Shown here: positions 1-64,000 of the stretch, piece by piece | How the letters are laid out: every line of letters starts with the position of its first letter | Numbering within the stretch: position 1 is the first letter of the stretch | Assembly: GCF_000283655.1 (NCBI RefSeq) | Contig: NC_016587.1 | Location: forward strand, 496,001 to 560,000 | Source of the DNA: Azospirillum lipoferum 4B | GTDB taxonomy: Bacteria; Pseudomonadota; Alphaproteobacteria; Azospirillales; Azospirillaceae | Reading direction: 5' to 3' | Length of the DNA stretch: 64,000 nucleotides | Position numbers and translations under genes: made by a program | The notes under the pieces: model-generated | Told to the model about the DNA's origin: nothing | Database searches by the model: none | Seen by the model: only the letters and a program-made list of their open reading frames with translations

Positions 1-1
1 G

Positions 2-1557
<1,556 letters not shown>

Positions 1558-1564
1558 GCCGGCC

Positions 1565-1807
1565 TCACCCGGCCTTCGCCAGAAGCGGGCCGACCCAGCG
1601 GGCCAGGAAGGCATCCTCCGGCGCTGCCGCCAGCGCCGGCCTTGCCGCCAGCAGCAATTGCAGCAGGGCGGTGTGCAGCTCGGTGCAGGCGGACAAATCC
1701 ACCCGCGGCGCTGCCGCCGTCTCCAGCCATTCGGCGAGCGGCAGCGCCTCTTCCGCCGTGCAGGCGGCCTCGAACCGGGCGAGGTTGGAGTCGAACCGGA
1801 CCGGCAT
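1565..1807 (-). CDS. Small STAS-domain-like protein, last gene of the chemosensory operon
   Basis: The product is about 80 residues. It resembles a minimal STAS fold, with the core VDLSACTELHTALLQLLLAA where STAS proteins carry their central strand and helix. The ATG overlaps the cheA stop (TGATG), with a GTG one codon upstream as alternative, so translation is coupled to cheA. STAS proteins usually act by binding partner proteins, often under phosphorylation control. Here it could be an output or adaptor of CheA signalling. No conserved serine in the usual phosphosite context is obvious, so phosphorylation is not claimed. Being the promoter-distal gene, it should be made together with the kinase. 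Confidence 0.6.
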   Translation of the reverse strand: MPVRFDSNLARFEAACTAEEALPLAEWLETAAAPRVDLSACTELHTALLQLLLAARPALAAAPEDAFLARWVGPLLAKAG

Positions 1808-3993
1808 CACAGCAGCTCCCGCAGATCGAGCACCAGGATCAGGCGGCCGTCGCCCAGCACGGCGGTTCCGGCATAGCCGCGCAGGCCGCGCAACACGCCG
1901 GTCATCGGGCGCAGCACCACATCGGCGCGCTCGCCGACATCGTCGACCGCCACCGCGACCGGGCCGTCGCTCAATTCGGCAAGCACCACACAGTCGGTCT
2001 CGCGGGCGCGCACATCCTCCGGCTGGCCCAGCAGGCGGCGCAGGCGGACCAGCGGCACCACCCGGTCGCGCAGCACCACGCTTTCCGCCCGCTTGACCGC
2101 GCGGATGGCGGCGCGCGGCACCCGCTGGATGCCGCCGACCAGCGCGACGGGAATGCCGTAGAGGGCGCCCGCCGCCTCCACCACCACGACGCGGGTGATG
2201 CTGAGCGTCAGCGGCAGCGACAGCCGCACCCGCGTTCCGGTTCCGGGGGTGGAGGCGATCTCCACCCGGCCGCCGGCCCGTTCGACCGCCGCGCGCACCG
2301 CATCCATGCCGACGCCGCGGCCCGACAGGTCGGAAACGATGCCGGCGGTGCTGAAGCCGGGGGCGAAGACCAGCCGCACCGCGTCTACGTCGGACAGCGC
2401 CGCGGCGGCGTCGGGCGCCAACAGCCCCTTGGCGACGGCGGCGCGGCGCATCGCCGCCGGGTCGATGCCGGCGCCGTCGTCCGAAACCTCCACCACCACC
2501 CCGCTCTTGTCCTGGAAGGCGCGGACCCGCAACGTGCCGCCGGGCGGCTTGCCGGCGGCAATGCGGCGGTCCGGCGGCTCGATGCCGTGGTCCAGGGCGT
2601 TGCGCACCAGATGCAGCAGCGGCTCGCCCAGCACGTCGAGGATGTCCTTGTCGGCCTCGGTCTCGGCCCCTTCCAGCACCAAATCCACAGTCTTGTCCAG
2701 CCGGCGGGCGGTGTCGCGCACCAGACGGGGCAGCGGATCGAAGACGCGGGCCAGCGGCAGCAGCCGCAACCGCAGCGCCGCATGGTGCAGGTCACCGACC
2801 AGCGCGTCCAGCCGGGCGGAAAAGCCCTTCAGGTCGCGCCGCAACTCCGTCGCCAGTTCACCGCCTTCGGCACGGCGCAGCAGCGGCCCCAGCTGCCCCT
2901 TGACCACCGACAGCTCACCGACCAGGGCCATCAGCGCGTCCATCCGCTCCGGTTCGACCCGCAAGGCGCGTCGCGCGGCGAGAATGGCGGCGGGCGGCGC
3001 CTCGGGCACCGGGAGACGTGCCGGCCCTTCGGCGAGGAAGCGGTGCAGCGTGCCGGCATCGGCACAGGCGGCCTCGATCATGCGCCGGTCGGCCGGGCGC
3101 CCGAGCGACGCCAGGATCGCAGCCACCGCCCGCGCCACCGCGGCCCGGCGGGAGTCGCGCTCCACGGCGCTGCCGGGCAACTCCAGGATCCGCCCCTGCT
3201 CCTCCAGCATGCGCGCCGCCAGCGAGTCCGGCCGCGCCACGGCGATGGGAATCACGGCAGGCTTCAGCGTGACGGCGGCGATGTGCACCTGATCCGGCAC
3301 GCTGCGGAAGGCCGGCCGCACCGCCTCCACATCGGCGCCGCTCAGTGCGTGGAAGCGCAGGACGCAGCGGTAGGGGTCCATCTCCGCCGGTGCCGGCAGC
3401 GGTTCGGCCGGCTCGATGCGCAGCAGCCGCAGGTCGGGCACCCGGCGGAACAGCGCCAGCGGGTCGTCGCCGGTGAAGAAGCACTCGGGATCGGGCCGGT
3501 AGCCGATGGCGGTCAGCCGGCCATCGCCCGCCGCCTGCCTCTCCTCCGCCGTCAGCGCCGCCAGCCAGGGGAAAGCCTCCCCCTCCCCACCGGCCGCGCC
3601 AGAGTCCTCCGCCGCCCCGTCCCCGGCAAGCCCGCGGACCAGCGCGTCGGCCGCGGCCGGCGCGTCGTCGGGCAGCGCGCCGGCAGTCTCCAGCGCCGCC
3701 ACCCAGCGGGCGCACTGGTCGAGCACGCGGAACAGCCGGTCGGCCAATTCCGGCGTCATGCCGCGCCGGCCGTCGCGCAGCAGCGACAGCGTGTCCTCCC
3801 CGGCATGGACCAGCCGGGTGAAGGGCGCCATGTCGAACAGGGCGCTCGCTCCCTTCAGCGTGTGGAAGGCGCGGAACAGCTCGTCCACCGACGCGCGGTC
3901 GGCCGGGTCGCGCTCCAGCGCCAGCAGCGCGCCGCCCGCGGTCTCCAGCAGGTCCTGCGCCTCGACGATGAACTGGTCGAACAGCTCGCTCAC
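1807..3993 (-). CDS. cheA: Chemotaxis-type histidine kinase CheA
   Basis: This 728-residue cytoplasmic kinase takes signals from the receptor and CheW array and phosphorylates the receivers of the operon. An N-terminal Hpt domain holds the phosphorylatable His44 in FRAFHTLKGASALF. A poorly conserved P2/P3 region follows. The ATP-binding domain shows the N box LVRNALDHGIEPPDRR and the glycine boxes DDGAGID and GRGVGMDAVR. A CheW-like P5 domain closes the protein (YGIPVALVGGIQRVP). The GTG start overlaps the stop of the upstream receiver gene (GTGA). The open frame runs further upstream, but that part lies inside the receiver gene and is rejected. The P2 region contains unusual acidic and Pro/Ala-rich stretches. 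Confidence 0.95.
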   Translation of the reverse strand: MSELFDQFIVEAQDLLETAGGALLALERDPADRASVDELFRAFHTLKGASALFDMAPFTRLVHAGEDTLSLLRDGRRGMTPELADRLFRVLDQCARWVAALETAGALPDDAPAAADALVRGLAGDGAAEDSGAAGGEGEAFPWLAALTAEERQAAGDGRLTAIGYRPDPECFFTGDDPLALFRRVPDLRLLRIEPAEPLPAPAEMDPYRCVLRFHALSGADVEAVRPAFRSVPDQVHIAAVTLKPAVIPIAVARPDSLAARMLEEQGRILELPGSAVERDSRRAAVARAVAAILASLGRPADRRMIEAACADAGTLHRFLAEGPARLPVPEAPPAAILAARRALRVEPERMDALMALVGELSVVKGQLGPLLRRAEGGELATELRRDLKGFSARLDALVGDLHHAALRLRLLPLARVFDPLPRLVRDTARRLDKTVDLVLEGAETEADKDILDVLGEPLLHLVRNALDHGIEPPDRRIAAGKPPGGTLRVRAFQDKSGVVVEVSDDGAGIDPAAMRRAAVAKGLLAPDAAAALSDVDAVRLVFAPGFSTAGIVSDLSGRGVGMDAVRAAVERAGGRVEIASTPGTGTRVRLSLPLTLSITRVVVVEAAGALYGIPVALVGGIQRVPRAAIRAVKRAESVVLRDRVVPLVRLRRLLGQPEDVRARETDCVVLAELSDGPVAVAVDDVGERADVVLRPMTGVLRGLRGYAGTAVLGDGRLILVLDLRELL

Positions 3994-4388
3994 GGCGCCC
4001 CCTCCGGTCCAGGCGGACGGCCGGTCAGCAGGCGTGCCGCCTCCACCAGCATTTCCGGCCGCGGCGGCTTCACGATGTACCAGTTGGCGCCGGCCAGCAG
4101 CGCCTGTTCGCGATCGCTGTCCTTGGATTCGGTGCTGATCATGACGGCGGGCACGTCGCGCAGGACCGGGTCGCGGCGCAGGACGCGCAGCATGGTGTAG
4201 CCGTCCATCTTGCGCATGTTGACGTCGACGATCACCAGATCGGGCGGCACGGCCATCGCCCGTTCCAGCCCCTCGATGCCGTTCACCGCCTCGTCCACCA
4301 CGAAGCCGTCGGCCTCCAGCACGCGGCGGCTGAAGGCGCGCACGGTCACGGCATCGTCCACCACCAGGATGCGCGGCCCATCCGTCAT
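3990..4388 (-). CDS. CheY-like single-domain response regulator
   Basis: This 132-residue receiver shows all the phosphorylation residues: acidic pair DD at 11-12, phosphoacceptor Asp55 in LVIVDVNM, a conserved Ser/Thr in MISTES and Lys in YIVKPPR. It has no output domain, so it should act by binding a target such as a motor or enzyme, or as a phosphate sink. The ATG overlaps the cheR stop (ATGA) and its own stop overlaps the cheA start, so it is translationally coupled on both sides. Its position directly before cheA makes it the likeliest main target of this CheA. Confidence 0.92.
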   Translation of the reverse strand: MTDGPRILVVDDAVTVRAFSRRVLEADGFVVDEAVNGIEGLERAMAVPPDLVIVDVNMRKMDGYTMLRVLRRDPVLRDVPAVMISTESKDSDREQALLAGANWYIVKPPRPEMLVEAARLLTGRPPGPEGAP

Positions 4389-5275
4389 AACGCACCTCCG
4401 TCCACTGGCTTCTGGTAGAGGATCGCGTCGGGGAAGCGGCGCGGGACGTACAGCGAGGACATGCGGCTCATGCTTTCGGAATGGCCGAGGCAGACGAAGC
4501 CGCCCGGCGCCAGGGCATCGTAGAACATGCTCGCCGCCTCCCGCCGGCCAAGATCGTCGAAATAGATCAGCAGGTTGCGGCAGAAGATCACGTCGATCCC
4601 GCGGAATCCACGCACCTGCTGCGGATCGGCGATGTTGACCAGCGAGAAATCGACGGACTCCCGCAAATCCTCGATGATCCGCCAGCGCGGCCCCCCTGCC
4701 TCGGCCGTCCCCCGCATGGGCTGGAAATACTTGGCGCGCAGATGGGCCGGCAGCCCCTGCAGGGCGCGCTCGTCATAGATGCCCGCGCGCGCCCGCTCCA
4801 GCACGGCGCTGTCGATGTCCGACGCCAGCAGCTCGATCTCGTAATCGTCAACGCGGCCCCAGTTCTCCAGCAGCATGATGGCGATGGAATAGGGCTCCTC
4901 CCCGGTGGCGCAGCCGGCCGACCAGATGCGCAGCCGCGAGCCCTTCGGCCTGTCCCGCACCAGCTCGTCGAGGACCGAGTTCACCAGACAGTCGAACTGG
5001 TACTTCTCGCGGAAGAAATAGGTCTCGTTCACCGTCATCAGGTTGACGAGCCGCTGCAGCTCCTCCCCCGACGCCTGGAAGCGCAGCAGGTTCAGGTAGG
5101 CGCGCAGGCCCGTCGCCCCGACCGCCTGCATGCGGGCGGCGATGCGGCGGTCGACGAAATAGCGCTTGGCCTCGGTGAAGGACAGGCCGGTGCGATCCCG
5201 CAGGAAATCGCACAGGGTCGCATAATCCTCCGGCGACAGGCCGTCCGCTTCGCTCTCCCCCACGCGCTCACCCAC
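4385..5275 (-). CDS. cheR: Chemoreceptor glutamate methyltransferase CheR
   Basis: CheR methylates receptor glutamates with S-adenosylmethionine for adaptation. The product is about 296 residues. The N-terminal helical domain reads LSPEDYATLCDFLRDRTG and the loop NETYFFREKYQFD follows. The SAM-binding motif is IWSAGCATGEEPYSIA and a later motif is FCRNLLIYFD. The GTG at 5275 overlaps the end of the HEAT gene. A second GTG at 5263 would give 292 residues. The longer frame to 5416 is an arginine/proline-rich shadow. The partner methylesterase CheB is encoded two genes upstream. Confidence 0.93.
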   Translation of the reverse strand: MGERVGESEADGLSPEDYATLCDFLRDRTGLSFTEAKRYFVDRRIAARMQAVGATGLRAYLNLLRFQASGEELQRLVNLMTVNETYFFREKYQFDCLVNSVLDELVRDRPKGSRLRIWSAGCATGEEPYSIAIMLLENWGRVDDYEIELLASDIDSAVLERARAGIYDERALQGLPAHLRAKYFQPMRGTAEAGGPRWRIIEDLRESVDFSLVNIADPQQVRGFRGIDVIFCRNLLIYFDDLGRREAASMFYDALAPGGFVCLGHSESMSRMSSLYVPRRFPDAILYQKPVDGGAL

Positions 5276-5918
5276 CCCGGAAGCTGGAGCGGGCGGCGTC
5301 GACGGCGAAGGCGACGAAGGGATCGTCGGGGAAGCGCCGGGCCAGGGTTTCCAGGCTGGACAGCGCCTCCGGACTGCCGGCCTCGGCCAGCGCCTCCACC
5401 GCGGCGAGGCCGACATTGACGTCGGCGTCGCGCTCCATCACCGCCGCCAGCCAGTCGGCCCGGCCGGAATGGGCAAGCCCGCCCAGCCCATGCACCGCGA
5501 AGATGCGCAGGTCCGGGTCGGCATGGCCGAGCAGCGGCAGCAGGGCCGGGGCGGCGACCTCCGCCGGCATCTGCTGCAGGCTTTCCAGCGCGGCGTTGCG
5601 CAGGGCGGCGTCCTCGCGGTCGAGGAAGGGGATCAGCGCCGCCGCCGCCTCGCCGGTCGCGATGCGGGCGAGCGCGGTCAGGATCGCCTCCCGCACGCCG
5701 GCATCCTTCTCCGTCTCCAGCCGGCGGGCGAGCGCCGCGACGGCCCCCGGAGGCGCTGCATGGCCCAGGCCATGGGCAGCATCGCGGCGCACCGAAGCGT
5801 CGGCATCCTCCAGCGCCGCCAGCGGATCGGCCAACGGATCTGCCAGCGGATCGGCTTTAGCGTCGGGCGCCGCAGGAGCGGTTGGCGCGGCGCCGGCCTT
5901 CTTCCTCACCAGTCCCAT
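5268..5918 (-). CDS. HEAT-repeat protein of the chemosensory operon
   Basis: The 216-residue product is almost wholly alpha-helical HEAT/PBS-lyase-type repeats of about 30 residues, from about residue 40 to the end (for example VRRDAAHGLGHAAPPGAVAAL and LRNAALESLQQM). The N-terminus has a charged patch and a DPLA tandem repeat (ADPLADPLADPL). There is no signal peptide, so it is cytoplasmic. It sits between cheB and cheR and overlaps the latter, which suggests a scaffold for adaptation enzymes or receptors. That role is inference. HEAT proteins are known scaffolds, but no catalytic residues are visible. Confidence 0.85.
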   Translation of the reverse strand: MGLVRKKAGAAPTAPAAPDAKADPLADPLADPLAALEDADASVRRDAAHGLGHAAPPGAVAALARRLETEKDAGVREAILTALARIATGEAAAALIPFLDREDAALRNAALESLQQMPAEVAAPALLPLLGHADPDLRIFAVHGLGGLAHSGRADWLAAVMERDADVNVGLAAVEALAEAGSPEALSSLETLARRFPDDPFVAFAVDAARSSFRGG

Positions 5919-5928
5919 GGCGTCCTCC

Positions 5929-7050
5929 CTAATGCCCGCCGGCCCGCCGCTGGGCGGGCATCAGCCAGCGGACCAGCTGGCCGGCGATGCGGTCCGACGG
6001 CAGCACGATGCCGGCGCCGCCACGCCGGATCAAATCCTGCGGCATGCCGAAGACGACGGCGCTGTCCTCCGACTCCGCGATGGTCCGTCCACCGCGGGCG
6101 TGCAGCTCCGCCATCGACTCGGCGCCGTCATTGCCCATTCCGGTCAGCAGCACCCCGACCAACCGGTCCGGCGGCAGCAGCCGCAGGGCGCTGGCCACCA
6201 GCCGGTCGGCATTGGGGTGCCAGGGCCGTTCGGGCGCCGCGGGCACGCAGACCGCCTGCAGCCGCCCGCCGCGCCGCGCCAGCTCCACATCCGCGCCGCC
6301 GCGGGCGATGCAGACCATCCCCGGCGCCAGCACCGTCGCCCGCTCCACCTCCAGCACGCGCAGGGCGCACAGCTCGTTCAGCCGCCGCGCCAGCGTCGCG
6401 GTGAAGGCGGCCGGCATATGCTGGGCCACCACCACCGGCCAGGGGAAGTCGGCCGGCAGCAGCGGCAGGATGTCCTCAAGCGTGCTGGGTCCGCCGGTGG
6501 ACACGCCGACCAGAACCACCCCGTCCCCCTCCGCGCCCGCAGCGACCCTTGCCGCGGGCGGAGCCGGCAGCGGCGCCTCGGGCACGACGAAATCCTCCCC
6601 GGCGATGCGGGCGCGGGCCAGCCGCAGCCGCTCGCGCAGGCCATGCACCCGGCGCGGGCGCGACGACGCGGCGGCGCGCACCGTCTCCACCAGCCCTTCG
6701 CCGATGCGGCCGATGGCCCCGGCGGCCGGCTTCTGCACCGCGTCTACCGCTCCCAGCCGCAGCGCCTCCAGCGTCTCCTCCGCGCCGGCGCCGGTGAGGG
6801 CGGAGACCATGACCACCGGCTTGGGATGCTCCACCATGATGCGGGCGAGGCAGGTCAGCCCGTCCATGCCGGGCATGGTCACGTCGAGCGTCACCACGTC
6901 CGGATCGACGACCGGCAGGCGTGCCAGGGCCTCCTCCCCCGTCGCAGCGGTCTCCACCCGGAAACCGGCCTCGCCCAGCAGATCCGCGATGCGCCGGCGC
7001 ATCAACGCGGAGTCGTCCACCACCAGAACCGTCAGCACGCCGTTCCCCAT
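5929..7050 (-). CDS. cheB: Chemotaxis methylesterase/deamidase CheB
   Basis: This 373-residue response regulator removes methyl groups from receptors when phosphorylated by CheA. The N-terminal receiver has phosphoacceptor Asp56 in VVTLDVTMPGMDG. After a Pro/Ala-rich linker, the esterase domain shows the catalytic triad motifs: Ser in VGVSTGGPS, His in QHMPAAFTATLA and Asp in LLTGMGNDGAESM. The chosen ATG lies seven bases after the stop of the CheW gene. The longer open frame upstream of it falls inside that gene. With CheR it gives the cluster a full methylation adaptation pair. Confidence 0.94.
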   Translation of the reverse strand: MGNGVLTVLVVDDSALMRRRIADLLGEAGFRVETAATGEEALARLPVVDPDVVTLDVTMPGMDGLTCLARIMVEHPKPVVMVSALTGAGAEETLEALRLGAVDAVQKPAAGAIGRIGEGLVETVRAAASSRPRRVHGLRERLRLARARIAGEDFVVPEAPLPAPPAARVAAGAEGDGVVLVGVSTGGPSTLEDILPLLPADFPWPVVVAQHMPAAFTATLARRLNELCALRVLEVERATVLAPGMVCIARGGADVELARRGGRLQAVCVPAAPERPWHPNADRLVASALRLLPPDRLVGVLLTGMGNDGAESMAELHARGGRTIAESEDSAVVFGMPQDLIRRGGAGIVLPSDRIAGQLVRWLMPAQRRAGGH

Positions 7051-7057
7051 CGAGTCA

Positions 7058-8698
7058 TCACCGATGGGTAACGAGCAGGCCGGCCAGCCGGTCCATGTCG
7101 AGCAGGCTTTCCGCATCCATCAGCAGAATCAGGCGCGCGGCGCCAGCCGTCTCCAGGGTGGCGACCCGGCGGATCAGCCGGCGCTGCGCCGCCGACACCG
7201 CCGGAGCCGGACCGATCCGCTCCGCCGGGATCGTCACCAGCCCGGACAGCCCGTCGACCAGCAGCCCGACCCGCGCGGCATCCGCCCCGTCATGGCCGAC
7301 CACCACCACCCGGCCACGCGCGAGTCCGGGAGCGGCCCCGCCGCCCGCCGCCGGCAGATGCAGCAGCCGGCGCTGGTCGATCAGCGGCAGCACCTCGCCG
7401 CGCAGCGTCAGCACGCCGCTGACGAAGTCGGGGGCATTGGGCAGGGGCGTGATGCTGTCGGGCCGGCGCAGCACCTCGCGCACGGCGGCGACCGGCAGGC
7501 CGTATTCCGCCCCGGCGAGGCTGAAGACGACGAAACGCTCCGCCCTGCCCGCCATGCCGCCCGCATCCGCAGGCCGTGCCGGTTCCATGCCGTCGCTCCC
7601 CCCATCGACACCCGTCCCGGCACCGATCGCCGCGCCATGGCGGAACAGCCGCCCGGCCGACAGCACGGAGACCAGCCGCCGCCCGCCATCCGCCCGTGCG
7701 ATGCCGTCCAAATCCTCGAATTCCGCTTCGCGGGCGAGAAAGGGCGGCACCGGGTCGATCTGCGCGGCGTCGAGCCGCAGGATCTCCCGCACCTCGTCCA
7801 CCAGGACGCCGACCGGGGCCTGCCCCTGGCCGGGCCGCACCACCACAACCCGCCGTCCGAGCGCTTGTCCCCCGGCCGCCTGCTCCCCGGCCCCCTGCTC
7901 TCCAGCGCCGTCCAGCCCGAACAGCGCGCGCAGGCCCACCAGCGGCAGCAGCCGGTCGCGCACCGACATCACCCCCAGCAGATGCGCCCTGGACCGCGCC
8001 ATGCGGGCGACCTCGCGCGGGGCCGGCAGCACTTCGCGCACGCGCTCCACCGGCAAGGCGAATTCCTGCCCGGCGACCTCGAAGACCAGCAGCGCCAGCC
8101 GGTCGATCACGCCCGCGGCCTTGGCGCCGGCACTCAGGTCATTGCCTGGGCCTGCGACTTGCCCGAGGCTGCCGACCGACCCGCCCGCGCCCGCCGTCCG
8201 GTCGCTCTCGCCCGGATCGCCGAACTGCCGGTCGATCAGCACGTCCGGCTTCAGGATGGTGGCCGGGCCGTCGCGCAGCAGGCCGTCCAGCATGGCGGGG
8301 TCGAGCCCGCCATCCTCGGCGGTCACCGGGTCGATGCGGTCGGGGTCGCTGCGCAGGATGCCGGCCATGGCGTCCACCCGCAGGCCGACCGGCTGGCCGC
8401 GATGCTCGACCAGCACCACGCGGGTCTCGCGCGTGGCGGGCGCCCCGCCCTCCCGGCCGAGCGCCGTTGCGAGGTCCAGCACCGGCACCGCATCGCCATG
8501 CCAATGCGCCAGCCCTTCCAGACCCGGCGGGCCCAGCGGGATGCGCACCAGCTCCGGCGGACGGATCACCGCCTGCACGGACGACATCGGCAGGGCGAGG
8601 CGCAGGTCGCCGACCGTCATGGTCACGAAGGCGAGGCTGCCCACCCCGCCGCCGTCGGTTGCCCCTCCGGACGCCCCCTTGCTCGCCACGGCGGTCAA
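7058..8698 (-). CDS. Triple CheW-domain coupling protein
   Basis: This 546-residue protein is three CheW domains in series, about residues 20-170, 190-350 and 385-545. Each starts with the typical beta strand ([43 protein letters not shown]) and they are joined by Gly/Ala/Pro-rich linkers. A normal CheW is about 160 residues, so this is a tandem fusion able to contact several receptors or kinases at once. The start is TTG at 8698 overlapping the receptor stop (TTGA), with GTG at 8689 as alternative. No separate single CheW is encoded in the operon. Confidence 0.9.
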
Positions 8699-10701
8699 AC
8701 CGCGCCGAGCAGGCTGTCGGCCATCGCCGCGATCTCTTCGATTGCCGACGCCAGCTCCTCCGCCCCCTTGGCCTGTTCGCGGGCCGCCTTGGCCGCCTCG
8801 GTCGCGGAAAGATTGGCGGCGGCGGCGGCGGTTGCCACCTGTTCCACGCCGGTGCGGGTCTCGCGCAGCGCGATGGTGGTCTCCGCGGCGGCGTCCAGGA
8901 TTTCGCGGCTGCCGGCGGTGACCACCCGCAACTCCTGCGCGCCGGCGGTCAGGGTGACGCCGAAAGCACGGTGGCGCGCGGTTTCCGCCAGCGCGGTGGC
9001 CGAGACGTCGTCGATGTCGCGGCGCACCCGCAGCATCTGGTCCTGGATGTCGCGGACGATGTCCTTGACCCGCTCCGCGCTCTCGGCGCTGTCGCCGGCC
9101 AGCTTGCGGATGTCGCCGCTGACCACGGTGAAGCCGCGGCCGAACTCGCCCGCCCGCGCCGCCTCGATGGAACCGCTGACCGCCAGCATGCCGGTCTGGA
9201 TGGCGACGGTGGCGATGGCGTCCACCACCTTGTCGATGCGCCGGCCGATCCGCTCCAGCGCGTCCAGCCGCTCGCCGGCCCGGCGGGACGAGTCGATGGC
9301 CTCCAGCATGCCGTCGGCCAGCCGGCCGATGGTGTCGCGGGTCTCGCCCAGCAGGGCTTCCATCGAGGCGCAGCGCTCGACCGAATCCTGCGCCCGGTTG
9401 GCGGCGAGCGTCGCCGCCGCGTCGATCTCCGCGATGGCGGAGGCAAGCTGGTGGGTGGCGGCGCTCTGCGACTGGGCGCCGCCGGAGATCTGGCCGATCG
9501 CCGTCATGATCTGGGCGGCGGCGCGGTTGATCTCCTCGATGGCGGCGGACAGCTCCTCCGCGGCCGAGGCAAGCTCGTCGGCGGTGGCGGCGAGATCGGC
9601 GGTGCCCTCCAGATCCTCGGCCAGTTCCGACAGCTGGCCGGCGGCGCGCTGGCTCTGGTTCAGGGCGACGGCCTGCTCGCCTGCGGTCTTCAGCGCCTCC
9701 TCGGCGGCGGCGGACTGCTCCTCGGCGCTGGCGGCGATGGTTTCCGCCCCGCGCCGGGCTTCGCGCGCCGCCTGGTCGGCTTCCACCGCGGCGCGGATCG
9801 TCTCCTGCGCGCCCTGCACCAGCGCGGTCATGTCCGACCGCACGCCTTCCAGCTGCTGCACGATGGTACGCCCGCGCTCCACCTCCGCCTTCGCGGCGTC
9901 GGAGGAGGCGACGATGCCGGCGGCGATGGCGGCCACCGCCTCCTGGATTTCGCCGACCATCGCCTGGATGTCGTTGGCGCTGCGTTCGGACCGTTCGGCC
10001 AGCGCCTGCACCTCGTCGGCGACGACGGCGAAGCCCTTTCCGGCCTCCCCCGCCCGCGCCGCCTCGATGGCGGCGTTCAGCGCCAGCAGGTTGGTCTGGT
10101 CGGCGATGGCGGCGACGCTCTGCACGATGGCGCCGATCTCGCGCGCCTGGGCTTCCAGGTCGCGCACCAGCCGGACCGAAGCCTCCTGCCGCTCGGCGGC
10201 GCGGACGATGCCGTCGATGGAGGACAGGATCTGGCCGCTGACGTCCTTCAGCGTTCCCTGCAGCGCCTCGACCCGCAGCACCGCCTGCTCGGCGGTGGCG
10301 CGCGAGCGGGCCAGCAGGTCCGACGCGCGGCCGATCATGCGCTGCGACTGCTGGGTGGCGCCGGCCGATTCCTCGGCCCCGGCGGCGATCTGTTCCATCG
10401 CCCGGCGCAGCTCCTCGGCGGCGGAGGCCGCCTCGGTGACGCCGCTCGCCAGCTCGGTGGAGGCGGCGGCGATCCCGCTGGCGGCCTGCCGGCGGCGCGA
10501 GTCGGCACGCGCCCGGCGGCGTTGCGGCGTGTTCGGCACGGCACCGTCCGGCGACGGAGCGGTTTTCATGGTCGGGACGGCAGGCGCGGACGCTTCGGCG
10601 GCGGCTCCGGCCGCACCGCCATCCGGACCGGCATCGGTACCGCCGTCCTTGGTCCGGGCCGTGCGCGCCGTGTCCATCCTGGTCTTCTTGATGAGTGCCA
10701 T
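8695..10701 (-). CDS. Soluble chemoreceptor with two signalling-tip-like regions
   Basis: This 668-residue methyl-accepting-type protein has no membrane segment and no recognisable ligand domain. After a disordered, basic N-terminus (about 1-75) it is coiled coil throughout. A canonical receptor tip is present at about residues 190-235 ([20 protein letters not shown], then [19 protein letters not shown]). A second, diverged tip lies at about 490-545 ([20 protein letters not shown], then [19 protein letters not shown]). It therefore looks like two hairpins in one chain. It probably senses an internal cue through the HEAT, CheW or CheC partners, or works as a structural array member. Whether the second tip binds CheA is unknown. 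Confidence 0.9.
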
Positions 10702-10741
10702 GGTCCTTCCCCGCCTTTCCAGCCGATTCTTCTTGATGCTC

Positions 10742-11431
10742 TCAAGTCACCAGCCGCCCGATGTAGCGGCCGAGCGTGGCCTGCAGCTTGCCCGCCGAGC
10801 CCGAATCGAGCAGCAGAACCACCCGGCCCGCGACCCCGACACCGGCCGCGGCCCCGCCCCCGCCCACGCCCCCATGGCCGCCCGGCAGGCTGGTGTGCAG
10901 ATCGATGTGGAAGAGCACCGCAGCCCCCCCGGACGCGGTTCCTCCGGCATCCGCCACCACGGCGCAGCCGCGCAGGACCTCCGCCCCGCTGCCGCGGACC
11001 ACCACGGGCAGGCCGGTGTCCACCGGCTCGCCCAGCAGGTTGGCGACCAGCGCCAGCGCGCTGTTCAGCACGACATTGCCCAGCTCCGCCAGGACCTCGT
11101 CCTCAAGCGCGGGAACGTCGTCCGCCGGAACGTCCGGGGGCAGGGCCGCGCGCACCAGCGGCAGGCTGCCGGCCTGGGGAAACACCAGCAGGGCGTAGCC
11201 GGCGAACAGGCCGCCCAGCCTTTCCGACACGCCCACCAGCGGCGGCGCCAGCGCCCGGTCCAGCAGCCCGGCCACCTCGTCCGGCGGCACCATTTCCACC
11301 GACGGCACCGACAGAGTCACCAGACCGCCCAGCATGCGGCCGAGCGCGGTCGATGCCTTGCCGATCCCGATGTTGCCCAGTTCGGCCAGCGCGTCGCGCT
11401 CCAGCTCGCTCAACATCGGGGTGGCGGTCAC
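10742..11431 (-). CDS. cheC: CheC-type receiver phosphatase
   Basis: CheC-family proteins dephosphorylate CheY-type receivers. This 229-residue protein carries both active-site helices of the family: [20 protein letters not shown] near the start and [19 protein letters not shown] in the middle, each with the E-x2-N pattern. The C-terminal quarter has a long Gly/Ala-rich insertion before the last strand. GTG at 11431 overlaps the stop of the upstream receiver (GTGA), so the pair is translationally coupled, which fits a phosphatase made with its substrate. No cheD, the usual CheC partner, is present in the operon. Confidence 0.88.
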
Positions 11432-11823
11432 TCCGGCGCGGCCTGGGCGGCGCGGCGCGGCGGCAGGGCGGCGGAATTCAGGAAGCGGGCGACCTGCTCC
11501 TCCTCCAGCGGCTTGGGCATGAAGGCGGCGCCGACCGCCCGGATGCCGGACACCACCGCGTCCTGCGCATTTGCGGTGATGATGGCGATATGGACGTCCG
11601 GGTGGCTCTGGCGCAGCTTGGCCGCGGTATCCACGCCATTGTCGCCGGGCATGTTGTAATCGATGATCGCAACATCCACAGGCGTATCCTGAAGCCTCTT
11701 GAAGAGTTCATCTCCGTTCGCCGCCTCGACGACCGACCAGTCCGGCTTGTTGCGCAAGACCATTGCCCGCACATGCATGCGCGAGAGCTTGCTGTCATCG
11801 ACTATGATTGCAGTCTTACTCAA
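11428..11823 (-). CDS. Receiver-only response regulator, first gene of the chemosensory operon
   Basis: This 131-residue receiver has the acidic pair in IIVDDSKLSR, phosphoacceptor Asp55 in VAIIDYNMPGDNG, Thr in AIITAN and Lys in FMPKPLEEE. There is no DNA-binding domain. The start is taken as TTG at 11823, because AAAAGG lies eight bases upstream; the frame open to 11874 has no better site. It is coupled to cheC by a GTGA overlap. It resembles CheY proteins of alternative chemosensory pathways and could be the phosphate-carrying output or a competitor of the second receiver next to cheA. Confidence 0.88.
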   Translation of the reverse strand: MSKTAIIVDDSKLSRMHVRAMVLRNKPDWSVVEAANGDELFKRLQDTPVDVAIIDYNMPGDNGVDTAAKLRQSHPDVHIAIITANAQDAVVSGIRAVGAAFMPKPLEEEQVARFLNSAALPPRRAAQAAPE

Positions 11824-11873
11824 GATATAAGCCTTTTGGATAGAGCTCGACCGGCAGAGCCGAATTGTGCGCA

Positions 11874-11902
11874 AGTATACAGAATGGTTGTCGTCACGCC
11901 AG
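11874..11902 (-). promoter_or_regulatory. Candidate sigma-70 promoter of the chemosensory operon
   Basis: On the minus strand a good -10 box TATACT (11879-11874) follows a weak -35 box CTGGCG (11902-11897) at a 17-base spacing. The predicted start of transcription would leave about 45 bases before the TTG of the first gene. The assignment is by eye only. Confidence 0.4.
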
Positions 11903-12009
11903 TCCCCTTGATCGCGGTGGGGAAATGGCGTCGGGATTTTGCGGGCGCGGCGGCTGGCCGACTCATGCTATCGAGACGGACCGCCTCCTTTCGATCCGGC
12001 CCCCCTTCC

Positions 12010-15000
12010 ATGCCGCCATCCTCCGCCGCCGCCAAACTGGCCGCCCTCCTACGCGAGGCGCTGGCCCACCACCGCGCCGGCGACCTGGATGGGGCCGAGC
12101 GTGCCTACCGCGCGATGCTGGCGGCCGACCGGGGCAATCCCGATGCGCTGCACCTGCTGGGCGTGCTGCACCACCAGCGCAGGGAAGATGCCGAAGCGGT
12201 CGAACTGATCGGCCGGGCCATCGCGCGGCGGCCCCGGATGGCGGAGCAGCACGCCAATCTCGGCCTCGCCCTCCATGCGCAGGGCCGGCTGGGCGAGGCG
12301 GAGGCGGAGTACCGCCGGGCGCTCGCCCTGCGCGAGGCCTATCCGCAGGCGCACAACAGCCTGGGCAGCGCGCTGCAGGAGCAGGACCGGCTGGCAGAGG
12401 CCGCCGCCCATTACCGCCGCGCGCTCGACCTCGACGCCGGCTATGCCGAGGCCTGGGCCAATCTCGGCACGCTGCTGCGGGCGCGCGACGAGTATGGCGA
12501 GGCGGAAACGGCGCTGCGCCACGCCCTGCGGCTCGATCCCGGCCATGCCACCGCCCTGACCAATCTCGGCGTCGTGCTGAAGGAGACCGGCCGAACCGGA
12601 GAGGCCGAGGCCGCGCATCTGGAGGCGCTGCGCCTCACCCCCGGCGATGCCGAGATCATGGTGAATCTCGCCCTGCTGCGCGAGGCCCAGGGCCGCGGCG
12701 GAGAGGCGGAGGCGCTGTACGGCCAAGCGCTCGCCCTGTCTCCCGGCTTCGCGCTGGCGCGCTGGAACCTCGCCCTGCGGATGCTTGGGCAAGGACGGCT
12801 GGCGGAGGGGTGGGACGAGTATGAGGCGCGCTTCGCCTCCCGCCGCGTCTCGGCCGGGCGCAGCTTCACGCTGCCGCCCTGGAACGGTGCCATGGACGGT
12901 GGCGCGGGCGGGCGGCTGCTGGTCTGGCGCGAACAGGGGCTGGGCGACGAGCTGATGTTCGGCACCGCCCTGCCCGACCTCGCCGCCGGGATCGGGCCGG
13001 AAAACCTGGTGGTGGAGGTCGATGCCCGGCTGACCGGGCTGGTCGGCCGCGCCCTGCCCGGTGTGACCGTGCGGGCGCAGACCGCCGATCCCACCGATGC
13101 CGACGCCCATCTGGCGATGGGGTCGCTGCCGCGGCTGCTGCGGCCGACGCTGTCCGCCTTTCCCGACCGGCTGTCCTGGCTGGCGCCCGACCCGGCCCGA
13201 CTGGCGGACTGGCGGGACCGGTTGGCGGCGCTGGGGCCGGGCCTGCGCGTCGGCATCTGCTGGGGCAGCCAGAACATGTTGGGGGAGCGCAAGGGGTCCT
13301 ACACGACGCTCGCCGACTGGGCGCCGCTGCTGACCCTGCCCGGCCTGATCCCGGTCACCCTGCAATATGACGGGCGCGAGGCGGAGATCGCCTCGACCGA
13401 AGCGCGTCTGGGCCTGCGCATCCACCGCTGGCCGGACACCGACCTGAAGAACGACCTGGAGGGGGTGGCGGCGCTGATCGCCGGGCTCGACCTCGTGGTG
13501 ACGGTGGCGAGCTCGGTGGGCGAGATGGCGGGCGCCCTCGGCGTGCCGGTCTGGCGTTTCGGCCCGGCCGGCGACTGGACGGCGCTGGGCAGCGCGGTGC
13601 GGCCCTGGTTCCCCTCGATGCGGCTGTGGCGCCCGCGGCCCGGCGAAAGGCTGGCGGATGTGCTGGCGCATATGGCGGCGGAGTTGCGCCGACTGCTGCC
13701 CGCCCTGCCCATCGCCGACTGGCTGGCACAGGCGCAAGACCTGCACGAGTCCGGCCGCTGGCCGGAGGCGGAGAAGGCCTATCGGCGTATCCTCGACCAG
13801 GGCGGCGAGGTGCCGGCGGCGCTGGAAGGCTATGGCCTGCTCGGCCATCAGGCCGGCCGACCCGACATCGCCGTCACCCTGCTGACCCGCGCCATCGCAG
13901 TGGAGCCGACCGCCGGCCGCCACAAGCGCCGCGCCCTCGCCCACCAGGAGATGGGGGCGATGGCCGAGGCCGAGGCCGACTGGCAGGCCGCCGCCGCGCT
14001 CGCCCCCGACGATGTGGAGGCGCTCGGCAATCTCGGCGCCCTGCGCCTGACCCGCGGCGCCGGCAGGGACGCGGCGGAGGCGACCGACGCGGCGCGGCGC
14101 CTCGCCCCCTTCCATGCCGGGCTGTGGGCCAATGCCGGGCTGGCCCGGCAGGCGATGGACGGCGACGGCGTGCCATTCTTCCGGCGGGCGCTCGCCCTCG
14201 ATCCCGCATTGGCGGAGGCCTGGACCGCCCTGTCGGCCGACGCCCTGCGCGACGCCGCGCAAGCCGTCGAGGCGGAGCGTGCGGCGGGGCGGGCCTTGCG
14301 CCTGCGGCCCGGCGACCCGTCGGCGACCGGCAATCTCGGGCTGGCGGCGCTGGCGCTCGACCGCCCGGCCGAGGCGGTGGCGCATCTGCGTCTGGCGCTC
14401 CAGGGCCGTCCGGGCGATCCCGGCACGCTCGGCAACCTCGCTTTGGCGCTGGAACGGGCGGGCGACGGCGGCGCGGCGGGGCTGGCGTGGTGGCGGGCGA
14501 TCCTGCTGGCGCCCGGCACCGGGGCCGGCTGGGCCGGGCTGGCCGACCTGCGCCAGCGCCAGAGCCGGTTGGATGCCGCGCTGAAGGGCTGGGGCCGGGC
14601 GCTGGCGCTGGAGCCGCGACGGGCGGAGTGGCGCTACAATCTGGGCAACGCCCTGCACGCCGCCGGACATCCCGCGGATGCCGACGCGGCCTATCGGCAG
14701 GCGGTGGAGGACGACCCGAGCCTGACGCTCGCCGCCTTCAACCGCGGCTATGCGGCGCTGGCGCGGGGGGAACTCGATGCCGGCTGGACCGGGCTGGAGG
14801 CCCGCTTCGCTGCCGGACAGGCCTTGCCCGACCGCCGCTTCCGCATTCCCGCCTGGGACGGCAGCAATCCGGCGGGAAAGACGGTGCTGGTCTGGCGCGA
14901 GCAGGGGGTGGGCGACGAGCTGATGTTCAGCGCCTGCTACGCCGACCTGATCGCGCGCGCCGGCAAGGTGATCGTGGAATGCGAGCCGCGGCTGGTGGAT

Positions 15001-15846
15001 CTCTTCGCGCGCTCCTTCCCGCAGGCGCTGGTGCGCGCGGCGACGGCGGATCCCGTGGACGCGGATTTCCACGTCCCGGCGGGGTCGCTGCCCTTGCGGC
15101 TGGGCTGGGGGTTGGGCGGCTTTCCGGCGCGGGACGGTTGGCTGCGCGCGGACGAGGCGGCGGTGGGGCGGTGGCGGGGGTGGTTGGGGGAGTTTGGCGG
15201 TGGCGACGGCCCTCTCCCTAACCCTCCCCCGCCTTCGGCGGGAGAGGGGACTGCCGCCGCTTCGCGATCAGGTCCCGCAGAAAATACCCCGGAAAGCATC
15301 CTGCCCCCTCTCCCGCGAAGCGGGGGAGGGATGGGGAGGGGGCAACCGCTACAAGGGTTTAACCCAGCCCTCACCGTCGGCCTCTGCTGGCGCAGCGGCC
15401 TGCGCAACGCCTTGCGCGATGCCAACTACGCGCCGCTGATCGACTGGGCGCCGATCCTCACCCTGCCCGGCCTGCGCCTGATCAACCTTCAATATGACGA
15501 CTGCGATGCCGAACTCGCCGACGCCGAAAATCGCTTCGGCATCGCCATCCACCGCCCGCCGCTCGACCTGAAAAACGACCTGGACGGGGCGGCCGCCCTG
15601 ACCGCGGCTCTGGACCTCGTGATCTCCGCCGGAACGTCGGTGGCGGAGATGGCGGGCGCGCTGGGAGTGCCGGTCTGGCGGATCGGGCCGGCGGGGGACT
15701 GGACGGCGCTGGGCACCGCTTGCCGGCCCTGGTATCCGTCCATGCGTCTGTTCGGGCCGCGACCGGGCGAGACGCTCGGCGACGCGCTGGGCGCCGCCGG
15801 GCGTGCCCTCAGCAGTCTCAGAACGCGGGAACCACGGCGTTCTTGA
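12010..15846 (+). CDS. Giant TPR protein with two glycosyltransferase-like modules
   Basis: The product is about 1278 residues in two homologous halves. Each half has an array of tetratricopeptide repeats (about 10-270 and 570-930) followed by a module of about 300 residues. The module opens with LLVWREQGLGDELMFG or VLVWREQGVGDELMFS and ends with MAGALGVPVWR and DWTALG, as in TPR-linked GT9/GT41-like proteins. Such proteins are often tied to surface or flagellar glycosylation, but the substrate here is unknown. A 50-residue Pro/Gly-rich stretch (about 1066-1117) in the second module is absent from the first and comes from a DNA repeat. ATG 11965 is an alternative start. The 3' end overlaps the convergent metQ by 29 bp. 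Confidence 0.85.
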   Translation: MPPSSAAAKLAALLREALAHHRAGDLDGAERAYRAMLAADRGNPDALHLLGVLHHQRREDAEAVELIGRAIARRPRMAEQHANLGLALHAQGRLGEAEAEYRRALALREAYPQAHNSLGSALQEQDRLAEAAAHYRRALDLDAGYAEAWANLGTLLRARDEYGEAETALRHALRLDPGHATALTNLGVVLKETGRTGEAEAAHLEALRLTPGDAEIMVNLALLREAQGRGGEAEALYGQALALSPGFALARWNLALRMLGQGRLAEGWDEYEARFASRRVSAGRSFTLPPWNGAMDGGAGGRLLVWREQGLGDELMFGTALPDLAAGIGPENLVVEVDARLTGLVGRALPGVTVRAQTADPTDADAHLAMGSLPRLLRPTLSAFPDRLSWLAPDPARLADWRDRLAALGPGLRVGICWGSQNMLGERKGSYTTLADWAPLLTLPGLIPVTLQYDGREAEIASTEARLGLRIHRWPDTDLKNDLEGVAALIAGLDLVVTVASSVGEMAGALGVPVWRFGPAGDWTALGSAVRPWFPSMRLWRPRPGERLADVLAHMAAELRRLLPALPIADWLAQAQDLHESGRWPEAEKAYRRILDQGGEVPAALEGYGLLGHQAGRPDIAVTLLTRAIAVEPTAGRHKRRALAHQEMGAMAEAEADWQAAAALAPDDVEALGNLGALRLTRGAGRDAAEATDAARRLAPFHAGLWANAGLARQAMDGDGVPFFRRALALDPALAEAWTALSADALRDAAQAVEAERAAGRALRLRPGDPSATGNLGLAALALDRPAEAVAHLRLALQGRPGDPGTLGNLALALERAGDGGAAGLAWWRAILLAPGTGAGWAGLADLRQRQSRLDAALKGWGRALALEPRRAEWRYNLGNALHAAGHPADADAAYRQAVEDDPSLTLAAFNRGYAALARGELDAGWTGLEARFAAGQALPDRRFRIPAWDGSNPAGKTVLVWREQGVGDELMFSACYADLIARAGKVIVECEPRLVDLFARSFPQALVRAATADPVDADFHVPAGSLPLRLGWGLGGFPARDGWLRADEAAVGRWRGWLGEFGGGDGPLPNPPPPSAGEGTAAASRSGPAENTPESILPPLPRSGGGMGRGQPLQGFNPALTVGLCWRSGLRNALRDANYAPLIDWAPILTLPGLRLINLQYDDCDAELADAENRFGIAIHRPPLDLKNDLDGAAALTAALDLVISAGTSVAEMAGALGVPVWRIGPAGDWTALGTACRPWYPSMRLFGPRPGETLGDALGAAGRALSSLRTREPRRS
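15209..15345. repeat. Palindromic G/C-rich repeat inserted in frame in the TPR gene
   Basis: Two imperfect hairpins lie side by side: one with arms CTCCCCCGCC and GGCGGGAGAG around TTC, the other with arms CCCCTCTCCCGC and GCGGGGGAGGG around GAA. The form is that of a REP/BIME-type intergenic element. Here it is read through in frame and adds about 50 residues between the residues GEFGGG and TVGLCWRSG of the second glycosyltransferase-like module. The paralogous first module lacks any such insertion. Confidence 0.8.
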
Positions 15847-16609
15847 ACTTGGTGAGGATGAACTCCTTCACCTCGGGGCTGTTGTAGGACTTCACCAGCT
15901 TGGCGACCCAGGGCTTGTCCTTGTCGGCCTTGCGGACGGCGATGACGTTGGCATAGGGGCTGTCGGCCGACTCGCGGGCAATGGCGTCCTTGACCGGGTC
16001 GATGCCGGCCTCCAGCGCGAAGTTGGTGTTGATCGCGGCGGCGGTCACGTCGTCGAGCGAGCGCGGCAGCTGGGCGGCGTCCAGTTCGACGATCTCCAGC
16101 TTCTTCGGGTTCTCGACGATGTCGATGGGCGAGGCCTTGAGGTTGCCGCCGTCCTTCAGCTTGATCAGCCCCTTGGCCTGCAGCAGCAGAAGGACGCGGC
16201 CGCCGTTGGTCGGGTCGTTGGGGATGGCGAACTTGGCACCGGTCGGCAGTTCCTCCAGGCTCTTCACCTTCTTGGAATAGATGCCGATGGGATAGACCAC
16301 CGTCTTGCCGACGCTGACCAGATCGAAGCCGCGGTCCTTCACCTGATTGTCCAGATAGGGCTGGTGCTGGAAGCTGTTGGCGTCCAGATCGCCGCCGGCC
16401 AGCGCCTGGTTCGGGATGACGTAGTCGGTGAATTCCAGGATCTGGATGTCCAGCCCGTCCTTGGCGGCGATGGGCTTCACCGCTTCCAGGATCTGGGCAT
16501 GCGGACCGGCGGTGACGCCGACCTTGATGGTCTCGGCAGAAGCACCGAAGGCGATGGCCATGGTGGCGGCGCCGGCCAACAGGGAAGCCAGCGAACGGAA
16601 GCGCAGCAT
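15818..16609 (-). CDS. metQ: Methionine ABC transporter substrate-binding protein MetQ
   Basis: This 263-residue periplasmic binding protein belongs to the NlpA/MetQ family. It delivers methionine to the MetNI transporter. The family motifs VGVTAGPHAQILE, DLDANSFQHQPYL and KFAIPNDPTNGGRVLLLL are present. The signal peptide ends in FGASA before ETIKV and has no lipobox cysteine, unlike E. coli MetQ, so it is probably a soluble periplasmic protein. ATG 16609 is preferred because GAGGAG lies just upstream; an in-frame GTG is at 16618. It is the last gene of metNIQ. Confidence 0.92.
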   Translation of the reverse strand: MLRFRSLASLLAGAATMAIAFGASAETIKVGVTAGPHAQILEAVKPIAAKDGLDIQILEFTDYVIPNQALAGGDLDANSFQHQPYLDNQVKDRGFDLVSVGKTVVYPIGIYSKKVKSLEELPTGAKFAIPNDPTNGGRVLLLLQAKGLIKLKDGGNLKASPIDIVENPKKLEIVELDAAQLPRSLDDVTAAAINTNFALEAGIDPVKDAIARESADSPYANVIAVRKADKDKPWVAKLVKSYNSPEVKEFILTKFKNAVVPAF

Positions 16610-16650
16610 CTCGAACACTCCTCGGGGTTTTAGAGTCGGGATTTCTTGGG

Positions 16651-17319
16651 TCAGGATTTCAGATTGCGTTTGTTGACGCGGCGGGCAATCAGGTCGCCCG
16701 TCGACTGGACGATCTGCACCAGCACGATCAGCACGATGACCACCGCCAGCATCACCTCCGGCAGGAAGCGCTGATAGCCGTAGCGGATGCCGAGGTCGCC
16801 CAGGCCACCGCCGCCGACCGCACCGACCATGGCGGAATAGCCGATCAGGCTGACCGCCGACAGGGTCAGGCCGGCGACGATGCCCGGCAGGGCTTCCGGC
16901 AGCAGGACCTTGGTTATGATCTGGAAGGGCGTGGCGCCCATCGCCTGCGCCGCCTCGACCAGTCCGCGGTCGACCTCGCGCACCGCATTCTCCACCACGC
17001 GGGCGATGAAGGGGGCGGCGGCGACGGTCAGCGGCACGATGGCGGCGTTGGTGCCGATGGAGGTGCCGGCGATCAGCCGGGTGAAGGGGATGATCGCCAC
17101 CACCAGGATGATGAAGGGGGTGGAGCGGGTCATGTTGACCACCGCCCCCATCACCTTGTTGAAGGCGAAATTCTGCAGCAGCTCGCCCCGCCCGGTGACG
17201 GCCAGCATCACGCCGATGGGAAGCCCGATCAGCGTCCCGATGGCGCCCGACACCGCCACCATGTGCAGCGTGTCGATCAGCCCCTTGATCAGCAGGTCAA
17301 TGATTTGCGGGGAGAGCAT
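16651..17319 (-). CDS. metI: Methionine ABC transporter permease MetI
   Basis: This 222-residue inner-membrane permease has five or six hydrophobic segments. The coupling-helix EAA motif EAAQAMGATPFQIITKVLLP contacts the ATPase MetN. Its length and the NMTRSTPFIILVV segment are typical of MetI. The 5' end overlaps the 3' end of metN by 23 bp, so the two are co-translated, and metQ follows after a short gap. Together they form a complete D/L-methionine importer. Confidence 0.93.
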   Translation of the reverse strand: MLSPQIIDLLIKGLIDTLHMVAVSGAIGTLIGLPIGVMLAVTGRGELLQNFAFNKVMGAVVNMTRSTPFIILVVAIIPFTRLIAGTSIGTNAAIVPLTVAAAPFIARVVENAVREVDRGLVEAAQAMGATPFQIITKVLLPEALPGIVAGLTLSAVSLIGYSAMVGAVGGGGLGDLGIRYGYQRFLPEVMLAVVIVLIVLVQIVQSTGDLIARRVNKRNLKS

Positions 17320-18349
17320 GGCCCAACACCTCGACGCCCAGATTGTTCTCTTTCACCAGTGCGATGGCGGCATCGACCTTGGCCGCGTCGCCCAGCGCCT
17401 CCACCACCAGCGTGCCGAAGGGCGCGCCCTGGATCTCGTCGATCTGGCCGTGCCAGATGTTCAGGTCCAGGTTCAGCCGGCGGCTGATGGCGCTGATGAC
17501 CGGGGTGGTCGCCTTCTCGCCGGTGAAGGTGATGCGCAGCACCGGATTGCTCCCCAAGCCGGGCTGGGGCGCCAGCCGGTCGCGCAGGCTGTCGGGAATC
17601 CCGCGGTTGATGACGGGATCGACGAAGCTGCGGGTGGTGGGGTGCTTCGGATGGGCGAAGATGTCGAACACCGGCCCCTGTTCGATCACCCGGCCGCCCT
17701 CCATCACCGCCACCTTGTGGCAGATCTCCTTGATGACGGCGATCTCGTGGGTGATCAGCACGATGGTCAGGCCGAGCCGCCGGTTGATGTCGCCCAGCAG
17801 ATGCAGGATCTGCGTCGTCGTCTCCGGGTCGAGCGCGGAGGTCGCCTCGTCCGACAAAAGCACCTTCGGCTTGCTGGCCAGCGCGCGGGCGATGCCGACG
17901 CGCTGCTTCTGCCCGCCCGACAGTTCCGCCGGATAGCGGTCGCGCTTGTCGGCCAGCCCGACGAGGTCGAGCAGCGGCTCCACCGTCCGGCCGATCTCCG
18001 CCCTGGCCATGCCGGCCAGCTCCAGCGGCAGCGCCACATTGTCGAAGACGGTGCGCGAGGACAGCAGGTTGAAGTGCTGGAAGATCATGCCGATGGAATG
18101 ACGGGCCCGGCGCAGCTCCGCCGCCGACAGGGTGGTCATCTCCACCCCGTCCACCGTGACGCTGCCCGACGTCGGGCTTTCCAGCAGGTTGACGGTGCGC
18201 AGCAGGGTCGATTTGCCGGCACCCGACCGGCCGATGATGCCGAAGATCTCGCCGCGGTCGACCGTGATGTCGACATCGGCGAGCGCCTGCACCGAAGCGC
18301 CGCCGCCGCGGGCCGGGTAGGTCTTGTGAATGTTTGTTAGCGTTATCAT
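17297..18349 (-). CDS. metN: Methionine ABC transporter ATP-binding protein MetN
   Basis: The 350-residue ATPase of the methionine importer shows Walker A GRSGAGKSTLL, signature LSGGQKQRVGIARAL, Walker B VLLSDEATSALDP and the H-loop of ITHEIAV. A C-terminal NIL-type regulatory domain (about 270-350) binds methionine in homologues and shuts the transporter down when methionine is plentiful. It is the first gene of the metNIQ operon. No known SAM riboswitch was recognised in the roughly 200 bases upstream, though this was judged by eye. Confidence 0.94.
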   Translation of the reverse strand: MITLTNIHKTYPARGGGASVQALADVDITVDRGEIFGIIGRSGAGKSTLLRTVNLLESPTSGSVTVDGVEMTTLSAAELRRARHSIGMIFQHFNLLSSRTVFDNVALPLELAGMARAEIGRTVEPLLDLVGLADKRDRYPAELSGGQKQRVGIARALASKPKVLLSDEATSALDPETTTQILHLLGDINRRLGLTIVLITHEIAVIKEICHKVAVMEGGRVIEQGPVFDIFAHPKHPTTRSFVDPVINRGIPDSLRDRLAPQPGLGSNPVLRITFTGEKATTPVISAISRRLNLDLNIWHGQIDEIQGAPFGTLVVEALGDAAKVDAAIALVKENNLGVEVLGHALPANH

Positions 18350-18545
18350 CGTTCTTCGAAGTCTGGCTGGCGGAGTTGCCCGGCCCCGCCCCGCTCAGTG
18401 GAAGAGCAGGAACAGGACCGGGTCCGGCGCATCGTGGTCATGGTCGAAATCGCGGAGCCTCAAAGTGCCGCAGTTCGGTCTCGCAATACAGCGGTATGGT
18501 TCCGCCGCACCGGTCTGGCTTCCATGCGGTCCGCGCAGGCTGAAC

Positions 18546-18743
18546 TCAGCGCCTGCGGTCAGGCAGCCGGTTCAGATGCTGGTGAGCGGCGCGCTGCGCC
18601 TGTCCGACATTGCGGAAGACACGGCGGTCGAGATCGCGGAAGGCCCAATCGGACACAAAGAAGGTGAAGCCGCCGCGCTCGGCGACGACGATGCCGGCGG
18701 ACCGGCCCTGTACTTCGATGGCATAGGCGTTGGCGTGGGACAT
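18546..18743 (-). CDS. Small conserved-looking protein of unknown function
   Basis: This 65-residue frame begins MSHANAYAIEVQGRSAGIV and contains a beta-rich core (VVAERGGFTFFVSDWAFRDLD) followed by a basic C-terminus. The codon pattern and amino-acid mix look like a real small protein. It carries no signal peptide or membrane helix. It lies alone upstream of metN on the same strand, 196 bases away, so co-transcription is possible but not shown. The family is not recognised. Confidence 0.5.
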   Translation of the reverse strand: MSHANAYAIEVQGRSAGIVVAERGGFTFFVSDWAFRDLDRRVFRNVGQAQRAAHQHLNRLPDRRR

Positions 18744-19274
18744 GGCGACGGACTCCCCCTGGCGCGGCGTGCCCTCGACGGCTGCGGGGCGGCGCGGCGC
18801 AATTGCGTTCAGGACTGGCGGATGTGCGGAATGGGCGCTGTGTCCAGGGGCCGCGGGATCAGCGGCAACACAGGCCCGGGCGCATCATGCAGGCCGGGAA
18901 GGCGGTCCGACGCAGGGATGGGGGAGCGGAAACTCGCGAGGTCATTCCGGTCTCTCCTTCTTGAAGAGGTCCACGACCGGTATCGTGGCGCTTTAGCGTT
19001 TGGTGACGCGGCGCAAGCTGCAGAAGTCAAATTGCCGCGGGATGCCCCGGCGGGGCGTCCGATGCCGATATCTCTATCCTATCGGTCTGATTTAAACAAG
19101 GCCTATATCGCGACTTGTGTGGTTTTTTATATATAACGTGACGATTTTGTTGTTTTGGGTGGACCGCGCGCGGACGCGCATAGCTTCCTAATGCGCGATT
19201 GACTCGATATGATTACAACCTTGATCGTTTTCTCCATCGCCCATCACCGGCGATTGATTTCATTGGAGGCGATA
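18744..19274. other. Non-coding stretch with an AT-rich segment before the lysozyme gene
   Basis: No convincing gene is seen. From about 19080 to 19200 the DNA turns AT-rich (including TTATATATAA), in sharp contrast to its surroundings. It probably holds the promoter of the lysozyme gene on the plus strand. Confidence 0.5.
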
Positions 19275-19916
19275 ATGACGGTTCAGGGTTTCAACGGCGT
19301 CGTCGATGTCTCCCATCACAACAGCGTAAGCAGCTTCTCCACCGTCAAGAGCGACGGTATCGTCGCCGTCATTCACAAGGCGACGGAAGGGTCCACCTAC
19401 CAGGATCCGCAATATCCCAGCCGTCGGACCGCCGCGAAATCGGCTGGTCTGTTATGGGGATCCTATCACTTCGCCACGGCGTCGGATGTGCAGTCCCAGC
19501 TTGACAATTACCTTGGCTATGCCGATCCATCCGCCAATGACCTGATCTGCATCGATTACGAATCAAGCAGCTCCGGCACCATGTCGCTCGCCCAGCTCGA
19601 AGACTTCGTCACCCGGATTCACCAGAAGCTCGGACGATATCCTGTCGTTTACGGCGGCAGTCTTCTGCGTGAAAATCTGCAGGGCGTAACATCGACGGTT
19701 CTTTCGTCCTGCCCGTTGTGGTTCGCGCGCTACTCCAGCCAGCCGAGCGCCCTTCCCTCCGCCTGGTCGAACTGGACCCTGTGGCAATACACCGACGGCC
19801 AGAGCGGACCGGAGCCCCACACGGTGAACGGCATCGGAAACTGCGACCGCGACACCTTCAACGGCACCGCCGCCGAACTGCAGGCGCAGTGGCCCCTCAC
19901 CTCCCCGACATCGTAA
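19275..19916 (+). CDS. GH25-family lysozyme (muramidase)
   Basis: The 213-residue product matches glycoside hydrolase family 25, which cleaves the MurNAc-GlcNAc bond of peptidoglycan. Visible family signatures are VVDVSHHN near the start, [15 protein letters not shown], the catalytic acid pair in LICIDYESS, and WTLWQYTDG near the end. ATG 19275 is chosen for its ribosome site GGAGG five bases away; the longer frame to 19209 adds a non-typical leader. There is no signal peptide, so export would need lysis, a holin or a secretion system. The gene stands alone behind an AT-rich promoter region, which suggests a phage-derived or transferred gene. Confidence 0.88.
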
Positions 19917-20076
19917 CCGGATCGCTCAAGCCGTCGCCGCCCGTCCCCCGGACCACCACGACGCCATGGCTGGATGCCATGGACAGGTGACGGGCGCGCG
20001 GAATGTGCTATCTATCGCCTCGATGGTTCATCCGGGGCCCCCATTCCGCCCCGGCGAGCGAAGCGAGGAGAGTGTT

Positions 20077-20793
20077 TTGTCCGCCGATCCCAGTCTCCAA
20101 GGGGTGACGGCCGCCACGGTGGCCGCACCGGTCGACGACCAGCTGGTGCTGGCCCTGCCCAAGGGCCGCATCCTGAAGGAGCTGCGCCCGCTGCTGTCCC
20201 ATGCCGGCATCCATCCGGAGCCGGCCTTCGACGACGACAAGAGCCGGCTTCTGCGCTTCGCCACCAATGTGCCGAATCTCAGCATCATCCGTGTCCGCTC
20301 CTTCGATGTGGCGACCTTCGTCGCCTTCGGCGCCGCCCATCTGGGCGTGGCGGGCAACGACGTGCTGATGGAATTCGACTATCCGGAGATCTACGCGCCG
20401 CTCGACCTCGGCATCGGCGCCTGCCGCCTGTCGGTCGCCGAGCCGGTGGAGATGATGGAGGGCGACGATCCGTCGCGCTGGAGCCATGTCCGCGTCGCCA
20501 CCAAATACCCGGAGGTGACGAAGCGCCACTTCGCCGCCCGCGGCGTCCAGGCCGAATGCGTCAAGCTGAACGGCGCGATGGAGCTGGCGCCGACGCTGGG
20601 CCTGTGCCGCCGCATCGTCGATCTGGTCTCCACCGGCTCGACGCTGAAGGCCAACGGGCTGGTGGAGGTGGAGCATATCGCCGACGTCACCTCGCGCCTG
20701 ATCGTCAACCGCGCCGCCTTCAAGACGCGGACGGCCGAGATTTCTCAGTGGATCGACAAGTTCCGGGAGGCGGTGAATGCCCGTCAGGCTTGA
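20077..20793 (+). CDS. hisG: ATP phosphoribosyltransferase HisG (short form)
   Basis: HisG catalyses the first step of histidine synthesis, joining ATP and PRPP. The family start [14 protein letters not shown] and the motif [14 protein letters not shown] (here [14 protein letters not shown]) are present. At 238 residues it lacks the C-terminal histidine-binding domain of the long form. Short HisG normally needs the regulatory subunit HisZ, which is not in this window. The start is TTG 20077 with GAGGAG six bases upstream. The end overlaps hisD by 17 bp. Confidence 0.93.
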
Positions 20794-22081
20794 TATTCGC
20801 AACGCGGACTTCGCCGCCGGGTTCGAGGCGCTGCTGCATGCCAAGCGCGAGGCCAGCGAGGATGTCCAGACGCTGGTCGCCGGCGTGATCGAGCAGGTGC
20901 GCACGCGCGGCGACGCGGCGCTCATCGACTACACCGCCCGCTGGGACCGTCAGACCCTGACCGCCGACACCCTGCGCATCGGCCAGGACGAGATCGACGC
21001 CGCCACGGCCAAATGCTCGGCCGAAACGCTGGAGGCGCTGGACCTCGCCGCCGCGCGGATCGAGGAGTTCCACCGCCGCCAGATTCCGGAGGTCACCGAC
21101 TACCGCGACGCCGCCGGAGTGCGGCTGGGTGCGCGCTGGACACCGGTCGGCGCCGTCGGCCTTTATGTGCCGGGCGGCACCGCGTCCTATCCGTCCTCGG
21201 TGCTGATGAACGCCCTGCCCGCCAAGGTGGCCGGCGTTGAGCGTGTCGTCATGGTGGTGCCGACACCGGACGGGGCGATCAACCCGCTGGTTCTGGCCGC
21301 CGCCAAGCGCTGCGGCATCGACGAGATCTATCGCATCGGTGGGGCGCAGGCGGTTGCGGCTCTGGCCCACGGCACGGCGACGATCCGGCCGGTCGACAAG
21401 ATCGTCGGTCCCGGCAATGCCTTCGTCGCCGCGGCCAAGCGGCAAGTCTACGGGCTGGTCGGCATCGACAGCATCGCCGGCCCGTCGGAAATCCTGGTGG
21501 TGGCCGATGGCCGGAACGATCCGGCCTGGATCGCCATGGACCTGCTGTCGCAGGCCGAACACGACACCTCGGCCCAGTCGATCCTGATCACCGACGACGC
21601 CGCCTTCGCCGATGCGGTGGCGGCGGCGGTCGACAAGCATCTGGAGACGCTGCCGCGCACGGCGATCGCCGGCGAAAGCTGGCGCGAGCATGGCGCCATC
21701 GTGCTGGTCGGCGACCTGACGGCCGACGCGCCGGCCCTGGTAGACCGGCTGGCGCCGGAGCATCTGGAACTGGCGGTGGAGGATCCGGACGCGCTGGCGG
21801 CGAGGATCCGCAATGCCGGCGCCATCTTCCTCGGCCGCTACACGCCGGAGGCCATCGGCGACTATGTGGCCGGGCCGAACCATGTGCTGCCAACGGCGCG
21901 CAGCGCCCGCTTCTCCTCCGGCCTCAACGTGCTGGACTTCATGAAGCGGACGACCTTCGTCGCCTGCGACGCCGACAGCCTCAGGGCCATCGGCCCGGCG
22001 GCGGTGACGCTGGCGATGGCCGAGGGGCTGGAGGCGCATGCGCGCTCGGTCGCCCAGCGGCTGCCGGGTTACAAAGACTAA
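20777..22081 (+). CDS. hisD: Histidinol dehydrogenase HisD
   Basis: This 434-residue enzyme carries out the last two oxidations of histidine synthesis with NAD and zinc. Conserved stretches include [45 protein letters not shown] and [14 protein letters not shown], which carries the catalytic and zinc-binding histidine, and RLAPEHLEL. The length is normal. It overlaps hisG, so the two are translationally coupled, and the UPF0262 gene follows after about 35 bases, as in many alphaproteobacteria. Confidence 0.95.
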
Positions 22082-22116
22082 AGGCGATAAATCCGGGATT
22101 GCGGGGGAGGCGGGGC

Positions 22117-22602
22117 GTGACGACGGCGAAAAGCAAGCGGCGCATCACCCATGTGACGCTCGACGAGCGGAGTGTCGTCCGCCACAAGCCAGAGGTGGAG
22201 CATGAGCGCGCCGTCGCCATCTTCGACCTGCTGGAGGACAACGAGTTCTGTCCCTGCGAGTTCGCGGAGGATGGGCCGTACCACCTGCACCTGTCCATCG
22301 AGGACAACCGCCTGGTCTTCGACATCCGGCGCGAGGACAACAGCGAACTCGACCGGCTGATGCTTCCGATCACCGGCTTCCGGTCGATCGTCCGCGATTA
22401 CTTCCTGATCTGCGAGAGCTATTACGCCGCCATCAAGCGGTCGACGCCCTCGCAGATCGAAGCCATCGACATGGGCCGCCGCGGCCTGCACAATGAGGGG
22501 TCCGAGATGCTGCGCGAACGGCTGTCCGGCAAGGTGGAGATGGACCTGCAGACCGCGCGCCGGCTGTTCACGCTGATCTGCGTCCTGCACATTCGCGGCT
22601 GA
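22117..22602 (+). CDS. UPF0262 family protein
   Basis: This 161-residue protein belongs to the uncharacterised UPF0262 family, recognised by RITHVTLDE near the start, [16 protein letters not shown], and [14 protein letters not shown]. The family is almost confined to alphaproteobacteria and typically follows hisD, as here. The start GTG 22117 has GGGGGAGG six bases upstream. It is cytoplasmic, and no catalytic residues are known or evident. Confidence 0.9.
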
Positions 22603-22618
22603 CGGGCACGGGCGGCGC

Positions 22619-23092
22619 ATGGCCATGGCGGCGATTCCGGTCCTCACCCCCCTGCCGGTGACGAGCGTCCTGTTCGCCTGCACCTACAACATGATCCGTT
22701 CGCCGATGGCGGCGGCGATGATGCGCCATTACCACGGCACGCGCGTCTATGTGGATTCGGTCGGCGTCCGCGAGGGCGACGAGGTCGATCCCTTCGCCGT
22801 CGCGGTGATGGAGGAGATCGGCATCGACATCTCCAAGCACCGCTGCCGCACCTTCGAGGATCTGGAGGACACCAATTTCGACCTGATCGTCTCGCTGTCG
22901 CCGGAGGCCCAGCACCGCGCCATCGAGATGACGCGCACCATGGCCTGCGACGTGGAGTTCTGGAACACCTTCGACCCCACCCTGGTCGACGGCACCCGCG
23001 ACGCCATGCTGGAAGCCTACCGGCAGGTCCGCGACGGCCTGCTGGCCAAGGTGAAGCAGCGCTTCACGCTGACCCGCGGGCCGACGGTGTAA
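22619..23092 (+). CDS. Low-molecular-weight protein phosphatase / arsenate reductase-like protein
   Basis: This 157-residue protein has the LMW phosphatase P-loop near residue 21 (ACTYNMIRSPMA), with cysteine, arginine and serine in the C-x5-R-S pattern. It also has the loop IVSLSPEAQHRAIE. Family members act on phosphotyrosine or arsenate. This alphaproteobacterial subgroup travels with hisD and UPF0262, and its true substrate is not established. The usual C-terminal DPAG-type acid loop is represented by NTFDPTLVDG. It lies 16 bases after the UPF0262 gene and is probably in the same operon. Confidence 0.88.
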   Translation: MAMAAIPVLTPLPVTSVLFACTYNMIRSPMAAAMMRHYHGTRVYVDSVGVREGDEVDPFAVAVMEEIGIDISKHRCRTFEDLEDTNFDLIVSLSPEAQHRAIEMTRTMACDVEFWNTFDPTLVDGTRDAMLEAYRQVRDGLLAKVKQRFTLTRGPTV

Positions 23093-23166
23093 ATTTCCAG
23101 CGGTCATTGACGATGACCCCTGGTATCCGTGCCGACCGGCACGGCGGCGGCCCATGCCGCCGAAGC

Positions 23167-23194
23167 CTTTGATCCTGACAGGTCAGGATCAAAA
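23167..23194. terminator. Perfect inverted repeat between convergent genes, likely bidirectional terminator
   Basis: The arms TTTGATCCTGAC and GTCAGGATCAAA (12 bp each) are perfect and nearly contiguous. They sit between the ends of the phosphatase gene (plus) and the PepSY gene (minus). The flanking A/T runs are short. Confidence 0.6.
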
Positions 23195-23213
23195 GCCGCC
23201 GGTATAACGGTCG

Positions 23214-24407
23214 TCAGCCGGCTCGCACCGGCCGCGTCCGCTTCTTTTGCCGCCAGCGCACCACCCCGGTAGCCAGAAGCAGCGCGGGTAGCAGGCCTCC
23301 CGCCGCCACCAGGATGCGGCAGCACAGGCCGAAGCATTCGCCGTTGTGCAGCGGATGCTGCCAGCCGAAGAAGGCATCGCCGAAGGTCCAGCGGGTGGGG
23401 TCGCGCAGCTCCAGGATCGTGCCGTCGCCGCCATTCACCCAGACGCTGGTCTTCGGAAAGCGCCAGCCCGGCTCGCCGGCCTGGAACAGGCGGATATGAT
23501 AGGCACCGCCCGCTTGCGCCGGCACCTCGACCCAGCGCGGCTCGGCCTGCGGGAAGCGGGCGAGCGCCGCGGCCAGGGCGGCGTCCGCCCCCACCTCCCG
23601 CCCTTCCCTGCCCGAGGCGATGGCGGGCGCTGGGGTCAGCGGCGACAGCCTCTCGACCATCGGCTTCACCCAGTCCGGCTGTTCCATGACCAGCCCGGTG
23701 ACGATCAGCGGCAGCAGGACGGCGAGACCATAGACGCCTGTCAGCACATGGATGTCGAACACCTGCCGGACGAAGCCCGAGCGGATGCGGGGCAACAGGG
23801 CCCGCCCCCTTTTCCCGGCGGCCGGCCACCACAGATAGACCCCGCTGGCCAGGATCAGCAGACTGGCGATGCCGCCCGCCGTCAGCACCATCCGCCCGGT
23901 GTCGCCGGCCAGCAGCAGGTAATGCAGATCGTAGGTCCAGGTCATGGCGGTCCGCCCCCAGAAGCGGGAGGACAGCACCTCCCCGCTGTACGGGTTCACC
24001 GCCACCATCAGGGGGGCGAAGGACTTGCTCGCCGTCTCCTCCGGCTTCATGTAGCGCGCCATGATCGGATGGTCGGGGCCGTGGGGAAGCTCCAGCCGCC
24101 AGCCGCCTGTCCGCTGCGGATGAGCCTCGCGCAGTGCCTGAACCACCAGGTCGAGCGGCACCGGATCCATCCGCCCATCCATTTGCCCGGCCGGTATCAC
24201 CAGTTCCGGCGTGAGCATGCGGTCGATGTCGACATAGAAGACCAGCAGACTGCCCGTCAGCGCTGTCAGGGCCAGCAGCCCTCCCACCACGAGCCCCAGC
24301 GACAGGTGCAGGGTCAGCACGATCCGCCGGATCCGTTGTCTGGCCATGCCGGAACCTCGGCCGGCCGGCCTCGCCGGGACAGTGACGCAATCGCTGTTGG
24401 GGTGCAT
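23214..24407 (-). CDS. PepSY-associated transmembrane protein, possible siderophore/iron reductase
   Basis: This 397-residue inner-membrane protein has four main hydrophobic segments (about 30-50, 155-175, 205-225 and 355-375) and a large periplasmic part with two PepSY-like regions. The conserved pattern HLSLGLVVGGLLALTALTGS is the family's first helix. Histidines in YDLHYLLL, FDIHVLTGVYGL and QHPLHNGECFGLCC could bind haem or metal. Relatives are often encoded beside TonB receptors and take part in ferric-siderophore reduction, but no receptor is here. ATG 24407 has AGGAG eight bases upstream. It is divergent from the hybrid kinase gene, so the kinase may regulate it. Confidence 0.85.
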   Translation of the reverse strand: MHPNSDCVTVPARPAGRGSGMARQRIRRIVLTLHLSLGLVVGGLLALTALTGSLLVFYVDIDRMLTPELVIPAGQMDGRMDPVPLDLVVQALREAHPQRTGGWRLELPHGPDHPIMARYMKPEETASKSFAPLMVAVNPYSGEVLSSRFWGRTAMTWTYDLHYLLLAGDTGRMVLTAGGIASLLILASGVYLWWPAAGKRGRALLPRIRSGFVRQVFDIHVLTGVYGLAVLLPLIVTGLVMEQPDWVKPMVERLSPLTPAPAIASGREGREVGADAALAAALARFPQAEPRWVEVPAQAGGAYHIRLFQAGEPGWRFPKTSVWVNGGDGTILELRDPTRWTFGDAFFGWQHPLHNGECFGLCCRILVAAGGLLPALLLATGVVRWRQKKRTRPVRAG

Positions 24408-24502
24408 CGGGCGGGTCTCCTGACGGACGTCTGGCGCTGGTTGTGCGGCGCGGGATGATCGGTGCAGTGGGCGAACCATCCCGGAAGACCCGCCGGCCGG
24501 CC

Positions 24503-24516
24503 TTGACGGCCGTCAA
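24503..24516. promoter_or_regulatory. 14-bp perfect palindrome upstream of the PepSY gene
   Basis: TTGACGGCCGTCAA lies about 100 bases before the PepSY start, in the 299-base divergent region. It could be a repressor operator. No regulator is assigned. Confidence 0.3.
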
Positions 24517-24705
24517 ATGCCGGCACACGGCCAAACAGACACACGGCATGGTCGGTAACAATTTCGGTATTTTACAACTTTCTGCGCTGCGGCCTGTTCC
24601 CATTACCTCCCTCGCAATGCTATTGAGCTGTGTCATCGCAACGCACTGCGTGCCGGCCTAGGCTCGGGTGTGTCGACGCCCGTTCCCGCGGAGAGCCCCT
24701 GATCC

Positions 24706-27102
24706 ATGCCCGCCGGTCTGTTGTCCCGCTTCCTCCATGCCTTCAGTCCGCGCAGCCTGCGCGCACGCCTGATGGGCGTCGTGCTGGCTTCGCTGGCCTT
24801 GCCGCTGGCGGGCGCACTCTATCTGGCCGACCAGCAGCTCGACGACCGCATCGATGCGGCGCGCGAACTGGCCCTGCACCTCGCCGACGACGGGGTGGAA
24901 CGCCAGCGCGACCTGATCGGGGAGGCGCGCAACCTGCTCGGCGTGCTGTCGCTGGTTCCGGCGATCCGCAACGCCACGCCGACCGACACCGATGCCTGCG
25001 TCGCCACCCTGGCGCCGATGCCGCGCCAGCACCGCTGGACCACCGGCGTCTGGCTGACCGACGCCGACGGCAACATCATCTGCGACACCACCGGCCCCGG
25101 ATCCGGCATCTCGCTCAGGGAACGCGAGTATTTCCAGCGGGTCCTCGACACGAAGAACTGGGTGGTCAGCGAATTCATCATCGGCAAACGCTCGCTGAAG
25201 CCGCTGATCATCGTCGCCGGCCCGATCATGGAGAATGGACGGATCGTCCGCGTGATCGGCGTGGCGGTCGACCTCACCTGGCTGACCGATCTGGTGAAGG
25301 TGCTGAAGCAGCCGGACGCCCGCGTCATGGTTCTGGACCGTCACGGCGTGATCGTGGCCCGCCAGCCGGACCCGGAAGGCTGGCTGAACCGCAACGTCTT
25401 CCACATGCAGCATGTCCAGCAAATGCTGCGCGAACGCAACGGCGCCTTCGATTCCGAAAGCGCCGACGGCCGCGGCCGGCTGTGGGCCTTCCGCCATTCC
25501 GGCGAGACCGACACCGTCTTCGCCGTCGGCATGCCGACCGCCCCGATCGTCGCAGAGGCCCGGCGCGACCTGTGGCAGAGCCTGGGCCTGCTTGCCATCG
25601 CAGGGCTGGTCAGCGTCATCGCACTGTGGGTGCTGCTGCGCGCCTCCGTCCTGCGCTGGGTGTGGGAGTTGGGAAGCGCGGCCACCCGCATCGGCGACGG
25701 CGGCGGCGGCACCATGATCGAAGCCGACCGCGCCCCGCACGAATTCCGCGTCGTCTCCCACGCCTTCAACAACATGTCGCGTCGCCTGAAGCAGCGCGAA
25801 CAGGAGCTGCGCTCCGCCATGGAGGAGGCGCGGGCCGGCAGCCGCGCCAAGGAGGAATTCCTCGCCACCATGAGCCACGAGATCCGCACGCCGATGAACG
25901 GCGTGATCGGATTCGCGGAAATGCTGCTGGAAACGCCGCTGACGACCGAACAGCGGCGCTACGCCTCGCAGGTGCGCGACGCCGGCCGGTCGCTGCTGAC
26001 CGTCATCAACGACGTGCTCGACCTGTCGAAGCTGGAGGCCGGGCGGCTCGATCTGGTCAGCGTGCCGTTCCGGCTGGACGATCTGGCCGACCGTTGCGTC
26101 GCCATCGTCCGGCTTGCCGCCGAACAGAAGGGGCTGGAGATTCAGACCACGATCTCCGCCACCGCCCGCGGCTTCGTCATGGGCGATCCCGACCGGCTGC
26201 GCCAGATCCTGCTGAACCTGCTGGGCAACGCGGTGAAATTCACCGACCGCGGTTCCGTCCGGCTGACGGTGAAGGCGGTGGAGGATGACGGCGGCAGGTC
26301 GGGGGGCAGCAGGTCCGGAGGCCGTCCGGGCGGCAGCCGCATCTGCACCTTCACCGTCACCGACACCGGGATCGGCATCGCCGCCGACCGGCAGCGCGAC
26401 CTGTTCCAGCGCTTCACCCAGCTGGAGCGCGGGCGCGGCGGCACCGGGCTGGGACTCGCCATCTGCCGCCGGCTGGTGGAGCTGATGGGCGGCGAGATCG
26501 GCATGGACAGCAAGGTGGGCGCCGGCAGCACCTTCTGGTTCTCGCTGCCGCTGCTGCCCGCCGGCAGTGCCGCGGTCCAGCCCGACAGCGCCACCGTCTC
26601 CAGCATCGAGCCGGGCTGCACGGGCGTGCGCATCCTGCTGGCCGAGGATCTGGCGATGAACCGCGATCTGGCCATGACGATGCTGACCAAGGCCGGGCAT
26701 CATGTCGACGCGGTGGTGGACGGCGCCGCCGCCGTCGCAGCCGTACAGGAACAGACCTACGACATCGTGCTGATGGACGTGCAGATGCCGGTGATGGACG
26801 GGCTGGAAGCCACCCGCCGCATCCGCGCCCTGCCCGCTCCTGTCGGCAAGATCCCGATCCTGGCCCTGACCGCCGGCGTGATGCAGGTGGAGGTCGAGCG
26901 CTGCCTGCAGGCGGGCATGAACGCGCATCTGGCCAAGCCGCTGGAGAAGTCGAAGCTTCTGGCCGCCATCGGCCGCTGGGCCCGCCCCGATGACGGCCAC
27001 AATGACAAGCCCGGCGACAGGTCCGGCTTCGTCGGTTCCGATCATGGGCGGGATGGGAGCGGTCCCGATGCCCAACGCCCGCAGTTGATCGCACACAGCT
27101 GA
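24706..27102 (+). CDS. Membrane hybrid histidine kinase (Cache sensor, HAMP, kinase, receiver)
   Basis: This 798-residue sensor has a first membrane helix at about 22-42 and a periplasmic double-Cache domain at about 45-285, including [19 protein letters not shown] as in amino-acid or organic-acid sensors. A second helix (290-312) and a HAMP segment follow. The kinase has phosphoacceptor His391 in [18 protein letters not shown]-site motifs are [17 protein letters not shown] and [10 protein letters not shown]-terminal receiver has Asp691 in [12 protein letters not shown]. The ATP-site domain contains a Gly/Ser/Arg-rich insertion near residue 530 ([13 protein letters not shown]). No Hpt domain is present, so it needs an external phosphotransfer partner. 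It interrupts the conserved his-infA gene block. Confidence 0.92.
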
Positions 27103-27214
27103 CGAGTCGGTGTTATAGTGCCTGCACCGTCCCGGCCGCGCTCACGCTCGTGATGCACGGCCGGGCGGGCCTCGACCCCGGCAGGCCCTGCCGGCCCGCA
27201 GCGAAGTGTGTGCC

Positions 27215-28369
27215 ATGAAGGTTGCGCAGCCCCCTCTCGCCCCCGTTCCGGAGCGCAAGCCCGACGCCCTTCCGCCCTCGGCCGATGGCGCCGGTGCCGA
27301 GCGGTCCTTCCGCGACACGCTGGTCCAGACCTCGCAAGGCCGTTCGGGGAGCAATCCGGTCGGCCGGCTCGCCAACGGCCAGAAGGCGCCGCCCCTGCCA
27401 TCCGGAAAACCGGCGGCCCCGGTCCTGCTGGAGGATGGCACCCAGGTTCCCCTTCCGGCGGCGAAGCCGGTGACACCCATCCGGCTGGCCGACGGCACCG
27501 CCGTACCGGTTCCCGCCGCCAAGCCCGCCGCCCCCATCCTGCTGGCCGACACCGCCCCGGCGCCCGAGGCGGCGGCACCGCGCGCGCCACTTCCGGGACT
27601 GAAGCCGGCGCTTCCCGCCCCGGTGCCGAGCTCCGCCAAGGTTGCGGACGCCGTGGAGGCGATGACCTCCGACAACCCGACCGCCGCGCGGGTGCTGGTT
27701 GCCTCGCAGCAGGTCGCCGGTCTGTCCGGCCACAGCTTCACCGCCATCCTGGCCCAGGCCACCCAGGAAAGTGGGCTGGATGCCGGTGCCAAGAACAGCC
27801 GCAGTTCCGCCGCCGGGCCGTTCCAGTTCCTGGAATCCACCTGGCTCGACCTGTTCCGCCGCCATGGCGCCGCCTATGGGCAGGGCGACCTCGCCTCGCA
27901 TATCCAGGTCCGCAACGGCGTGTCCAGCGTCAAGGACCCGGCGATCCGCCGCCAGATCCTGGAGCTGCGCCACGATGTCGACCTGTCTGCCGGCATGGCC
28001 GCCCGCTATCTGGCCGAGGGGCGCGACGCGCTGGAGAAGCGGCTGGGCCGCCGGGCCAGCGAATCGGAGAGCCGCATGGCCTATGTCCTGGGCTCCGGCG
28101 GGGCGGCGAAGCTGATCCGTGCCGCCGAATCGACGCCCGGCGCCGTCGCCGCCGACCTGCTGCCCAGCGCCGCGAAGGCGAATCACAACCTGTTCCACGA
28201 CCGGTCCAGCGGCCGCGCCCTGAGCGCGGCGGAAACCGTGAGCCGCCTGACGCGGCGCATGGAGATCGACCAGCGCGAGATGTTCGCGGCCATCGGCCAG
28301 GCGCTGGAACGGCCGCGCCGCCTGGACGAGGGCAGCGCATCGCCGCTCAACCCCCATCGGTCGGTCTGA
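27215..28369 (+). CDS. Lytic transglycosylase-like (SLT fold) protein with repeat-rich N-terminus
   Basis: The 384-residue product has a C-terminal SLT-type domain from about residue 155: ILAQATQESGLDAGAKN with the likely catalytic Glu, then SSAAGPFQFLESTWLDLF. The first 140 residues are Pro/Ala-rich with a loose repeat (KPAAPVLLEDGTQVPLPAA, KPVTPIRLADGTAVPVPAA). No signal peptide is evident, which is odd for a wall enzyme; it may be exported by another route. ATG 27215 is used; GTG 27206 is an alternative. It belongs to the segment separating the phosphatase gene from infA. Confidence 0.8.
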   Translation: MKVAQPPLAPVPERKPDALPPSADGAGAERSFRDTLVQTSQGRSGSNPVGRLANGQKAPPLPSGKPAAPVLLEDGTQVPLPAAKPVTPIRLADGTAVPVPAAKPAAPILLADTAPAPEAAAPRAPLPGLKPALPAPVPSSAKVADAVEAMTSDNPTAARVLVASQQVAGLSGHSFTAILAQATQESGLDAGAKNSRSSAAGPFQFLESTWLDLFRRHGAAYGQGDLASHIQVRNGVSSVKDPAIRRQILELRHDVDLSAGMAARYLAEGRDALEKRLGRRASESESRMAYVLGSGGAAKLIRAAESTPGAVAADLLPSAAKANHNLFHDRSSGRALSAAETVSRLTRRMEIDQREMFAAIGQALERPRRLDEGSASPLNPHRSV

Positions 28370-28415
28370 CCGAAGGGCCAGCGGAACCGGTGCCGCAGGG
28401 CCGTCCGGCCCGCAA

Positions 28416-28432
28416 CGCGGGGCTGCCCCGCG
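28416..28432. terminator. Strong GC hairpin before infA
   Basis: CGCGGGG and CCCCGCG flank a three-base loop, 47 bases after the transglycosylase stop and about 105 bases before infA. There is no T-tract, so it is at most a weak terminator. Confidence 0.3.
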
Positions 28433-28538
28433 CGGCGGGGCTGCGGCCGAACGCATCGACGATGGGAATCCCACTTGACCCGGCGGCTTTGGAAGGTCAG
28501 TTATTGCCGCGAAACTTTTAGGACGGACATAAGGGCCT

Positions 28539-28757
28539 ATGGCAAAGGAAGATCTGATCGAGTTTTCCGGGACCGTCGTCGAATTGCTTCCGAACGCGAT
28601 GTTCCGGGTGAAGCTCGACAACGATCATGAGGTTCTCGCGCACACCTCGGGCAAGATGCGTAAGAACCGGATTCGCGTCCTGGCCGGCGACCGCGTCAAT
28701 GTTGAAATGACGCCGTACGACCTGACCAAGGGCCGCATCACCTTCCGGTTCAAGTAG
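28539..28757 (+). CDS. infA: Translation initiation factor IF-1
   Basis: This 72-residue S1-fold protein occupies the ribosomal A site during initiation. The whole sequence follows the family, from [20 protein letters not shown] through [17 protein letters not shown] to [13 protein letters not shown] 28539 leaves the exact family length. It opens the infA-maf-rng-yacG block typical of alphaproteobacteria. Confidence 0.98.
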
Positions 28758-28782
28758 CATCCTTGCTGCATCGCGGTTCCCC

Positions 28783-29406
28783 GTGACGATCCCGTCCAAG
28801 GCGCCCCGGCTGGTCCTGGCTTCGGCCTCGCCCCGCCGGCTCGACCTGTTGCGCCAGATCGGCATCGTGCCCGACGCGGTCGACCCCGCCGATCTCGACG
28901 AAACGCCGCTGCGCGACGAACTCCCGCCCCAGCACGCCCTGCGTCTGGCGGCGGAGAAGGCGTCGTGCGTCGCCGCGCGCCATCCCGATTCGTGGATTCT
29001 CGCCGCCGACACCGTGGTCGCCTGCGGCCGCCGCATCCTGCCCAAGACCGAGCGGGAGGAGGAGGCGCGACGCTGCCTGTCCCTGCTGTCCGGCCGCCGG
29101 CACCGGGTGCTGGGCGGCATCGTCCTGCTGGTCCCCGACGCAAGCGGAGAGGGCCACCGCAGGATCGACCGGCTGGTCCGCACCGACGTCACCTTCAAGG
29201 TGCTCGACCGGACGGAAACCGACGCCTACATCGCGTCCGGCGAATGGAAGGGCAAGGCCGGCGGCTATGCCATCCAGGGCCGGGCAGGTGCGCTGGTGCG
29301 CTGGATCGGCGGTTCCTACAGCAATGTCGTCGGGCTGTCGCTCCACGAGGTCGCCGGCATGCTGCACGGCGCCGGCTTCCCTCCCCCCGCCCCTCCTGAA
29401 CGATGA
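28783..29406 (+). CDS. maf: Maf-like nucleoside triphosphate pyrophosphatase
   Basis: This 207-residue house-cleaning pyrophosphatase has the Maf signature LVLASASPRRLDLLRQIG, the catalytic Asp region ILAADTVVACGRR and GYAIQGRAGALV near the end. Family members hydrolyse dTTP/UTP or methylated nucleotides. The Q in YAIQG fits the dTTP/UTP subgroup, by family knowledge. The start is GTG 28783, and the stop overlaps the rng start (ATGA). Confidence 0.93.
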   Translation: MTIPSKAPRLVLASASPRRLDLLRQIGIVPDAVDPADLDETPLRDELPPQHALRLAAEKASCVAARHPDSWILAADTVVACGRRILPKTEREEEARRCLSLLSGRRHRVLGGIVLLVPDASGEGHRRIDRLVRTDVTFKVLDRTETDAYIASGEWKGKAGGYAIQGRAGALVRWIGGSYSNVVGLSLHEVAGMLHGAGFPPPAPPER

Positions 29407-30641
29407 ACAGGCTTGAGCTGCTGGTCGACCGCGACGGTCCGCTGACGCGGGCGGCGGTGCTGGCCGACGGCCGCCTGACCGACCTGCACATCGACCATGC
29501 CGACCACCCGTCGCTGCTGGGCGCCATCGTCCTCGGCCGGGTGGAGCGGATCGCCACCGGACTGAACGGCGCCTTCATCGAGTTGGGAGGCGGCCTGTCC
29601 GGCCTGCTGCCGGCCGCCGACGTGCGCCGCCCCATCCTCGACGACGACTCCTCCCCATCACGCTCCCAACCCCGTCCGGGATCGAAGCCGGCCGCCATCG
29701 GCGCGCTGCTGCGCGCCGGCCAGCCGGTGGTGCTGCAGGTGAAGGCCGACGCCGCGGGGGCCAAGGGGCCGTCGCTGACGATGGACGTCACCCTGCCCGG
29801 CCGCTTCCTGGTGCATGCGCCGCTCGGCCGCGACATCGCGGTGTCGAAGCGCCTGGGTTCCGGCCCGGAACGCGCGGCGCTCGCCCGCCGGATCGAGGGG
29901 CTGGTCACCGGCGCCGGCTGGATCGTCCGCGCCGGGGCGGCCCAGGTATCCGACGAGTTGCTGGCGGCCGAATCGGAGGCGCTGCACCTGCAGTGGCGCA
30001 CCATCCGCGACGACGCCCGCGCCGGCTCCGCACCGCGCCTGCTGCACCCGGGCCCCGACGCCCCCACCCGCGCCCTGATCGAGCAGGGAGCCGCGGCACC
30101 CGACACCATCATCGTCGACGACCCGGCCCCGGCCGGCGGCATCGCCGTCGGCGAGGGTCCACTGCTGTCGGGCCTGCGCAATTGGTGCGACCGCCACGCC
30201 CCCGACCTGCTGCCCCGCTTGACCGCCCACAGGGCTCCACAACGACTGTTCGACCTGCGCGACCTCGACAGCGCCATCGCCGACCTGCTCGACACACGGG
30301 TGCCGTTGCCGCTCGGCGGTTCGCTGGTGATCGAGCGGACGGAGGCGCTGACGGTGGTGGACGTCAATGCCGGGGAGCGCGGCAACCCGGTGGACGTCAA
30401 CATCGACGCCGCGGCGGAGATCGCCCGCCAGCTTCGCCTGCGCAATGTCGGCGGCATCGTGGTGGTGGATTTCGTCAACATGCGCGGCCGCGGCGACGCC
30501 GAGCGCGTGCTGGCCGCCTTGTCGCATGCGGTGGAAAGCGACCCGGTGCAGACCCAAGTTTATGGCATGTCGAAGCTGGGCCTGGTCGAACTGACCCGCG
30601 CCCGCCGCGGCACGCCGCTGGCAGCCCTGCTGCGGCCCTAG
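29403..30641 (+). CDS. rng: Ribonuclease E/G family endoribonuclease
   Basis: The 412-residue product is a short RNase G-type enzyme. The S1 RNA-binding region begins near [21 protein letters not shown]. The catalytic DNase-I-like part includes [16 protein letters not shown] and [20 protein letters not shown], which carry the magnesium-binding aspartates. The zinc-link CPxC motif of RNase E is not visible, and the C-terminus stops soon after the catalytic core. It is coupled to maf by an ATGA overlap. Confidence 0.92.
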
Positions 30642-30690
30642 ACGATTACAGAAGACGCTTACAGAAGACGATTGCAGAAGTCGGTTACGG
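30640..30690 (+). repeat. Four tandem 13-bp repeats between rng and yacG
   Basis: Units of the form AAGACGATTACAG repeat four times with a few changes (first unit 12 bases, last unit AAGTCGGTTACGG). They start at the rng stop codon and run up to the yacG ribosome site. Confidence 0.85.
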
Positions 30691-30700
30691 AGACCTTCCC

Positions 30701-30952
30701 TTGTCCGATCCCCAATTCCCCGGCGCCGGGCAGCGCGCCCATTCCCATGCGCAGTCCCACGCAGGTGCCAAGGCGGGAGCCGGCACCCAATGCCCGATCT
30801 GCGGCCGCCCGACCGAACCGGCCACCCGCCCCTTCTGTTCCAAGCGCTGTGCCGACATCGACCTGTCGCGCTGGCTGGGCGAAGGCTACCGCATTCCGGG
30901 CCCGGACTCCCCGGCTCCGACCCGGGATTCTGACCCTGACGAGGGGCCGTAA
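30701..30952 (+). CDS. yacG: Zinc-binding DNA gyrase inhibitor YacG
   Basis: The product is 83 residues. The zinc site is CPICGRP followed by [15 protein letters not shown], the YacG signature, and the C-terminal tail reads DSDPDEGP. In E. coli the protein binds GyrB and blocks DNA binding. The N-terminus is longer and more His/Ala/Gly-rich than usual. The start TTG 30701 has GGAG eight bases upstream. It lies between rng and tRNA-Phe, as in related genomes. Confidence 0.9.
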
Positions 30953-31070
30953 GGGGATCGAAATTTTTTGTGAATTTTTCTCTGGACAGCCTGTCCGAAC
31001 CTCTCTAAAAAGCGCCCCACACGACGCGCCGCACCGACCGAAACGGTCACCCACCAAGCGGCGCCGAGAT

Positions 31071-31146
31071 GCCCAGGTAGCTCAGTTGGTAGAGCAGGGG
31101 ACTGAAAATCCCCGTGTCGGCGGTTCGACTCCGTCCCTGGGCACCA
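31071..31146 (+). tRNA. tRNA-Phe (GAA)
   Basis: This is a 76-base cloverleaf with acceptor arms GCCCAGG and CCTGGGC, D-arm GCTCAGTTGGTAGAGC, anticodon stem-loop GGGGACTGAAAATCCCC with anticodon GAA, T-arm GGCGGTTCGACTCCGTC and an encoded CCA end. The gene stays intact although its 3' part serves as the island attachment site. Confidence 0.98.
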
Positions 31147-31148
31147 TT
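31100..31148 (+). repeat. attL: 49-bp direct repeat at the 3' end of tRNA-Phe
   Basis: The 49 bases from GACTGAAAATCC to GGGCACCATT recur without a mismatch at 53574-53622. Weaker similarity then continues for about 100 bases (TTCAAGCACTTAGAGAGTGG, then GGTAAGCAGCAGACATC). The repeat covers the anticodon loop to the CCA end, a classic target of tyrosine integrases. Confidence 0.95.
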
Positions 31149-31194
31149 CTCTTCAAGCACTTAGAGAGTGGTGTCAGATCGGTCCACCAAAGCC

Positions 31195-31212
31195 GGTAAG
31201 CAGACGGTAAGC
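31195..31212 (+). promoter_or_regulatory. Pair of GGTAAGC motifs, candidate integrase arm sites (left end)
   Basis: GGTAAGC occurs at 31195 and 31206, an 11-base period. The same pair with the same spacing is at the right end of the island (53437 and 53448). Confidence 0.5.
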
Positions 31213-31405
31213 AGCAGACATCTTACCGATCCAAGGTCCGGGACCGATCCCAGCATCATGCAAGATCAGCTTACCAAACCCGAAAGATGGTTTGACGTGC
31301 CCCGACCAACCGTCTGATCTGTCCCCATCAAATTCCTTAAATAAATTCCAAGCAACCCAGTGTTGCCACAAAATAACTTGCAAATCGTATTCGCTTTTTC
31401 AGCCC

Positions 31406-32224
31406 TTAAAACAGTTCCTTCACTGCTTCTGCAACGCTCGTTTTTCCAATAACCTGAGCAACAGAAACAGAAGTTTTACGAAGTCGAATGGCTGCGTCCA
31501 GCCCTTTGGGACCACGGACTTCAAAAACCGGCATCGATGACGACACTTCGAAGAGTTTCCCTTTGAACGAAACCCCTGAACTTTTGAGAGCAGCACCAAA
31601 CTTGGACAAATGCACCCAGCCACCGCTGTCGGGGGTGCAGCGCCGAAACGCATCGACGAACCGGGCCTCCTTGGCCGCGGCTCCGTGCAGCGGCGCTGAC
31701 GGAGCAGACGAATGAGAGGGAAGCGCGGCCAACGGATTTGAGGTGACCGCGACGACGGCCGGGGGAGCGGCCAGCAAACAGGTGTCCGCAAACTGTGCCA
31801 GCCGCCGCCCATAGGATTCGCCGATGGCGGGAATGATGACATGAACCGCGACACCGGAATCCCGCAGGGCTCTGACTGTGGCTGTGAAGCCGTCGTCGCC
31901 GGTCACAAGGACGAAGCCGTCGACGGTGCCAGCCTCCCGAATGCGTCCGGCATCGAATGCCAGAAGAAAGTCCGCAGCGTTCTTCCCGCGCGCTTCGGTC
32001 CCGGCATCGACCAGCTGGACTCCGTCAATGGCGCCCCATCCCCCCTTATCGCCGCAGGCATAGGCACGGGCGAACCATGAACAGCCAAGCCGGGGAAGCA
32101 GCCTCTGAACCACCGGCCAGATCGAAACCGGAACATTTTCAGCGTCGATCAACACGGCAAGACGCGTGGGATCGCCACTCACCGAACTGGACTCGTCGGT
32201 GGGTGTGCGTCCAACACAACACAT
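31406..32224 (-). CDS. NYN-domain nuclease-like protein with C-terminal LOTUS/OST-HTH-like domain
   Basis: The 272-residue product has an NYN (PIN-like) RNase domain: LAVLIDAENVPVSI, GKNAADFLLAFDAGR and VLVTGDDGFTATVR, which place the acidic metal-binding residues of the fold. A linker rich in Ala/Pro/Ser follows. The last 75 residues (FVDAFRRCTPDSGGWVHLSK to FEVRG) look like an OST-HTH/LOTUS RNA-binding domain. Such two-domain proteins are thought to cleave or sort RNA. It is the leftmost gene inside the island, next to the attachment site, and is isolated from other genes. A defence or RNA-control role is possible but not shown. Confidence 0.82.
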   Translation of the reverse strand: MCCVGRTPTDESSSVSGDPTRLAVLIDAENVPVSIWPVVQRLLPRLGCSWFARAYACGDKGGWGAIDGVQLVDAGTEARGKNAADFLLAFDAGRIREAGTVDGFVLVTGDDGFTATVRALRDSGVAVHVIIPAIGESYGRRLAQFADTCLLAAPPAVVAVTSNPLAALPSHSSAPSAPLHGAAAKEARFVDAFRRCTPDSGGWVHLSKFGAALKSSGVSFKGKLFEVSSSMPVFEVRGPKGLDAAIRLRKTSVSVAQVIGKTSVAEAVKELF

Positions 32225-32555
32225 CGTGAAATCCGAGTTGGCTGCAATGGACGCGGTCTCCCGTCCCTGTCGGTCTCAAGAGGATGACGGCAAGGATAGC
32301 GGGGCTGACGATGGCCGCAAGCTTGCCGTGATCCTGCGGCCTCTCGCCCCATCCGGCAATCGGCAACACCCGCACGGCTTCGGTGTCGAACGGGAAGTCT
32401 GGCCCCCGGAAGCGGGTGAGACACCGCGCAAGAGCGAGAGGTTGGCCGGTTCGCCGTGACGGGTGAAGGGCTGCGGGAGAGGCTCGAGGCGGCCCGTCGC
32501 GGAGATCCGCGATGTCATACCGCATCCAGAAATTTCTGACTCGGGTTGTGTCGCA
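32225..32555. other. Stretch without a supportable gene
   Basis: Only short overlapping frames without recognisable sequence are present. The segment may be debris from transposition, since the IS630 element follows. Confidence 0.5.
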
Positions 32556-32617
32556 GGGGATTGAGGCTGCGGCTTTGGTGTGATTCGCTGTCCGCTCTAT
32601 TCAGCGGGGGAGCGGGA

Positions 32618-33681
32618 ATGCCAGCGATAGCGATCCGACAGGACATCTCGGTCTGCGAGTTGCGCCGGCAGGCCCGATTGGAGGAGGACGGGCGGGTGGC
32701 GGCGCGTCTTCTGGCGATCGCCGCCGTGCTGGACGGTCACAGCCGGGCCCACGCCGCGCGCTTGGGCGGGATGGACCGGCAGACCTTGCGCGATTGGGTG
32801 CATCGTTTCAACGCCGAGGGCGTGTCCGGCCTGCGCGACCGTTCGCGTAGCGGCCGGCCCCGCCTGCTGGCCGATGAACTGCGCCCGGAGCTGGCGACGC
32901 TGATCGCCGCAGGTCCCGACCTGGAGCGCGACGGCGTGGTCGAGTATCGGCTGACCCACATCCAAGACTTGGCCAAGCGCCACTTCGGTGCCGACTACAG
33001 CCGGGGCGGCATGCACAACGTGCTCCAGCAGATGGGGCTGTCCTGGCAGACCCCGCGCCCGATCCACCCCAAGACCGATCCCGCGGCCCAGGAGGCATTT
33101 AAAAAAACTTCCCCGACCAACTCGCCGCCATCGCCAAGCGCCACCCCGGCAAGCGGCTGGAGGTCTGGTTCCAGGATGAAGCCCGGGTCGGTCAGAAGGG
33201 GACCCTGACCCGGCTGTGGGCGCCGCGCGCCATCCGGGTGCGTGCCGTGCGCGATCATCGCTTCAAGTCGGCCTACATCTTCGGCGCCGTGTGCCCGCAG
33301 CGCGACACCGGCGTCGCCTTGGTGATGACGCGCGTCAGCACCGAGGCGATGACGCTGATGCTCGCCGAGATCAGCCAAGCCGTGCCGCACGAGGGGCACG
33401 CCGTCGTTCTGCTGGACGGAGCCGGCTGGCACATCGCCAATGAGTTGGAGGTGCCGGCCAACCTGACCTTGCTGCCGCTGCCGCCCTACAGCCCCGAACT
33501 CAATGCCATCGAGCGCCTCTGGCAGGTGATGCGGGAAACCGTCCTCTCGCACCGCCTGTTCACCGACACAAAGCACATTATCGACGCCTGTGGCCGCGCC
33601 TGGAACTCCCTCATCAACAAGCCAGGCCGCATTCAATCAACCTGTGGTTATCCGTGGGCCACACAGGTCAAAACTTCATGA
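32618..33681 (+). mobile_element. IS630-family transposase, two frames joined by a -1 shift at an A7 run
   Basis: The first frame (ATG 32618 after GGGGGAGCGGGA) holds the helix-turn-helix region LDGHSRAHAARLGGMDRQTL and LRDRSRSGRPRLL. At 33101-33107 a run of seven A (TTTAAAAAAACTTC) lets the ribosome slip -1 into the second frame. That frame carries the DDE catalytic motifs: VWFQDEARVGQKG, VVLLDGAGWHIA and YSPELNAIERLW. All three acidic residues are present, so the enzyme is probably made by programmed frameshifting, as in other IS630 elements. The inverted repeats and TA target could not be fixed by eye. Confidence 0.85.
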
Positions 33682-33840
33682 ACTTGGTATCAGACCGGAC
33701 AACAACCGCAGCCGACCGATCACCGCCCCGCCGCCGGCACCACGGCGCCGAGGCCGGCCACCAAAAACGAGGAGCGCCGACACCGAAGCCAATCCATAGC
33801 CCATCAATCCATCTGGGGATTTTTCGACCGACCGTTCTGG
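33682..33840. other. Unassigned remnant between IS630 and ISL3
   Basis: A short plus-strand frame ends in an Arg/Pro-rich AT-hook-like tail (PRRRGRPPKTRS) and then a stop at about 33799. It may be the end of a gene cut by the IS630 insertion. No start or family can be given. Confidence 0.3.
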
Positions 33841-33850
33841 GAAACTTCTG

Positions 33851-35589
33851 GGTCCATCCGCATTCCCGATGCAGATCGAAGCGAGGATGAGCACATAGAG
33901 GGAACGATTTTCCTCCAGAGCCCCGGTTTCCTTGTCCAAATCACTGCTTTCGTTGCTCCCAACCGGCCTTGTCGTCGATCAGGTTTCCGTCGACGCTGAT
34001 CGGGTGGCGATCACGGCCCACATGCGGGCCACAAGGGCGGCCTGTCCGCTGTGCCATTGCCCCTCCGCACGCGTCCACAGTCGGTACTCCCGACATCTGG
34101 GCGACCTGCCGTGGCAGGGCCGGGTTGGCGACCTCCACCTGCAGGTTCGCCGCTTCCGGTGTGCGGTGGCGGACTGTCCCCGCCGCATCTTCGCCGAGCC
34201 GCTGCCCACGGTGGCGGCCCCTCGGGTCCGGCGCACCCGGCGGCTTGCCGAGGCGCAGCGCGCCATTGCACTGAGTGCCGGCGGAAATCCCGGCGCCCGG
34301 CTGTCCACACGGCTCGCCATGCCGGTCAGTGGCGACACGCTGCTGCGCCTGATCCGCGCGGTGCCCGTGGTGCCGGCCCCACCGCCTCAAATCGTCGGGA
34401 TCGATGACTGGGCTTGGCGCCGGGGTAAGCGCTACGGCACCATCATCGTCGATCTCGAACGCAACCGCCCCATCGACCTCCTGCCCGACCGTCAGGCCGA
34501 CACCGTTGCCGCATGGCTGAAAGCCCATCCTGGTGTCGAGATCGTCGCCCGTGACCGTGCTGGCGCCTACGCCGATGGCGTCCGTCAGGGCGCGCCCTCC
34601 GCTACCCAGGTCGCGGATCGCTGGCACCTCCTGCACAATGTGACCGACACCTTGCGGGAGGTCCTCACCGGCCATCACCGCGACCTCCGAGCCGCCGCCA
34701 AGCTGGCTGTCGCTCCGCTGGGCAAAACCGAGCAGGACCCGCACCTGCTGCTGTCGGATGAGGTTTCCAGTCCACCGACCCGGCGAGAGCAGCGGAGCGC
34801 TGCCCTTCATGCCGCCCGCCATGCCCGCCATGACGAGGTCGTCGCGCTGAAAACCCGCGGGTGGTCGCAAACGCGTATCGCTGAAACGCTCCACCTCGAT
34901 CGCAAAACGGTGCGGGTGTGGCTGCGGTCCGGGCAGCCGCCGGCATGGCGTCAGCCGGCCAAGGGGAGCCGGCTTGATCCGTTCCTCGATCACCTGCAGC
35001 AGCGCTGGGATGACGGCTGCCACAACGCCGCTCAGCTCTGCCGGGAGATCAAATCCCTCGGCTTTACCGGTCAGCGGACACTGGTTCGGGACTGGGCACG
35101 GCCTCTGCGACAGGCCGTAGGAAGTGCAGCATCCATGGCATTGGCATCATGGCCGGCACCGTCGCGCCGACGGGCAGCATGGCTGGTGATTGCCGACGAG
35201 CATGAGGTCGACCCGACCGAACAGGCCTTCGTCTCGGCCCTGATCGCCCGATCGCCGGAACTGGCACGGACCATCACCGTGGCCCGTGCCTTTCGGGCGA
35301 TGGTCCGGGGACAACGAGCCGGAGAGTTGGACAACTGGCTGTTGACGGCGGACGGCACCCCCTTGGCGGGCTTTGCCAATGGTTTGAAGAGCGACCTTGC
35401 CGCTGTACGGGCGGCTCTGTCGCTGCCGTGGAGCACCGGGCCGGTGGAGGGGCAGATCAGCAGGCTGAAGACGATCAAGCGCATGATGAACGGCCGCGGC
35501 GGCTTCGATTTGCTGCGTCATCGCGTGCTTGAGGCTGCCTGAATGCACAAGCCTAGGCTGCTACCCTGCACCGGGAATGCGGATGGGCC
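33851..35589 (+). mobile_element. ISL3-family insertion sequence with terminal inverted repeats and target duplication
   Basis: The left end GGTCCATCCGCATTCCCGAT (33851) and the right end (inverse complement at 35566-35589) form 24-bp inverted repeats with two mismatches. AAACTTC occurs just outside both ends (33842-33848 and 35590-35596), consistent with the 8-bp target duplication of this family with one changed base. The element encodes one transposase and appears intact. It sits next to a truncated IS66 transposase gene. Confidence 0.85.
33932..35542 (+). CDS. ISL3-family transposase
   Basis: This 536-residue transposase has the N-terminal zinc ribbon ACPLCHCPSARVHSRY with a further pair CAVADCPRRIF. 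The DDE core shows VGIDDWAWRRGKRYGTIIVD, ARDRAGAYADG and GPVEGQISRLKTIKRMM. A helix-turn-helix insertion (WSQTRIAETLHLDRKTVRVW) lies in the second half. The start is TTG 33932. The frame is uninterrupted and full length, so the element may be active. Confidence 0.92.
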   Translation: MSKSLLSLLPTGLVVDQVSVDADRVAITAHMRATRAACPLCHCPSARVHSRYSRHLGDLPWQGRVGDLHLQVRRFRCAVADCPRRIFAEPLPTVAAPRVRRTRRLAEAQRAIALSAGGNPGARLSTRLAMPVSGDTLLRLIRAVPVVPAPPPQIVGIDDWAWRRGKRYGTIIVDLERNRPIDLLPDRQADTVAAWLKAHPGVEIVARDRAGAYADGVRQGAPSATQVADRWHLLHNVTDTLREVLTGHHRDLRAAAKLAVAPLGKTEQDPHLLLSDEVSSPPTRREQRSAALHAARHARHDEVVALKTRGWSQTRIAETLHLDRKTVRVWLRSGQPPAWRQPAKGSRLDPFLDHLQQRWDDGCHNAAQLCREIKSLGFTGQRTLVRDWARPLRQAVGSAASMALASWPAPSRRRAAWLVIADEHEVDPTEQAFVSALIARSPELARTITVARAFRAMVRGQRAGELDNWLLTADGTPLAGFANGLKSDLAAVRAALSLPWSTGPVEGQISRLKTIKRMMNGRGGFDLLRHRVLEAA

Positions 35590-35599
35590 AAACTTCATT

Positions 35600-35875
35600 C
35601 GGCCTTTACACTGCCTGACGAACAATGCCGCCGAACGAGCGTTGCGCGGCATCGCTCTGGGCAGACGGGCATGGCTATTCTGCGGCTCGGATCGCGGCGG
35701 GCAACGCGCTGCCGCCATGTACAGCTTGATCGTGAGCGCCAAGATGAACGACATCGATCCCCAGGCGTGGCTGGCCGACGTCCTGGCCCGCATCAACGAT
35801 CTGCCGCAGACCAAGCTGCACGAGTTGCTGCCCTGGGAATGGAAGCGGCTGCACGAGACGACCACGGCGACCTGA
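35600..35875 (+). pseudogene. IS66-family transposase (TnpC), C-terminal remnant
   Basis: About 85 C-terminal residues remain: NNAAERALRGIALGRRAWLF, CGSDRGGQRAAAMYSLIVSA and LPWEWKRLHE, which match the end of the IS66 catalytic subunit. The rest of the gene is missing on the left, where the ISL3 element lies. The start shown for this frame is not a real gene start. Confidence 0.88.
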
Positions 35876-35881
35876 GGAACC

Positions 35882-36094
35882 ATGGCCAGAACCCGCAACC
35901 TCGTGACCATCGAGCGCGTCGCCGAGATCCTCGGCGAGGACGTCGAATGGCTGATCGACATCGCCATCGAGCTGGAGCCGGAGGACGGTTGCCTGACCGT
36001 GTTCGGCCCAGCCGAGCAGTGCTTCTATGCCTTCACCGAGGATGGCGTCGAGAACCTCAAGGAACTGATCCAAATCCACCGAACGGGCCACTGA
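35882..36094 (+). CDS. Small IS66-associated protein
   Basis: This 70-residue frame starts six bases after the TnpC remnant (ATG 35882) and reads MARTRNLVTIERVAEILGED, then LEPEDGCLTVFG. Small acidic proteins of this kind often accompany IS66 transposases in rhizobia and azospirilla. The role is unknown and there is no catalytic motif. It probably lost its function with the element. Confidence 0.65.
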   Translation: MARTRNLVTIERVAEILGEDVEWLIDIAIELEPEDGCLTVFGPAEQCFYAFTEDGVENLKELIQIHRTGH

Positions 36095-36120
36095 CCGCTT
36101 CGATTTGCATCCGCGTCACT

Positions 36121-36134
36121 CACCGGATGCGTAC
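36121..36134. repeat. Probable right terminal repeat of the IS66 remnant
   Basis: The inverse complement reads GTACGCATCCGGTG, close to the usual IS66 end GTAAGCGNCNGGTG. It follows the small IS66-associated gene by 27 bases. Confidence 0.5.
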
Positions 36135-36491
36135 TTCGGATTCTCTGTTGAACGGGGTATACCAAGGTGAGGCGCCCGATCGACGCCGATCGGAACCCCA
36201 CCTCCGCAGAGTTTTTCTCAACTATTTCATGTGGTTGTGGTGGGGGCGATTTGGGGTCCTGGTTGGGCGCTGGTTCACAATCAGTTCACTTCCAGTAAAC
36301 CGCGTCTGCTTCAACGGAGAAATTCAGCGTGGAAATCCTCCAGCCACAGAGAGTCAGGTCAGTCGCGCCTGTATTATAGGATCGGAACCGGAATATCCGA
36401 GGACTTGGGGGCCGGGATCCGTCAGGCACATGATAAAGCACCTGACGGATCAATATATTGTATTTACGCTAATATTTTAGTGTGTTTTATT
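36135..36491. other. AT-rich non-coding junction between IS66 remnant and cargo genes
   Basis: No supportable gene is seen. Base composition falls sharply here, marking the left border of the low-GC cargo block. Confidence 0.5.
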
Positions 36492-37625
36492 CTATTCTCC
36501 GATCTTTTCGATAACATACCCCTTAATCAGTGCGTTTAAGGCATCCTTTGAGAAGAATATTGTCTTATTATTCTTTCTATATTCCATCTCGTCACATATC
36601 GCTCGCATGATTTCGAGGCCGGCGATCAACTGGTTTGCCGTGTATATATTTGTCCTGATATTATTAATATTCTGCTCAATTTTATCGCGATAAGCAGAGT
36701 TACCGATGCCTCTCAGGTCGACATCGAACAGGTGATCCGGATCGGTGGTTGCTTTCTTGTAGAGTTTATCAAAATCAGAAGCGTAGATTCGCTGATGGTA
36801 GGGGTTGAAGTCGGTCTGGCTGGGAAGCGAGCCGTCCGGGCGCACCAGCGTGGATGTGGCGAATACGATGCCGCCGGCCAGATAAATGCGATTTAAATTC
36901 TGCAAGCCGGGCCGCCTCGAAATGGCATCGCGAATCTGCGGTACCAGATAGGACTCCTTCAGCCTTGCCGCCGTTTCAACGAAGCTCCTGTCACCACGCT
37001 CCTCATCGATCTTTTTGGCGAAAGTCTTGACCCCGAATGGAAGCTCGATGGTCGCAATGTCCTCGATCGGCCCACGCTGATCCGAATGGGCAATCTTGAC
37101 GTTGCCACTGCCAATATCAATAGAGACCACGAACGGGCGGCGCTCTTTGTAGATCACCGTTCCATTAAAGATAAGCTTTGCTTCTGTAATCGGAGATATT
37201 ACATCTATATTCATTTTGGTTTTCATTAGAATTGCGTATTCAATCTGCGGCTTGTGCTTTAGATTTCCGACACCGCTGCTCGCATAAATGTAAATCTTAT
37301 CAGAAGGTACCTTGAACTGGCTGTTAAGGTCCAGGATCATCTGACTGACTGCGTTGGCAACATCTTCCGTCGCAGATTCATTGATTGCCGAGACGTTTCG
37401 GGGCGGGATCGACCCGAGATCCTCAAGGCCGCTGTTGCCGTCAGCGCTCCGGATAAATTGCCAAGCTGCGGCCTTGATACCGGACGACCCGACCTCGATG
37501 GCGCCAACAAGCTCCGGCTGGTTTGCAGCATAGGTTGGGTGCAACGTCATGCCGATGAAAATGGCGGTGACGGAAAGATAGATCGCGAATAAGCTGGATG
37601 GTCCTTTTCGTAAAGTCAACATCAT
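36492..37625 (-). CDS. Exported Ppx/GppA-like (actin-fold ATPase) protein
   Basis: This 377-residue protein begins with a signal peptide (hydrophobic SSLFAIYLSVTAIFIGMTL, then TYAAN). The mature part has the two phosphate-binding loops of the ASKHA/exopolyphosphatase superfamily: VGAIEVGSSGIKAAAWQF and VVSIDIGSGNVKIAHSD, with a typical interdomain stretch KIYIYASSGVGNL. Export of such a fold is unusual, since Ppx/GppA enzymes are cytoplasmic and bind ATP, polyphosphate or ppGpp. It may act on an extracytoplasmic polyanion or serve as a binding protein. It is the last gene of the kinase/phosphatase cluster. The low-GC codon use matches the other cargo genes. Confidence 0.75.
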   Translation of the reverse strand: MMLTLRKGPSSLFAIYLSVTAIFIGMTLHPTYAANQPELVGAIEVGSSGIKAAAWQFIRSADGNSGLEDLGSIPPRNVSAINESATEDVANAVSQMILDLNSQFKVPSDKIYIYASSGVGNLKHKPQIEYAILMKTKMNIDVISPITEAKLIFNGTVIYKERRPFVVSIDIGSGNVKIAHSDQRGPIEDIATIELPFGVKTFAKKIDEERGDRSFVETAARLKESYLVPQIRDAISRRPGLQNLNRIYLAGGIVFATSTLVRPDGSLPSQTDFNPYHQRIYASDFDKLYKKATTDPDHLFDVDLRGIGNSAYRDKIEQNINNIRTNIYTANQLIAGLEIMRAICDEMEYRKNNKTIFFSKDALNALIKGYVIEKIGE

Positions 37626-37684
37626 ACAACCTCCTTCTGAAGAGAAAGTTAATAAACAAATCTATATACAATTTTCCCACCATC

Positions 37685-39136
37685 CTAAATCGGGCATTCT
37701 TTATTATTCTCATATTTCTGAGTTAGATCTCTTCGAGCCAGATCAGCTTGCTTGTCTCCTTTCAAGGCCGCGGCGGTGTAGCAACTATAAGATGCATAGC
37801 CATTACTGATCCCAATTTGATCTATTCCGCTGCTTTCATCCTCGCGGGGATCGTACAATTTGCCGAGCCATCTCAGTGCCAGAACGTTTCCACGTTTGGC
37901 CGCTGCTCTGAATAAAATCAGCGCTGTTTGAGGAGTTTTTGCCCCATAGCATGTAATCCCCATCCCCAAGAGCTTATCAGGATTTCCTTCCTTTAAAAGG
38001 GTATCGATCTCCTTGCACGGTGAAAGTTTTTCCGGCGGCTCAGGCTGAGGCTTCGGCTCAGGCGGTGGCGACGGCGGCTTCGGCTCAGGAGGAGAGGTGT
38101 CGTGCTTAAACAGTAACAATATCGAACCCCACCAATCCTGGATGCTGTCTGTATTGTTCTGTTTGGCCACATAAGCGGTGAGGCTTAGGATAAGGACTAC
38201 TGTAGGAATCACGATCCACGTTCCGAATCTGGCCGTTTTCTTCTCAAACAGTGCGGCACGCCACTGATCGACGTTCTGGGGACGGTCTTTGGTCCGCAAA
38301 TTAAGCGCCCAGTCGATCGCCCTCAGGAAGCTTTTCCGATAGCCGCGCCGAGCGGCTTTTACCGCGGGGGGCAGCGGATCGGCGCCATCTTCTTGGACCC
38401 CGTGTAGGCGATCATGGGCGGAAACCGGAGCGCGCCCAGTCACCGCAAGATACAGTACAGCTCCCAGACCATAAATATCGGTGGCCGGGGCGCGTACCCC
38501 CTGTGTGGTATACACCTCGGGCGGGCTATAGCCATCCGTGCAGGTTTGCGCACTTGATGCGCCCTCCGCGGCCTCTTGATTGGCGAGATCGTCTCGTACC
38601 GATCCGAAGTCGATCAGCACCATGGTGCCGTTTGGCCTCACCAGGATGTTGCGTGCTGAAATGTCACGGTGCAGCAACCCCATCCGGTGCATTTCCGCCA
38701 AACCGTCCAAGGCCGTGCCAAACAGTCGCAGCAGCTCGGCTTCGTCTGGACGGTTTTGCAGATTGTCCAGATAACTCTCAAAAGTAATCCCCTCCTCGAA
38801 CCGCATCACCATGTAAGCGGTGCCATTCTCCTCGAAATAGGCATACACGCGCACGATGCTCGGATGATCGAAGCGGGCCAGGAACTGCGCTTCCTTGATG
38901 AAGCGCTTACGGAACTTGTCGAAAAGGTTGCTGTCGCTTCGGGACAGCGCCGTCACTCCCACGGACTGCATGCGGGCAGCGAGGCCCTGAGGCATGAATT
39001 CCTTAATTGCGAACCGCTTATCCAAATTCTGGTCATAGGCGAGATATGTTATACCAAACCCGCCGCGTCCCAGCGTCTGTAAGATCCGGTATTCCCGCAA
39101 CCGTGTCCCTGGCGGAAGCTCGATCGATTCGCTCAT
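37685..39136 (-). CDS. Transmembrane Ser/Thr protein kinase with extracytoplasmic repeat domain
   Basis: The 483-residue product has an N-terminal Hanks-type kinase (about 15-295): glycine loop LGRGGFGITYLAY, Lys45 in FAIKEFMP, catalytic loop LLHRDISARNIL, DFGS in LIDFGSVRDD and a Ser/Pro activation segment TDGYSPPEVYTTQG. A single membrane helix (about 307-326) and a Pro/Glu/Lys linker (PPEPKPPSPPPEPKPQPEPP) follow. The C-terminal part outside the membrane looks like Sel1-type repeats (ALILFRAAAKRGNVLALRWL) with cysteines. It probably senses an envelope signal and phosphorylates FHA-bound partners in the cluster. The catalytic residues are all present. Confidence 0.92.
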   Translation of the reverse strand: MSESIELPPGTRLREYRILQTLGRGGFGITYLAYDQNLDKRFAIKEFMPQGLAARMQSVGVTALSRSDSNLFDKFRKRFIKEAQFLARFDHPSIVRVYAYFEENGTAYMVMRFEEGITFESYLDNLQNRPDEAELLRLFGTALDGLAEMHRMGLLHRDISARNILVRPNGTMVLIDFGSVRDDLANQEAAEGASSAQTCTDGYSPPEVYTTQGVRAPATDIYGLGAVLYLAVTGRAPVSAHDRLHGVQEDGADPLPPAVKAARRGYRKSFLRAIDWALNLRTKDRPQNVDQWRAALFEKKTARFGTWIVIPTVVLILSLTAYVAKQNNTDSIQDWWGSILLLFKHDTSPPEPKPPSPPPEPKPQPEPPEKLSPCKEIDTLLKEGNPDKLLGMGITCYGAKTPQTALILFRAAAKRGNVLALRWLGKLYDPREDESSGIDQIGISNGYASYSCYTAAALKGDKQADLARRDLTQKYENNKECPI

Positions 39137-39215
39137 CCCCGTATCCTCAGAATGCTCTCATTGCTCTTTCTCGAGGAATGATATCCTTCATGATGATTCC
39201 TGAAGCGTAGATCTG

Positions 39216-40892
39216 TCATGGTTGCTGCGCTCCGAACCGATTCGGCCCCGGTGTGCCACGCTGAAAGCCACACGCCATCAACAGCAGAGGTAAACCGAAA
39301 ACCGGAATGGCGCTCAATAAAGCCCACCAGCCGGATCGATCGATGTCATGGAATCTCTTTGAGAAAATGGCAACACTGGTCCAGATCAGAACAAAGAACT
39401 GAACCAGGAAAATTATCTCCTTATCATTTTCACTAATATGATTGATGTCTGCCATTATGTTAGACAATAAAAACGCCACAATATAAAATAACGTATATAT
39501 CCATACATACCTCCTCGGCAATCGGCCCTGAAAATTGAATACAGCAGAAAATATATTTAATCGCGATCCGCTTTTTTCTTCTATATTCTTGACACTTTTA
39601 TTGAGATATTTTGATCCAAGCCGTACCCTCCACTCATCTATGCTCTGAGGGCGATCCTTGGATTTCAAGCTCAAGGCCCAATCGATGGCAGATAGGAATT
39701 CGACACTATAGCCGTTGATCCGCTGCTGCTGGAGCGGTACGAGAATGTCGGGATCGTTATTTGCGATTGCATTGGTCCGGTCCGGCGCCGGTGGTGGCGG
39801 TACGCCAACGGCAACCCGGTAAATGACCGCTGCCAGGCTGTAGATATCGGTTGACCGGATGCGCCGGCCCCGAATCGTATAAATTTCGGGCGGGCTATAG
39901 CCGTCTAGATAGGTTTGGGCAGACCGCGCAAAATTATTGTTGCCAATCGGGACGTCCATGGCTTGGCGCAGAGAGCCGAAATCGATCAGGACGGCGTCGC
40001 CGTTCCTGCGGACGATGATGTTGTTGGTAGAAATATCCCGATGCAGCAATCCAACCTGATGCATCGCGGACAATCCATCCAAGATGCTCAGAAAAATTGT
40101 CCTGATTCCACTTTCGGTAAGCCGGCCGCCTTGGCGAATCAAATGGCGTTCCAAGGTCTCCCCGTCCTCGAACTGCATGACGGTATAGGTGGTTCCATTC
40201 GCCTCAAAGTTGGACAGGACGCGGACGATGTTGGGATGATTGAAGCCTGCAAGCCCGCGGGCCTCCCGCATGAAATGGTCGCGATACCTATCGAACAGTT
40301 CCTGCTTCGAAGGCATGGATGGAACCACATCGGAACCATTGATCCGGACGGCGAGGTCCTGGGGCATGAACTCCTTGATGGCGACCAGCGTGTTCAGTCG
40401 GGTATCGCGGCAACGATAGGTGATCCCGAACCCGCCTTGGCCGAGCACATCCTCGATCCGGTAGTCCCGCAGCCAGGTTCCGATAGGAAGGGCGTCCCGG
40501 CTCGCGCCGGAATTGGACGACCTCGTGCCTTCCTCATAGGACACGGTCAGCTTGGTCTCGCCGAATTCCAAGACTGTTCCGTGGGGCACGACGATGGGAA
40601 CAAAAGGCTCCAGGAAGCCGTGATGCTGAATATAGACACCGTTCACGGCATTGAGGTCCTCTACCGTCAGTTCATTTCCGGAAACGACGAAACGCGCGTG
40701 CTGGCGCGACACCGTATCGTCATCGATCACGATGCTGGAGAGAGAATTGTCACGTCCCAGAGTAACGGAGCCACCGTTACTCTGCAAAAGCGACTCTTCA
40801 AGGATGATCTCGATCGGCCGCCCCGATCCGTCCGCCCCCGACAGGGAAAAAATCCCTTGATAGCCCGGCGTCCTTTGTTCATCCCCGCTCAT
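39216..40892 (-). CDS. FHA-Ser/Thr kinase-DUF805 membrane protein
   Basis: The roughly 558-residue fusion has an N-terminal FHA phosphothreonine-binding domain (LGRDNSLSSIVIDDDTVSRQ, then HARF), a Hanks kinase (LGQGGFGITYRCRD, VAIKEFMP, LLHRDISTNNIIV, LIDFGSLRQ) and a C-terminal DUF805 membrane domain with four helices and FHDIDRSGWWALL. Its kinase is a paralogue of the downstream kinase. The FHA domain could recruit autophosphorylated kinase or the other cluster members. ATG 40892 is preferred over 40919 because GGAGAG is eight bases upstream. A fusion of all three domains is uncommon. Confidence 0.9.
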   Translation of the reverse strand: MSGDEQRTPGYQGIFSLSGADGSGRPIEIILEESLLQSNGGSVTLGRDNSLSSIVIDDDTVSRQHARFVVSGNELTVEDLNAVNGVYIQHHGFLEPFVPIVVPHGTVLEFGETKLTVSYEEGTRSSNSGASRDALPIGTWLRDYRIEDVLGQGGFGITYRCRDTRLNTLVAIKEFMPQDLAVRINGSDVVPSMPSKQELFDRYRDHFMREARGLAGFNHPNIVRVLSNFEANGTTYTVMQFEDGETLERHLIRQGGRLTESGIRTIFLSILDGLSAMHQVGLLHRDISTNNIIVRRNGDAVLIDFGSLRQAMDVPIGNNNFARSAQTYLDGYSPPEIYTIRGRRIRSTDIYSLAAVIYRVAVGVPPPPAPDRTNAIANNDPDILVPLQQQRINGYSVEFLSAIDWALSLKSKDRPQSIDEWRVRLGSKYLNKSVKNIEEKSGSRLNIFSAVFNFQGRLPRRYVWIYTLFYIVAFLLSNIMADINHISENDKEIIFLVQFFVLIWTSVAIFSKRFHDIDRSGWWALLSAIPVFGLPLLLMACGFQRGTPGPNRFGAQQP

Positions 40893-40925
40893 GGCGAATG
40901 CTCTCCTCGACCGTCCCATGTCCCA

Positions 40926-42236
40926 TCAGATCCGTAGAACCTTTAATCGAGTCTCTCCCAACTCGATTTCAGCGCCGGCAGAAAGTGGCTTTGGTACCAA
41001 TGGATCGATGGGCCTCCCGCCATCGATAGAAACTTTATTGGTGGATTTGAGGTCCTCGATATGAAGAATTCCGTTCACGATCGTAAATCGGGCATGCTGT
41101 CCCGATACCGTGTCGTCGTTGATCACTTTCTCAGCGACCTGTTCATTGCTTCCCACGATCAGTCCATTTGAGCTTTCTTTTAAGAGCGCCTCATCAATGA
41201 CGAAGTGCACAGGTTGCCCGTTGCCGTCCGTTCCCCTGATCTGCCAGCGTGGTGAGGGATCGTCGTTTCCCCGCTGATCCTTCCTGGGCGGACAAGTGCC
41301 TGATGGACGAGGTTGTCTCCGCATCCACTGACTGTATGTTTCTGTTATTAGTTGTGGCCGGCGGACAAAGGCGATGGTCGCGGCGGCCAACGCTGCGGTG
41401 GACAATACGGTGACCAGCCAAATGACGATACTGTTGGGTGCCGCCGCCGGCACACAGGAAGACGACTGCGCTTCGAAGGAGAGGTTTGATCTCTTCAGTA
41501 AGTCCGCCAAACTTCCGGCATGGGAGGCAAAGTATATTCCGTTTGGTTGAAGAAAAGTTCCATCTGGCAAACGCTCAGGTCTTGGCAACGCGGTATTGAT
41601 ACCGACGACCCTCCCGCAGTCGTCGAGCAATGGACCACCACTGTTGCCCCGATTGATGTTGGCGGTGTGTTGCACCAGACGCAGGGTTGATCCCGATGAT
41701 GTATCCCAGCGCCCTGTCTCCACCCGACTTATGATCCCCTCCGTAAGCGTTGGATTCGACAAACCGCTTCCGCCAATCCCTGTATCTCCTGCTACCGGGA
41801 AGCCGAAAGCATGGACCCGTGCACCCTTCTCCGGTTCTTCCATGGCCAAAGGTAGTGGGTGGAGAAGAGTATTGTTAAGGCGCAGTAGCGCCAGATCAAG
41901 CTCCAGATCCAGCGCAATCAGTTCTGTTGATAAGAGATCAACACGATCTTGGGTACTTCCCTGTTGAACGAACATTTTTACATGGCATTTTTCTTTGGAG
42001 TTGCAACCAACCACATGGCGATTGGTTGCGATATATCCGCCATTGCTGACAACGAATCCTGTACCGAATGCTTTTTGTTGATTATCAGAATAGCGCACCA
42101 AGCGGACAACGCTTTGTTCGACCGATTTAACGTCGAACGCACGCACCGCCCCAGAAACCAATGCGCAGGTGCAGAACGCCGCCGCCGCAAAAGCGCCACA
42201 CACTCTGAAAGTCCGATTAATTTTGAGCTCAGTCAT
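40926..42236 (-). CDS. Exported trypsin-like serine protease joined through the membrane to an FHA domain
   Basis: The 436-residue product has a signal peptide or anchor (to about residue 33) and an S1-type protease with the full triad His74 (YIATNRHVVG), Asp114 (LDLALLRL) and Ser199 (NINRGNSGGPLLD). Two cysteines follow His74 (GCNSKEKC). A membrane helix (about 270-292) and a cytoplasmic FHA domain (about 340-436: NDDTVSGQHARFTI, LKSTNKVSIDGG) come next. There is no PDZ domain, so it is not a standard DegP/DegS. Its form suggests that phosphorylation inside controls proteolysis outside, or the reverse. It shares an ATG-overlap junction with the PP2C gene upstream. Confidence 0.9.
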   Translation of the reverse strand: MTELKINRTFRVCGAFAAAAFCTCALVSGAVRAFDVKSVEQSVVRLVRYSDNQQKAFGTGFVVSNGGYIATNRHVVGCNSKEKCHVKMFVQQGSTQDRVDLLSTELIALDLELDLALLRLNNTLLHPLPLAMEEPEKGARVHAFGFPVAGDTGIGGSGLSNPTLTEGIISRVETGRWDTSSGSTLRLVQHTANINRGNSGGPLLDDCGRVVGINTALPRPERLPDGTFLQPNGIYFASHAGSLADLLKRSNLSFEAQSSSCVPAAAPNSIVIWLVTVLSTAALAAATIAFVRRPQLITETYSQWMRRQPRPSGTCPPRKDQRGNDDPSPRWQIRGTDGNGQPVHFVIDEALLKESSNGLIVGSNEQVAEKVINDDTVSGQHARFTIVNGILHIEDLKSTNKVSIDGGRPIDPLVPKPLSAGAEIELGETRLKVLRI

Positions 42237-43315
42237 TATCTTGTTCCCTGCGCCTCAGGCGTAGTGTTAGCTCCAGGAACCGATGGCACTTCTCTCTGTC
42301 CGGTGCCGGTCGTCTGAGCCCCCGAAGTTGGAGGGACACCGGATTGTGAGACTGCCGTATTATTATTATTGCCTTGCCTCGCAGCCGGCGCCCCGTGATC
42401 CGCCTGATTGGCGGGCGGCTCATTCGTTATGATCAACTTGCCAAGCAAAAAGCCTCCGATGAAGCCGATCAGCAGCGCCACGATGATTGCAAGAGTCACG
42501 TGCAGCGTGTGCTTCTGAACAGCGATCTTGGTCGCATGGGGCAATCCGGGCAGGACGACTCTGAGCGGACCCGTCAGTTGATCTTCCCGCTGGCTGGGCC
42601 AGCGCACGACGATGGCGGTGACATTGTCCGCTGCCGTCCCACCGCGAACCACCGCCTCGTCCACCCAGCGCTGAAGAGACCGATCAAGCCCCTTTTCCCA
42701 AAGCACGCCGGCCATTTCCTTTGGCGTCACCCATTCCCAGAAGCCATCGGAGCACAGGATGAAGCCGTCCCCCGGCCCCATCATTGCCGAGCCGAAGGTT
42801 GGATTGGGCGCCTCGTCACCACCGAGAGACCGATTCAGACGGTTGCGATCCAGATGATGAAGCATGTCTTCTTCATTGATTTCCTCCAAGTCGAACAGCA
42901 TCTGGACGACGGAATGATCACGGGTCCGGTGAAGCAACTGCTGATCGTGGAAGTGATAGAGGCGGCTGTCGCCGATATGGCACCAATCCGCCTGTGTGCC
43001 GCGAATGAGGAGAAGAACAACGGTCGAGCGCGGGCTTATGCCGCTTTCCTGGCCAAGTCGCAGAATGTCTTTCTGCGCTTTAGCGCAGATGGAAAGGAAG
43101 AAGGATCTTGCATCCTCCGGAACCCCTTCCGACCATTGTGTCTGTGCAGCCTCGACAATGATCCGCGAGGCGAGTTGCCCCCCCTCGTGCCCGCCCATGC
43201 CGTCGGCAAGAACGGCGAGCAACGCCGACGCCTGCTGGTCGTGAAAAATGGCATGGGCATCCTGCTGAATCGAACGGCTGCCCTGATGACTGCATTTTGC
43301 CGAGTGAAGCATCAT
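42236..43315 (-). CDS. Membrane-anchored PP2C-type Ser/Thr phosphatase (first copy)
   Basis: This 359-residue protein has an N-terminal PP2C domain (about 1-245) with the metal sites VLADGMGGHEGGQLAS, WCHIGDSRLYHF, ILCSDGFWEWV and ADNVTAIVVRW. A membrane helix (about 270-292) follows, then a flexible Asn/Pro/Thr-rich tail outside. It should reverse phosphorylation by the two kinases. It overlaps the protease gene at its 3' end and the second phosphatase gene at its 5' end (43312-43315), so expression is coupled. Confidence 0.92.
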   Translation of the reverse strand: MMLHSAKCSHQGSRSIQQDAHAIFHDQQASALLAVLADGMGGHEGGQLASRIIVEAAQTQWSEGVPEDARSFFLSICAKAQKDILRLGQESGISPRSTVVLLLIRGTQADWCHIGDSRLYHFHDQQLLHRTRDHSVVQMLFDLEEINEEDMLHHLDRNRLNRSLGGDEAPNPTFGSAMMGPGDGFILCSDGFWEWVTPKEMAGVLWEKGLDRSLQRWVDEAVVRGGTAADNVTAIVVRWPSQREDQLTGPLRVVLPGLPHATKIAVQKHTLHVTLAIIVALLIGFIGGFLLGKLIITNEPPANQADHGAPAARQGNNNNTAVSQSGVPPTSGAQTTGTGQREVPSVPGANTTPEAQGTR

Positions 43316-44343
43316 GGCTTCGCAGCTTCGCTTTTCTGCACACCAGCCGGGGGAATCACGGCGGATGGCGTCGATTGCGCGGAATAAGTCAATCCCCCGG
43401 TCAACAGGATGGCGGCGACGAGGCCTGCGGAACAGAGGAAGACAAGCGAGAGGAACAGGGCCGTCATCCTCATGATCGCGGTCACGCGGTCTTTCAGGCG
43501 CCTGTTGGACGCCGCCGGCGCTTCAAGCGACCGAAGGGGCGGCACTACCGGCATTTCCAGAAGAATCGGCATTGAATCCGGGCGATCGGCGGCAAGGACG
43601 ATGACCGTCGTGTTGTCCTGCCCTTCCAACTGAAGGGCGTCGACCGAGTTGAGAATCTGCTGGACCAACCGCCCTGCGGGCTGCGGGCCTCCCTCCAGCA
43701 GGACGGAAAGCTCGTGGCTGGAAAGACTGAGGAGACCATCGCTTGCGAGGATCAGGCGGTCGTCTTCCTGGATAGGGTCACCGCGGTGAGGGCCATCGAC
43801 CAACGGTATCGGATCGCCGGTTAACGCCGAGGTGATCGTATGACGGTCAGAATGTGCCAGCGCCTCTTCTACGGAAATCTCCCCACGTTCCGCGGCCCGG
43901 TCCAACTCGGGAGCCAGCGAGTGGTCTTCATTGAGCCGACATAAATGGCCGTTTCTCGACCGCAGCAGCAGGGAGTCGCCGACGCTGATCCAGGTTACCA
44001 TGGTCGAACGGGCTGCCACGGCAATCAGCGTGCATCCCATCCCCTCCTTCAGCGGGTCCACGGTACGGTCCAGGGCGAGCGCGTCATTGGCGGCCGCGAG
44101 GGCGATGACGAGGCGTTCGTCATCGCTTCCGGTCTGCTGCTGGAAAGCCGAAGCGAACACGCTCACCGCCCGCCGGCTTGCATGATCGCCGGCAGCCGCG
44201 CCACCCACACCGTCCGCCAGTACGGCCAGCACCCCATGCAAGCCGGTGTGCGGGTCTTCCATCGGAACCAGCTGGAAACTGTCTTCCTGACGCCGACGGG
44301 CACCTTGAATCTGCCCGCCGGCGTGCTGGATGACCAAGTTCAT
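43312..44343 (-). CDS. Membrane-anchored PP2C-type Ser/Thr phosphatase (second copy)
   Basis: This 343-residue phosphatase shows RRRQEDSF, LAVLADGVGGAAAGDHASR, WISVGDSLLLRS, LILASDGLLSLSS and EGQDNTTVIVL, with the metal aspartates of PP2C. A C-terminal membrane helix (about 290-315) and a short external tail follow. It is paralogous to but clearly different from the next phosphatase, and only the latter is GxGGHEGG-type. It overlaps genes on both sides (ATGA). Two phosphatases for two kinases suggest separate substrate pools. Confidence 0.92.
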   Translation of the reverse strand: MNLVIQHAGGQIQGARRRQEDSFQLVPMEDPHTGLHGVLAVLADGVGGAAAGDHASRRAVSVFASAFQQQTGSDDERLVIALAAANDALALDRTVDPLKEGMGCTLIAVAARSTMVTWISVGDSLLLRSRNGHLCRLNEDHSLAPELDRAAERGEISVEEALAHSDRHTITSALTGDPIPLVDGPHRGDPIQEDDRLILASDGLLSLSSHELSVLLEGGPQPAGRLVQQILNSVDALQLEGQDNTTVIVLAADRPDSMPILLEMPVVPPLRSLEAPAASNRRLKDRVTAIMRMTALFLSLVFLCSAGLVAAILLTGGLTYSAQSTPSAVIPPAGVQKSEAAKP

Positions 44344-44903
44344 CGGTCTTGCCAGTCGAAATCAGGTCCGCAGAATGGGACGAACCGGAGCACCGTCTTG
44401 CTGCCGAGACCGATGAATTCACCGCCATGCAATTCGACGGGGGTCAGAACGGGTTGATCACCAACATAGGTCAGGTTGGCCCCTTCACCATGCCGCAGGT
44501 AGAATTTGCGGCCACGAGGATCGTAGGTCAGTTGAGCGTGCTGCTGCCGGGAAATCTCGTTGTCGCCCAGATCCAGTCTGACTCGCTGGCCTTCGGCCCG
44601 GCCGATGCTGTTCATGCCGTACCCCAGCGGGCGCGACGTGCCGCGTCCGGGTCCTTCAACAATGACCAGCCATCCCACCACCGGCTCGTCCGGTGCGGTC
44701 TGGCGTGCGGGCGATACCGCTGGCCCGTCGCCAGAAGGAGGATCGCTGCGGTTGGGGTTGAAGAAGCCTGTTGCTCCGCCAGCCGCCTTGTTTCCCACGG
44801 GGGACGTCTCGGCTCGTTTCGAAGCGGGGGTGGGGCGTGGCGCCTGCGCCCCCGGGGCCTCAGGCTTGTCAGGTTCTTCGCGATTGATGATTCGGGTAGT
44901 CAA
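44340..44903 (-). CDS. Soluble FHA-domain protein
   Basis: The 187-residue product has a long Pro/Ala/Gly-rich N-terminus with Thr residues (TRIINREEPDKPEAPG, then RPTPASKRAETSP) that could be kinase targets, and a C-terminal FHA domain (GMNSIGRAEGQRVRLDLGD, EISRQQHAQLTYDPRG). There is no membrane segment. The arrangement recalls small FHA proteins such as GarA that are phosphorylated on an N-terminal threonine and then bind their own FHA domain. That parallel is inference. Confidence 0.88.
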   Translation of the reverse strand: MTTRIINREEPDKPEAPGAQAPRPTPASKRAETSPVGNKAAGGATGFFNPNRSDPPSGDGPAVSPARQTAPDEPVVGWLVIVEGPGRGTSRPLGYGMNSIGRAEGQRVRLDLGDNEISRQQHAQLTYDPRGRKFYLRHGEGANLTYVGDQPVLTPVELHGGEFIGLGSKTVLRFVPFCGPDFDWQDR

Positions 44904-44948
44904 GTATCGTCTCCGTAAAGCTGAAGAATCAACGAGAGCTGGAAATAT

Positions 44949-46424
44949 TCAGGTCGACATCTCGCCCTTCGCCTCCTGGTTCAGAACCAAGCGCATGCGG
45001 ACCTCGCCCAATTCGATGACGTCGCCCGACGACAAAGTTCGCTGTTTGATTTCCTGATTGTTGACCAGGGTGCTGTTGCTGGAATTGAGGTCGGTGATCA
45101 TGAAGCCGCCATCTCGCTGCCAATGCAGCGCCGCGTGGTAGGTTGACACGGTGTCGTTGGTGAAGGTGATGTCGTTCTCCGCCCCCCGCCCGAGCCGGAT
45201 GGCTTGGGCGCGCAACGGGATGCGCCGTCCTTCGGCGTCGAGAAACTCGAGCCAGCCGACGATCGCGGCCGGATTCTCATCCCTTGTGTTCTTCCCGTTC
45301 GTTTTGAGATGGCCTGAGGCGAACCATGCCAGCGCGCCAGCGAGAAGGACGAAGACGGCGGCCAGCGTCCAGGACAACAGCGGGTTATCGAGAAGCCAAG
45401 CTTCCGCGGCGGCCCACCCGGACAGTGGTGCCGGTTGCGGCGTCAGCTGCGGCAACGGAGGCTGCTGGGGTTGCGATTGAGCTTGCTGCGGCGGATGCGA
45501 CGGGGGGGCATCCGGTAGAATCACATCGACCGCCTGAACCATCGGAGTCGGGGCATCGGTCGTCAGAGCGATCTTCAACGAATGGGGGCCGTGGAAATCG
45601 GCCGTATCGATCGATATCTGGCCACCGTTGTCGAGGTAATCGAAAAAATTGTTGACGATGTCGTCGGGCAGCTTCTTGGAGCTGATCTTGGCCTCCCGAT
45701 AGGGGCCATGCGTTTCGCGAGCCAGACGATAGAGGTTTTGCAGGGGCGGCTTTTCACCTTCCTTCTCGGCATAGGCGAGGCCGAAAATGATGACGTCAGC
45801 CTTCCGCGCGGCGACTATGGCGTCCTCCAACTTATAGGCGGTGTCCTTCAGATTGCCGTCGGAGAGTACGATCAGCGCTTTGCGGCCCGCCGGGGCTTTT
45901 TCGAGCATTGCCACGCCGTCCAGCACGGCCCGGATCAATTCACTGGCCTGGCCGTTGGGTTGGAGTTTCGCTGCCCCGTCGAGAAGGACCTCCTTTTTCG
46001 CGCCGACAGGGGCCAGGATCTTCAACCCGCTCGCGAAGCTGGCGATGCCGATGTCGTGATGAGATTTGGCTTTCTCGATCAGGCTTTTTATCAGGGCGCG
46101 CTGGTTGTCGATGGTCGCCTTGCGCTCGCTGGAATTTCTTGAATCCACCAGAAAAAGGATCGTGGAGCGCAGGTTGGACGCATAGGGAAAGGGCGTGATC
46201 GCCGAAACGACCAGCTTTGATCCGGATATATCGGCATTCAGCGCGGTGACCGCTTTCGGTTCCCACAGCCGGACATCGCATTTCACGGAATTGCTTTTTG
46301 CTGAACACCGCAAGTCGACGTCGTTCTGCTGTGCCAAGGCGGGAGCTCCGGCAGCGATGGCAATCAACAGCATCACAGCAATTTCAGCGATCGCAATTCT
46401 ACGCAGAAAACTCAGCCAGATCAT
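44949..46424 (-). CDS. Exported VWA-domain protein joined through the membrane to an FHA domain
   Basis: The 491-residue product has a signal peptide (to about residue 31, PALAQ), an extracytoplasmic von Willebrand A-like domain (about 85-260) and a Pro/Gln linker (PPQQAQSQPQQPPLPQLTPQ). A membrane helix (about 355-375) and a cytoplasmic FHA domain (IRLGRGAENDITFTNDTVST, then YHAALHW) follow. The metal-binding motif reads DSRNS at 94-98, so the second position is Arg instead of Ser. It is the first gene of the kinase/phosphatase half of the cluster. ATG 46424 has AAGGA ten bases upstream. Confidence 0.9.
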   Translation of the reverse strand: MIWLSFLRRIAIAEIAVMLLIAIAAGAPALAQQNDVDLRCSAKSNSVKCDVRLWEPKAVTALNADISGSKLVVSAITPFPYASNLRSTILFLVDSRNSSERKATIDNQRALIKSLIEKAKSHHDIGIASFASGLKILAPVGAKKEVLLDGAAKLQPNGQASELIRAVLDGVAMLEKAPAGRKALIVLSDGNLKDTAYKLEDAIVAARKADVIIFGLAYAEKEGEKPPLQNLYRLARETHGPYREAKISSKKLPDDIVNNFFDYLDNGGQISIDTADFHGPHSLKIALTTDAPTPMVQAVDVILPDAPPSHPPQQAQSQPQQPPLPQLTPQPAPLSGWAAAEAWLLDNPLLSWTLAAVFVLLAGALAWFASGHLKTNGKNTRDENPAAIVGWLEFLDAEGRRIPLRAQAIRLGRGAENDITFTNDTVSTYHAALHWQRDGGFMITDLNSSNSTLVNNQEIKQRTLSSGDVIELGEVRMRLVLNQEAKGEMST

Positions 46425-46952
46425 GTGGGCACATTCCTTTGGATGAATAACTGTGTATTCAAACTATCTTTGATCGATCATGACTCATCGAACATCGACG
46501 TTCAAGAGTTGAGGCGTGCAAAAAAACATCAGAAGAATCGTAGGAACGCCAAAAATCTTTCTTTAGTGGTGTTATTTTAAATCTAACAACTATTAGGATA
46601 GAATTGCAACGATAACCTATTGGGAATGATGGAATTAAAATTGAGTCCTGGCATAAAATTACATAAATGAGCGACATATCCGCCTTCAAGCAATACAAAT
46701 CATGACTTATTGTAAAGATCAGAAGATCCTCTTTTGCCATATTTATCAAGTATACTTGCGGCACCGAATAGGCATAGAGCACGCTTTCACCACCGTGTCT
46801 GGCACGGCACCGCCGGAAGATTTCGGTGGATAGCGAGAGACTCTCAATGCATTGCATTATTTGGTGTGCCGGGGCAGCCCGCGCCCCGGCAGGTCAAACG
46901 TATCCGCGCCAACCGGCGCGGACCCGTCGTACGTCCCCCATAACCCCAGCCA
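46425..46952. other. AT-rich intergenic region, likely promoter of the VWA-FHA/kinase operon
   Basis: About 530 bases without a credible gene separate the CsgG/OmpA half from the FHA/kinase half. Only a spurious low-complexity minus-strand frame lies here. The region presumably holds the promoter of the downstream operon. Confidence 0.5.
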
Positions 46953-47711
46953 TTATTTTCTCAGGACGACCTGTACACGCCGGTTGCGGGGATCGAACTC
47001 GCTGACGCCAGGAAGCGGTTGCCGCGATCCGTACCCCTCGACGGCGATCCTCGTCGGATCAATGCTGTAAGCGGCGACGATCTGGTTGCGTACCTCTATC
47101 GCCCGCTGGAGCGACAACGGGTCGTTGATCGCATCGCTTCCCGATCGGTCGGCATGGCCGCTGAGCGTGATGGCCAGCGCCGGCTGGAGGCGAAGGGCTC
47201 CCCCGATGACATTGACCGTCTCTCTGGCTGCATTGTTGAGAGCTGCCGAATTCGTGGAAAAATTGATCAGGTAGGCGACCGCAACCTTTCCCGATTCCGC
47301 TTTCCCCGCCCCGATCTTCGGCGACGGCAGAGACGGTGAAGGCAAAGACGGCGACGGCTGCGGTGCTGTCGGCGATGGCTTCGATGCCGGCCGGAATTCA
47401 ACCGAATAGGGAATCGTGCCGCTGACCGCCGTGTCGGAAATGTCCGGTTCGCCCACCGGAGCGGAAAACATCTGCGTCCGGCCCACGAGATCGGGAGATC
47501 GCGCCTGGGTGCCGGGGGTCGAGGCCGGCGCCTCCAGGAGCTGAAGGAACTCTTCGGATGACAGCCGTCCGGTGACGACATAAACGACATCCGGCCCCGG
47601 ATTATCCTGCGCGGCGATGCCGGGAACGCTCGTTAGGGTGCAGAGCGTGAGAAGAAAGCCGGCCAGGGCACGTCTGATGTCGGTGGGTTCACGATGATCC
47701 GACCAAGTCAT
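46953..47711 (-). CDS. OmpA-family peptidoglycan-binding protein
   Basis: The 252-residue exported protein has a signal peptide, a Ser/Pro-rich linker (PSPTAPQPSPSLPSPSLPSP) and a C-terminal OmpA-like domain: ITLSGHADRSGSDAIN, SLQRAIEVRNQIV, RIAVEGYGSRQPL and NRRVQVVL. This domain grips peptidoglycan. No beta-barrel is seen, so it is a periplasmic anchor, likely holding the CsgG-like pore or the repeat protein to the wall. It follows the CsgG-like gene by 21 bases. Confidence 0.9.
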   Translation of the reverse strand: MTWSDHREPTDIRRALAGFLLTLCTLTSVPGIAAQDNPGPDVVYVVTGRLSSEEFLQLLEAPASTPGTQARSPDLVGRTQMFSAPVGEPDISDTAVSGTIPYSVEFRPASKPSPTAPQPSPSLPSPSLPSPKIGAGKAESGKVAVAYLINFSTNSAALNNAARETVNVIGGALRLQPALAITLSGHADRSGSDAINDPLSLQRAIEVRNQIVAAYSIDPTRIAVEGYGSRQPLPGVSEFDPRNRRVQVVLRK

Positions 47712-47732
47712 GGCACTCTTCTCCCCCAGCGG

Positions 47733-49310
47733 TCAATGGACTGTATAAGACAGTTTATCCGAGGCGATTGGTCCGGCACCGGCAGCGCCGATCGACGCGG
47801 CAATCGCATCCACCGACGTCACACCCGGAATCGGCATCAGATCCTGATGGGCCAATATCGCCGCATGCCCATCATCGAACCCCCGTTCGTTGGCGAAGCA
47901 GGCGACCTCCTCTATCCCAGGCCGGCGCAGTTTGATGTCGAAACCGACGTCATCTCCACGGACAGGCGGGATGGTCAAAGCGGTACCGGACGATACGAAG
48001 GACGCCGTCTGGAATCGATTGGGATAAAGACGGACGGTTGCGCCAGCACTGTCCGTGTAAAAGCAACGGAGATGGGCGCTGCGCGACAAGGTAACGATGA
48101 ACGCCGTGCGATCCCCCGTCTTGAAATCCGCACCGACCTTGGCCGCCGGTCCAGCCGCGGCCAGGGCGCCGGTGCTTCGAACATTGACCGTCAGTTCCCT
48201 CGCCGGCCGTGTCGCGGCCAGCATTTGCGACGACGCGCCGGGACCAAAGCCCCCCCCCGGCAATGGTAGGGCGTTGGCTCCCTGGCTGAGCTTCATGAAA
48301 GTTTCGAATGTCGGCCGGCCGCTTGCCACGAGATTGTTGTCGGCCTGGAAACGGGCCAGCGTCGCGCGCAGCGCATCCGGGTCGTTCGCCCCGCCACCCG
48401 TCAGATACCCACGCTGCTCCAGGGATTGACGGATGTACTGGAGCCGCTCGGTTTCAGAGACACCATCGTACCAAGCGCGCAACTGCTCCTGGACGAGTTT
48501 ATTGCCGTTGTCGATCTGCAGGCAATCCCAGTAGGGAAGCTTGAAGAGCTTACCGACCAGTTCGATACTGCCCAGTTCTATCAGGGTGCGCGCCGCCTGC
48601 CCGATGGTTTCCTGCTTGTCGACGCTGAGATTGAAGCGCACACCCGCCTTCAGGATGCGCGCGCCGGCCTCACCCGACTTTCCCTCGCTGGCGATGACCG
48701 CGGTGTTGTTGGAGGTGACGCCGGGGATGACGGTCTGACCATCCATCAGGGCCACATGCAGGTCGACCGCGATCGAACCGATGCGCCGGTCGGCCGCCGC
48801 CCCAAGCTGGAACAGTTCCTGCGAGATATCGAAGCCGCGACGCCCCGCGGCTATGTTGGTGTCCGCTTGAGAAATGCTGCCGCCGATCACATATTCTGCC
48901 CGCTCGATCACAGGCTTAGCCTCATAGGTCACCCAGTCGGTGCCCGCGGCTTCCGTAGCGCCCGGGCGGGTGCGCGATACGTAAAGAAAAGCCTGACTCG
49001 ATTCCGACATGGTGGACAGGGCCGAAATCAGCATATCGACCCCTCCGACCGCGACATTGCCTGTACGGTCCGGCAGCAGGGTGCTGGTGACCACGACGTG
49101 ACGGATGCCGTGTTCCCCAAGCTTGCGGTCCATACAACGCAAACCGTCGGTGAAACCCGTGATGGTCCGGGTCGGCTGAGTCGCCGGTTGGGCGATGATC
49201 GTGGCGTGTTCTGGATTCGGCAAGGCGCAGGCCGACACCGCGAGCACCGATCCGAGCGCGATGCGACAAGCCATCCGGTTGGACTTTTTCGGTTCGTCCT
49301 TCATCGTCAA
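47733..49310 (-). CDS. CsgG-like outer-membrane lipoprotein with peptidoglycan-binding-like and DUF4384-like domains
   Basis: The 525-residue lipoprotein has a lipobox (LAVSAC) near residue 28. Residues about 50-275 match CsgG, the curli secretion pore: AEYVIGGSISQADTNI, FQLGAAADRRIGSIAVDLHV, and TLIELGSIELVG ending in YWDCLQ. A region like a peptidoglycan-binding repeat (about 275-345, YLTGGGANDPDALRATLARF) and a DUF4384-like domain (TAFIVTLSRSAHLRCFYTD, then TVRLYPN) follow. E. coli CsgG stops after the pore part, so this is an extended form. It is the best evidence that the cluster exports something across the outer membrane. Confidence 0.85.
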   Translation of the reverse strand: MTMKDEPKKSNRMACRIALGSVLAVSACALPNPEHATIIAQPATQPTRTITGFTDGLRCMDRKLGEHGIRHVVVTSTLLPDRTGNVAVGGVDMLISALSTMSESSQAFLYVSRTRPGATEAAGTDWVTYEAKPVIERAEYVIGGSISQADTNIAAGRRGFDISQELFQLGAAADRRIGSIAVDLHVALMDGQTVIPGVTSNNTAVIASEGKSGEAGARILKAGVRFNLSVDKQETIGQAARTLIELGSIELVGKLFKLPYWDCLQIDNGNKLVQEQLRAWYDGVSETERLQYIRQSLEQRGYLTGGGANDPDALRATLARFQADNNLVASGRPTFETFMKLSQGANALPLPGGGFGPGASSQMLAATRPARELTVNVRSTGALAAAGPAAKVGADFKTGDRTAFIVTLSRSAHLRCFYTDSAGATVRLYPNRFQTASFVSSGTALTIPPVRGDDVGFDIKLRRPGIEEVACFANERGFDDGHAAILAHQDLMPIPGVTSVDAIAASIGAAGAGPIASDKLSYTVH

Positions 49311-49696
49311 TTCCCCTTGCCTGTACTTTTCAGTATTTGCTGAAGCAGGATCAGCATCGGGTCGGGACGCAGACTCAGCGCTTTCGCGATATCAGGATTT
49401 GCCTTGAGCAGTTGCGTCTCGGCAGGCGTGGGCGTTTGATGCCCCAATGCAACGGTGCCTGAAGGAGGCAGAGCGACGGCCTCGTCGATCTGGCGCAGAA
49501 CCTCTCGAAGAAGCTCCGGGTCCTTTTGTTCCAGTTCTCTCAGAACAGGATTGGTGAAAATGCGCGCATCCCTGAATGTTTCGCCCAGCGCCAGGTTTTT
49601 AACCTGAGACCAGGCTGTAAACGACGTGAATGCCATCGCAAGACCCATAGACATGGCGCCAACGATGACGATTCTCAGCGATGCTGACACGGTCAC
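49307..49696 (-). CDS. Exported protein of unknown function
   Basis: This 129-residue protein has an N-terminal signal or anchor (RIVIVGAMSMGLAMAF, then SFTAWSQ) and a helical mature part (FTNPVLRELEQKDPELLREV, LQQILKSTGKGN). The start overlaps nothing upstream; its stop overlaps the ATG of the CsgG-like gene (49307-49310). It is likely a periplasmic helper of the secretion half. No family was recognised. Confidence 0.7.
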   Translation of the reverse strand: MTVSASLRIVIVGAMSMGLAMAFTSFTAWSQVKNLALGETFRDARIFTNPVLRELEQKDPELLREVLRQIDEAVALPPSGTVALGHQTPTPAETQLLKANPDIAKALSLRPDPMLILLQQILKSTGKGN

Positions 49697-49705
49697 GCTC
49701 CTGAT

Positions 49706-50548
49706 TTATCGATTCATGATTTGGCGAATGGCGGTCATGTACAGACCAAAGCAATTTTCAAGAATGCCGGGGGACCGGATGACCCTCGCCTTGTCGTAGG
49801 GACGCACAATGACTTCCAAAAGACCGCATTTACTGAGGCCGTCCAGAGTCTTGCGGCAAGTCTCGGCCGACATCACATCGACCAGGAAACGCGCCATGTC
49901 CGATTGGCTGAGTTCGAACCCCCCCTGGGACAAAGCCATGCTGATCTTGGCAATCACCGCCTCCGGAAACAGGCCGCCCCGCAGCGCATCCGTCCGCCCG
50001 CCACTCTTGCCTTCATGTTCCGAACTGGCAAGGATGTTGGTAATCCGGAGATTGTGCAACTTGATCAACTCGAGAAAATAATCGTGCTGATCGGCGCCCA
50101 GCGCTCGCAAGACGAAAAGAAATTCAGAGATCAAAATCACATGCTCTCTATATTTGTCGATCGTTTCGTCGAACCACTCCTTATTCGGCGTATGCCGCGC
50201 CAAGATCTCGAAGAATTCTGTGCGAGCCTGCCGCAACCCTATATCGAGAGCGACGTCCAGTTTGGCATTGCTCCAATCATAGTTCAGCGGATCCGAAGGA
50301 GTCGCTGCCTCGCCCATCGCCAACCGCTCCCCGCACCAGAAATAGAATTTTCCAGGCCCTCCCGGCAAAGAAGGGGCTGAAGGTGGCGCGCACAACACGC
50401 CATCCTCCATCAGGCTTACACCATACTCTCTTTTCAGGTCACGATAATCCTCGTAAATCTGCGATAAATTGCAGGAACCTTTATCAGACATACGATTTTT
50501 GCGCAACATCGCATTTTTTTTCTGATAAAGGTTGAATTTCATTATCAT
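49706..50548 (-). CDS. Probable regulator with Crp-type winged helix-turn-helix
   Basis: The 280-residue cytoplasmic protein has an unrecognised N-terminal region with helices rich in charged residues. Its C-terminal region resembles a Crp-like winged helix: FELSQSDMARFLVDVMSAET, CRKTLDGLSKCGLLEVI and ARVIRSPGILENC. The nucleotide-binding barrel of true Crp proteins is not obvious. It is embedded in the secretion half of the cluster, so it may control it, perhaps at the palindrome upstream of the repeat-protein gene. Confidence 0.65.
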   Translation of the reverse strand: MIMKFNLYQKKNAMLRKNRMSDKGSCNLSQIYEDYRDLKREYGVSLMEDGVLCAPPSAPSLPGGPGKFYFWCGERLAMGEAATPSDPLNYDWSNAKLDVALDIGLRQARTEFFEILARHTPNKEWFDETIDKYREHVILISEFLFVLRALGADQHDYFLELIKLHNLRITNILASSEHEGKSGGRTDALRGGLFPEAVIAKISMALSQGGFELSQSDMARFLVDVMSAETCRKTLDGLSKCGLLEVIVRPYDKARVIRSPGILENCFGLYMTAIRQIMNR

Positions 50549-50557
50549 GGATGCCGC

Positions 50558-50938
50558 CTATCGCGTGCACGAGGCGATGATGTTTTCCTTTGCGTAAACG
50601 TTGAGTTCGCGCAGATTGACCGCCTCATTGCCTTCGACCACCCCGATGTTCTGGGTGCATTCCCGGCTCTGGCCGCTGACGACCTGGACCTCCCGCTTTC
50701 CGGTCCGCGACGTGCTCTCGACGAAGACATTGTTGGATCCGGGCGTGAGACCGGCCTTCTTGACCGCGTTCGTGCGCAAAGCCTCGCTTTCCATCCGGTT
50801 CATTTTGACCATATCTTCGGGAGCGACATTCGTCCTGGCGTTGAATGGCTTGGCTTGAGCCCAGGCGGAAAGCGGCGATACGACGGCAGCGGACACGACG
50901 AGGGTGACGGTGAACAGTGGGGCTATGATGCGTTTCAT
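50558..50938 (-). CDS. Exported protein of unknown function next to the curlin-like gene
   Basis: The 126-residue protein has a signal peptide ending SAWAQA before KPFNART. The mature part has two cysteines (SRECTQNIGVV, NIIASCTR) that could form a disulphide, and regular Asn/Val-rich strands. ATG 50938 follows GGAG closely. Its place between the repeat protein and the regulator suggests an accessory subunit or chaperone comparable in role to CsgE/F, though no sequence match was recognised. Confidence 0.7.
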   Translation of the reverse strand: MKRIIAPLFTVTLVVSAAVVSPLSAWAQAKPFNARTNVAPEDMVKMNRMESEALRTNAVKKAGLTPGSNNVFVESTSRTGKREVQVVSGQSRECTQNIGVVEGNEAVNLRELNVYAKENIIASCTR

Positions 50939-51009
50939 TTCGGTCTCCGAGTCTGACGGGGGGACGAATGGGGGGTTGGCCGGCGTATGACGCCGGCCAA
51001 CCGGGGAAC

Positions 51010-51303
51010 TTACTTGCCAACCAAAGAACCGATGTTCTGGCTGACCCCGTTGAGATTCCCCTTTACCGAAACAATGGAGTCGCGCATAGTCACCGTCTGT
51101 TTGAGGTTCCCCTTGACGCCGACATCGCCGACGGCACTGCCGACATTGTGGTCGACAGAGTTGAGGTTGCCTTCCACAGTGGTCCTGGCATCGCGCATGT
51201 TGACGGTGTGAGTGGCATTGCCACCGATTTCGATGCGACCGGCCGAAGCCAGGCTGGTGGACAGGAGCAGGCCGGTGAGCGCCATTGCAGTCAGCTTCAT
51301 CAT
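51010..51303 (-). CDS. Curlin-like repeat protein, possible exported fibre subunit
   Basis: The 97-residue product has a signal peptide ending SLASA before GRIEIGG. The mature part is about two imperfect repeats of about 34 residues: NMRDARTTVEGNLNSVDHNV, then GSAVG; and TMRDSIVSVKGNLNGVSQNI, then GSLVG. The regular alternation of Asn, Gly, Val and Thr with Asn/Gln at fixed spacing resembles beta-helical amyloid subunits of the curli type, although the exact CsgA repeat consensus is not met. It is the first gene of the cluster, with an AGGAG ribosome site, and is the natural candidate substrate of the CsgG-like pore. Confidence 0.7.
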   Translation of the reverse strand: MMKLTAMALTGLLLSTSLASAGRIEIGGNATHTVNMRDARTTVEGNLNSVDHNVGSAVGDVGVKGNLKQTVTMRDSIVSVKGNLNGVSQNIGSLVGK

Positions 51304-51383
51304 GATCTTTGATCTCCTGTTTGTGTCCGACGCGATTTGCGGCGGCTGCAAACCCTTGATGCACTGATCCGGACGAAGACACA

Positions 51384-51399
51384 CCATTCAAACGAATGG
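51384..51399. promoter_or_regulatory. Inverted repeat upstream of the curlin-like gene, possible operator
   Basis: CCATTC and GAATGG flank AAAC, about 80-95 bases upstream of the repeat-protein start. It may bind the Crp-like regulator encoded two genes downstream. Confidence 0.35.
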
Positions 51400-51661
51400 A
51401 ATACTTCCCTATATTTGTGTACCCTCTCCAAACATTTTGCAGCCAGGCTTGGAAAATGTGAAGCAGCACCCATTATCTTGCCCCGGTTGGGTGGTTCTTG
51501 CGCAGTTTGCGTGGATCACGCCGCCAGGAGGGTTCGTCTGCGGAGCAAATCCAGGCTGGCTCTGCCATACATCTGACGCTTAAGAAGCTTGAGGCGTACT
51601 CCTGCGCCGAGGACCGCCTTGTGAACGGGGTCTGGAAGGTGAATCATCGGGCCTTGTCCCT

Positions 51662-51840
51662 ATGGCTATCCCTATGGCAGTCCCTATGGCTATCCAGCGC
51701 GTCGAGGTGATTACGGGTGCGGAGCAGCGGCGGCAGTTCAGCGAGGAGGAGAAGCAGCGGCTGGTGGAGGAAGCGTTCCAGCCGGGGGTGAAGGCGACGG
51801 CGGTCGCCCGGCAGTTGGGCGTTGACGTTAGCCTGCCCCT
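51662..51840 (+). pseudogene. IS66-family TnpA remnant with a 12-bp tandem repeat at its start
   Basis: The frame reads MAIPMAVPMAIQ from three 12-bp units (TCCCTATGGCTA, 51657-51692), then the helix-turn-helix RRQFSEEEKQRLVEEAFQPG and KATAVARQLGVDVS of IS66 TnpA. It then departs into unrelated sequence. Only the N-terminal part of the accessory protein survives. It brackets the cargo block opposite to the TnpC remnant at 35.6-35.9 kb. Confidence 0.75.
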
Positions 51841-52076
51841 CCGTGCCAATGAAGGTGAGACACCAGCCCCCCTGAAGTTTAAGCTCGAGGGCGTAGGAAA
51901 CTCATTTCGTTGTCATGCCCAATAAGACGCCCCTGCCAGCCACTGGAGCTGGCGCTGTCCCTTAGATCGGTGAGAAGTCGCGGGTTGTTGCTGTGCCTGC
52001 GGCAGCCTCCCCGGAACTGTCCCCCCGTCCGAAACGCTCACACCATCATCCATTAGGCTGTCCCCATCACCTTGAA

Positions 52077-53386
52077 TCACGTGGCTTTCTCGCCCCGCAA
52101 TCGAAACGTCTCCTGGATGTGAAGCCCGATGACGTCGGCCGCTTGGCGAAGCGGCGATGCCACGAGATGGGCGTAGCGTTGCGTTGTCACCGGCTGGGTG
52201 TGCCCAAGCAACGCGCCGATGACCGGCAGGGACAGCCCTTTCGCCGCTCCAACGGACGCGAAGGAGTGGCGCAGGTCATGCAACCGAACATCGCTCAGCC
52301 CCGGCGGCAGCGCAATACCGGCGATCGCAGCAGCGTCCTGGCATTCGGCAACACTCGGCGTCCGCTCCAGACGGTCACGCAACCCCGCGATGATTGTCGT
52401 GATCGGGTCGGATGGATCGGCGCTCCACAAGCGGACGGTGGCCGCTTCCCGAATGCGATGCCAGGGTTTGCGAAGGTTGACCAGCGCCGCTGCCGGATCG
52501 GCGCCCGGAAACACCCACCCCGAGGTCCGCGGCAACGCCGTCAAGACCCCGACCGCCAGGGCGTTGAGGTGAATGGTTTTCGCACCGGTCTTGCTGTCCG
52601 GCAGGCGCGCCCTTCCCGCGACGAGATCGACATAATCCCAGCGAAGCGTCTGGATCTCGGAAAGCCGGGCTCCTGTGAACAGCAGGAGACGGACGATGCC
52701 GATGATCGATGTCGGTTCGGCACCCGAACGCTCCGCATCGTCGAGCGTCTGGCCAAGAGCGGCAAATTCCTTGTCCGACAGAAAGCGCTCCATCCGCCGT
52801 TCCGGATACCGCTCCACATGCCGACAGGGATTGCTGCCATCGGGGCGCAGGCCCCATTTCTCGGCGAGATTGAACATTTTGGACAGCAATGCCAGCACCC
52901 GGTTGGCGGCACCGGGCGTGCCGTGCATGCCGTGATGAAGAGAGGCGACATCCGCCCGGGTTTTGTCGGCGACCCTCTTGCGTCCGATTTGGGCACGGAC
53001 GTGAAGACGGAGATTGTCCTGATCCTTGCGGGCGCTGCTGGCCTTTTTCTTCGACGCGGCATGCTGCTGGAGATAGCGGTCGGCAAGGTCGTTCATCGTC
53101 GACGCGGCGTTGCCGGCCTTCACATCTGCGACCGGGTCTTCCCCACGCTGAACGGCCGCCAGCACCTGCAACGCCGCTCGACGCCCTTGCTCCGGCGTCA
53201 TCGGGCCATGGGTGCCCAGCGTCAGGCGGCGTGAATCTTTTCCGTCCCTCGGTACTGAACCACATACGTCTTGCGCCCAGAGGGCTTGATACGCAGACCG
53301 AACCCGGACAACTCGTCGTCCCAGACGACCGTTTCCTTCGTATCCGGCTTGATGCCGTCGATCACACGTTTGGTAAGCTTCGGCAT
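52077..53386 (-). pseudogene. Tyrosine-type site-specific integrase, frameshifted near residue 48
   Basis: The enzyme begins at ATG 53386 with a typical arm-binding start (MPKLTKRVIDGIKPDTKE, ELSGFGLRIKPSGRKTYVVQ). At about 53238-53241 (AAAA on the minus strand) the frame must shift by -1 to continue with KDSRRLTLGTHGPM and the rest. Catalytic residues are all present: TGARLSEIQTLRW, the box HDLRHSFAS, LLGHTQPVTTQRYAH. Without the shift a 51-residue peptide ends at TGA. It is the resident integrase of the tRNA-Phe island and lies at its right end. The break may be a mutation, a sequencing error or, less likely, programmed. Confidence 0.85.
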
Positions 53387-53436
53387 CGGCGCTTCTCCCG
53401 CGGATCAGAGCCATGACGCGCTCAGCACAGAAGCTC

Positions 53437-53454
53437 GGTAAGCGAGCGGTAAGC
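53437..53454 (+). promoter_or_regulatory. Pair of GGTAAGC motifs, candidate integrase arm sites (right end)
   Basis: GGTAAGC lies at 53437 and 53448 with an 11-base period, in the leader of the integrase gene. It mirrors the pair at 31195 and 31206. A further copy is at 53372 inside the integrase start and one at 53670 outside attR. Confidence 0.5.
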
Positions 53455-53573
53455 ACCAGAAAGAGTATTTTGGTACGGGATATCGGCCAATGGCGCAGAC
53501 GGATATGTTAAGTTTCAATCGCTTATCGCATGAAAGCGCAATGCTGGATACCCTGGCGTAGCCGGATACCCTA

Positions 53574-53622
53574 GACTGAAAATCCCCGTGTCGGCGGTTC
53601 GACTCCGTCCCTGGGCACCATT
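53574..53622 (+). repeat. attR: second copy of the 49-bp tRNA-Phe repeat
   Basis: This is identical over 49 bases to 31100-31148 and carries only the anticodon loop to the CCA end of the tRNA. The following 100 bases again resemble the DNA after the intact tRNA. It marks the right border of the island. Confidence 0.95.
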
Positions 53623-53721
53623 CCCTTTCAAGCACTTAGAGAGTGGTGTGTGATCGGCTTACCAAGTGCGGTAAGCAGCAGACATCTCACCAATCCAAGG
53701 ACCGGGACCGATCCCCAGCGG

Positions 53722-54128
53722 CATTGTTGCATAAATCGGACTCCGGGCAAACTGCCCGCTATCTCCCGGATTTCAGGCGGGCACTGCGTCGGGCCAACGT
53801 CGTGTAATCGGGAACTGGCAACTCCATGCCGAGGACCTGGACAATGGAGCGCAGCAGTCCCTCCATCTGCCGCCAGGGGCGCCAAAGGCCAAGCGCAGCG
53901 TGACCCCGGTCTCATGACCCCGGCCTCTATGGCGATGTCCGAGCAGGCTGCTGGACGGCCTCTCCGGCCGGTGACGGCGGGTGCCCTTCCCGCGAGAGCC
54001 TCGGGTGTCACCCAGTTCGTCAGGCTCCCGCGTTGCCGAAGGGCCCGGTTGTACTCTCCCCAGTTCTCGACCATGTACTTGGCCTTCGGGATCCGATGAC
54101 GGCGCGGTTCATTGTGCTTATACGGCAT
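53722..54128 (-). pseudogene. IS5-family transposase remnant
   Basis: From ATG 54128 the frame reads MPYKHNEPRRHRIPKAKYMV, ENWGEYNRALRQRGSLTNWV and TPEALAG, the usual N-terminus of an IS5-group transposase. After about 70 residues the reading frame breaks, and the similarity continues in another frame (WRQMEGLLRSIVQVLGMELP, VPDYTTLARRS). It then ends in a terminal-repeat-like GGCATTGTTGCATAAATC at about 53722. The DDE core is missing. The element abuts the attR-flanking sequence. Confidence 0.75.
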
Positions 54129-54260
54129 GCGGGTACTCGGCGGCGGAGCCCACCTCTTTACCGGCTGCGCCGACGTCCCGCACCACGAACCGGATTGATG
54201 CGTGTTGCGCAAGGCATCGCCAGCGATAGGGAGGGGCCGCACCTGCGCTGCCCGGCCGCG

Positions 54261-54602
54261 TCACGCGCCGTCGAAGGAGACCACCCGCAACTCCCGCCCC
54301 TCCAGCACCGCCCTGGCGTGGCTGCCGCAGGCAGGACAGGGAGCGATCGGCGAATCCGGCCGGTACTCGGCCCGGCAGTCGGCGCAGCGGACTTTCAACG
54401 GGATCCGGTTGATCACCAGTTCGGCACCCTCCGCAACCGTGCCTTTCGACAGGAGGGGAAAGCAGAACTGCAGCGCCTGGGGATCGACGGCCGAAGCCTC
54501 GCCGATGTCCACGGTCACGCGCGAAACGTGCCTGACCCCTTCGAGACCGGCGCAATCAGTCACCAGGGCGATGATGCTCTCGCTCAACGACAGCTCGTGC
54601 AT
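54261..54602 (-). CDS. hypA: Hydrogenase nickel incorporation protein HypA
   Basis: The 113-residue metallochaperone inserts nickel into the hydrogenase large subunit. It starts with the nickel-binding MHEL and has a zinc site CADCRAEYRPDSPIAPCPAC. It is the last gene of the hydrogenase operon. No hypB-F or maturation protease genes are in the window, so the rest must be encoded elsewhere. ATG 54602 is exact for the family because residues 1-2 bind nickel. Confidence 0.93.
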   Translation of the reverse strand: MHELSLSESIIALVTDCAGLEGVRHVSRVTVDIGEASAVDPQALQFCFPLLSKGTVAEGAELVINRIPLKVRCADCRAEYRPDSPIAPCPACGSHARAVLEGRELRVVSFDGA

Positions 54603-54628
54603 GGCCTCGCCTCCCGCTTCCGGCGACC

Positions 54629-55708
54629 TCAGCGGTCCGTGCAGGAGATGCAGGGATCGACCGACGCCTGGATGATCGACAGGTCCGCAAGGGGCTGCCC
54701 GATCACCATCGCCTCGATGGCCGGGATGTTGACGAAGGACGGCGTGCGGATCTTGACGCGCGCCGGGGTGCTCCCGCCCTCCGATGCGACGTAGTAGAAG
54801 GCCTCGCCGCGGGGCGCCTCCGTGCGCATCGTCGCCTCGCCGACCGGAATGGTCGGCAGCCCGTCGACCGCCTTGAGGGGACCCGCCGGCATGGTCAGCA
54901 GCGCTTCGCGGATCAGCCGCACGCTTTCCAGCATCTCCAGCGCCCGCACCACCACGCGCGCCAGCACGTCGCCCTCGGGACGGACGATGCTGTTGAACCC
55001 GAGTTCGCCGTAGGTCAGGTAGGGTTCGTCCTTGCGCACGTCGATGTCGAGGCCGGAGGCGCGGGCCACCGGGCCGACGACCGCCCATTCGACGGCCTTT
55101 TCCCTGCTCAGCGGGCCGACGTTGCGGGTGCGGGCCAGCGCGGTGGGATTCTCGGTGAAGGTCGGCACGACCACCTCGGTCAGGACCTTGGTCAGATGGT
55201 CCAGCATCGGCAGGTAATCGGCCGGGTTGGGGATGTCGCGGTGGACGCCGCCGATGCAGTTCATCCCGTAATTCACCCGGTTGCCGCTGATCGCCTCCAG
55301 CGTGTCCATCACCAGTTCACGCAGGTTGAACACCTCCATGAACAGCGAATGGAAGCCGATGTCCTCGGCACCGACGCCGGCCCACAGCAGGTGGGAATGG
55401 AGACGCTCCAGTTCGGCGATGATCAGGCGGATGTGCGCCGCGCGCCTGGGCAGTTCGAGGTCCGCGATCTTCTCGACCGCAAGGCAGAAGGTCATGGCAT
55501 GGGTGTTGGAACAGATTCCGCAGACACGCTCGATCAGCGTGATGACCTCGACCCAGTTCCGTTTCTGCGCCAGCAGCTCAATGCCGCGGAAGCTGAAGCC
55601 GACCTCCACATTGACGGATTCGATGACCTCCGCCTTGCACTGGACGTTGACCTTGAAGGGTTCTTCCAGGGCGGGGTGATAGGGGCCGAGCGGAAAGGTG
55701 TATGGCAT
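54629..55708 (-). CDS. Group 4 [NiFe] hydrogenase large subunit (NuoD/HycE-like)
   Basis: This 359-residue catalytic subunit has both nickel-binding cysteine pairs: RVCGICSNTHA near residue 65 and DPCISC near the end. Its last residues are DPCISCTDR and then the stop, so no C-terminal peptide remains to be cut off; most group 4 enzymes such as HycE need that cut. The compact size and NuoD-like core (LERLHSHLLWAGV, GGVHRDIP) place it with Ech/Mbh-type membrane hydrogenases. It is preceded by separate NuoC-like and ferredoxin subunits. Confidence 0.92.
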   Translation of the reverse strand: MPYTFPLGPYHPALEEPFKVNVQCKAEVIESVNVEVGFSFRGIELLAQKRNWVEVITLIERVCGICSNTHAMTFCLAVEKIADLELPRRAAHIRLIIAELERLHSHLLWAGVGAEDIGFHSLFMEVFNLRELVMDTLEAISGNRVNYGMNCIGGVHRDIPNPADYLPMLDHLTKVLTEVVVPTFTENPTALARTRNVGPLSREKAVEWAVVGPVARASGLDIDVRKDEPYLTYGELGFNSIVRPEGDVLARVVVRALEMLESVRLIREALLTMPAGPLKAVDGLPTIPVGEATMRTEAPRGEAFYYVASEGGSTPARVKIRTPSFVNIPAIEAMVIGQPLADLSIIQASVDPCISCTDR

Positions 55709-55719
55709 GACCGGAACTC

Positions 55720-56211
55720 CTATTTGCCGCGCGCAAGCGGGGATGTGGGGGATTTCGCCATGACCGCCGGGGTGGACATGGCTTCGCGCAGCATCCCGGG
55801 CTCGAACCCCTCGGGGCGCAGCAGCGGCACCGGATTGGGGTGGCCGGGGAATTCGACAGCGAACAGGTCGTTGATCTCCCGTTCGGCCCAGGAAGCCGCG
55901 CGCACAGACGGCGACAGCGACGCCAGCATCCCGTTGCGGGTGCGCGTCTTGAAATTGATGACCTGCTTCTCGTCCGTGTAATGATAGATCATCACCGTTT
56001 CGCCGCCCTGTCCCAGCGGGATGGCGGTGACGGTGCCCATGCGGATGCCGAGCGATTCCATGGCGGCGGCCATCGCCTCCACGTCCAGCAACGGCCCCTC
56101 CACCCACAGCGCGCCGGTGCGCGCCGCCACCGACACGACGCCGGGAATGGCCTTCATCCGGCCGATCAGATCACTGTCGATCAGATCAGCACCCGTCAGA
56201 TCAGCGACCAT
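55720..56211 (-). CDS. NuoC-like subunit of the group 4 hydrogenase
   Basis: The 163-residue protein corresponds to the NuoC/EchD part that is fused to the large subunit in HycE but separate here. Conserved signs are INFKTRTRNGML, SWAEREINDLFAVEFPGHPN and LRPEGFEPG near the end. MVADLTG (56211) is the start; it overlaps the ferredoxin stop by 11 bases. It sits on the cytoplasmic side with the large subunit. Confidence 0.85.
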   Translation of the reverse strand: MVADLTGADLIDSDLIGRMKAIPGVVSVAARTGALWVEGPLLDVEAMAAAMESLGIRMGTVTAIPLGQGGETVMIYHYTDEKQVINFKTRTRNGMLASLSPSVRAASWAEREINDLFAVEFPGHPNPVPLLRPEGFEPGMLREAMSTPAVMAKSPTSPLARGK

Positions 56212-56740
56212 GGCCGGAGCCCTCCTTTGCCGGTGCGCCGGCGCCCTCGGGGACGAAGGCGTCGCGCAGCTTCGCGCTTGCCGCCCAGCGGCGGCAGTCC
56301 GGGCAATAGCCCTTCTCCTTTTCGGACCAGGCACCATCCATGGCGGATTCCGGCAGCGGAATGTGGGCGCTGCCGCAGCGCGTGCAGGCCTGAAGCCGGA
56401 TGACGCTTTCCAGCCTCATCCCGTCGCCGGTCCCGCTGTTCATCGCGTCCGGAACGGCGGAGAGGAGCTTGATCGCCCTGGTCGGGCAATTCTGCTCGCA
56501 CAGCCCGCAGAACGAACACTGGCCGATGTAGAAGTGCCAGGACACTGAAGCGCCGGGCACCTCGGTGAAGGTGATGGCCTTCGGCGCGCAGACGAAGGCG
56601 CAGGTGCCGCAGGCGGTGCAGCGGCCGGCGTCATGGCCGAGAGCGCCGCGGTAGACGGCGGGCACGGGCGGCATGTCCGCCGGGTCCCGGGTCCGCGATG
56701 GCCGGAGCAGGTTGCTCAAGACGGTTTTCAGCATGCCCAT
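56201..56740 (-). CDS. Polyferredoxin subunit (NuoI/HycF-like) with extra cysteine-pair domain
   Basis: The 179-residue subunit binds two [4Fe-4S] clusters via CTACGTCAFVCAPKA and CSFCGLCEQNCPTRA. C-terminal of these a further cysteine set (CTRCG, then CPDC) could bind zinc or another cluster. It should pass electrons from the external ferredoxin to the NuoB-like subunit. ATG 56740 follows AAGGA. Confidence 0.88.
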   Translation of the reverse strand: MGMLKTVLSNLLRPSRTRDPADMPPVPAVYRGALGHDAGRCTACGTCAFVCAPKAITFTEVPGASVSWHFYIGQCSFCGLCEQNCPTRAIKLLSAVPDAMNSGTGDGMRLESVIRLQACTRCGSAHIPLPESAMDGAWSEKEKGYCPDCRRWAASAKLRDAFVPEGAGAPAKEGSGHGR

Positions 56741-56752
56741 GGCGGAAATCCT

Positions 56753-57661
56753 TTACCAGACCAGCGTCGCGGCCATGGTGACGGCCGAGGCGAGCCCGCC
56801 CCAGACCCAGTAGAGGCGGAAGGCCTGCGTCACCCGCAGCCGTGCCGTGGATGTCGCCAGCAGCGTGAGCAGGCCCAGCAGCACGAAGCCGACGGCCAGA
56901 TAGATCGCGCCGTTCAGCAGCGGCCAGGGCGTCGCCGGCACGAAGACCACGGCGAACAGCTCGGTCAGCAGGACGATCTCGATGGCGTGCGACAGCTTGA
57001 ACAGCGCCAGCGGCGGGCCGCTGTATTCGATATGGCTGTCGGCGACGATCTCATGCTCGGCGTTGGCGATGGAGAAGGGGTTGAGCTTCATCCGCGCCGG
57101 AAGCGCCATCAGGAAAGTCAGCGCGGCGACGACATGGACGACGCTGTAGGGCGCCGCCTGCAGCGCCTGCATCTGGAAGCCGCCGGCATGCTGGGCCATT
57201 GCGATGATGGAGACCAGGAACGGCAGGTTGTAGGCCAGCGACAGGATCGCCTCGCGCATCGCCGCGACCTGTCCGTAGATCGACCGGCTGACATAGCCCG
57301 CCAGCACCTCGCACAGGATCGGAACCTCCATGAGATAGAGCAGCAGCACCACGTCGCCCGGCAGCGACGGGATGGGGTTGCCCGGCAGCGGCACGATGGC
57401 GAGCGCCGCCGTCACCGAAGCCAGCGACACCAACGGCAGCGCCAGGAAGATGCCCCGGCCGACACCCTTTGGAATCACCGTTTCCTTGCCCAGCAGCTTC
57501 ATGAAATCGAAGAAGGGCTGGAAGAAGGGAGGGCCCTGGCGGCCCTGCAGCCGCGCCACCAGCTTGCGCATGAACCAGAGTTCGAGCCAGCCGAGCGGGG
57601 CCGCGCAGAGCAGGCCGGGCCAAACGCCGAAGGCCAGCAGATATCTCCATGCCTCGCTCAT
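56753..57661 (-). CDS. NuoH/HycD-like membrane subunit of the hydrogenase
   Basis: The 302-residue integral membrane protein links the hydrophilic arm to the proton-translocating part. It has eight or so hydrophobic segments and the typical NuoH/HycD loops RLQGRQGPPFFQPFFDFMKL, MREAILSLAYN and ANAEHEIVADSHIEYSGP with acidic residues. It overlaps the NuoB-like gene (ATGA at 57658-57661). Confidence 0.92.
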   Translation of the reverse strand: MSEAWRYLLAFGVWPGLLCAAPLGWLELWFMRKLVARLQGRQGPPFFQPFFDFMKLLGKETVIPKGVGRGIFLALPLVSLASVTAALAIVPLPGNPIPSLPGDVVLLLYLMEVPILCEVLAGYVSRSIYGQVAAMREAILSLAYNLPFLVSIIAMAQHAGGFQMQALQAAPYSVVHVVAALTFLMALPARMKLNPFSIANAEHEIVADSHIEYSGPPLALFKLSHAIEIVLLTELFAVVFVPATPWPLLNGAIYLAVGFVLLGLLTLLATSTARLRVTQAFRLYWVWGGLASAVTMAATLVW

Positions 57662-58125
57662 GACGCCCTCCGGAACTGGCTCTTGGTTGCGCCGTCCTCC
57701 AGCAGCTTTGCGGCGCGGGCGATACCGTCCAGGATGGCCTGAGGCCGCGGCGGACAGCCGGGCACCCAGACGTCGACCGGGACGATGGTCTCCAGCGACT
57801 CGCTCAGCACCAGCGGGCTGCCGGCGAAGACGTTTCCGGTCGCCGGACAGGACCCCAGCGCCACCACCGCCTTCGGGCTGGGCACCTGATCGTAGATGTC
57901 GAGGATGGCCTTGCGCGAGCGCAGGGTCAGCGTGCCGGAGATCAGCACGATGTCGGCGTGCTTGGGTGTGCCGTGCAGTTCGATGCCCAGCTGTTCGGCG
58001 TCGTAGCGCGGGCTCAGCAGGGGGGTGATCTCGATGTCGCAGCCGTTGCAGGACCCGGCGTTCAGACGGCAGATCCAGGGCGACTTGCGCCGCGCGATCG
58101 AGATGACGCGCTCGAAGAGGTTCAT
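57658..58125 (-). CDS. NuoB/HycG-like small subunit of the hydrogenase
   Basis: The 155-residue subunit carries the proximal [4Fe-4S] cluster. Its cysteines are seen in LNAGSCNGCDIEI, VVALGSCPATGNVF and VWVPGCPPRPQAI, the four-ligand pattern of NuoB-type subunits. ATG 58125 overlaps the stop of the upstream antiporter-like gene. It pairs with the large subunit at the active site. Confidence 0.93.
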   Translation of the reverse strand: MNLFERVISIARRKSPWICRLNAGSCNGCDIEITPLLSPRYDAEQLGIELHGTPKHADIVLISGTLTLRSRKAILDIYDQVPSPKAVVALGSCPATGNVFAGSPLVLSESLETIVPVDVWVPGCPPRPQAILDGIARAAKLLEDGATKSQFRRAS

Positions 58126-59321
58126 TTCACACTCCCGGTCAGGACCGCCGCCACATGCGGATGGGCATTCACGCCCGAGTGCAGCAGGTCGGGGTGCAGC
58201 AGATTGGGAACGAGGCCGAAGGCCACCGGGGCGATCGCGAAGACCAGCAGGACCGCCGCGGCCATGCGCGGCAGCGCCCGGCCGCTGTCCGCCACGCCCA
58301 GCGGGCCGAGCCACACGCGATGGATGGCGCGGATGTAGCAGAGCAGCCCCATGGCCGAGGCGGCGTACAGCGCGGCGACCAGCATCGGGCCACCCAGCTC
58401 CAGGCCGGCCAGATACAGGCGCCAGTGCCCGACGAAGCCGATGGTCGGCGGAATGCCGATGAAGCCCAGCGCCCCCAGCATGAAGGACGCGCTGGCGACC
58501 GGCAGCACCGAGGACAGCCCCCGCGTCTCCAGCGTCACCGGCCGGCCCAGATGCCATTCCGCCGCGCCGACCGCACCGAACAGCACGATCTTGCCCAGGG
58601 CATGGCCGAAGATGCCCAGCCACGCTCCCGCCAGCCCATCCGCGCCTCCGGCCGTCAGCCCCAGCAGCAGGTAGCCCATGTCGTCGATCGACGAGAAGGC
58701 CAGCATCGGCTTCAGTTCGGTCTGCGCCAGGGCGAGCAGGGCGGCGCCCAGCAGGGACACCATCGCCAGGACCACCCACAGGGTGGAATAGGCTTCGAAC
58801 ATCCAGGGCGCCGTGTCGCGCAGAGCCAGCAGTTCGCAGAAGCTGCCGACATCCACCACCGCGATGATCAGGGCCGTGGTCATCGCCGACGAGGCGCGCG
58901 CCACCGCCGGCAGCCAGAAATAGACCGGCACCAGCCCGAGCTTCAGGGCGAAGCCGATCGTCAGCAGCGCCACGGCCAGCTTGTCGAAGGGTGCGGCGGG
59001 CTGGACCGTGCCGAGGCCGGTCAAGGCCAGCGCGGTCGTGGTCGCAATGAACGCCAGGACGACCGCCGTCAGGTATTTGCGCGCGGCGGCGACGGCCTCG
59101 GGCGTGCCCTTGCTCCAGACCATGCCGACGGCCACCAGTTCGGCCGCGCCGGAGAGCAGGGTGGCGAGCCAGGAATGTCCAGCCAGACGGGCTGCGACGG
59201 CGAGCGCGACAGTGGCGGCGGCAAAGCACCACCAGGACCGGCCGCCCTGTGGAATCGCCCTGGCGTACAATCCGACGCCCAGCGCAATCCCGGCGAAAAG
59301 CGGTATCAGCACCGTGTTCAT
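58122..59321 (-). CDS. NuoN/HyfF-like membrane subunit
   Basis: The 399-residue membrane protein is related to Mrp-type antiporters and NuoN. Conserved parts include FALKLGLVPVYFWLPAVA with a key lysine, TELKPMLAFSSIDDMGYLLL, and GFIGIPPTIGFVGHW. It likely forms part of the ion channel that couples hydrogen turnover to proton or sodium movement. ATG 59321 with GGAG six bases upstream is chosen. Confidence 0.88.
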   Translation of the reverse strand: MNTVLIPLFAGIALGVGLYARAIPQGGRSWWCFAAATVALAVAARLAGHSWLATLLSGAAELVAVGMVWSKGTPEAVAAARKYLTAVVLAFIATTTALALTGLGTVQPAAPFDKLAVALLTIGFALKLGLVPVYFWLPAVARASSAMTTALIIAVVDVGSFCELLALRDTAPWMFEAYSTLWVVLAMVSLLGAALLALAQTELKPMLAFSSIDDMGYLLLGLTAGGADGLAGAWLGIFGHALGKIVLFGAVGAAEWHLGRPVTLETRGLSSVLPVASASFMLGALGFIGIPPTIGFVGHWRLYLAGLELGGPMLVAALYAASAMGLLCYIRAIHRVWLGPLGVADSGRALPRMAAAVLLVFAIAPVAFGLVPNLLHPDLLHSGVNAHPHVAAVLTGSVK

Positions 59322-59351
59322 GGATAACTCCATCGAGGATCGCGACGGCGC

Positions 59352-61202
59352 TCAGACCAGCCAGACGGCAACCGTCACCACCGTGGCGACGAAACCGATG
59401 GGGATGAGCGGACGGTCTTCCAGCATGGTGCGCGCGATGCCCTGGGCATGGCCGGCCACTTGGTTCAGACTGTCCCAGATCCTGCGGTAGACGGGGTCGG
59501 GATCGAGCGAATAGACGGGATGGAAGGCGTGTTCGGCCAGCTCGGCGAAATCGACCGCACCGGGCCGGTCGCCGGCCGGCAGCGGCTCGCCGCCGGAATA
59601 GACCGAGACCAGACCGGGAGCCGGCGCCTGGGCCAGCCGGTAGACCAGCAGTCCCAGCATGGCCGATGCCAGCACCACCGCGCCACCGACGGTCATCGCG
59701 ATGCTGCCGCGGTCGGTCAGGATGCCGAGCCAGCTCATCTGCACCTGCCAGTCGAAGCCCAGCGACTGCACGGCGGGGGCGATGATCGGCACCATCAGCA
59801 GCTGCGGCGCCAGCCCGAAGACCAGGCACATCACCGCCATGGAGCCCATGCCCGCCAGCATGCTGGGCGAGGCTTCGTGGATGTGCTTGCCGAGCAGCGC
59901 CTTGGACGGCACGCCGTAGAAGGCGTTGACGGTGGCCTTCAGGAAGGAGAAGGCGGTCAGGATGCTGCCGATCCAGCCGATCAGAACGACGATCAGCAAC
60001 CCCTTGTCGAGCGCCGCGCTGAAGACCAGCCATTTGGCGACGAAGCCGTTGGTCAGCGGCACGCCGGCGATGGAGGCGGCGGCGACGATCCACACCTTCG
60101 CCGTTCCCGGCATCGCGGTGGCGAGCCCGCCGAGCTGGCGCAGGTCGCGCGTTCCACAGGCGTGCTGGATGGCGCCGGCGCAGACGAACAGGGTGCCCTT
60201 GAACAGCGCATGGCTGAAGCAATAGAACAGCGCCGCCGCCATCCCGAGATCGGTGCCGAGCGCCAGCCCGACGACGATGTAGCCGAGCTGGCTGACCGTG
60301 TGGAAAGCGAGCAACCGCTTCAGGTCGGTCTGCGCCATGGCGAAGATGACGCCGACCAGGATGGTGACGCAGCCGACCGCCAGCAGCGGCACTTCCAGCG
60401 CCGCATGCCACTGGCCGTCGCCCACCACATACATGCGGGCGATCAGGTAGACGCCGGCCTTGACGTAGCAGGCGGAATGCAGCAGCGCCGACACCGGCGT
60501 CGGGGCGTTCATCGCCTCCGGGATCCAGGTGTGCAACGGAAACATCACCGACTTGGCCATCGACGCGACGATGAACAGCGCCGCGACGCCCGAGGTGAAG
60601 GCGGTGGCGACGGCCGGATCGGTCCAGTCGAAGCTGCCGGCGCGGGAATAGACCAGCACGATGCCGATCAGGAAGCCGTAGCCCGCCAGATGGGTGATGA
60701 CCAGCACCTTGCGGGCGCCGTCGGTCGCCACCTTCTCGCGGTACCAGAAGCCGACCAGGCTGTAGGAGCACAGCCCGATCACCTCCCAGGCCATGTAGGC
60801 GCCCAGCATGTCGGCCGCACTCGCCAGCACCAGCAGCCCGGCGATGAAGACCAGCATGATGGCGTAGAAGCGCGTGGTGCCCTGCTCCTCATGCTCCATG
60901 TAGCGGACGGAGAACAGCAGGATGGCGGCGCCGATGCCGGTTCCCATCACCATGAACAGGACGCTCAGCCCGTCGATGCGCAGACCGATGGAAAGAGGCC
61001 CGTCCCAGGGGGCGAGAAGTGCCGCCTGCATCACGGCGCCGTCCATGCTGGCGGGCACCAGCGTCAGCGACGCGATGAAGGAGGCGAAGACCGCCGCGGT
61101 CGCCAGCACGCCCTTGCCGACGGGTGTCAGCAGCCGGGCGAGCAGAAGTTGCAGGACGAAGCCGCCAAGCAGCAGAAGGATGGGAAGTTTTATGGCTAGC
61201 AT
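59352..61202 (-). CDS. NuoL/HyfB-like membrane subunit
   Basis: The 616-residue membrane protein has about fourteen helices and the NuoL/MrpA signatures YMAWEVIGLCSYSLVGFWYR, SMAKSVMFPLHTWIPEAMNA, PTPVSALLHSACYVKAGVYL and MAQTDLKRLLAFHTVSQLGY. A long C-terminal tail (AEHAFHPVYSLDPDPVY) follows. With the NuoN-like subunit it gives the complex two antiporter-like units, so it is closer to Hyf/Mbh than to the minimal Ech. ATG 61202 is used; an ATG at 61220 overlapping the MoaD-like stop is an alternative. Confidence 0.9.
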   Translation of the reverse strand: MLAIKLPILLLLGGFVLQLLLARLLTPVGKGVLATAAVFASFIASLTLVPASMDGAVMQAALLAPWDGPLSIGLRIDGLSVLFMVMGTGIGAAILLFSVRYMEHEEQGTTRFYAIMLVFIAGLLVLASAADMLGAYMAWEVIGLCSYSLVGFWYREKVATDGARKVLVITHLAGYGFLIGIVLVYSRAGSFDWTDPAVATAFTSGVAALFIVASMAKSVMFPLHTWIPEAMNAPTPVSALLHSACYVKAGVYLIARMYVVGDGQWHAALEVPLLAVGCVTILVGVIFAMAQTDLKRLLAFHTVSQLGYIVVGLALGTDLGMAAALFYCFSHALFKGTLFVCAGAIQHACGTRDLRQLGGLATAMPGTAKVWIVAAASIAGVPLTNGFVAKWLVFSAALDKGLLIVVLIGWIGSILTAFSFLKATVNAFYGVPSKALLGKHIHEASPSMLAGMGSMAVMCLVFGLAPQLLMVPIIAPAVQSLGFDWQVQMSWLGILTDRGSIAMTVGGAVVLASAMLGLLVYRLAQAPAPGLVSVYSGGEPLPAGDRPGAVDFAELAEHAFHPVYSLDPDPVYRRIWDSLNQVAGHAQGIARTMLEDRPLIPIGFVATVVTVAVWLV

Positions 61203-61216
61203 GACCCATCTCTTTC

Positions 61217-61489
61217 TCATCCCCCGGCAAGCGGGGGAAAAATGAAGATGTCGGATTCAAGCGTGAGGGGGGTGTCGAGCCCTTGAAGGCTGCGCACGTC
61301 GCGGCCGTCGACGAGGATGATCGAGAAGCCGGCAAGCTCCCCGTCCTTCATGACCCAGCGGGCGAATTCCGGTCCATACTTGGCCACCAGATCGCGCATG
61401 AGGTCACGGACGGTCGCAGCCGGCTGCGTCCACTCTTCCTTGGATGTCTTGGTCGCGTTGCGCAGCAGGGCGAAGTAGGAAACTCTCAT
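61217..61489 (-). CDS. MoaD/ThiS-like sulphur-carrier protein
   Basis: The 90-residue ubiquitin-fold protein starts MRVSYFALLRNATKTS and ends FPPLAGG, with the C-terminal Gly-Gly that is activated to a thiocarboxylate. It is MoaD-like, and its place directly after the aldehyde oxidoreductase gene suggests a role in making the tungstopterin for that enzyme. It overlaps an alternative start of the NuoL-like gene. Confidence 0.88.
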   Translation of the reverse strand: MRVSYFALLRNATKTSKEEWTQPAATVRDLMRDLVAKYGPEFARWVMKDGELAGFSIILVDGRDVRSLQGLDTPLTLESDIFIFPPLAGG

Positions 61490-61537
61490 GGAGCACGCAT
61501 CCTTGCACGCCGCCCGGCGCTGCCGGCGGCCGTCACG

Positions 61538-61563
61538 CCGCCGCGAAGCATGCTCCGCGGCGG
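61538..61563. repeat. Inverted repeat in the gap between the oxidoreductase and the MoaD-like gene
   Basis: CGCCGCG and CGCGGCG flank AGCATGCT with one mismatch, giving a long near-perfect palindrome. It lies between genes transcribed the same way and could weaken transcription into the hydrogenase genes or stabilise the mRNA end. Confidence 0.5.
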
Positions 61564-61576
61564 TGGCGGGGCCGGC

Positions 61577-63382
61577 TCAGGAGAGCGACAGCGCGTTCAG
61601 CTTTTCCTTGGTCGGAACGCCCTCGGCATCCCAGCCGCGCACGGTGTAGTAGACCGGCAGCATTTCCAGCAGGCGGCTGACCGCCCCCTTCGACGCACCG
61701 GTCTTGAGCGGCTCGTTGAGCAGGCGCGGCGGCAGCGTGTCGTCGGCTGCGGTCAGGCCGGCCTTCAGGTTCCACAACCGCTCCAGGTTCCAGATCCGCT
61801 CGCCGGCTTCGATGAAGCTGTCGCCGGTGTAGGCGAAGCCGGTCAGCGCCGTCATCAGCTCGGCATATTCGGGAGCGCCCATGCCGAAGGTGGTGAACAG
61901 GCAGGAGCCGGTGGAATCGATCGACGCCGCCAGGTTCTGGAACAGAGCCACCAGTTCCGGCTTGCCGTCGATGCTGTCCTTGTCGACCTTGAACGGCACG
62001 CCCAGCACTTCCGGGCTGATGGTGTAGCCGCGGACATGGCAGCCGCCGCGGTTGTTGGTGGCGTAATTCAGACCGATGCCCTGCACCGCACGCGGATCGT
62101 AGGCCGGAATCTCCTGCTTCTTGACGGTCATCGACAGTTCCGGATGACCGTAGAGGCTCGCCATCCGGTAGGAGCCCAGCGCCAGCTTCCTGCCGAAGCC
62201 CTCGCCCAGCCCGGTCAGCCGCACCGCCTCGACCATCGCGTCGACATTGCCGAAGTCGAGTTCCAGCCCTTCGGTGTCCTCCAGCGTGATGATGCCGCGG
62301 TTGAACAGCTCCATCGCGCAAGCGACGGTGCTGGACATCGAGATGGTGTCGAGGCCGTATTCGTTGCAGTAATAGTTGGCCTTGATCACCGCGTCGAGAT
62401 TGTCGATCCGGCAATCCGGCCCGAAGCCCCAGGCGGTCTCGTATTCCGGTCCCTCGCCCTCGCCCTTGTATTTGGGGTTGCTGACCTTGGTGGCGCGGCC
62501 GCAGGAGATGATGCAGGAGAAGCAGCCCTTCGGCCGCTGCAGCTGGTTGGCCGCCAGCGTTTCGCCGCCCACCTTGTCGGCCGTCTCGAAATGACCGTCC
62601 TGGAAATTGGCGGTCGGCAGGCCGCCGATCGAGTTGAGGATATTGACCAGCACGTTGGTGCCGTAGAGCCGCAGGCCGGTGCCGCCGACCGGATGCTCCT
62701 TGACCATGGTGCTGGCCTTGACGACGGCGTCCACGAAGCCCGTCTTGTCGGCGACGGTGACGGCACCCGTGCCGCGCACCACCACCGCTTTCAGGTTCTT
62801 CGATCCCATCACCGCGCCGACGCCGGTGCGGCCGGCGGCGCGCTGCATGTCGTTCATGATGGCGGCGATGTAGGACAGCTTCTCGCCCGCCGGGCCGATG
62901 CAGGCGATCTTGGCGTCGGGCGCTGTCTCCTCGTTCAGCGCCTCGGTGGTCTCCGGCACGTCCTTGCCCCAGAGATGGGCGGCGTCGCGGATCTCCACCT
63001 TGCCGTCCTGGATCCAAAGATAGACCGGCTTGGCCGCGCGGCCTTCCAGGATCAGCATGTCGTAGCCGGCGTATTTCAGCTCCGGCCCCCAGGCGCCACC
63101 GGAGTTAGACGCGGCGATGGTGCCGGTCAGCGGACCTTTGGTGACGACGTCGTAGCGCCCGGCCGACGGCGCGAAGGTGCCGGTCATCGGACCCGACGCG
63201 AAGATCAGCTTGTTCGCCGGCGACAGCGGATCGACCGTCGGGTCGACCTCGTCATACATGTATCTGGTGCCCAGCCCGCGCGCGCCGATGTAATCGCGCG
63301 CGTGGTCCATGTTGAGCGCTTCGGTCGCAATCGTCCCGAAAGTCAGGTCGACCCTCAGGATTTTTCCAATCCAGCCATACAT
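61577..63382 (-). CDS. Tungsten-dependent aldehyde ferredoxin oxidoreductase (AOR family)
   Basis: The 601-residue enzyme oxidises aldehydes to acids with a tungstopterin cofactor and one [4Fe-4S] cluster. Family landmarks are the start [59 protein letters not shown], the cluster ligands CFSCIISC with a further Cys in FGPDCRIDN, and GGCHVRGYT. It reads from ATG 63382, two bases after the ferredoxin stop. The partner is the four-cluster ferredoxin, and the electrons probably go to the hydrogenase. Confidence 0.94.
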
Positions 63383-63384
63383 GA

Positions 63385-63861
63385 TCAGACCTCCGCGAAG
63401 GCGTTCTTGAGCTTGGCGGCGAAGGTCCGTTTGCGGGTCTGCGCCGACACGGTGTCCTCGACCCACTCGAGCGCGTGGGTGGGGCAGATCGCGGCGCAGG
63501 ACGGGCTGCCGCTGCAGGTGTCGCATTTCAGGATTTGCGCCCCCAGAAAGTCCCAGGAGGCGCAGCCGAACGGGCAGGCCTGCACGCACATCTTGCAGCC
63601 GATGCATTTCGACTGATCCAGCTCGACCTGACCGTTGGCCGGGTTGCGGGTCATCGCCTTCGGCATGCAGACGGTGGTGCAGGACGCGTCCTTGCACTGC
63701 TGGCACATCATCGGGACGGAAAACCCTTCCCGTTCCCAGGTGTAGACGTGAATTCTCGACGCCTTCGGCCGGAAATTCCCTTCGTGTTCCATGGAACAGG
63801 CGAGTTCACAGTTACGGCATCCGGTGCATTTGTCCGGATGGATCATCAGCATCATGCTCAT
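63385..63861 (-). CDS. Four-cluster [4Fe-4S] ferredoxin partner of the oxidoreductase
   Basis: The 158-residue electron carrier is like HycB/AorA-type proteins. Four cysteine sets are visible: [46 protein letters not shown] and [18 protein letters not shown]. It should link the tungsten enzyme to the membrane hydrogenase. The start [12 protein letters not shown] (63861) is chosen because GAGG lies nine bases upstream. It is the first gene of the operon. Confidence 0.9.
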
Positions 63862-63887
63862 GGGCGATGGCCTCATCGAAACCATGC

Positions 63888-63904
63888 TGCAACGGTTCAG
63901 CCTT
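63888..63904 (-). promoter_or_regulatory. Candidate sigma-54 promoter of the oxidoreductase/hydrogenase operon
   Basis: The minus strand reads AGGCTGAACCGTTGCA, with the GG-N10-GC spacing and a perfect TTGCA -12 box; the -24 box is weak (AGGCTG for TGGCAC). It is only about 27 bases from the ferredoxin start. Hydrogenlyase operons are often sigma-54 dependent. Confidence 0.35.
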
Positions 63905-64000
63905 AGCGCCGCCTTGCCTGCATGGTAAGTTTCAGGACTGCTTATCGCGCGCTGTCTATTGATTGCTGATTGCAGCAACACGCGGCTTCACGTCGGTTCG

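Follow-up and report, generated by a model that had tools for sequence, protein, structure and literature searches.

Does a run of fourteen genes in Azospirillum lipoferum 4B, in which Ser/Thr phosphorylation proteins stand beside a CsgG-like exporter, encode one system or two? The genes lie in a stretch of 64,000 nucleotides (contig NC_016587.1, positions 496,001 to 560,000), hereafter the window, whose own coordinates are used below. A first-pass annotation, made from the sequence alone, had proposed a single system in which a phospho-switch gates an external protease, a VWA adhesin-like protein and fibre export. Its fourteen minus-strand genes are real and its parts list mostly holds, and an inner-membrane-spanning phospho-switch and a CsgG-type export module are indeed found on one mobile island without a type VI secretion system (T6SS). 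The cluster consists of two modules, an export operon (module A, g14 to g9) and a trans-envelope phospho-switch (module B, g8 to g1). We consider it probable (about 60%) that the island is a composite, in which a CsgG-type exporter and a trans-envelope phosphothreonine switch evolved apart and were then joined.

An integrative island at tRNA-Phe

The cluster is carried by a 22.5 kb island that sits at tRNA-Phe, encodes an integrase and is bounded on either side by a direct repeat. A direct repeat of the tRNA 3' part together with an integrase identifies it as an integrative genomic island. The relevant features are:

31100..31153, no strand: left attachment repeat, equal to the 3' part of tRNA-Phe (31071-31146); similarity runs on to 31251
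33932..35542, plus strand: ISL3 transposase, inverted repeat arms 33851-33874 and 35566-35589
46425..46952, no strand: intergenic gap at the boundary of modules A and B, 528 bp, the only long gap
52077..53456, minus strand: tyrosine integrase of the island (Pfam Phage_integrase, E 2.8e-16)
53574..53627, no strand: right attachment repeat, 54 nt, 98% identity; similarity runs on to 53715

Every other intergenic gap in the cluster is at most 79 bp. A match to the left flank is present in the stretches of L104-L107 and L109, five Azospirillum relatives; the window's right flank was not found there beside tRNA-Phe. Promoter-like signals numbered 15, mostly on the opposite strand, against 8.0 (sd 3.0) in shuffled sequence; terminator-like signals numbered 13, against 14.5.

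Module A, a putative CsgG-type export operon distinct from curli

51010..51303, minus: g14, secreted 97-aa protein in which a 37-residue repeat occurs twice; candidate substrate for export, no curlin as far as tested
50558..50938, minus: g13, small secreted protein; upstream partner of CsgG in several genomes
49706..50548, minus: g12, 280 aa, no Pfam family; looks by eye like a winged-helix regulator
49307..49696, minus: g11, small secreted protein
47733..49310, minus: g10, CsgG-fold lipoprotein with peptidoglycan-binding (PG-binding) and DUF4384 domains
46953..47711, minus: g9, OmpA-domain protein with a signal-peptide-like N-terminus

A fold search with the predicted model of g10 (mean pLDDT 68) recovered the CsgG fold, which places the protein in the CsgG family by fold. 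This search was needed since the g10 profile, run against PDB sequences, gave matches only around the PG-binding part. The description of g10 as a CsgG-like lipoprotein is upheld by the fold and not by the Pfam CsgG model, against which it scores 15.1 bits, below the cut-off of 20.8. Relatives in genome contigs numbered none when g10 alone was the query and 33 with a two-row alignment (A2); the structure alignment (A7) has 22 rows. In a CsgG tree of 32 rows (omitting L035, L025, L007, the majority of the Azospirillum rows, and L090-L092 and L129, which are partial or fused; midpoint root for drawing only), the island CsgG, whose row is long (1.69), falls outside the Azospirillum clade. Holding the two together was rejected (p-AU 9.6e-5, for a group named after the tree had been viewed).

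Module A resembles curli (type VIII) secretion in the CsgG fold of g10, in its lipobox-like N-terminus (by eye) and in that the operon encodes a small secreted protein with repeats. It differs in that the g10 chain also carries PG-binding and DUF4384 domains and has an OmpA partner. The CsgE and CsgF Pfam models found no match in g9 or g11 to g14; according to PMC3521004, these two proteins are missing from many Alphaproteobacteria. The same paper gives the CsgA/B repeat pattern as X6QXGX2NX10 (PMC3521004), and g14 is without it. QxGxxN is absent from g14, and the Pfam curlin model did not match at E up to 10, so that g14, earlier labelled curlin-like, is no curlin by these tests. An AlphaFold model of g14 made without an alignment was a single long helix (pTM 0.24), uninformative and set aside.

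Motif scans of ORFs were made around the relatives' loci, with all ORFs listed and not the longest non-overlapping set. At least two QxGxxN copies occurred in 1 ORF of the CsgG loci and 2 of the controls, and a curlin regex with a density cut gave no match. ORFs with at least two GNxAxQ motifs turned up at 10 of 34 CsgG loci and at none of 12 control loci; this is weak evidence since the motif was picked after viewing L001, the matches are mostly from Azospirillum and some ORF starts are unsure. Secreted GNxAxQ repeat proteins were seen near some of the Azospirillum CsgG-DUF4384 loci. These loci (33-36% to g10) share the CsgG-PG-binding-DUF4384 architecture, mostly beside OmpA, but have no g14 or g13 profile match and no switch-gene relatives in the surrounding DNA examined.

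The order g14-g13-CsgG-OmpA recurs in 8 other genomes from two classes, with no kinases nearby. A first regex for g13 matched only L029 and L032, and profiles were then used. Among 14 CsgG loci outside the profile seeds, the g14 profile matched 8 and the g13 profile 7 (reversed-sequence control, 0), and neither matched in 14 control loci. The full order is kept in six of these 14, all within the class of genome G519 and hence not six independent cases; it also occurs in L093 (seed) and L094 (non-seed). Only 7 of the first 41 CsgG loci hold g14 or g13 members, none of them titled Azospirillum, so the pair is not universal beside CsgG-DUF4384. A relative of g12 precedes a DUF4384 gene on Rhizobium plasmid pRL11. 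The C-terminus of g11 is similar, by eye only, to the gene after this g12 relative.

Module B, a putative trans-envelope phospho-switch without T6SS

44949..46424, minus: g8, signal-like N-terminus, VWA - TM - FHA
44340..44903, minus: g7, soluble FHA adaptor; GR kept, SxxxH
43312..44343, minus: g6, PP2C - TM
42236..43315, minus: g5, PP2C - TM
40926..42236, minus: g4, signal-like N-terminus, trypsin-like protease (H-D-S triad) - TM - FHA without GR and NG
39216..40919, minus: g3, FHA - Ser/Thr kinase - DUF805 (membrane)
37685..39136, minus: g2, Ser/Thr kinase - TM
36492..37625, minus: g1, sub-threshold Ppx/GppA-like, signal-like N-terminus; membership of module B unsure

Kinase HRD/DFG and PP2C Asp motifs are present. 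Of the four FHA proteins, g3, g7 and g8 keep GR, whereas the FHA domain of g4 lacks two phosphothreonine-binding motifs (GR and NG), both of which are kept in its L050 and L046 relatives. The metal-site motif of VWA domains is DxSxS. Judged against it, the site of g8 (D94-S-R-N-S) looks degenerate, which leaves the adhesin-like role given to this protein unsupported.

The core order VWA-FHA, FHA, g7, g6, g5, g4, kinase is found in genome G519 and, up to g4 and with two insertions, in G192; both genomes are distant and lack CsgG as well as T6SS. G519 holds the nearest switch relative on an 8.3 kb contig that ends 755 bp upstream of the VWA ORF. What excludes a linked CsgG module there is thus only a search of the fragmentary assembly. 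VipB was found in none of six switch-bearing genomes or records (five partly fragmentary assemblies and a single plasmid record), so within this set the relatives of the switch are without T6SS too. In other places, parts of module B have as neighbours a MotA/ExbB-family channel, genes of the flagellum or dynamin genes. The channel family (PF01618) matched in L046, L002 and L047; L047 has FliM and three further genes ahead of the first kinase, and L046 has FlgB/FlgC-like genes after g4. For plasmid relatives, 7 stretches of 18 records were examined (Rhizobium L002 and six Roseobacter). In alignment A6, the second half of row L045, from an ORF overlapping a kinase ORF, is unreliable. No match was found for g1 among plasmids or for g8 among phages.

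The two modules recur separately

The first-pass annotation called for a co-occurrence check of both halves, and stated that its model would be refuted if they never meet in other genomes. In our samples this is the case, and each module recurs alone. Full-length VWA-TM-FHA was found in 0 of 33 CsgG-DUF4384 genomes (FHA-only matches in 3 of the 33 were excluded), and a CsgG domain in 0 of the 6 switch-bearing genomes or records. Both modules were present in 0 of 385 class-level and 0 of 398 phylum-level genomes, where for each genome the 3 or 4 top first-look candidates were scored. The E cut-off was 1e-12 in one class-level search and 1e-20 in the other and in both phylum-level searches; the paired searches of each level were taken as the same genome draw (same group, number and common labels). 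In the class-level sample 15 genomes matched the g10 search, 8 of them over the CsgG part and 5 of those nearly full length. DUF4384-only or PG-binding-only matches were excluded from the CsgG counts here and in the switch-bearing set; G095, which carries the switch protein, has a g10-search match of DUF4384 only. With genes this rare, zero overlap is expected by chance, and only the best 3-4 candidates were scored; the counts mean that the modules stand alone elsewhere and do not imply that they are uncoupled in the island. The pairing on one island is unusual, each module occurring without the other in the relatives examined.

In the literature, with few subscription journals covered, we recognised no description of module A or of module B and no paper pairing DUF4384 with CsgG.

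Alternative explanations

The single system first proposed, with the phospho-switch gating CsgG export as well as the protease and the VWA protein at the surface, for instance through phosphorylation of an envelope partner or plug cleavage by g4, now appears rather unlikely. The modules are adjacent and co-oriented on one 22.5 kb island and both reach the envelope; that they share one strand and one island favours some coupling. Control of T6SS by PpkA, PppA and Fha is a precedent for a phosphothreonine-controlled secretion machine (PMC5995506). On pRL11 a DUF4384 gene whose end is OmpA-like comes after the g12 relative, and caspase and trypsin-like genes come next (annotation, by eye), so proteases and parts of the export set do meet elsewhere. 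Against this stand the failure to find A and B together in any genome sampled, the 528 bp gap at the junction and the absence from g4 of FHA motifs that its L050 and L046 relatives retain.

The T6SS threonine phosphorylation pathway has the same ingredients, a Hanks-type kinase, PP2C and FHA at the inner membrane and a VWA domain, and g3 resembles kinases annotated beside tssH on Pantoea plasmids (34.5%). Catalytic and phosphothreonine motifs are present here too, except in the FHA of g4. However, the island VWA sits on an FHA protein and not on a kinase, a protease-TM-FHA protein and two PP2Cs are added, no T6SS gene was seen among the island genes scanned, and module B recurs without T6SS. 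That the island holds a remnant of this pathway is thereby weakened and seems very improbable. There is a slim chance that module B serves motility or a proton-driven envelope machine, as its relatives hold the channel and a coiled-coil VWA protein in or beside flagellar clusters; neither the channel nor the coiled-coil protein is present in the window or in L050, and scanning of the island genes showed no flagellar gene. An anti-phage or other conflict island, with a kinase-FHA-PP2C core and swappable partners on mobile DNA, is similarly improbable. The tRNA-Phe insertion would suit it, and all 6 Leisingera/Ruegeria plasmids examined, from 17 such matches, have dynamin-family genes in the neighbourhood of their kinase, FHA and PP2C genes. 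PADLOC assigns the kinases to mad6 and PD-T4-6, g5 and g6 to PDC-M21C and g4 to RT-Protease and PDC-M35A, but these matches span shared kinase, phosphatase and protease domains, and g7, g8, g10 and g12 have none. Linked kinase, PP2C and vWA genes do occur in conflict systems, where they are an actinobacterial theme of GAP1-N2 GTPase systems, other vWA systems centring on MoxR (PMC7159879; eLife 2020 52696). The island has neither core. AAA/MoxR Pfam models did not match among g1-g14, the cluster contains no MoxR, VMAP or nuclease, and an outward orientation is predicted for its VWA and protease domains.

Proposed mechanism and significance

For the composite that we prefer, we infer export, FHA docking and the direction of signalling as follows. 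The g10 protein would form an outer-membrane pore, anchored to peptidoglycan both through the PG-binding domain in its chain and through the OmpA-type g9, and would export the repeat protein g14, perhaps with g13 and g11; g12 may regulate the module. In module B (g8 to g2, perhaps g1), the kinases g2 and g3 would phosphorylate threonines to be bound by the FHA domains of g3, g7 and g8, and the PP2C enzymes g5 and g6 would reset the switch. Docking could cluster or activate the extracytoplasmic VWA and trypsin-like domains. Within this composite, module B may be coupled functionally to module A. A bolder and distinctly unlikely idea is that this is the first phosphothreonine-gated CsgG exporter, in which the Hanks kinase/PP2C/FHA switch would act via membrane-tethered VWA and trypsin-like domains on a CsgG-DUF4384 pore, opening or processing it, and the pore would release the g14 family as a novel class of repeat proteins at the surface.

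Both modules, for which no literature description was found, are now defined by gene order and profiles. Module A, an export operon of CsgG type, comes with a secreted repeat family of its own; it occurs in at least two classes and is distinct from curli. Module B, a trans-envelope phospho-switch free of T6SS, has parts that turn up next to ExbB-like channels, flagellar genes or dynamins. The island that unites them in A. lipoferum offers a natural test of whether such a phospho-switch can be wired to protein export.

The island and its two gene sets

The HisD protein of the window is closest, among 16 genomes compared, to those of Azospirillum sp. 412522 (G767, 98%) and then Azospirillum sp. 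TSH64 (G008, 97%). A 22.5 kb island has the 3' end of the tRNA-Phe gene (31071-31146) at its left border and a 54 nt duplicate of that end (98%) at its right, at 53574, where a tyrosine integrase gene adjoins. The GC percentage is 49-63% at 36-54 kb versus 63-75% in the rest of the window. An NYN-domain gene, an ISL3 element and an ORF with transposase-type HTH domains, presumably IS630-like, are also present in the island. It seems that tRNA-Phe is a repeated integration target (hotspot) in Azospirillum: G008 has a 52 kb contig (C4, L108) with the tRNA-Phe 3' core at either end, and genome G766 has extra copies of this core. Immediately right of the island, a hydrogenase-type gene cluster was recognized by eye (54261-63706); none was seen beside tRNA-Phe in the stretches of relatives that were read. 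The island genes considered here are located at 36492-51303, all on the minus strand:

Module A, putative export operon: g14 (97-aa secreted repeat protein), g13 and g11 (small secreted proteins), g12 (280 aa), g10 (lipoprotein with CsgG fold, peptidoglycan-binding domain and DUF4384), g9 (OmpA)
Module B, putative phospho-switch: g8 (VWA-TM-FHA), g7 (soluble FHA), g6 and g5 (PP2C-TM), g4 (protease-TM-FHA), g3 (FHA-kinase-DUF805), g2 (kinase-TM), g1 (Ppx/GppA-like, 36492-37625)

Intergenic distances range from -4 to 79 bp, with the sole exception of 528 bp between g9 and g8. This gap is the border between two gene sets, each acting as a unit elsewhere.

The putative export operon

The g14 profile was seeded with proteins from the window, L093 (the locus of genome G104) and two proteins each from L096 and L029, and the g13 profile with those from the window, L093 and L029. 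Among 41 CsgG loci, both profiles matched outside the seeds in L094 and L091 (g13 being weak in L091, E 0.036); the g13 profile also matched in L026 and, marginally, in L032, and the g14 profile matched one more ORF of L029, its third. No match was found in the Azospirillum-titled loci of this set or in 14 control loci. In 14 additional CsgG loci, none used as seeds, g14 was found in eight and g13 in seven, against none with reversed sequences, and the order g14-g13-CsgG-OmpA in six (L116 to L121), all from the class of G519, a genome bearing the switch. Together with L093 and L094, drawn from the class of Azospirillum, this order is present in eight genomes of two classes. No kinase relatives were seen in the stretches around these eight loci. 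In G104, a caspase (C14)-SUMF1 protein is encoded immediately downstream of the operon (L093:4565-6832). The same domain pair is found near the CsgG-DUF4384 locus of an Azospirillum ramasamyi plasmid (L001:22878-32658), along with secreted GNxAxQ repeat proteins and a CHASE2 cyclase.

Relatives of g12 were found on 90 plasmid records, 88 of them from Rhizobium. On pRL11, the g12 relative lies ahead of a gene for a small secreted protein, similar to g11 by eye, and of one for a DUF4384 protein whose end is OmpA-like; caspase and trypsin-like genes are nearby. Maximum-likelihood analysis of 32 rows gave the island CsgG a long branch (1.69) and placed it outside the starred clade that comprises Azospirillum, Caenispirillum and kin. 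The closest rows by path are from G519's class, with no supported sister group. Grouping with the Azospirillum rows was rejected (p-AU 9.6e-5), for a group named after the tree had been viewed.

The putative phospho-switch

The full-length VWA-TM-FHA protein is rare (4/385 genomes in the class of Azospirillum, 1/398 at phylum level). The G519 locus has the gene order of the window (VWA-FHA, small FHA, g7, g6, g5, g4, kinase), the small FHA gene being missing from the window. Genome G192 follows the G519 order as far as g4, with two insertions, one encoding a MotA/ExbB-family protein and the other a coiled-coil VWA protein. Identities over aligned parts are 27-56% with G519 and 32-73% with G192. 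Related sets including a MotA/ExbB-family channel are found in genome G015 and on a Rhizobium leguminosarum plasmid, and partial sets in G095 and G072. Flagellar-type genes neighbor two of the channel-containing cassettes: FliM and three more genes upstream in G015 (L047:1-14979), and flgB/flgC-like genes downstream in G192 (L046:2-9152). The first-pass annotation had noted the absence of a type VI secretion system. As for the relatives, the marker VipB of this system was not found in any of six switch-bearing genomes or records, one of which is a plasmid alone.

Plasmids also carry relatives of the soluble FHA protein g7, in 18 records: 12 from Leisingera, 5 from Ruegeria and 1 from Rhizobium. 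In 6/6 Roseobacter plasmids opened (of 17 records), the genes run kinase, FHA, PP2C, and dynamin-family genes are found close by; in all six stretches (L065-L070) the dynamin-family pairs are flanked, before or after, by two hypothetical genes. This arrangement looks like a separate recurring system. No g1 was seen in the module B relatives, and g1 may not belong to this module. Its signal-like N-terminus would imply an extracytoplasmic location for this actin-fold protein.

Catalytic motifs are retained in the kinases g2 and g3 (K, HRD and DFG), the PP2Cs g5 and g6 (Asp motifs) and the g4 protease (H-D-S triad). The FHA motifs given in an excerpt of PMC1262709 are GR, SxxH and NG. All three are present in g3; g8 has GR and SxxH with NS at the NG position, and g7 has GR with SxxxH, as do its relatives. 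In g4, GS and NK stand where its relatives in L050 and L046 keep GR and NG. The FHA domain of g4 may thus no longer bind phosphothreonine. This possible loss weakens the case, made in the first-pass annotation, for phosphorylation directly gating the protease.

Relation between the two modules

The two halves had been proposed to form one system. Each recurs, but they were not found together in the genomes sampled: full VWA-TM-FHA in 0/33 CsgG genomes and the CsgG domain in 0/6 switch genomes or records. With the best three or four first-look candidates scored per genome, the class-level sample of 385 genomes gave the CsgG part in 8, a switch protein in 4 and both in none, and the phylum-level sample of 398 gave g10 profile matches in 19, a switch protein in 1 and both in none. 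Genes this rare would be expected to show no overlap even if there were no avoidance, so these counts show only that each module stands alone. Coupling in the island is suggested by adjacency and the shared strand, and direct gating of module A by module B appears unlikely, at roughly one chance in four or five. Modules A and B are best treated as separate finds for now.

The kinds of parts are already known, and neither module was recognisably described in the open-access literature searched. As far as could be seen there, the g14/g13/CsgG-DUF4384/OmpA operon and the VWA-FHA/FHA-PP2C/protease-FHA cassette are undescribed variants. Judging from domains and gene order, the g10 pore, anchored to peptidoglycan through g10 and g9, would most likely export g14, and module B would most likely act at the inner membrane as a phosphothreonine relay, with extracytoplasmic VWA and protease domains as outputs.
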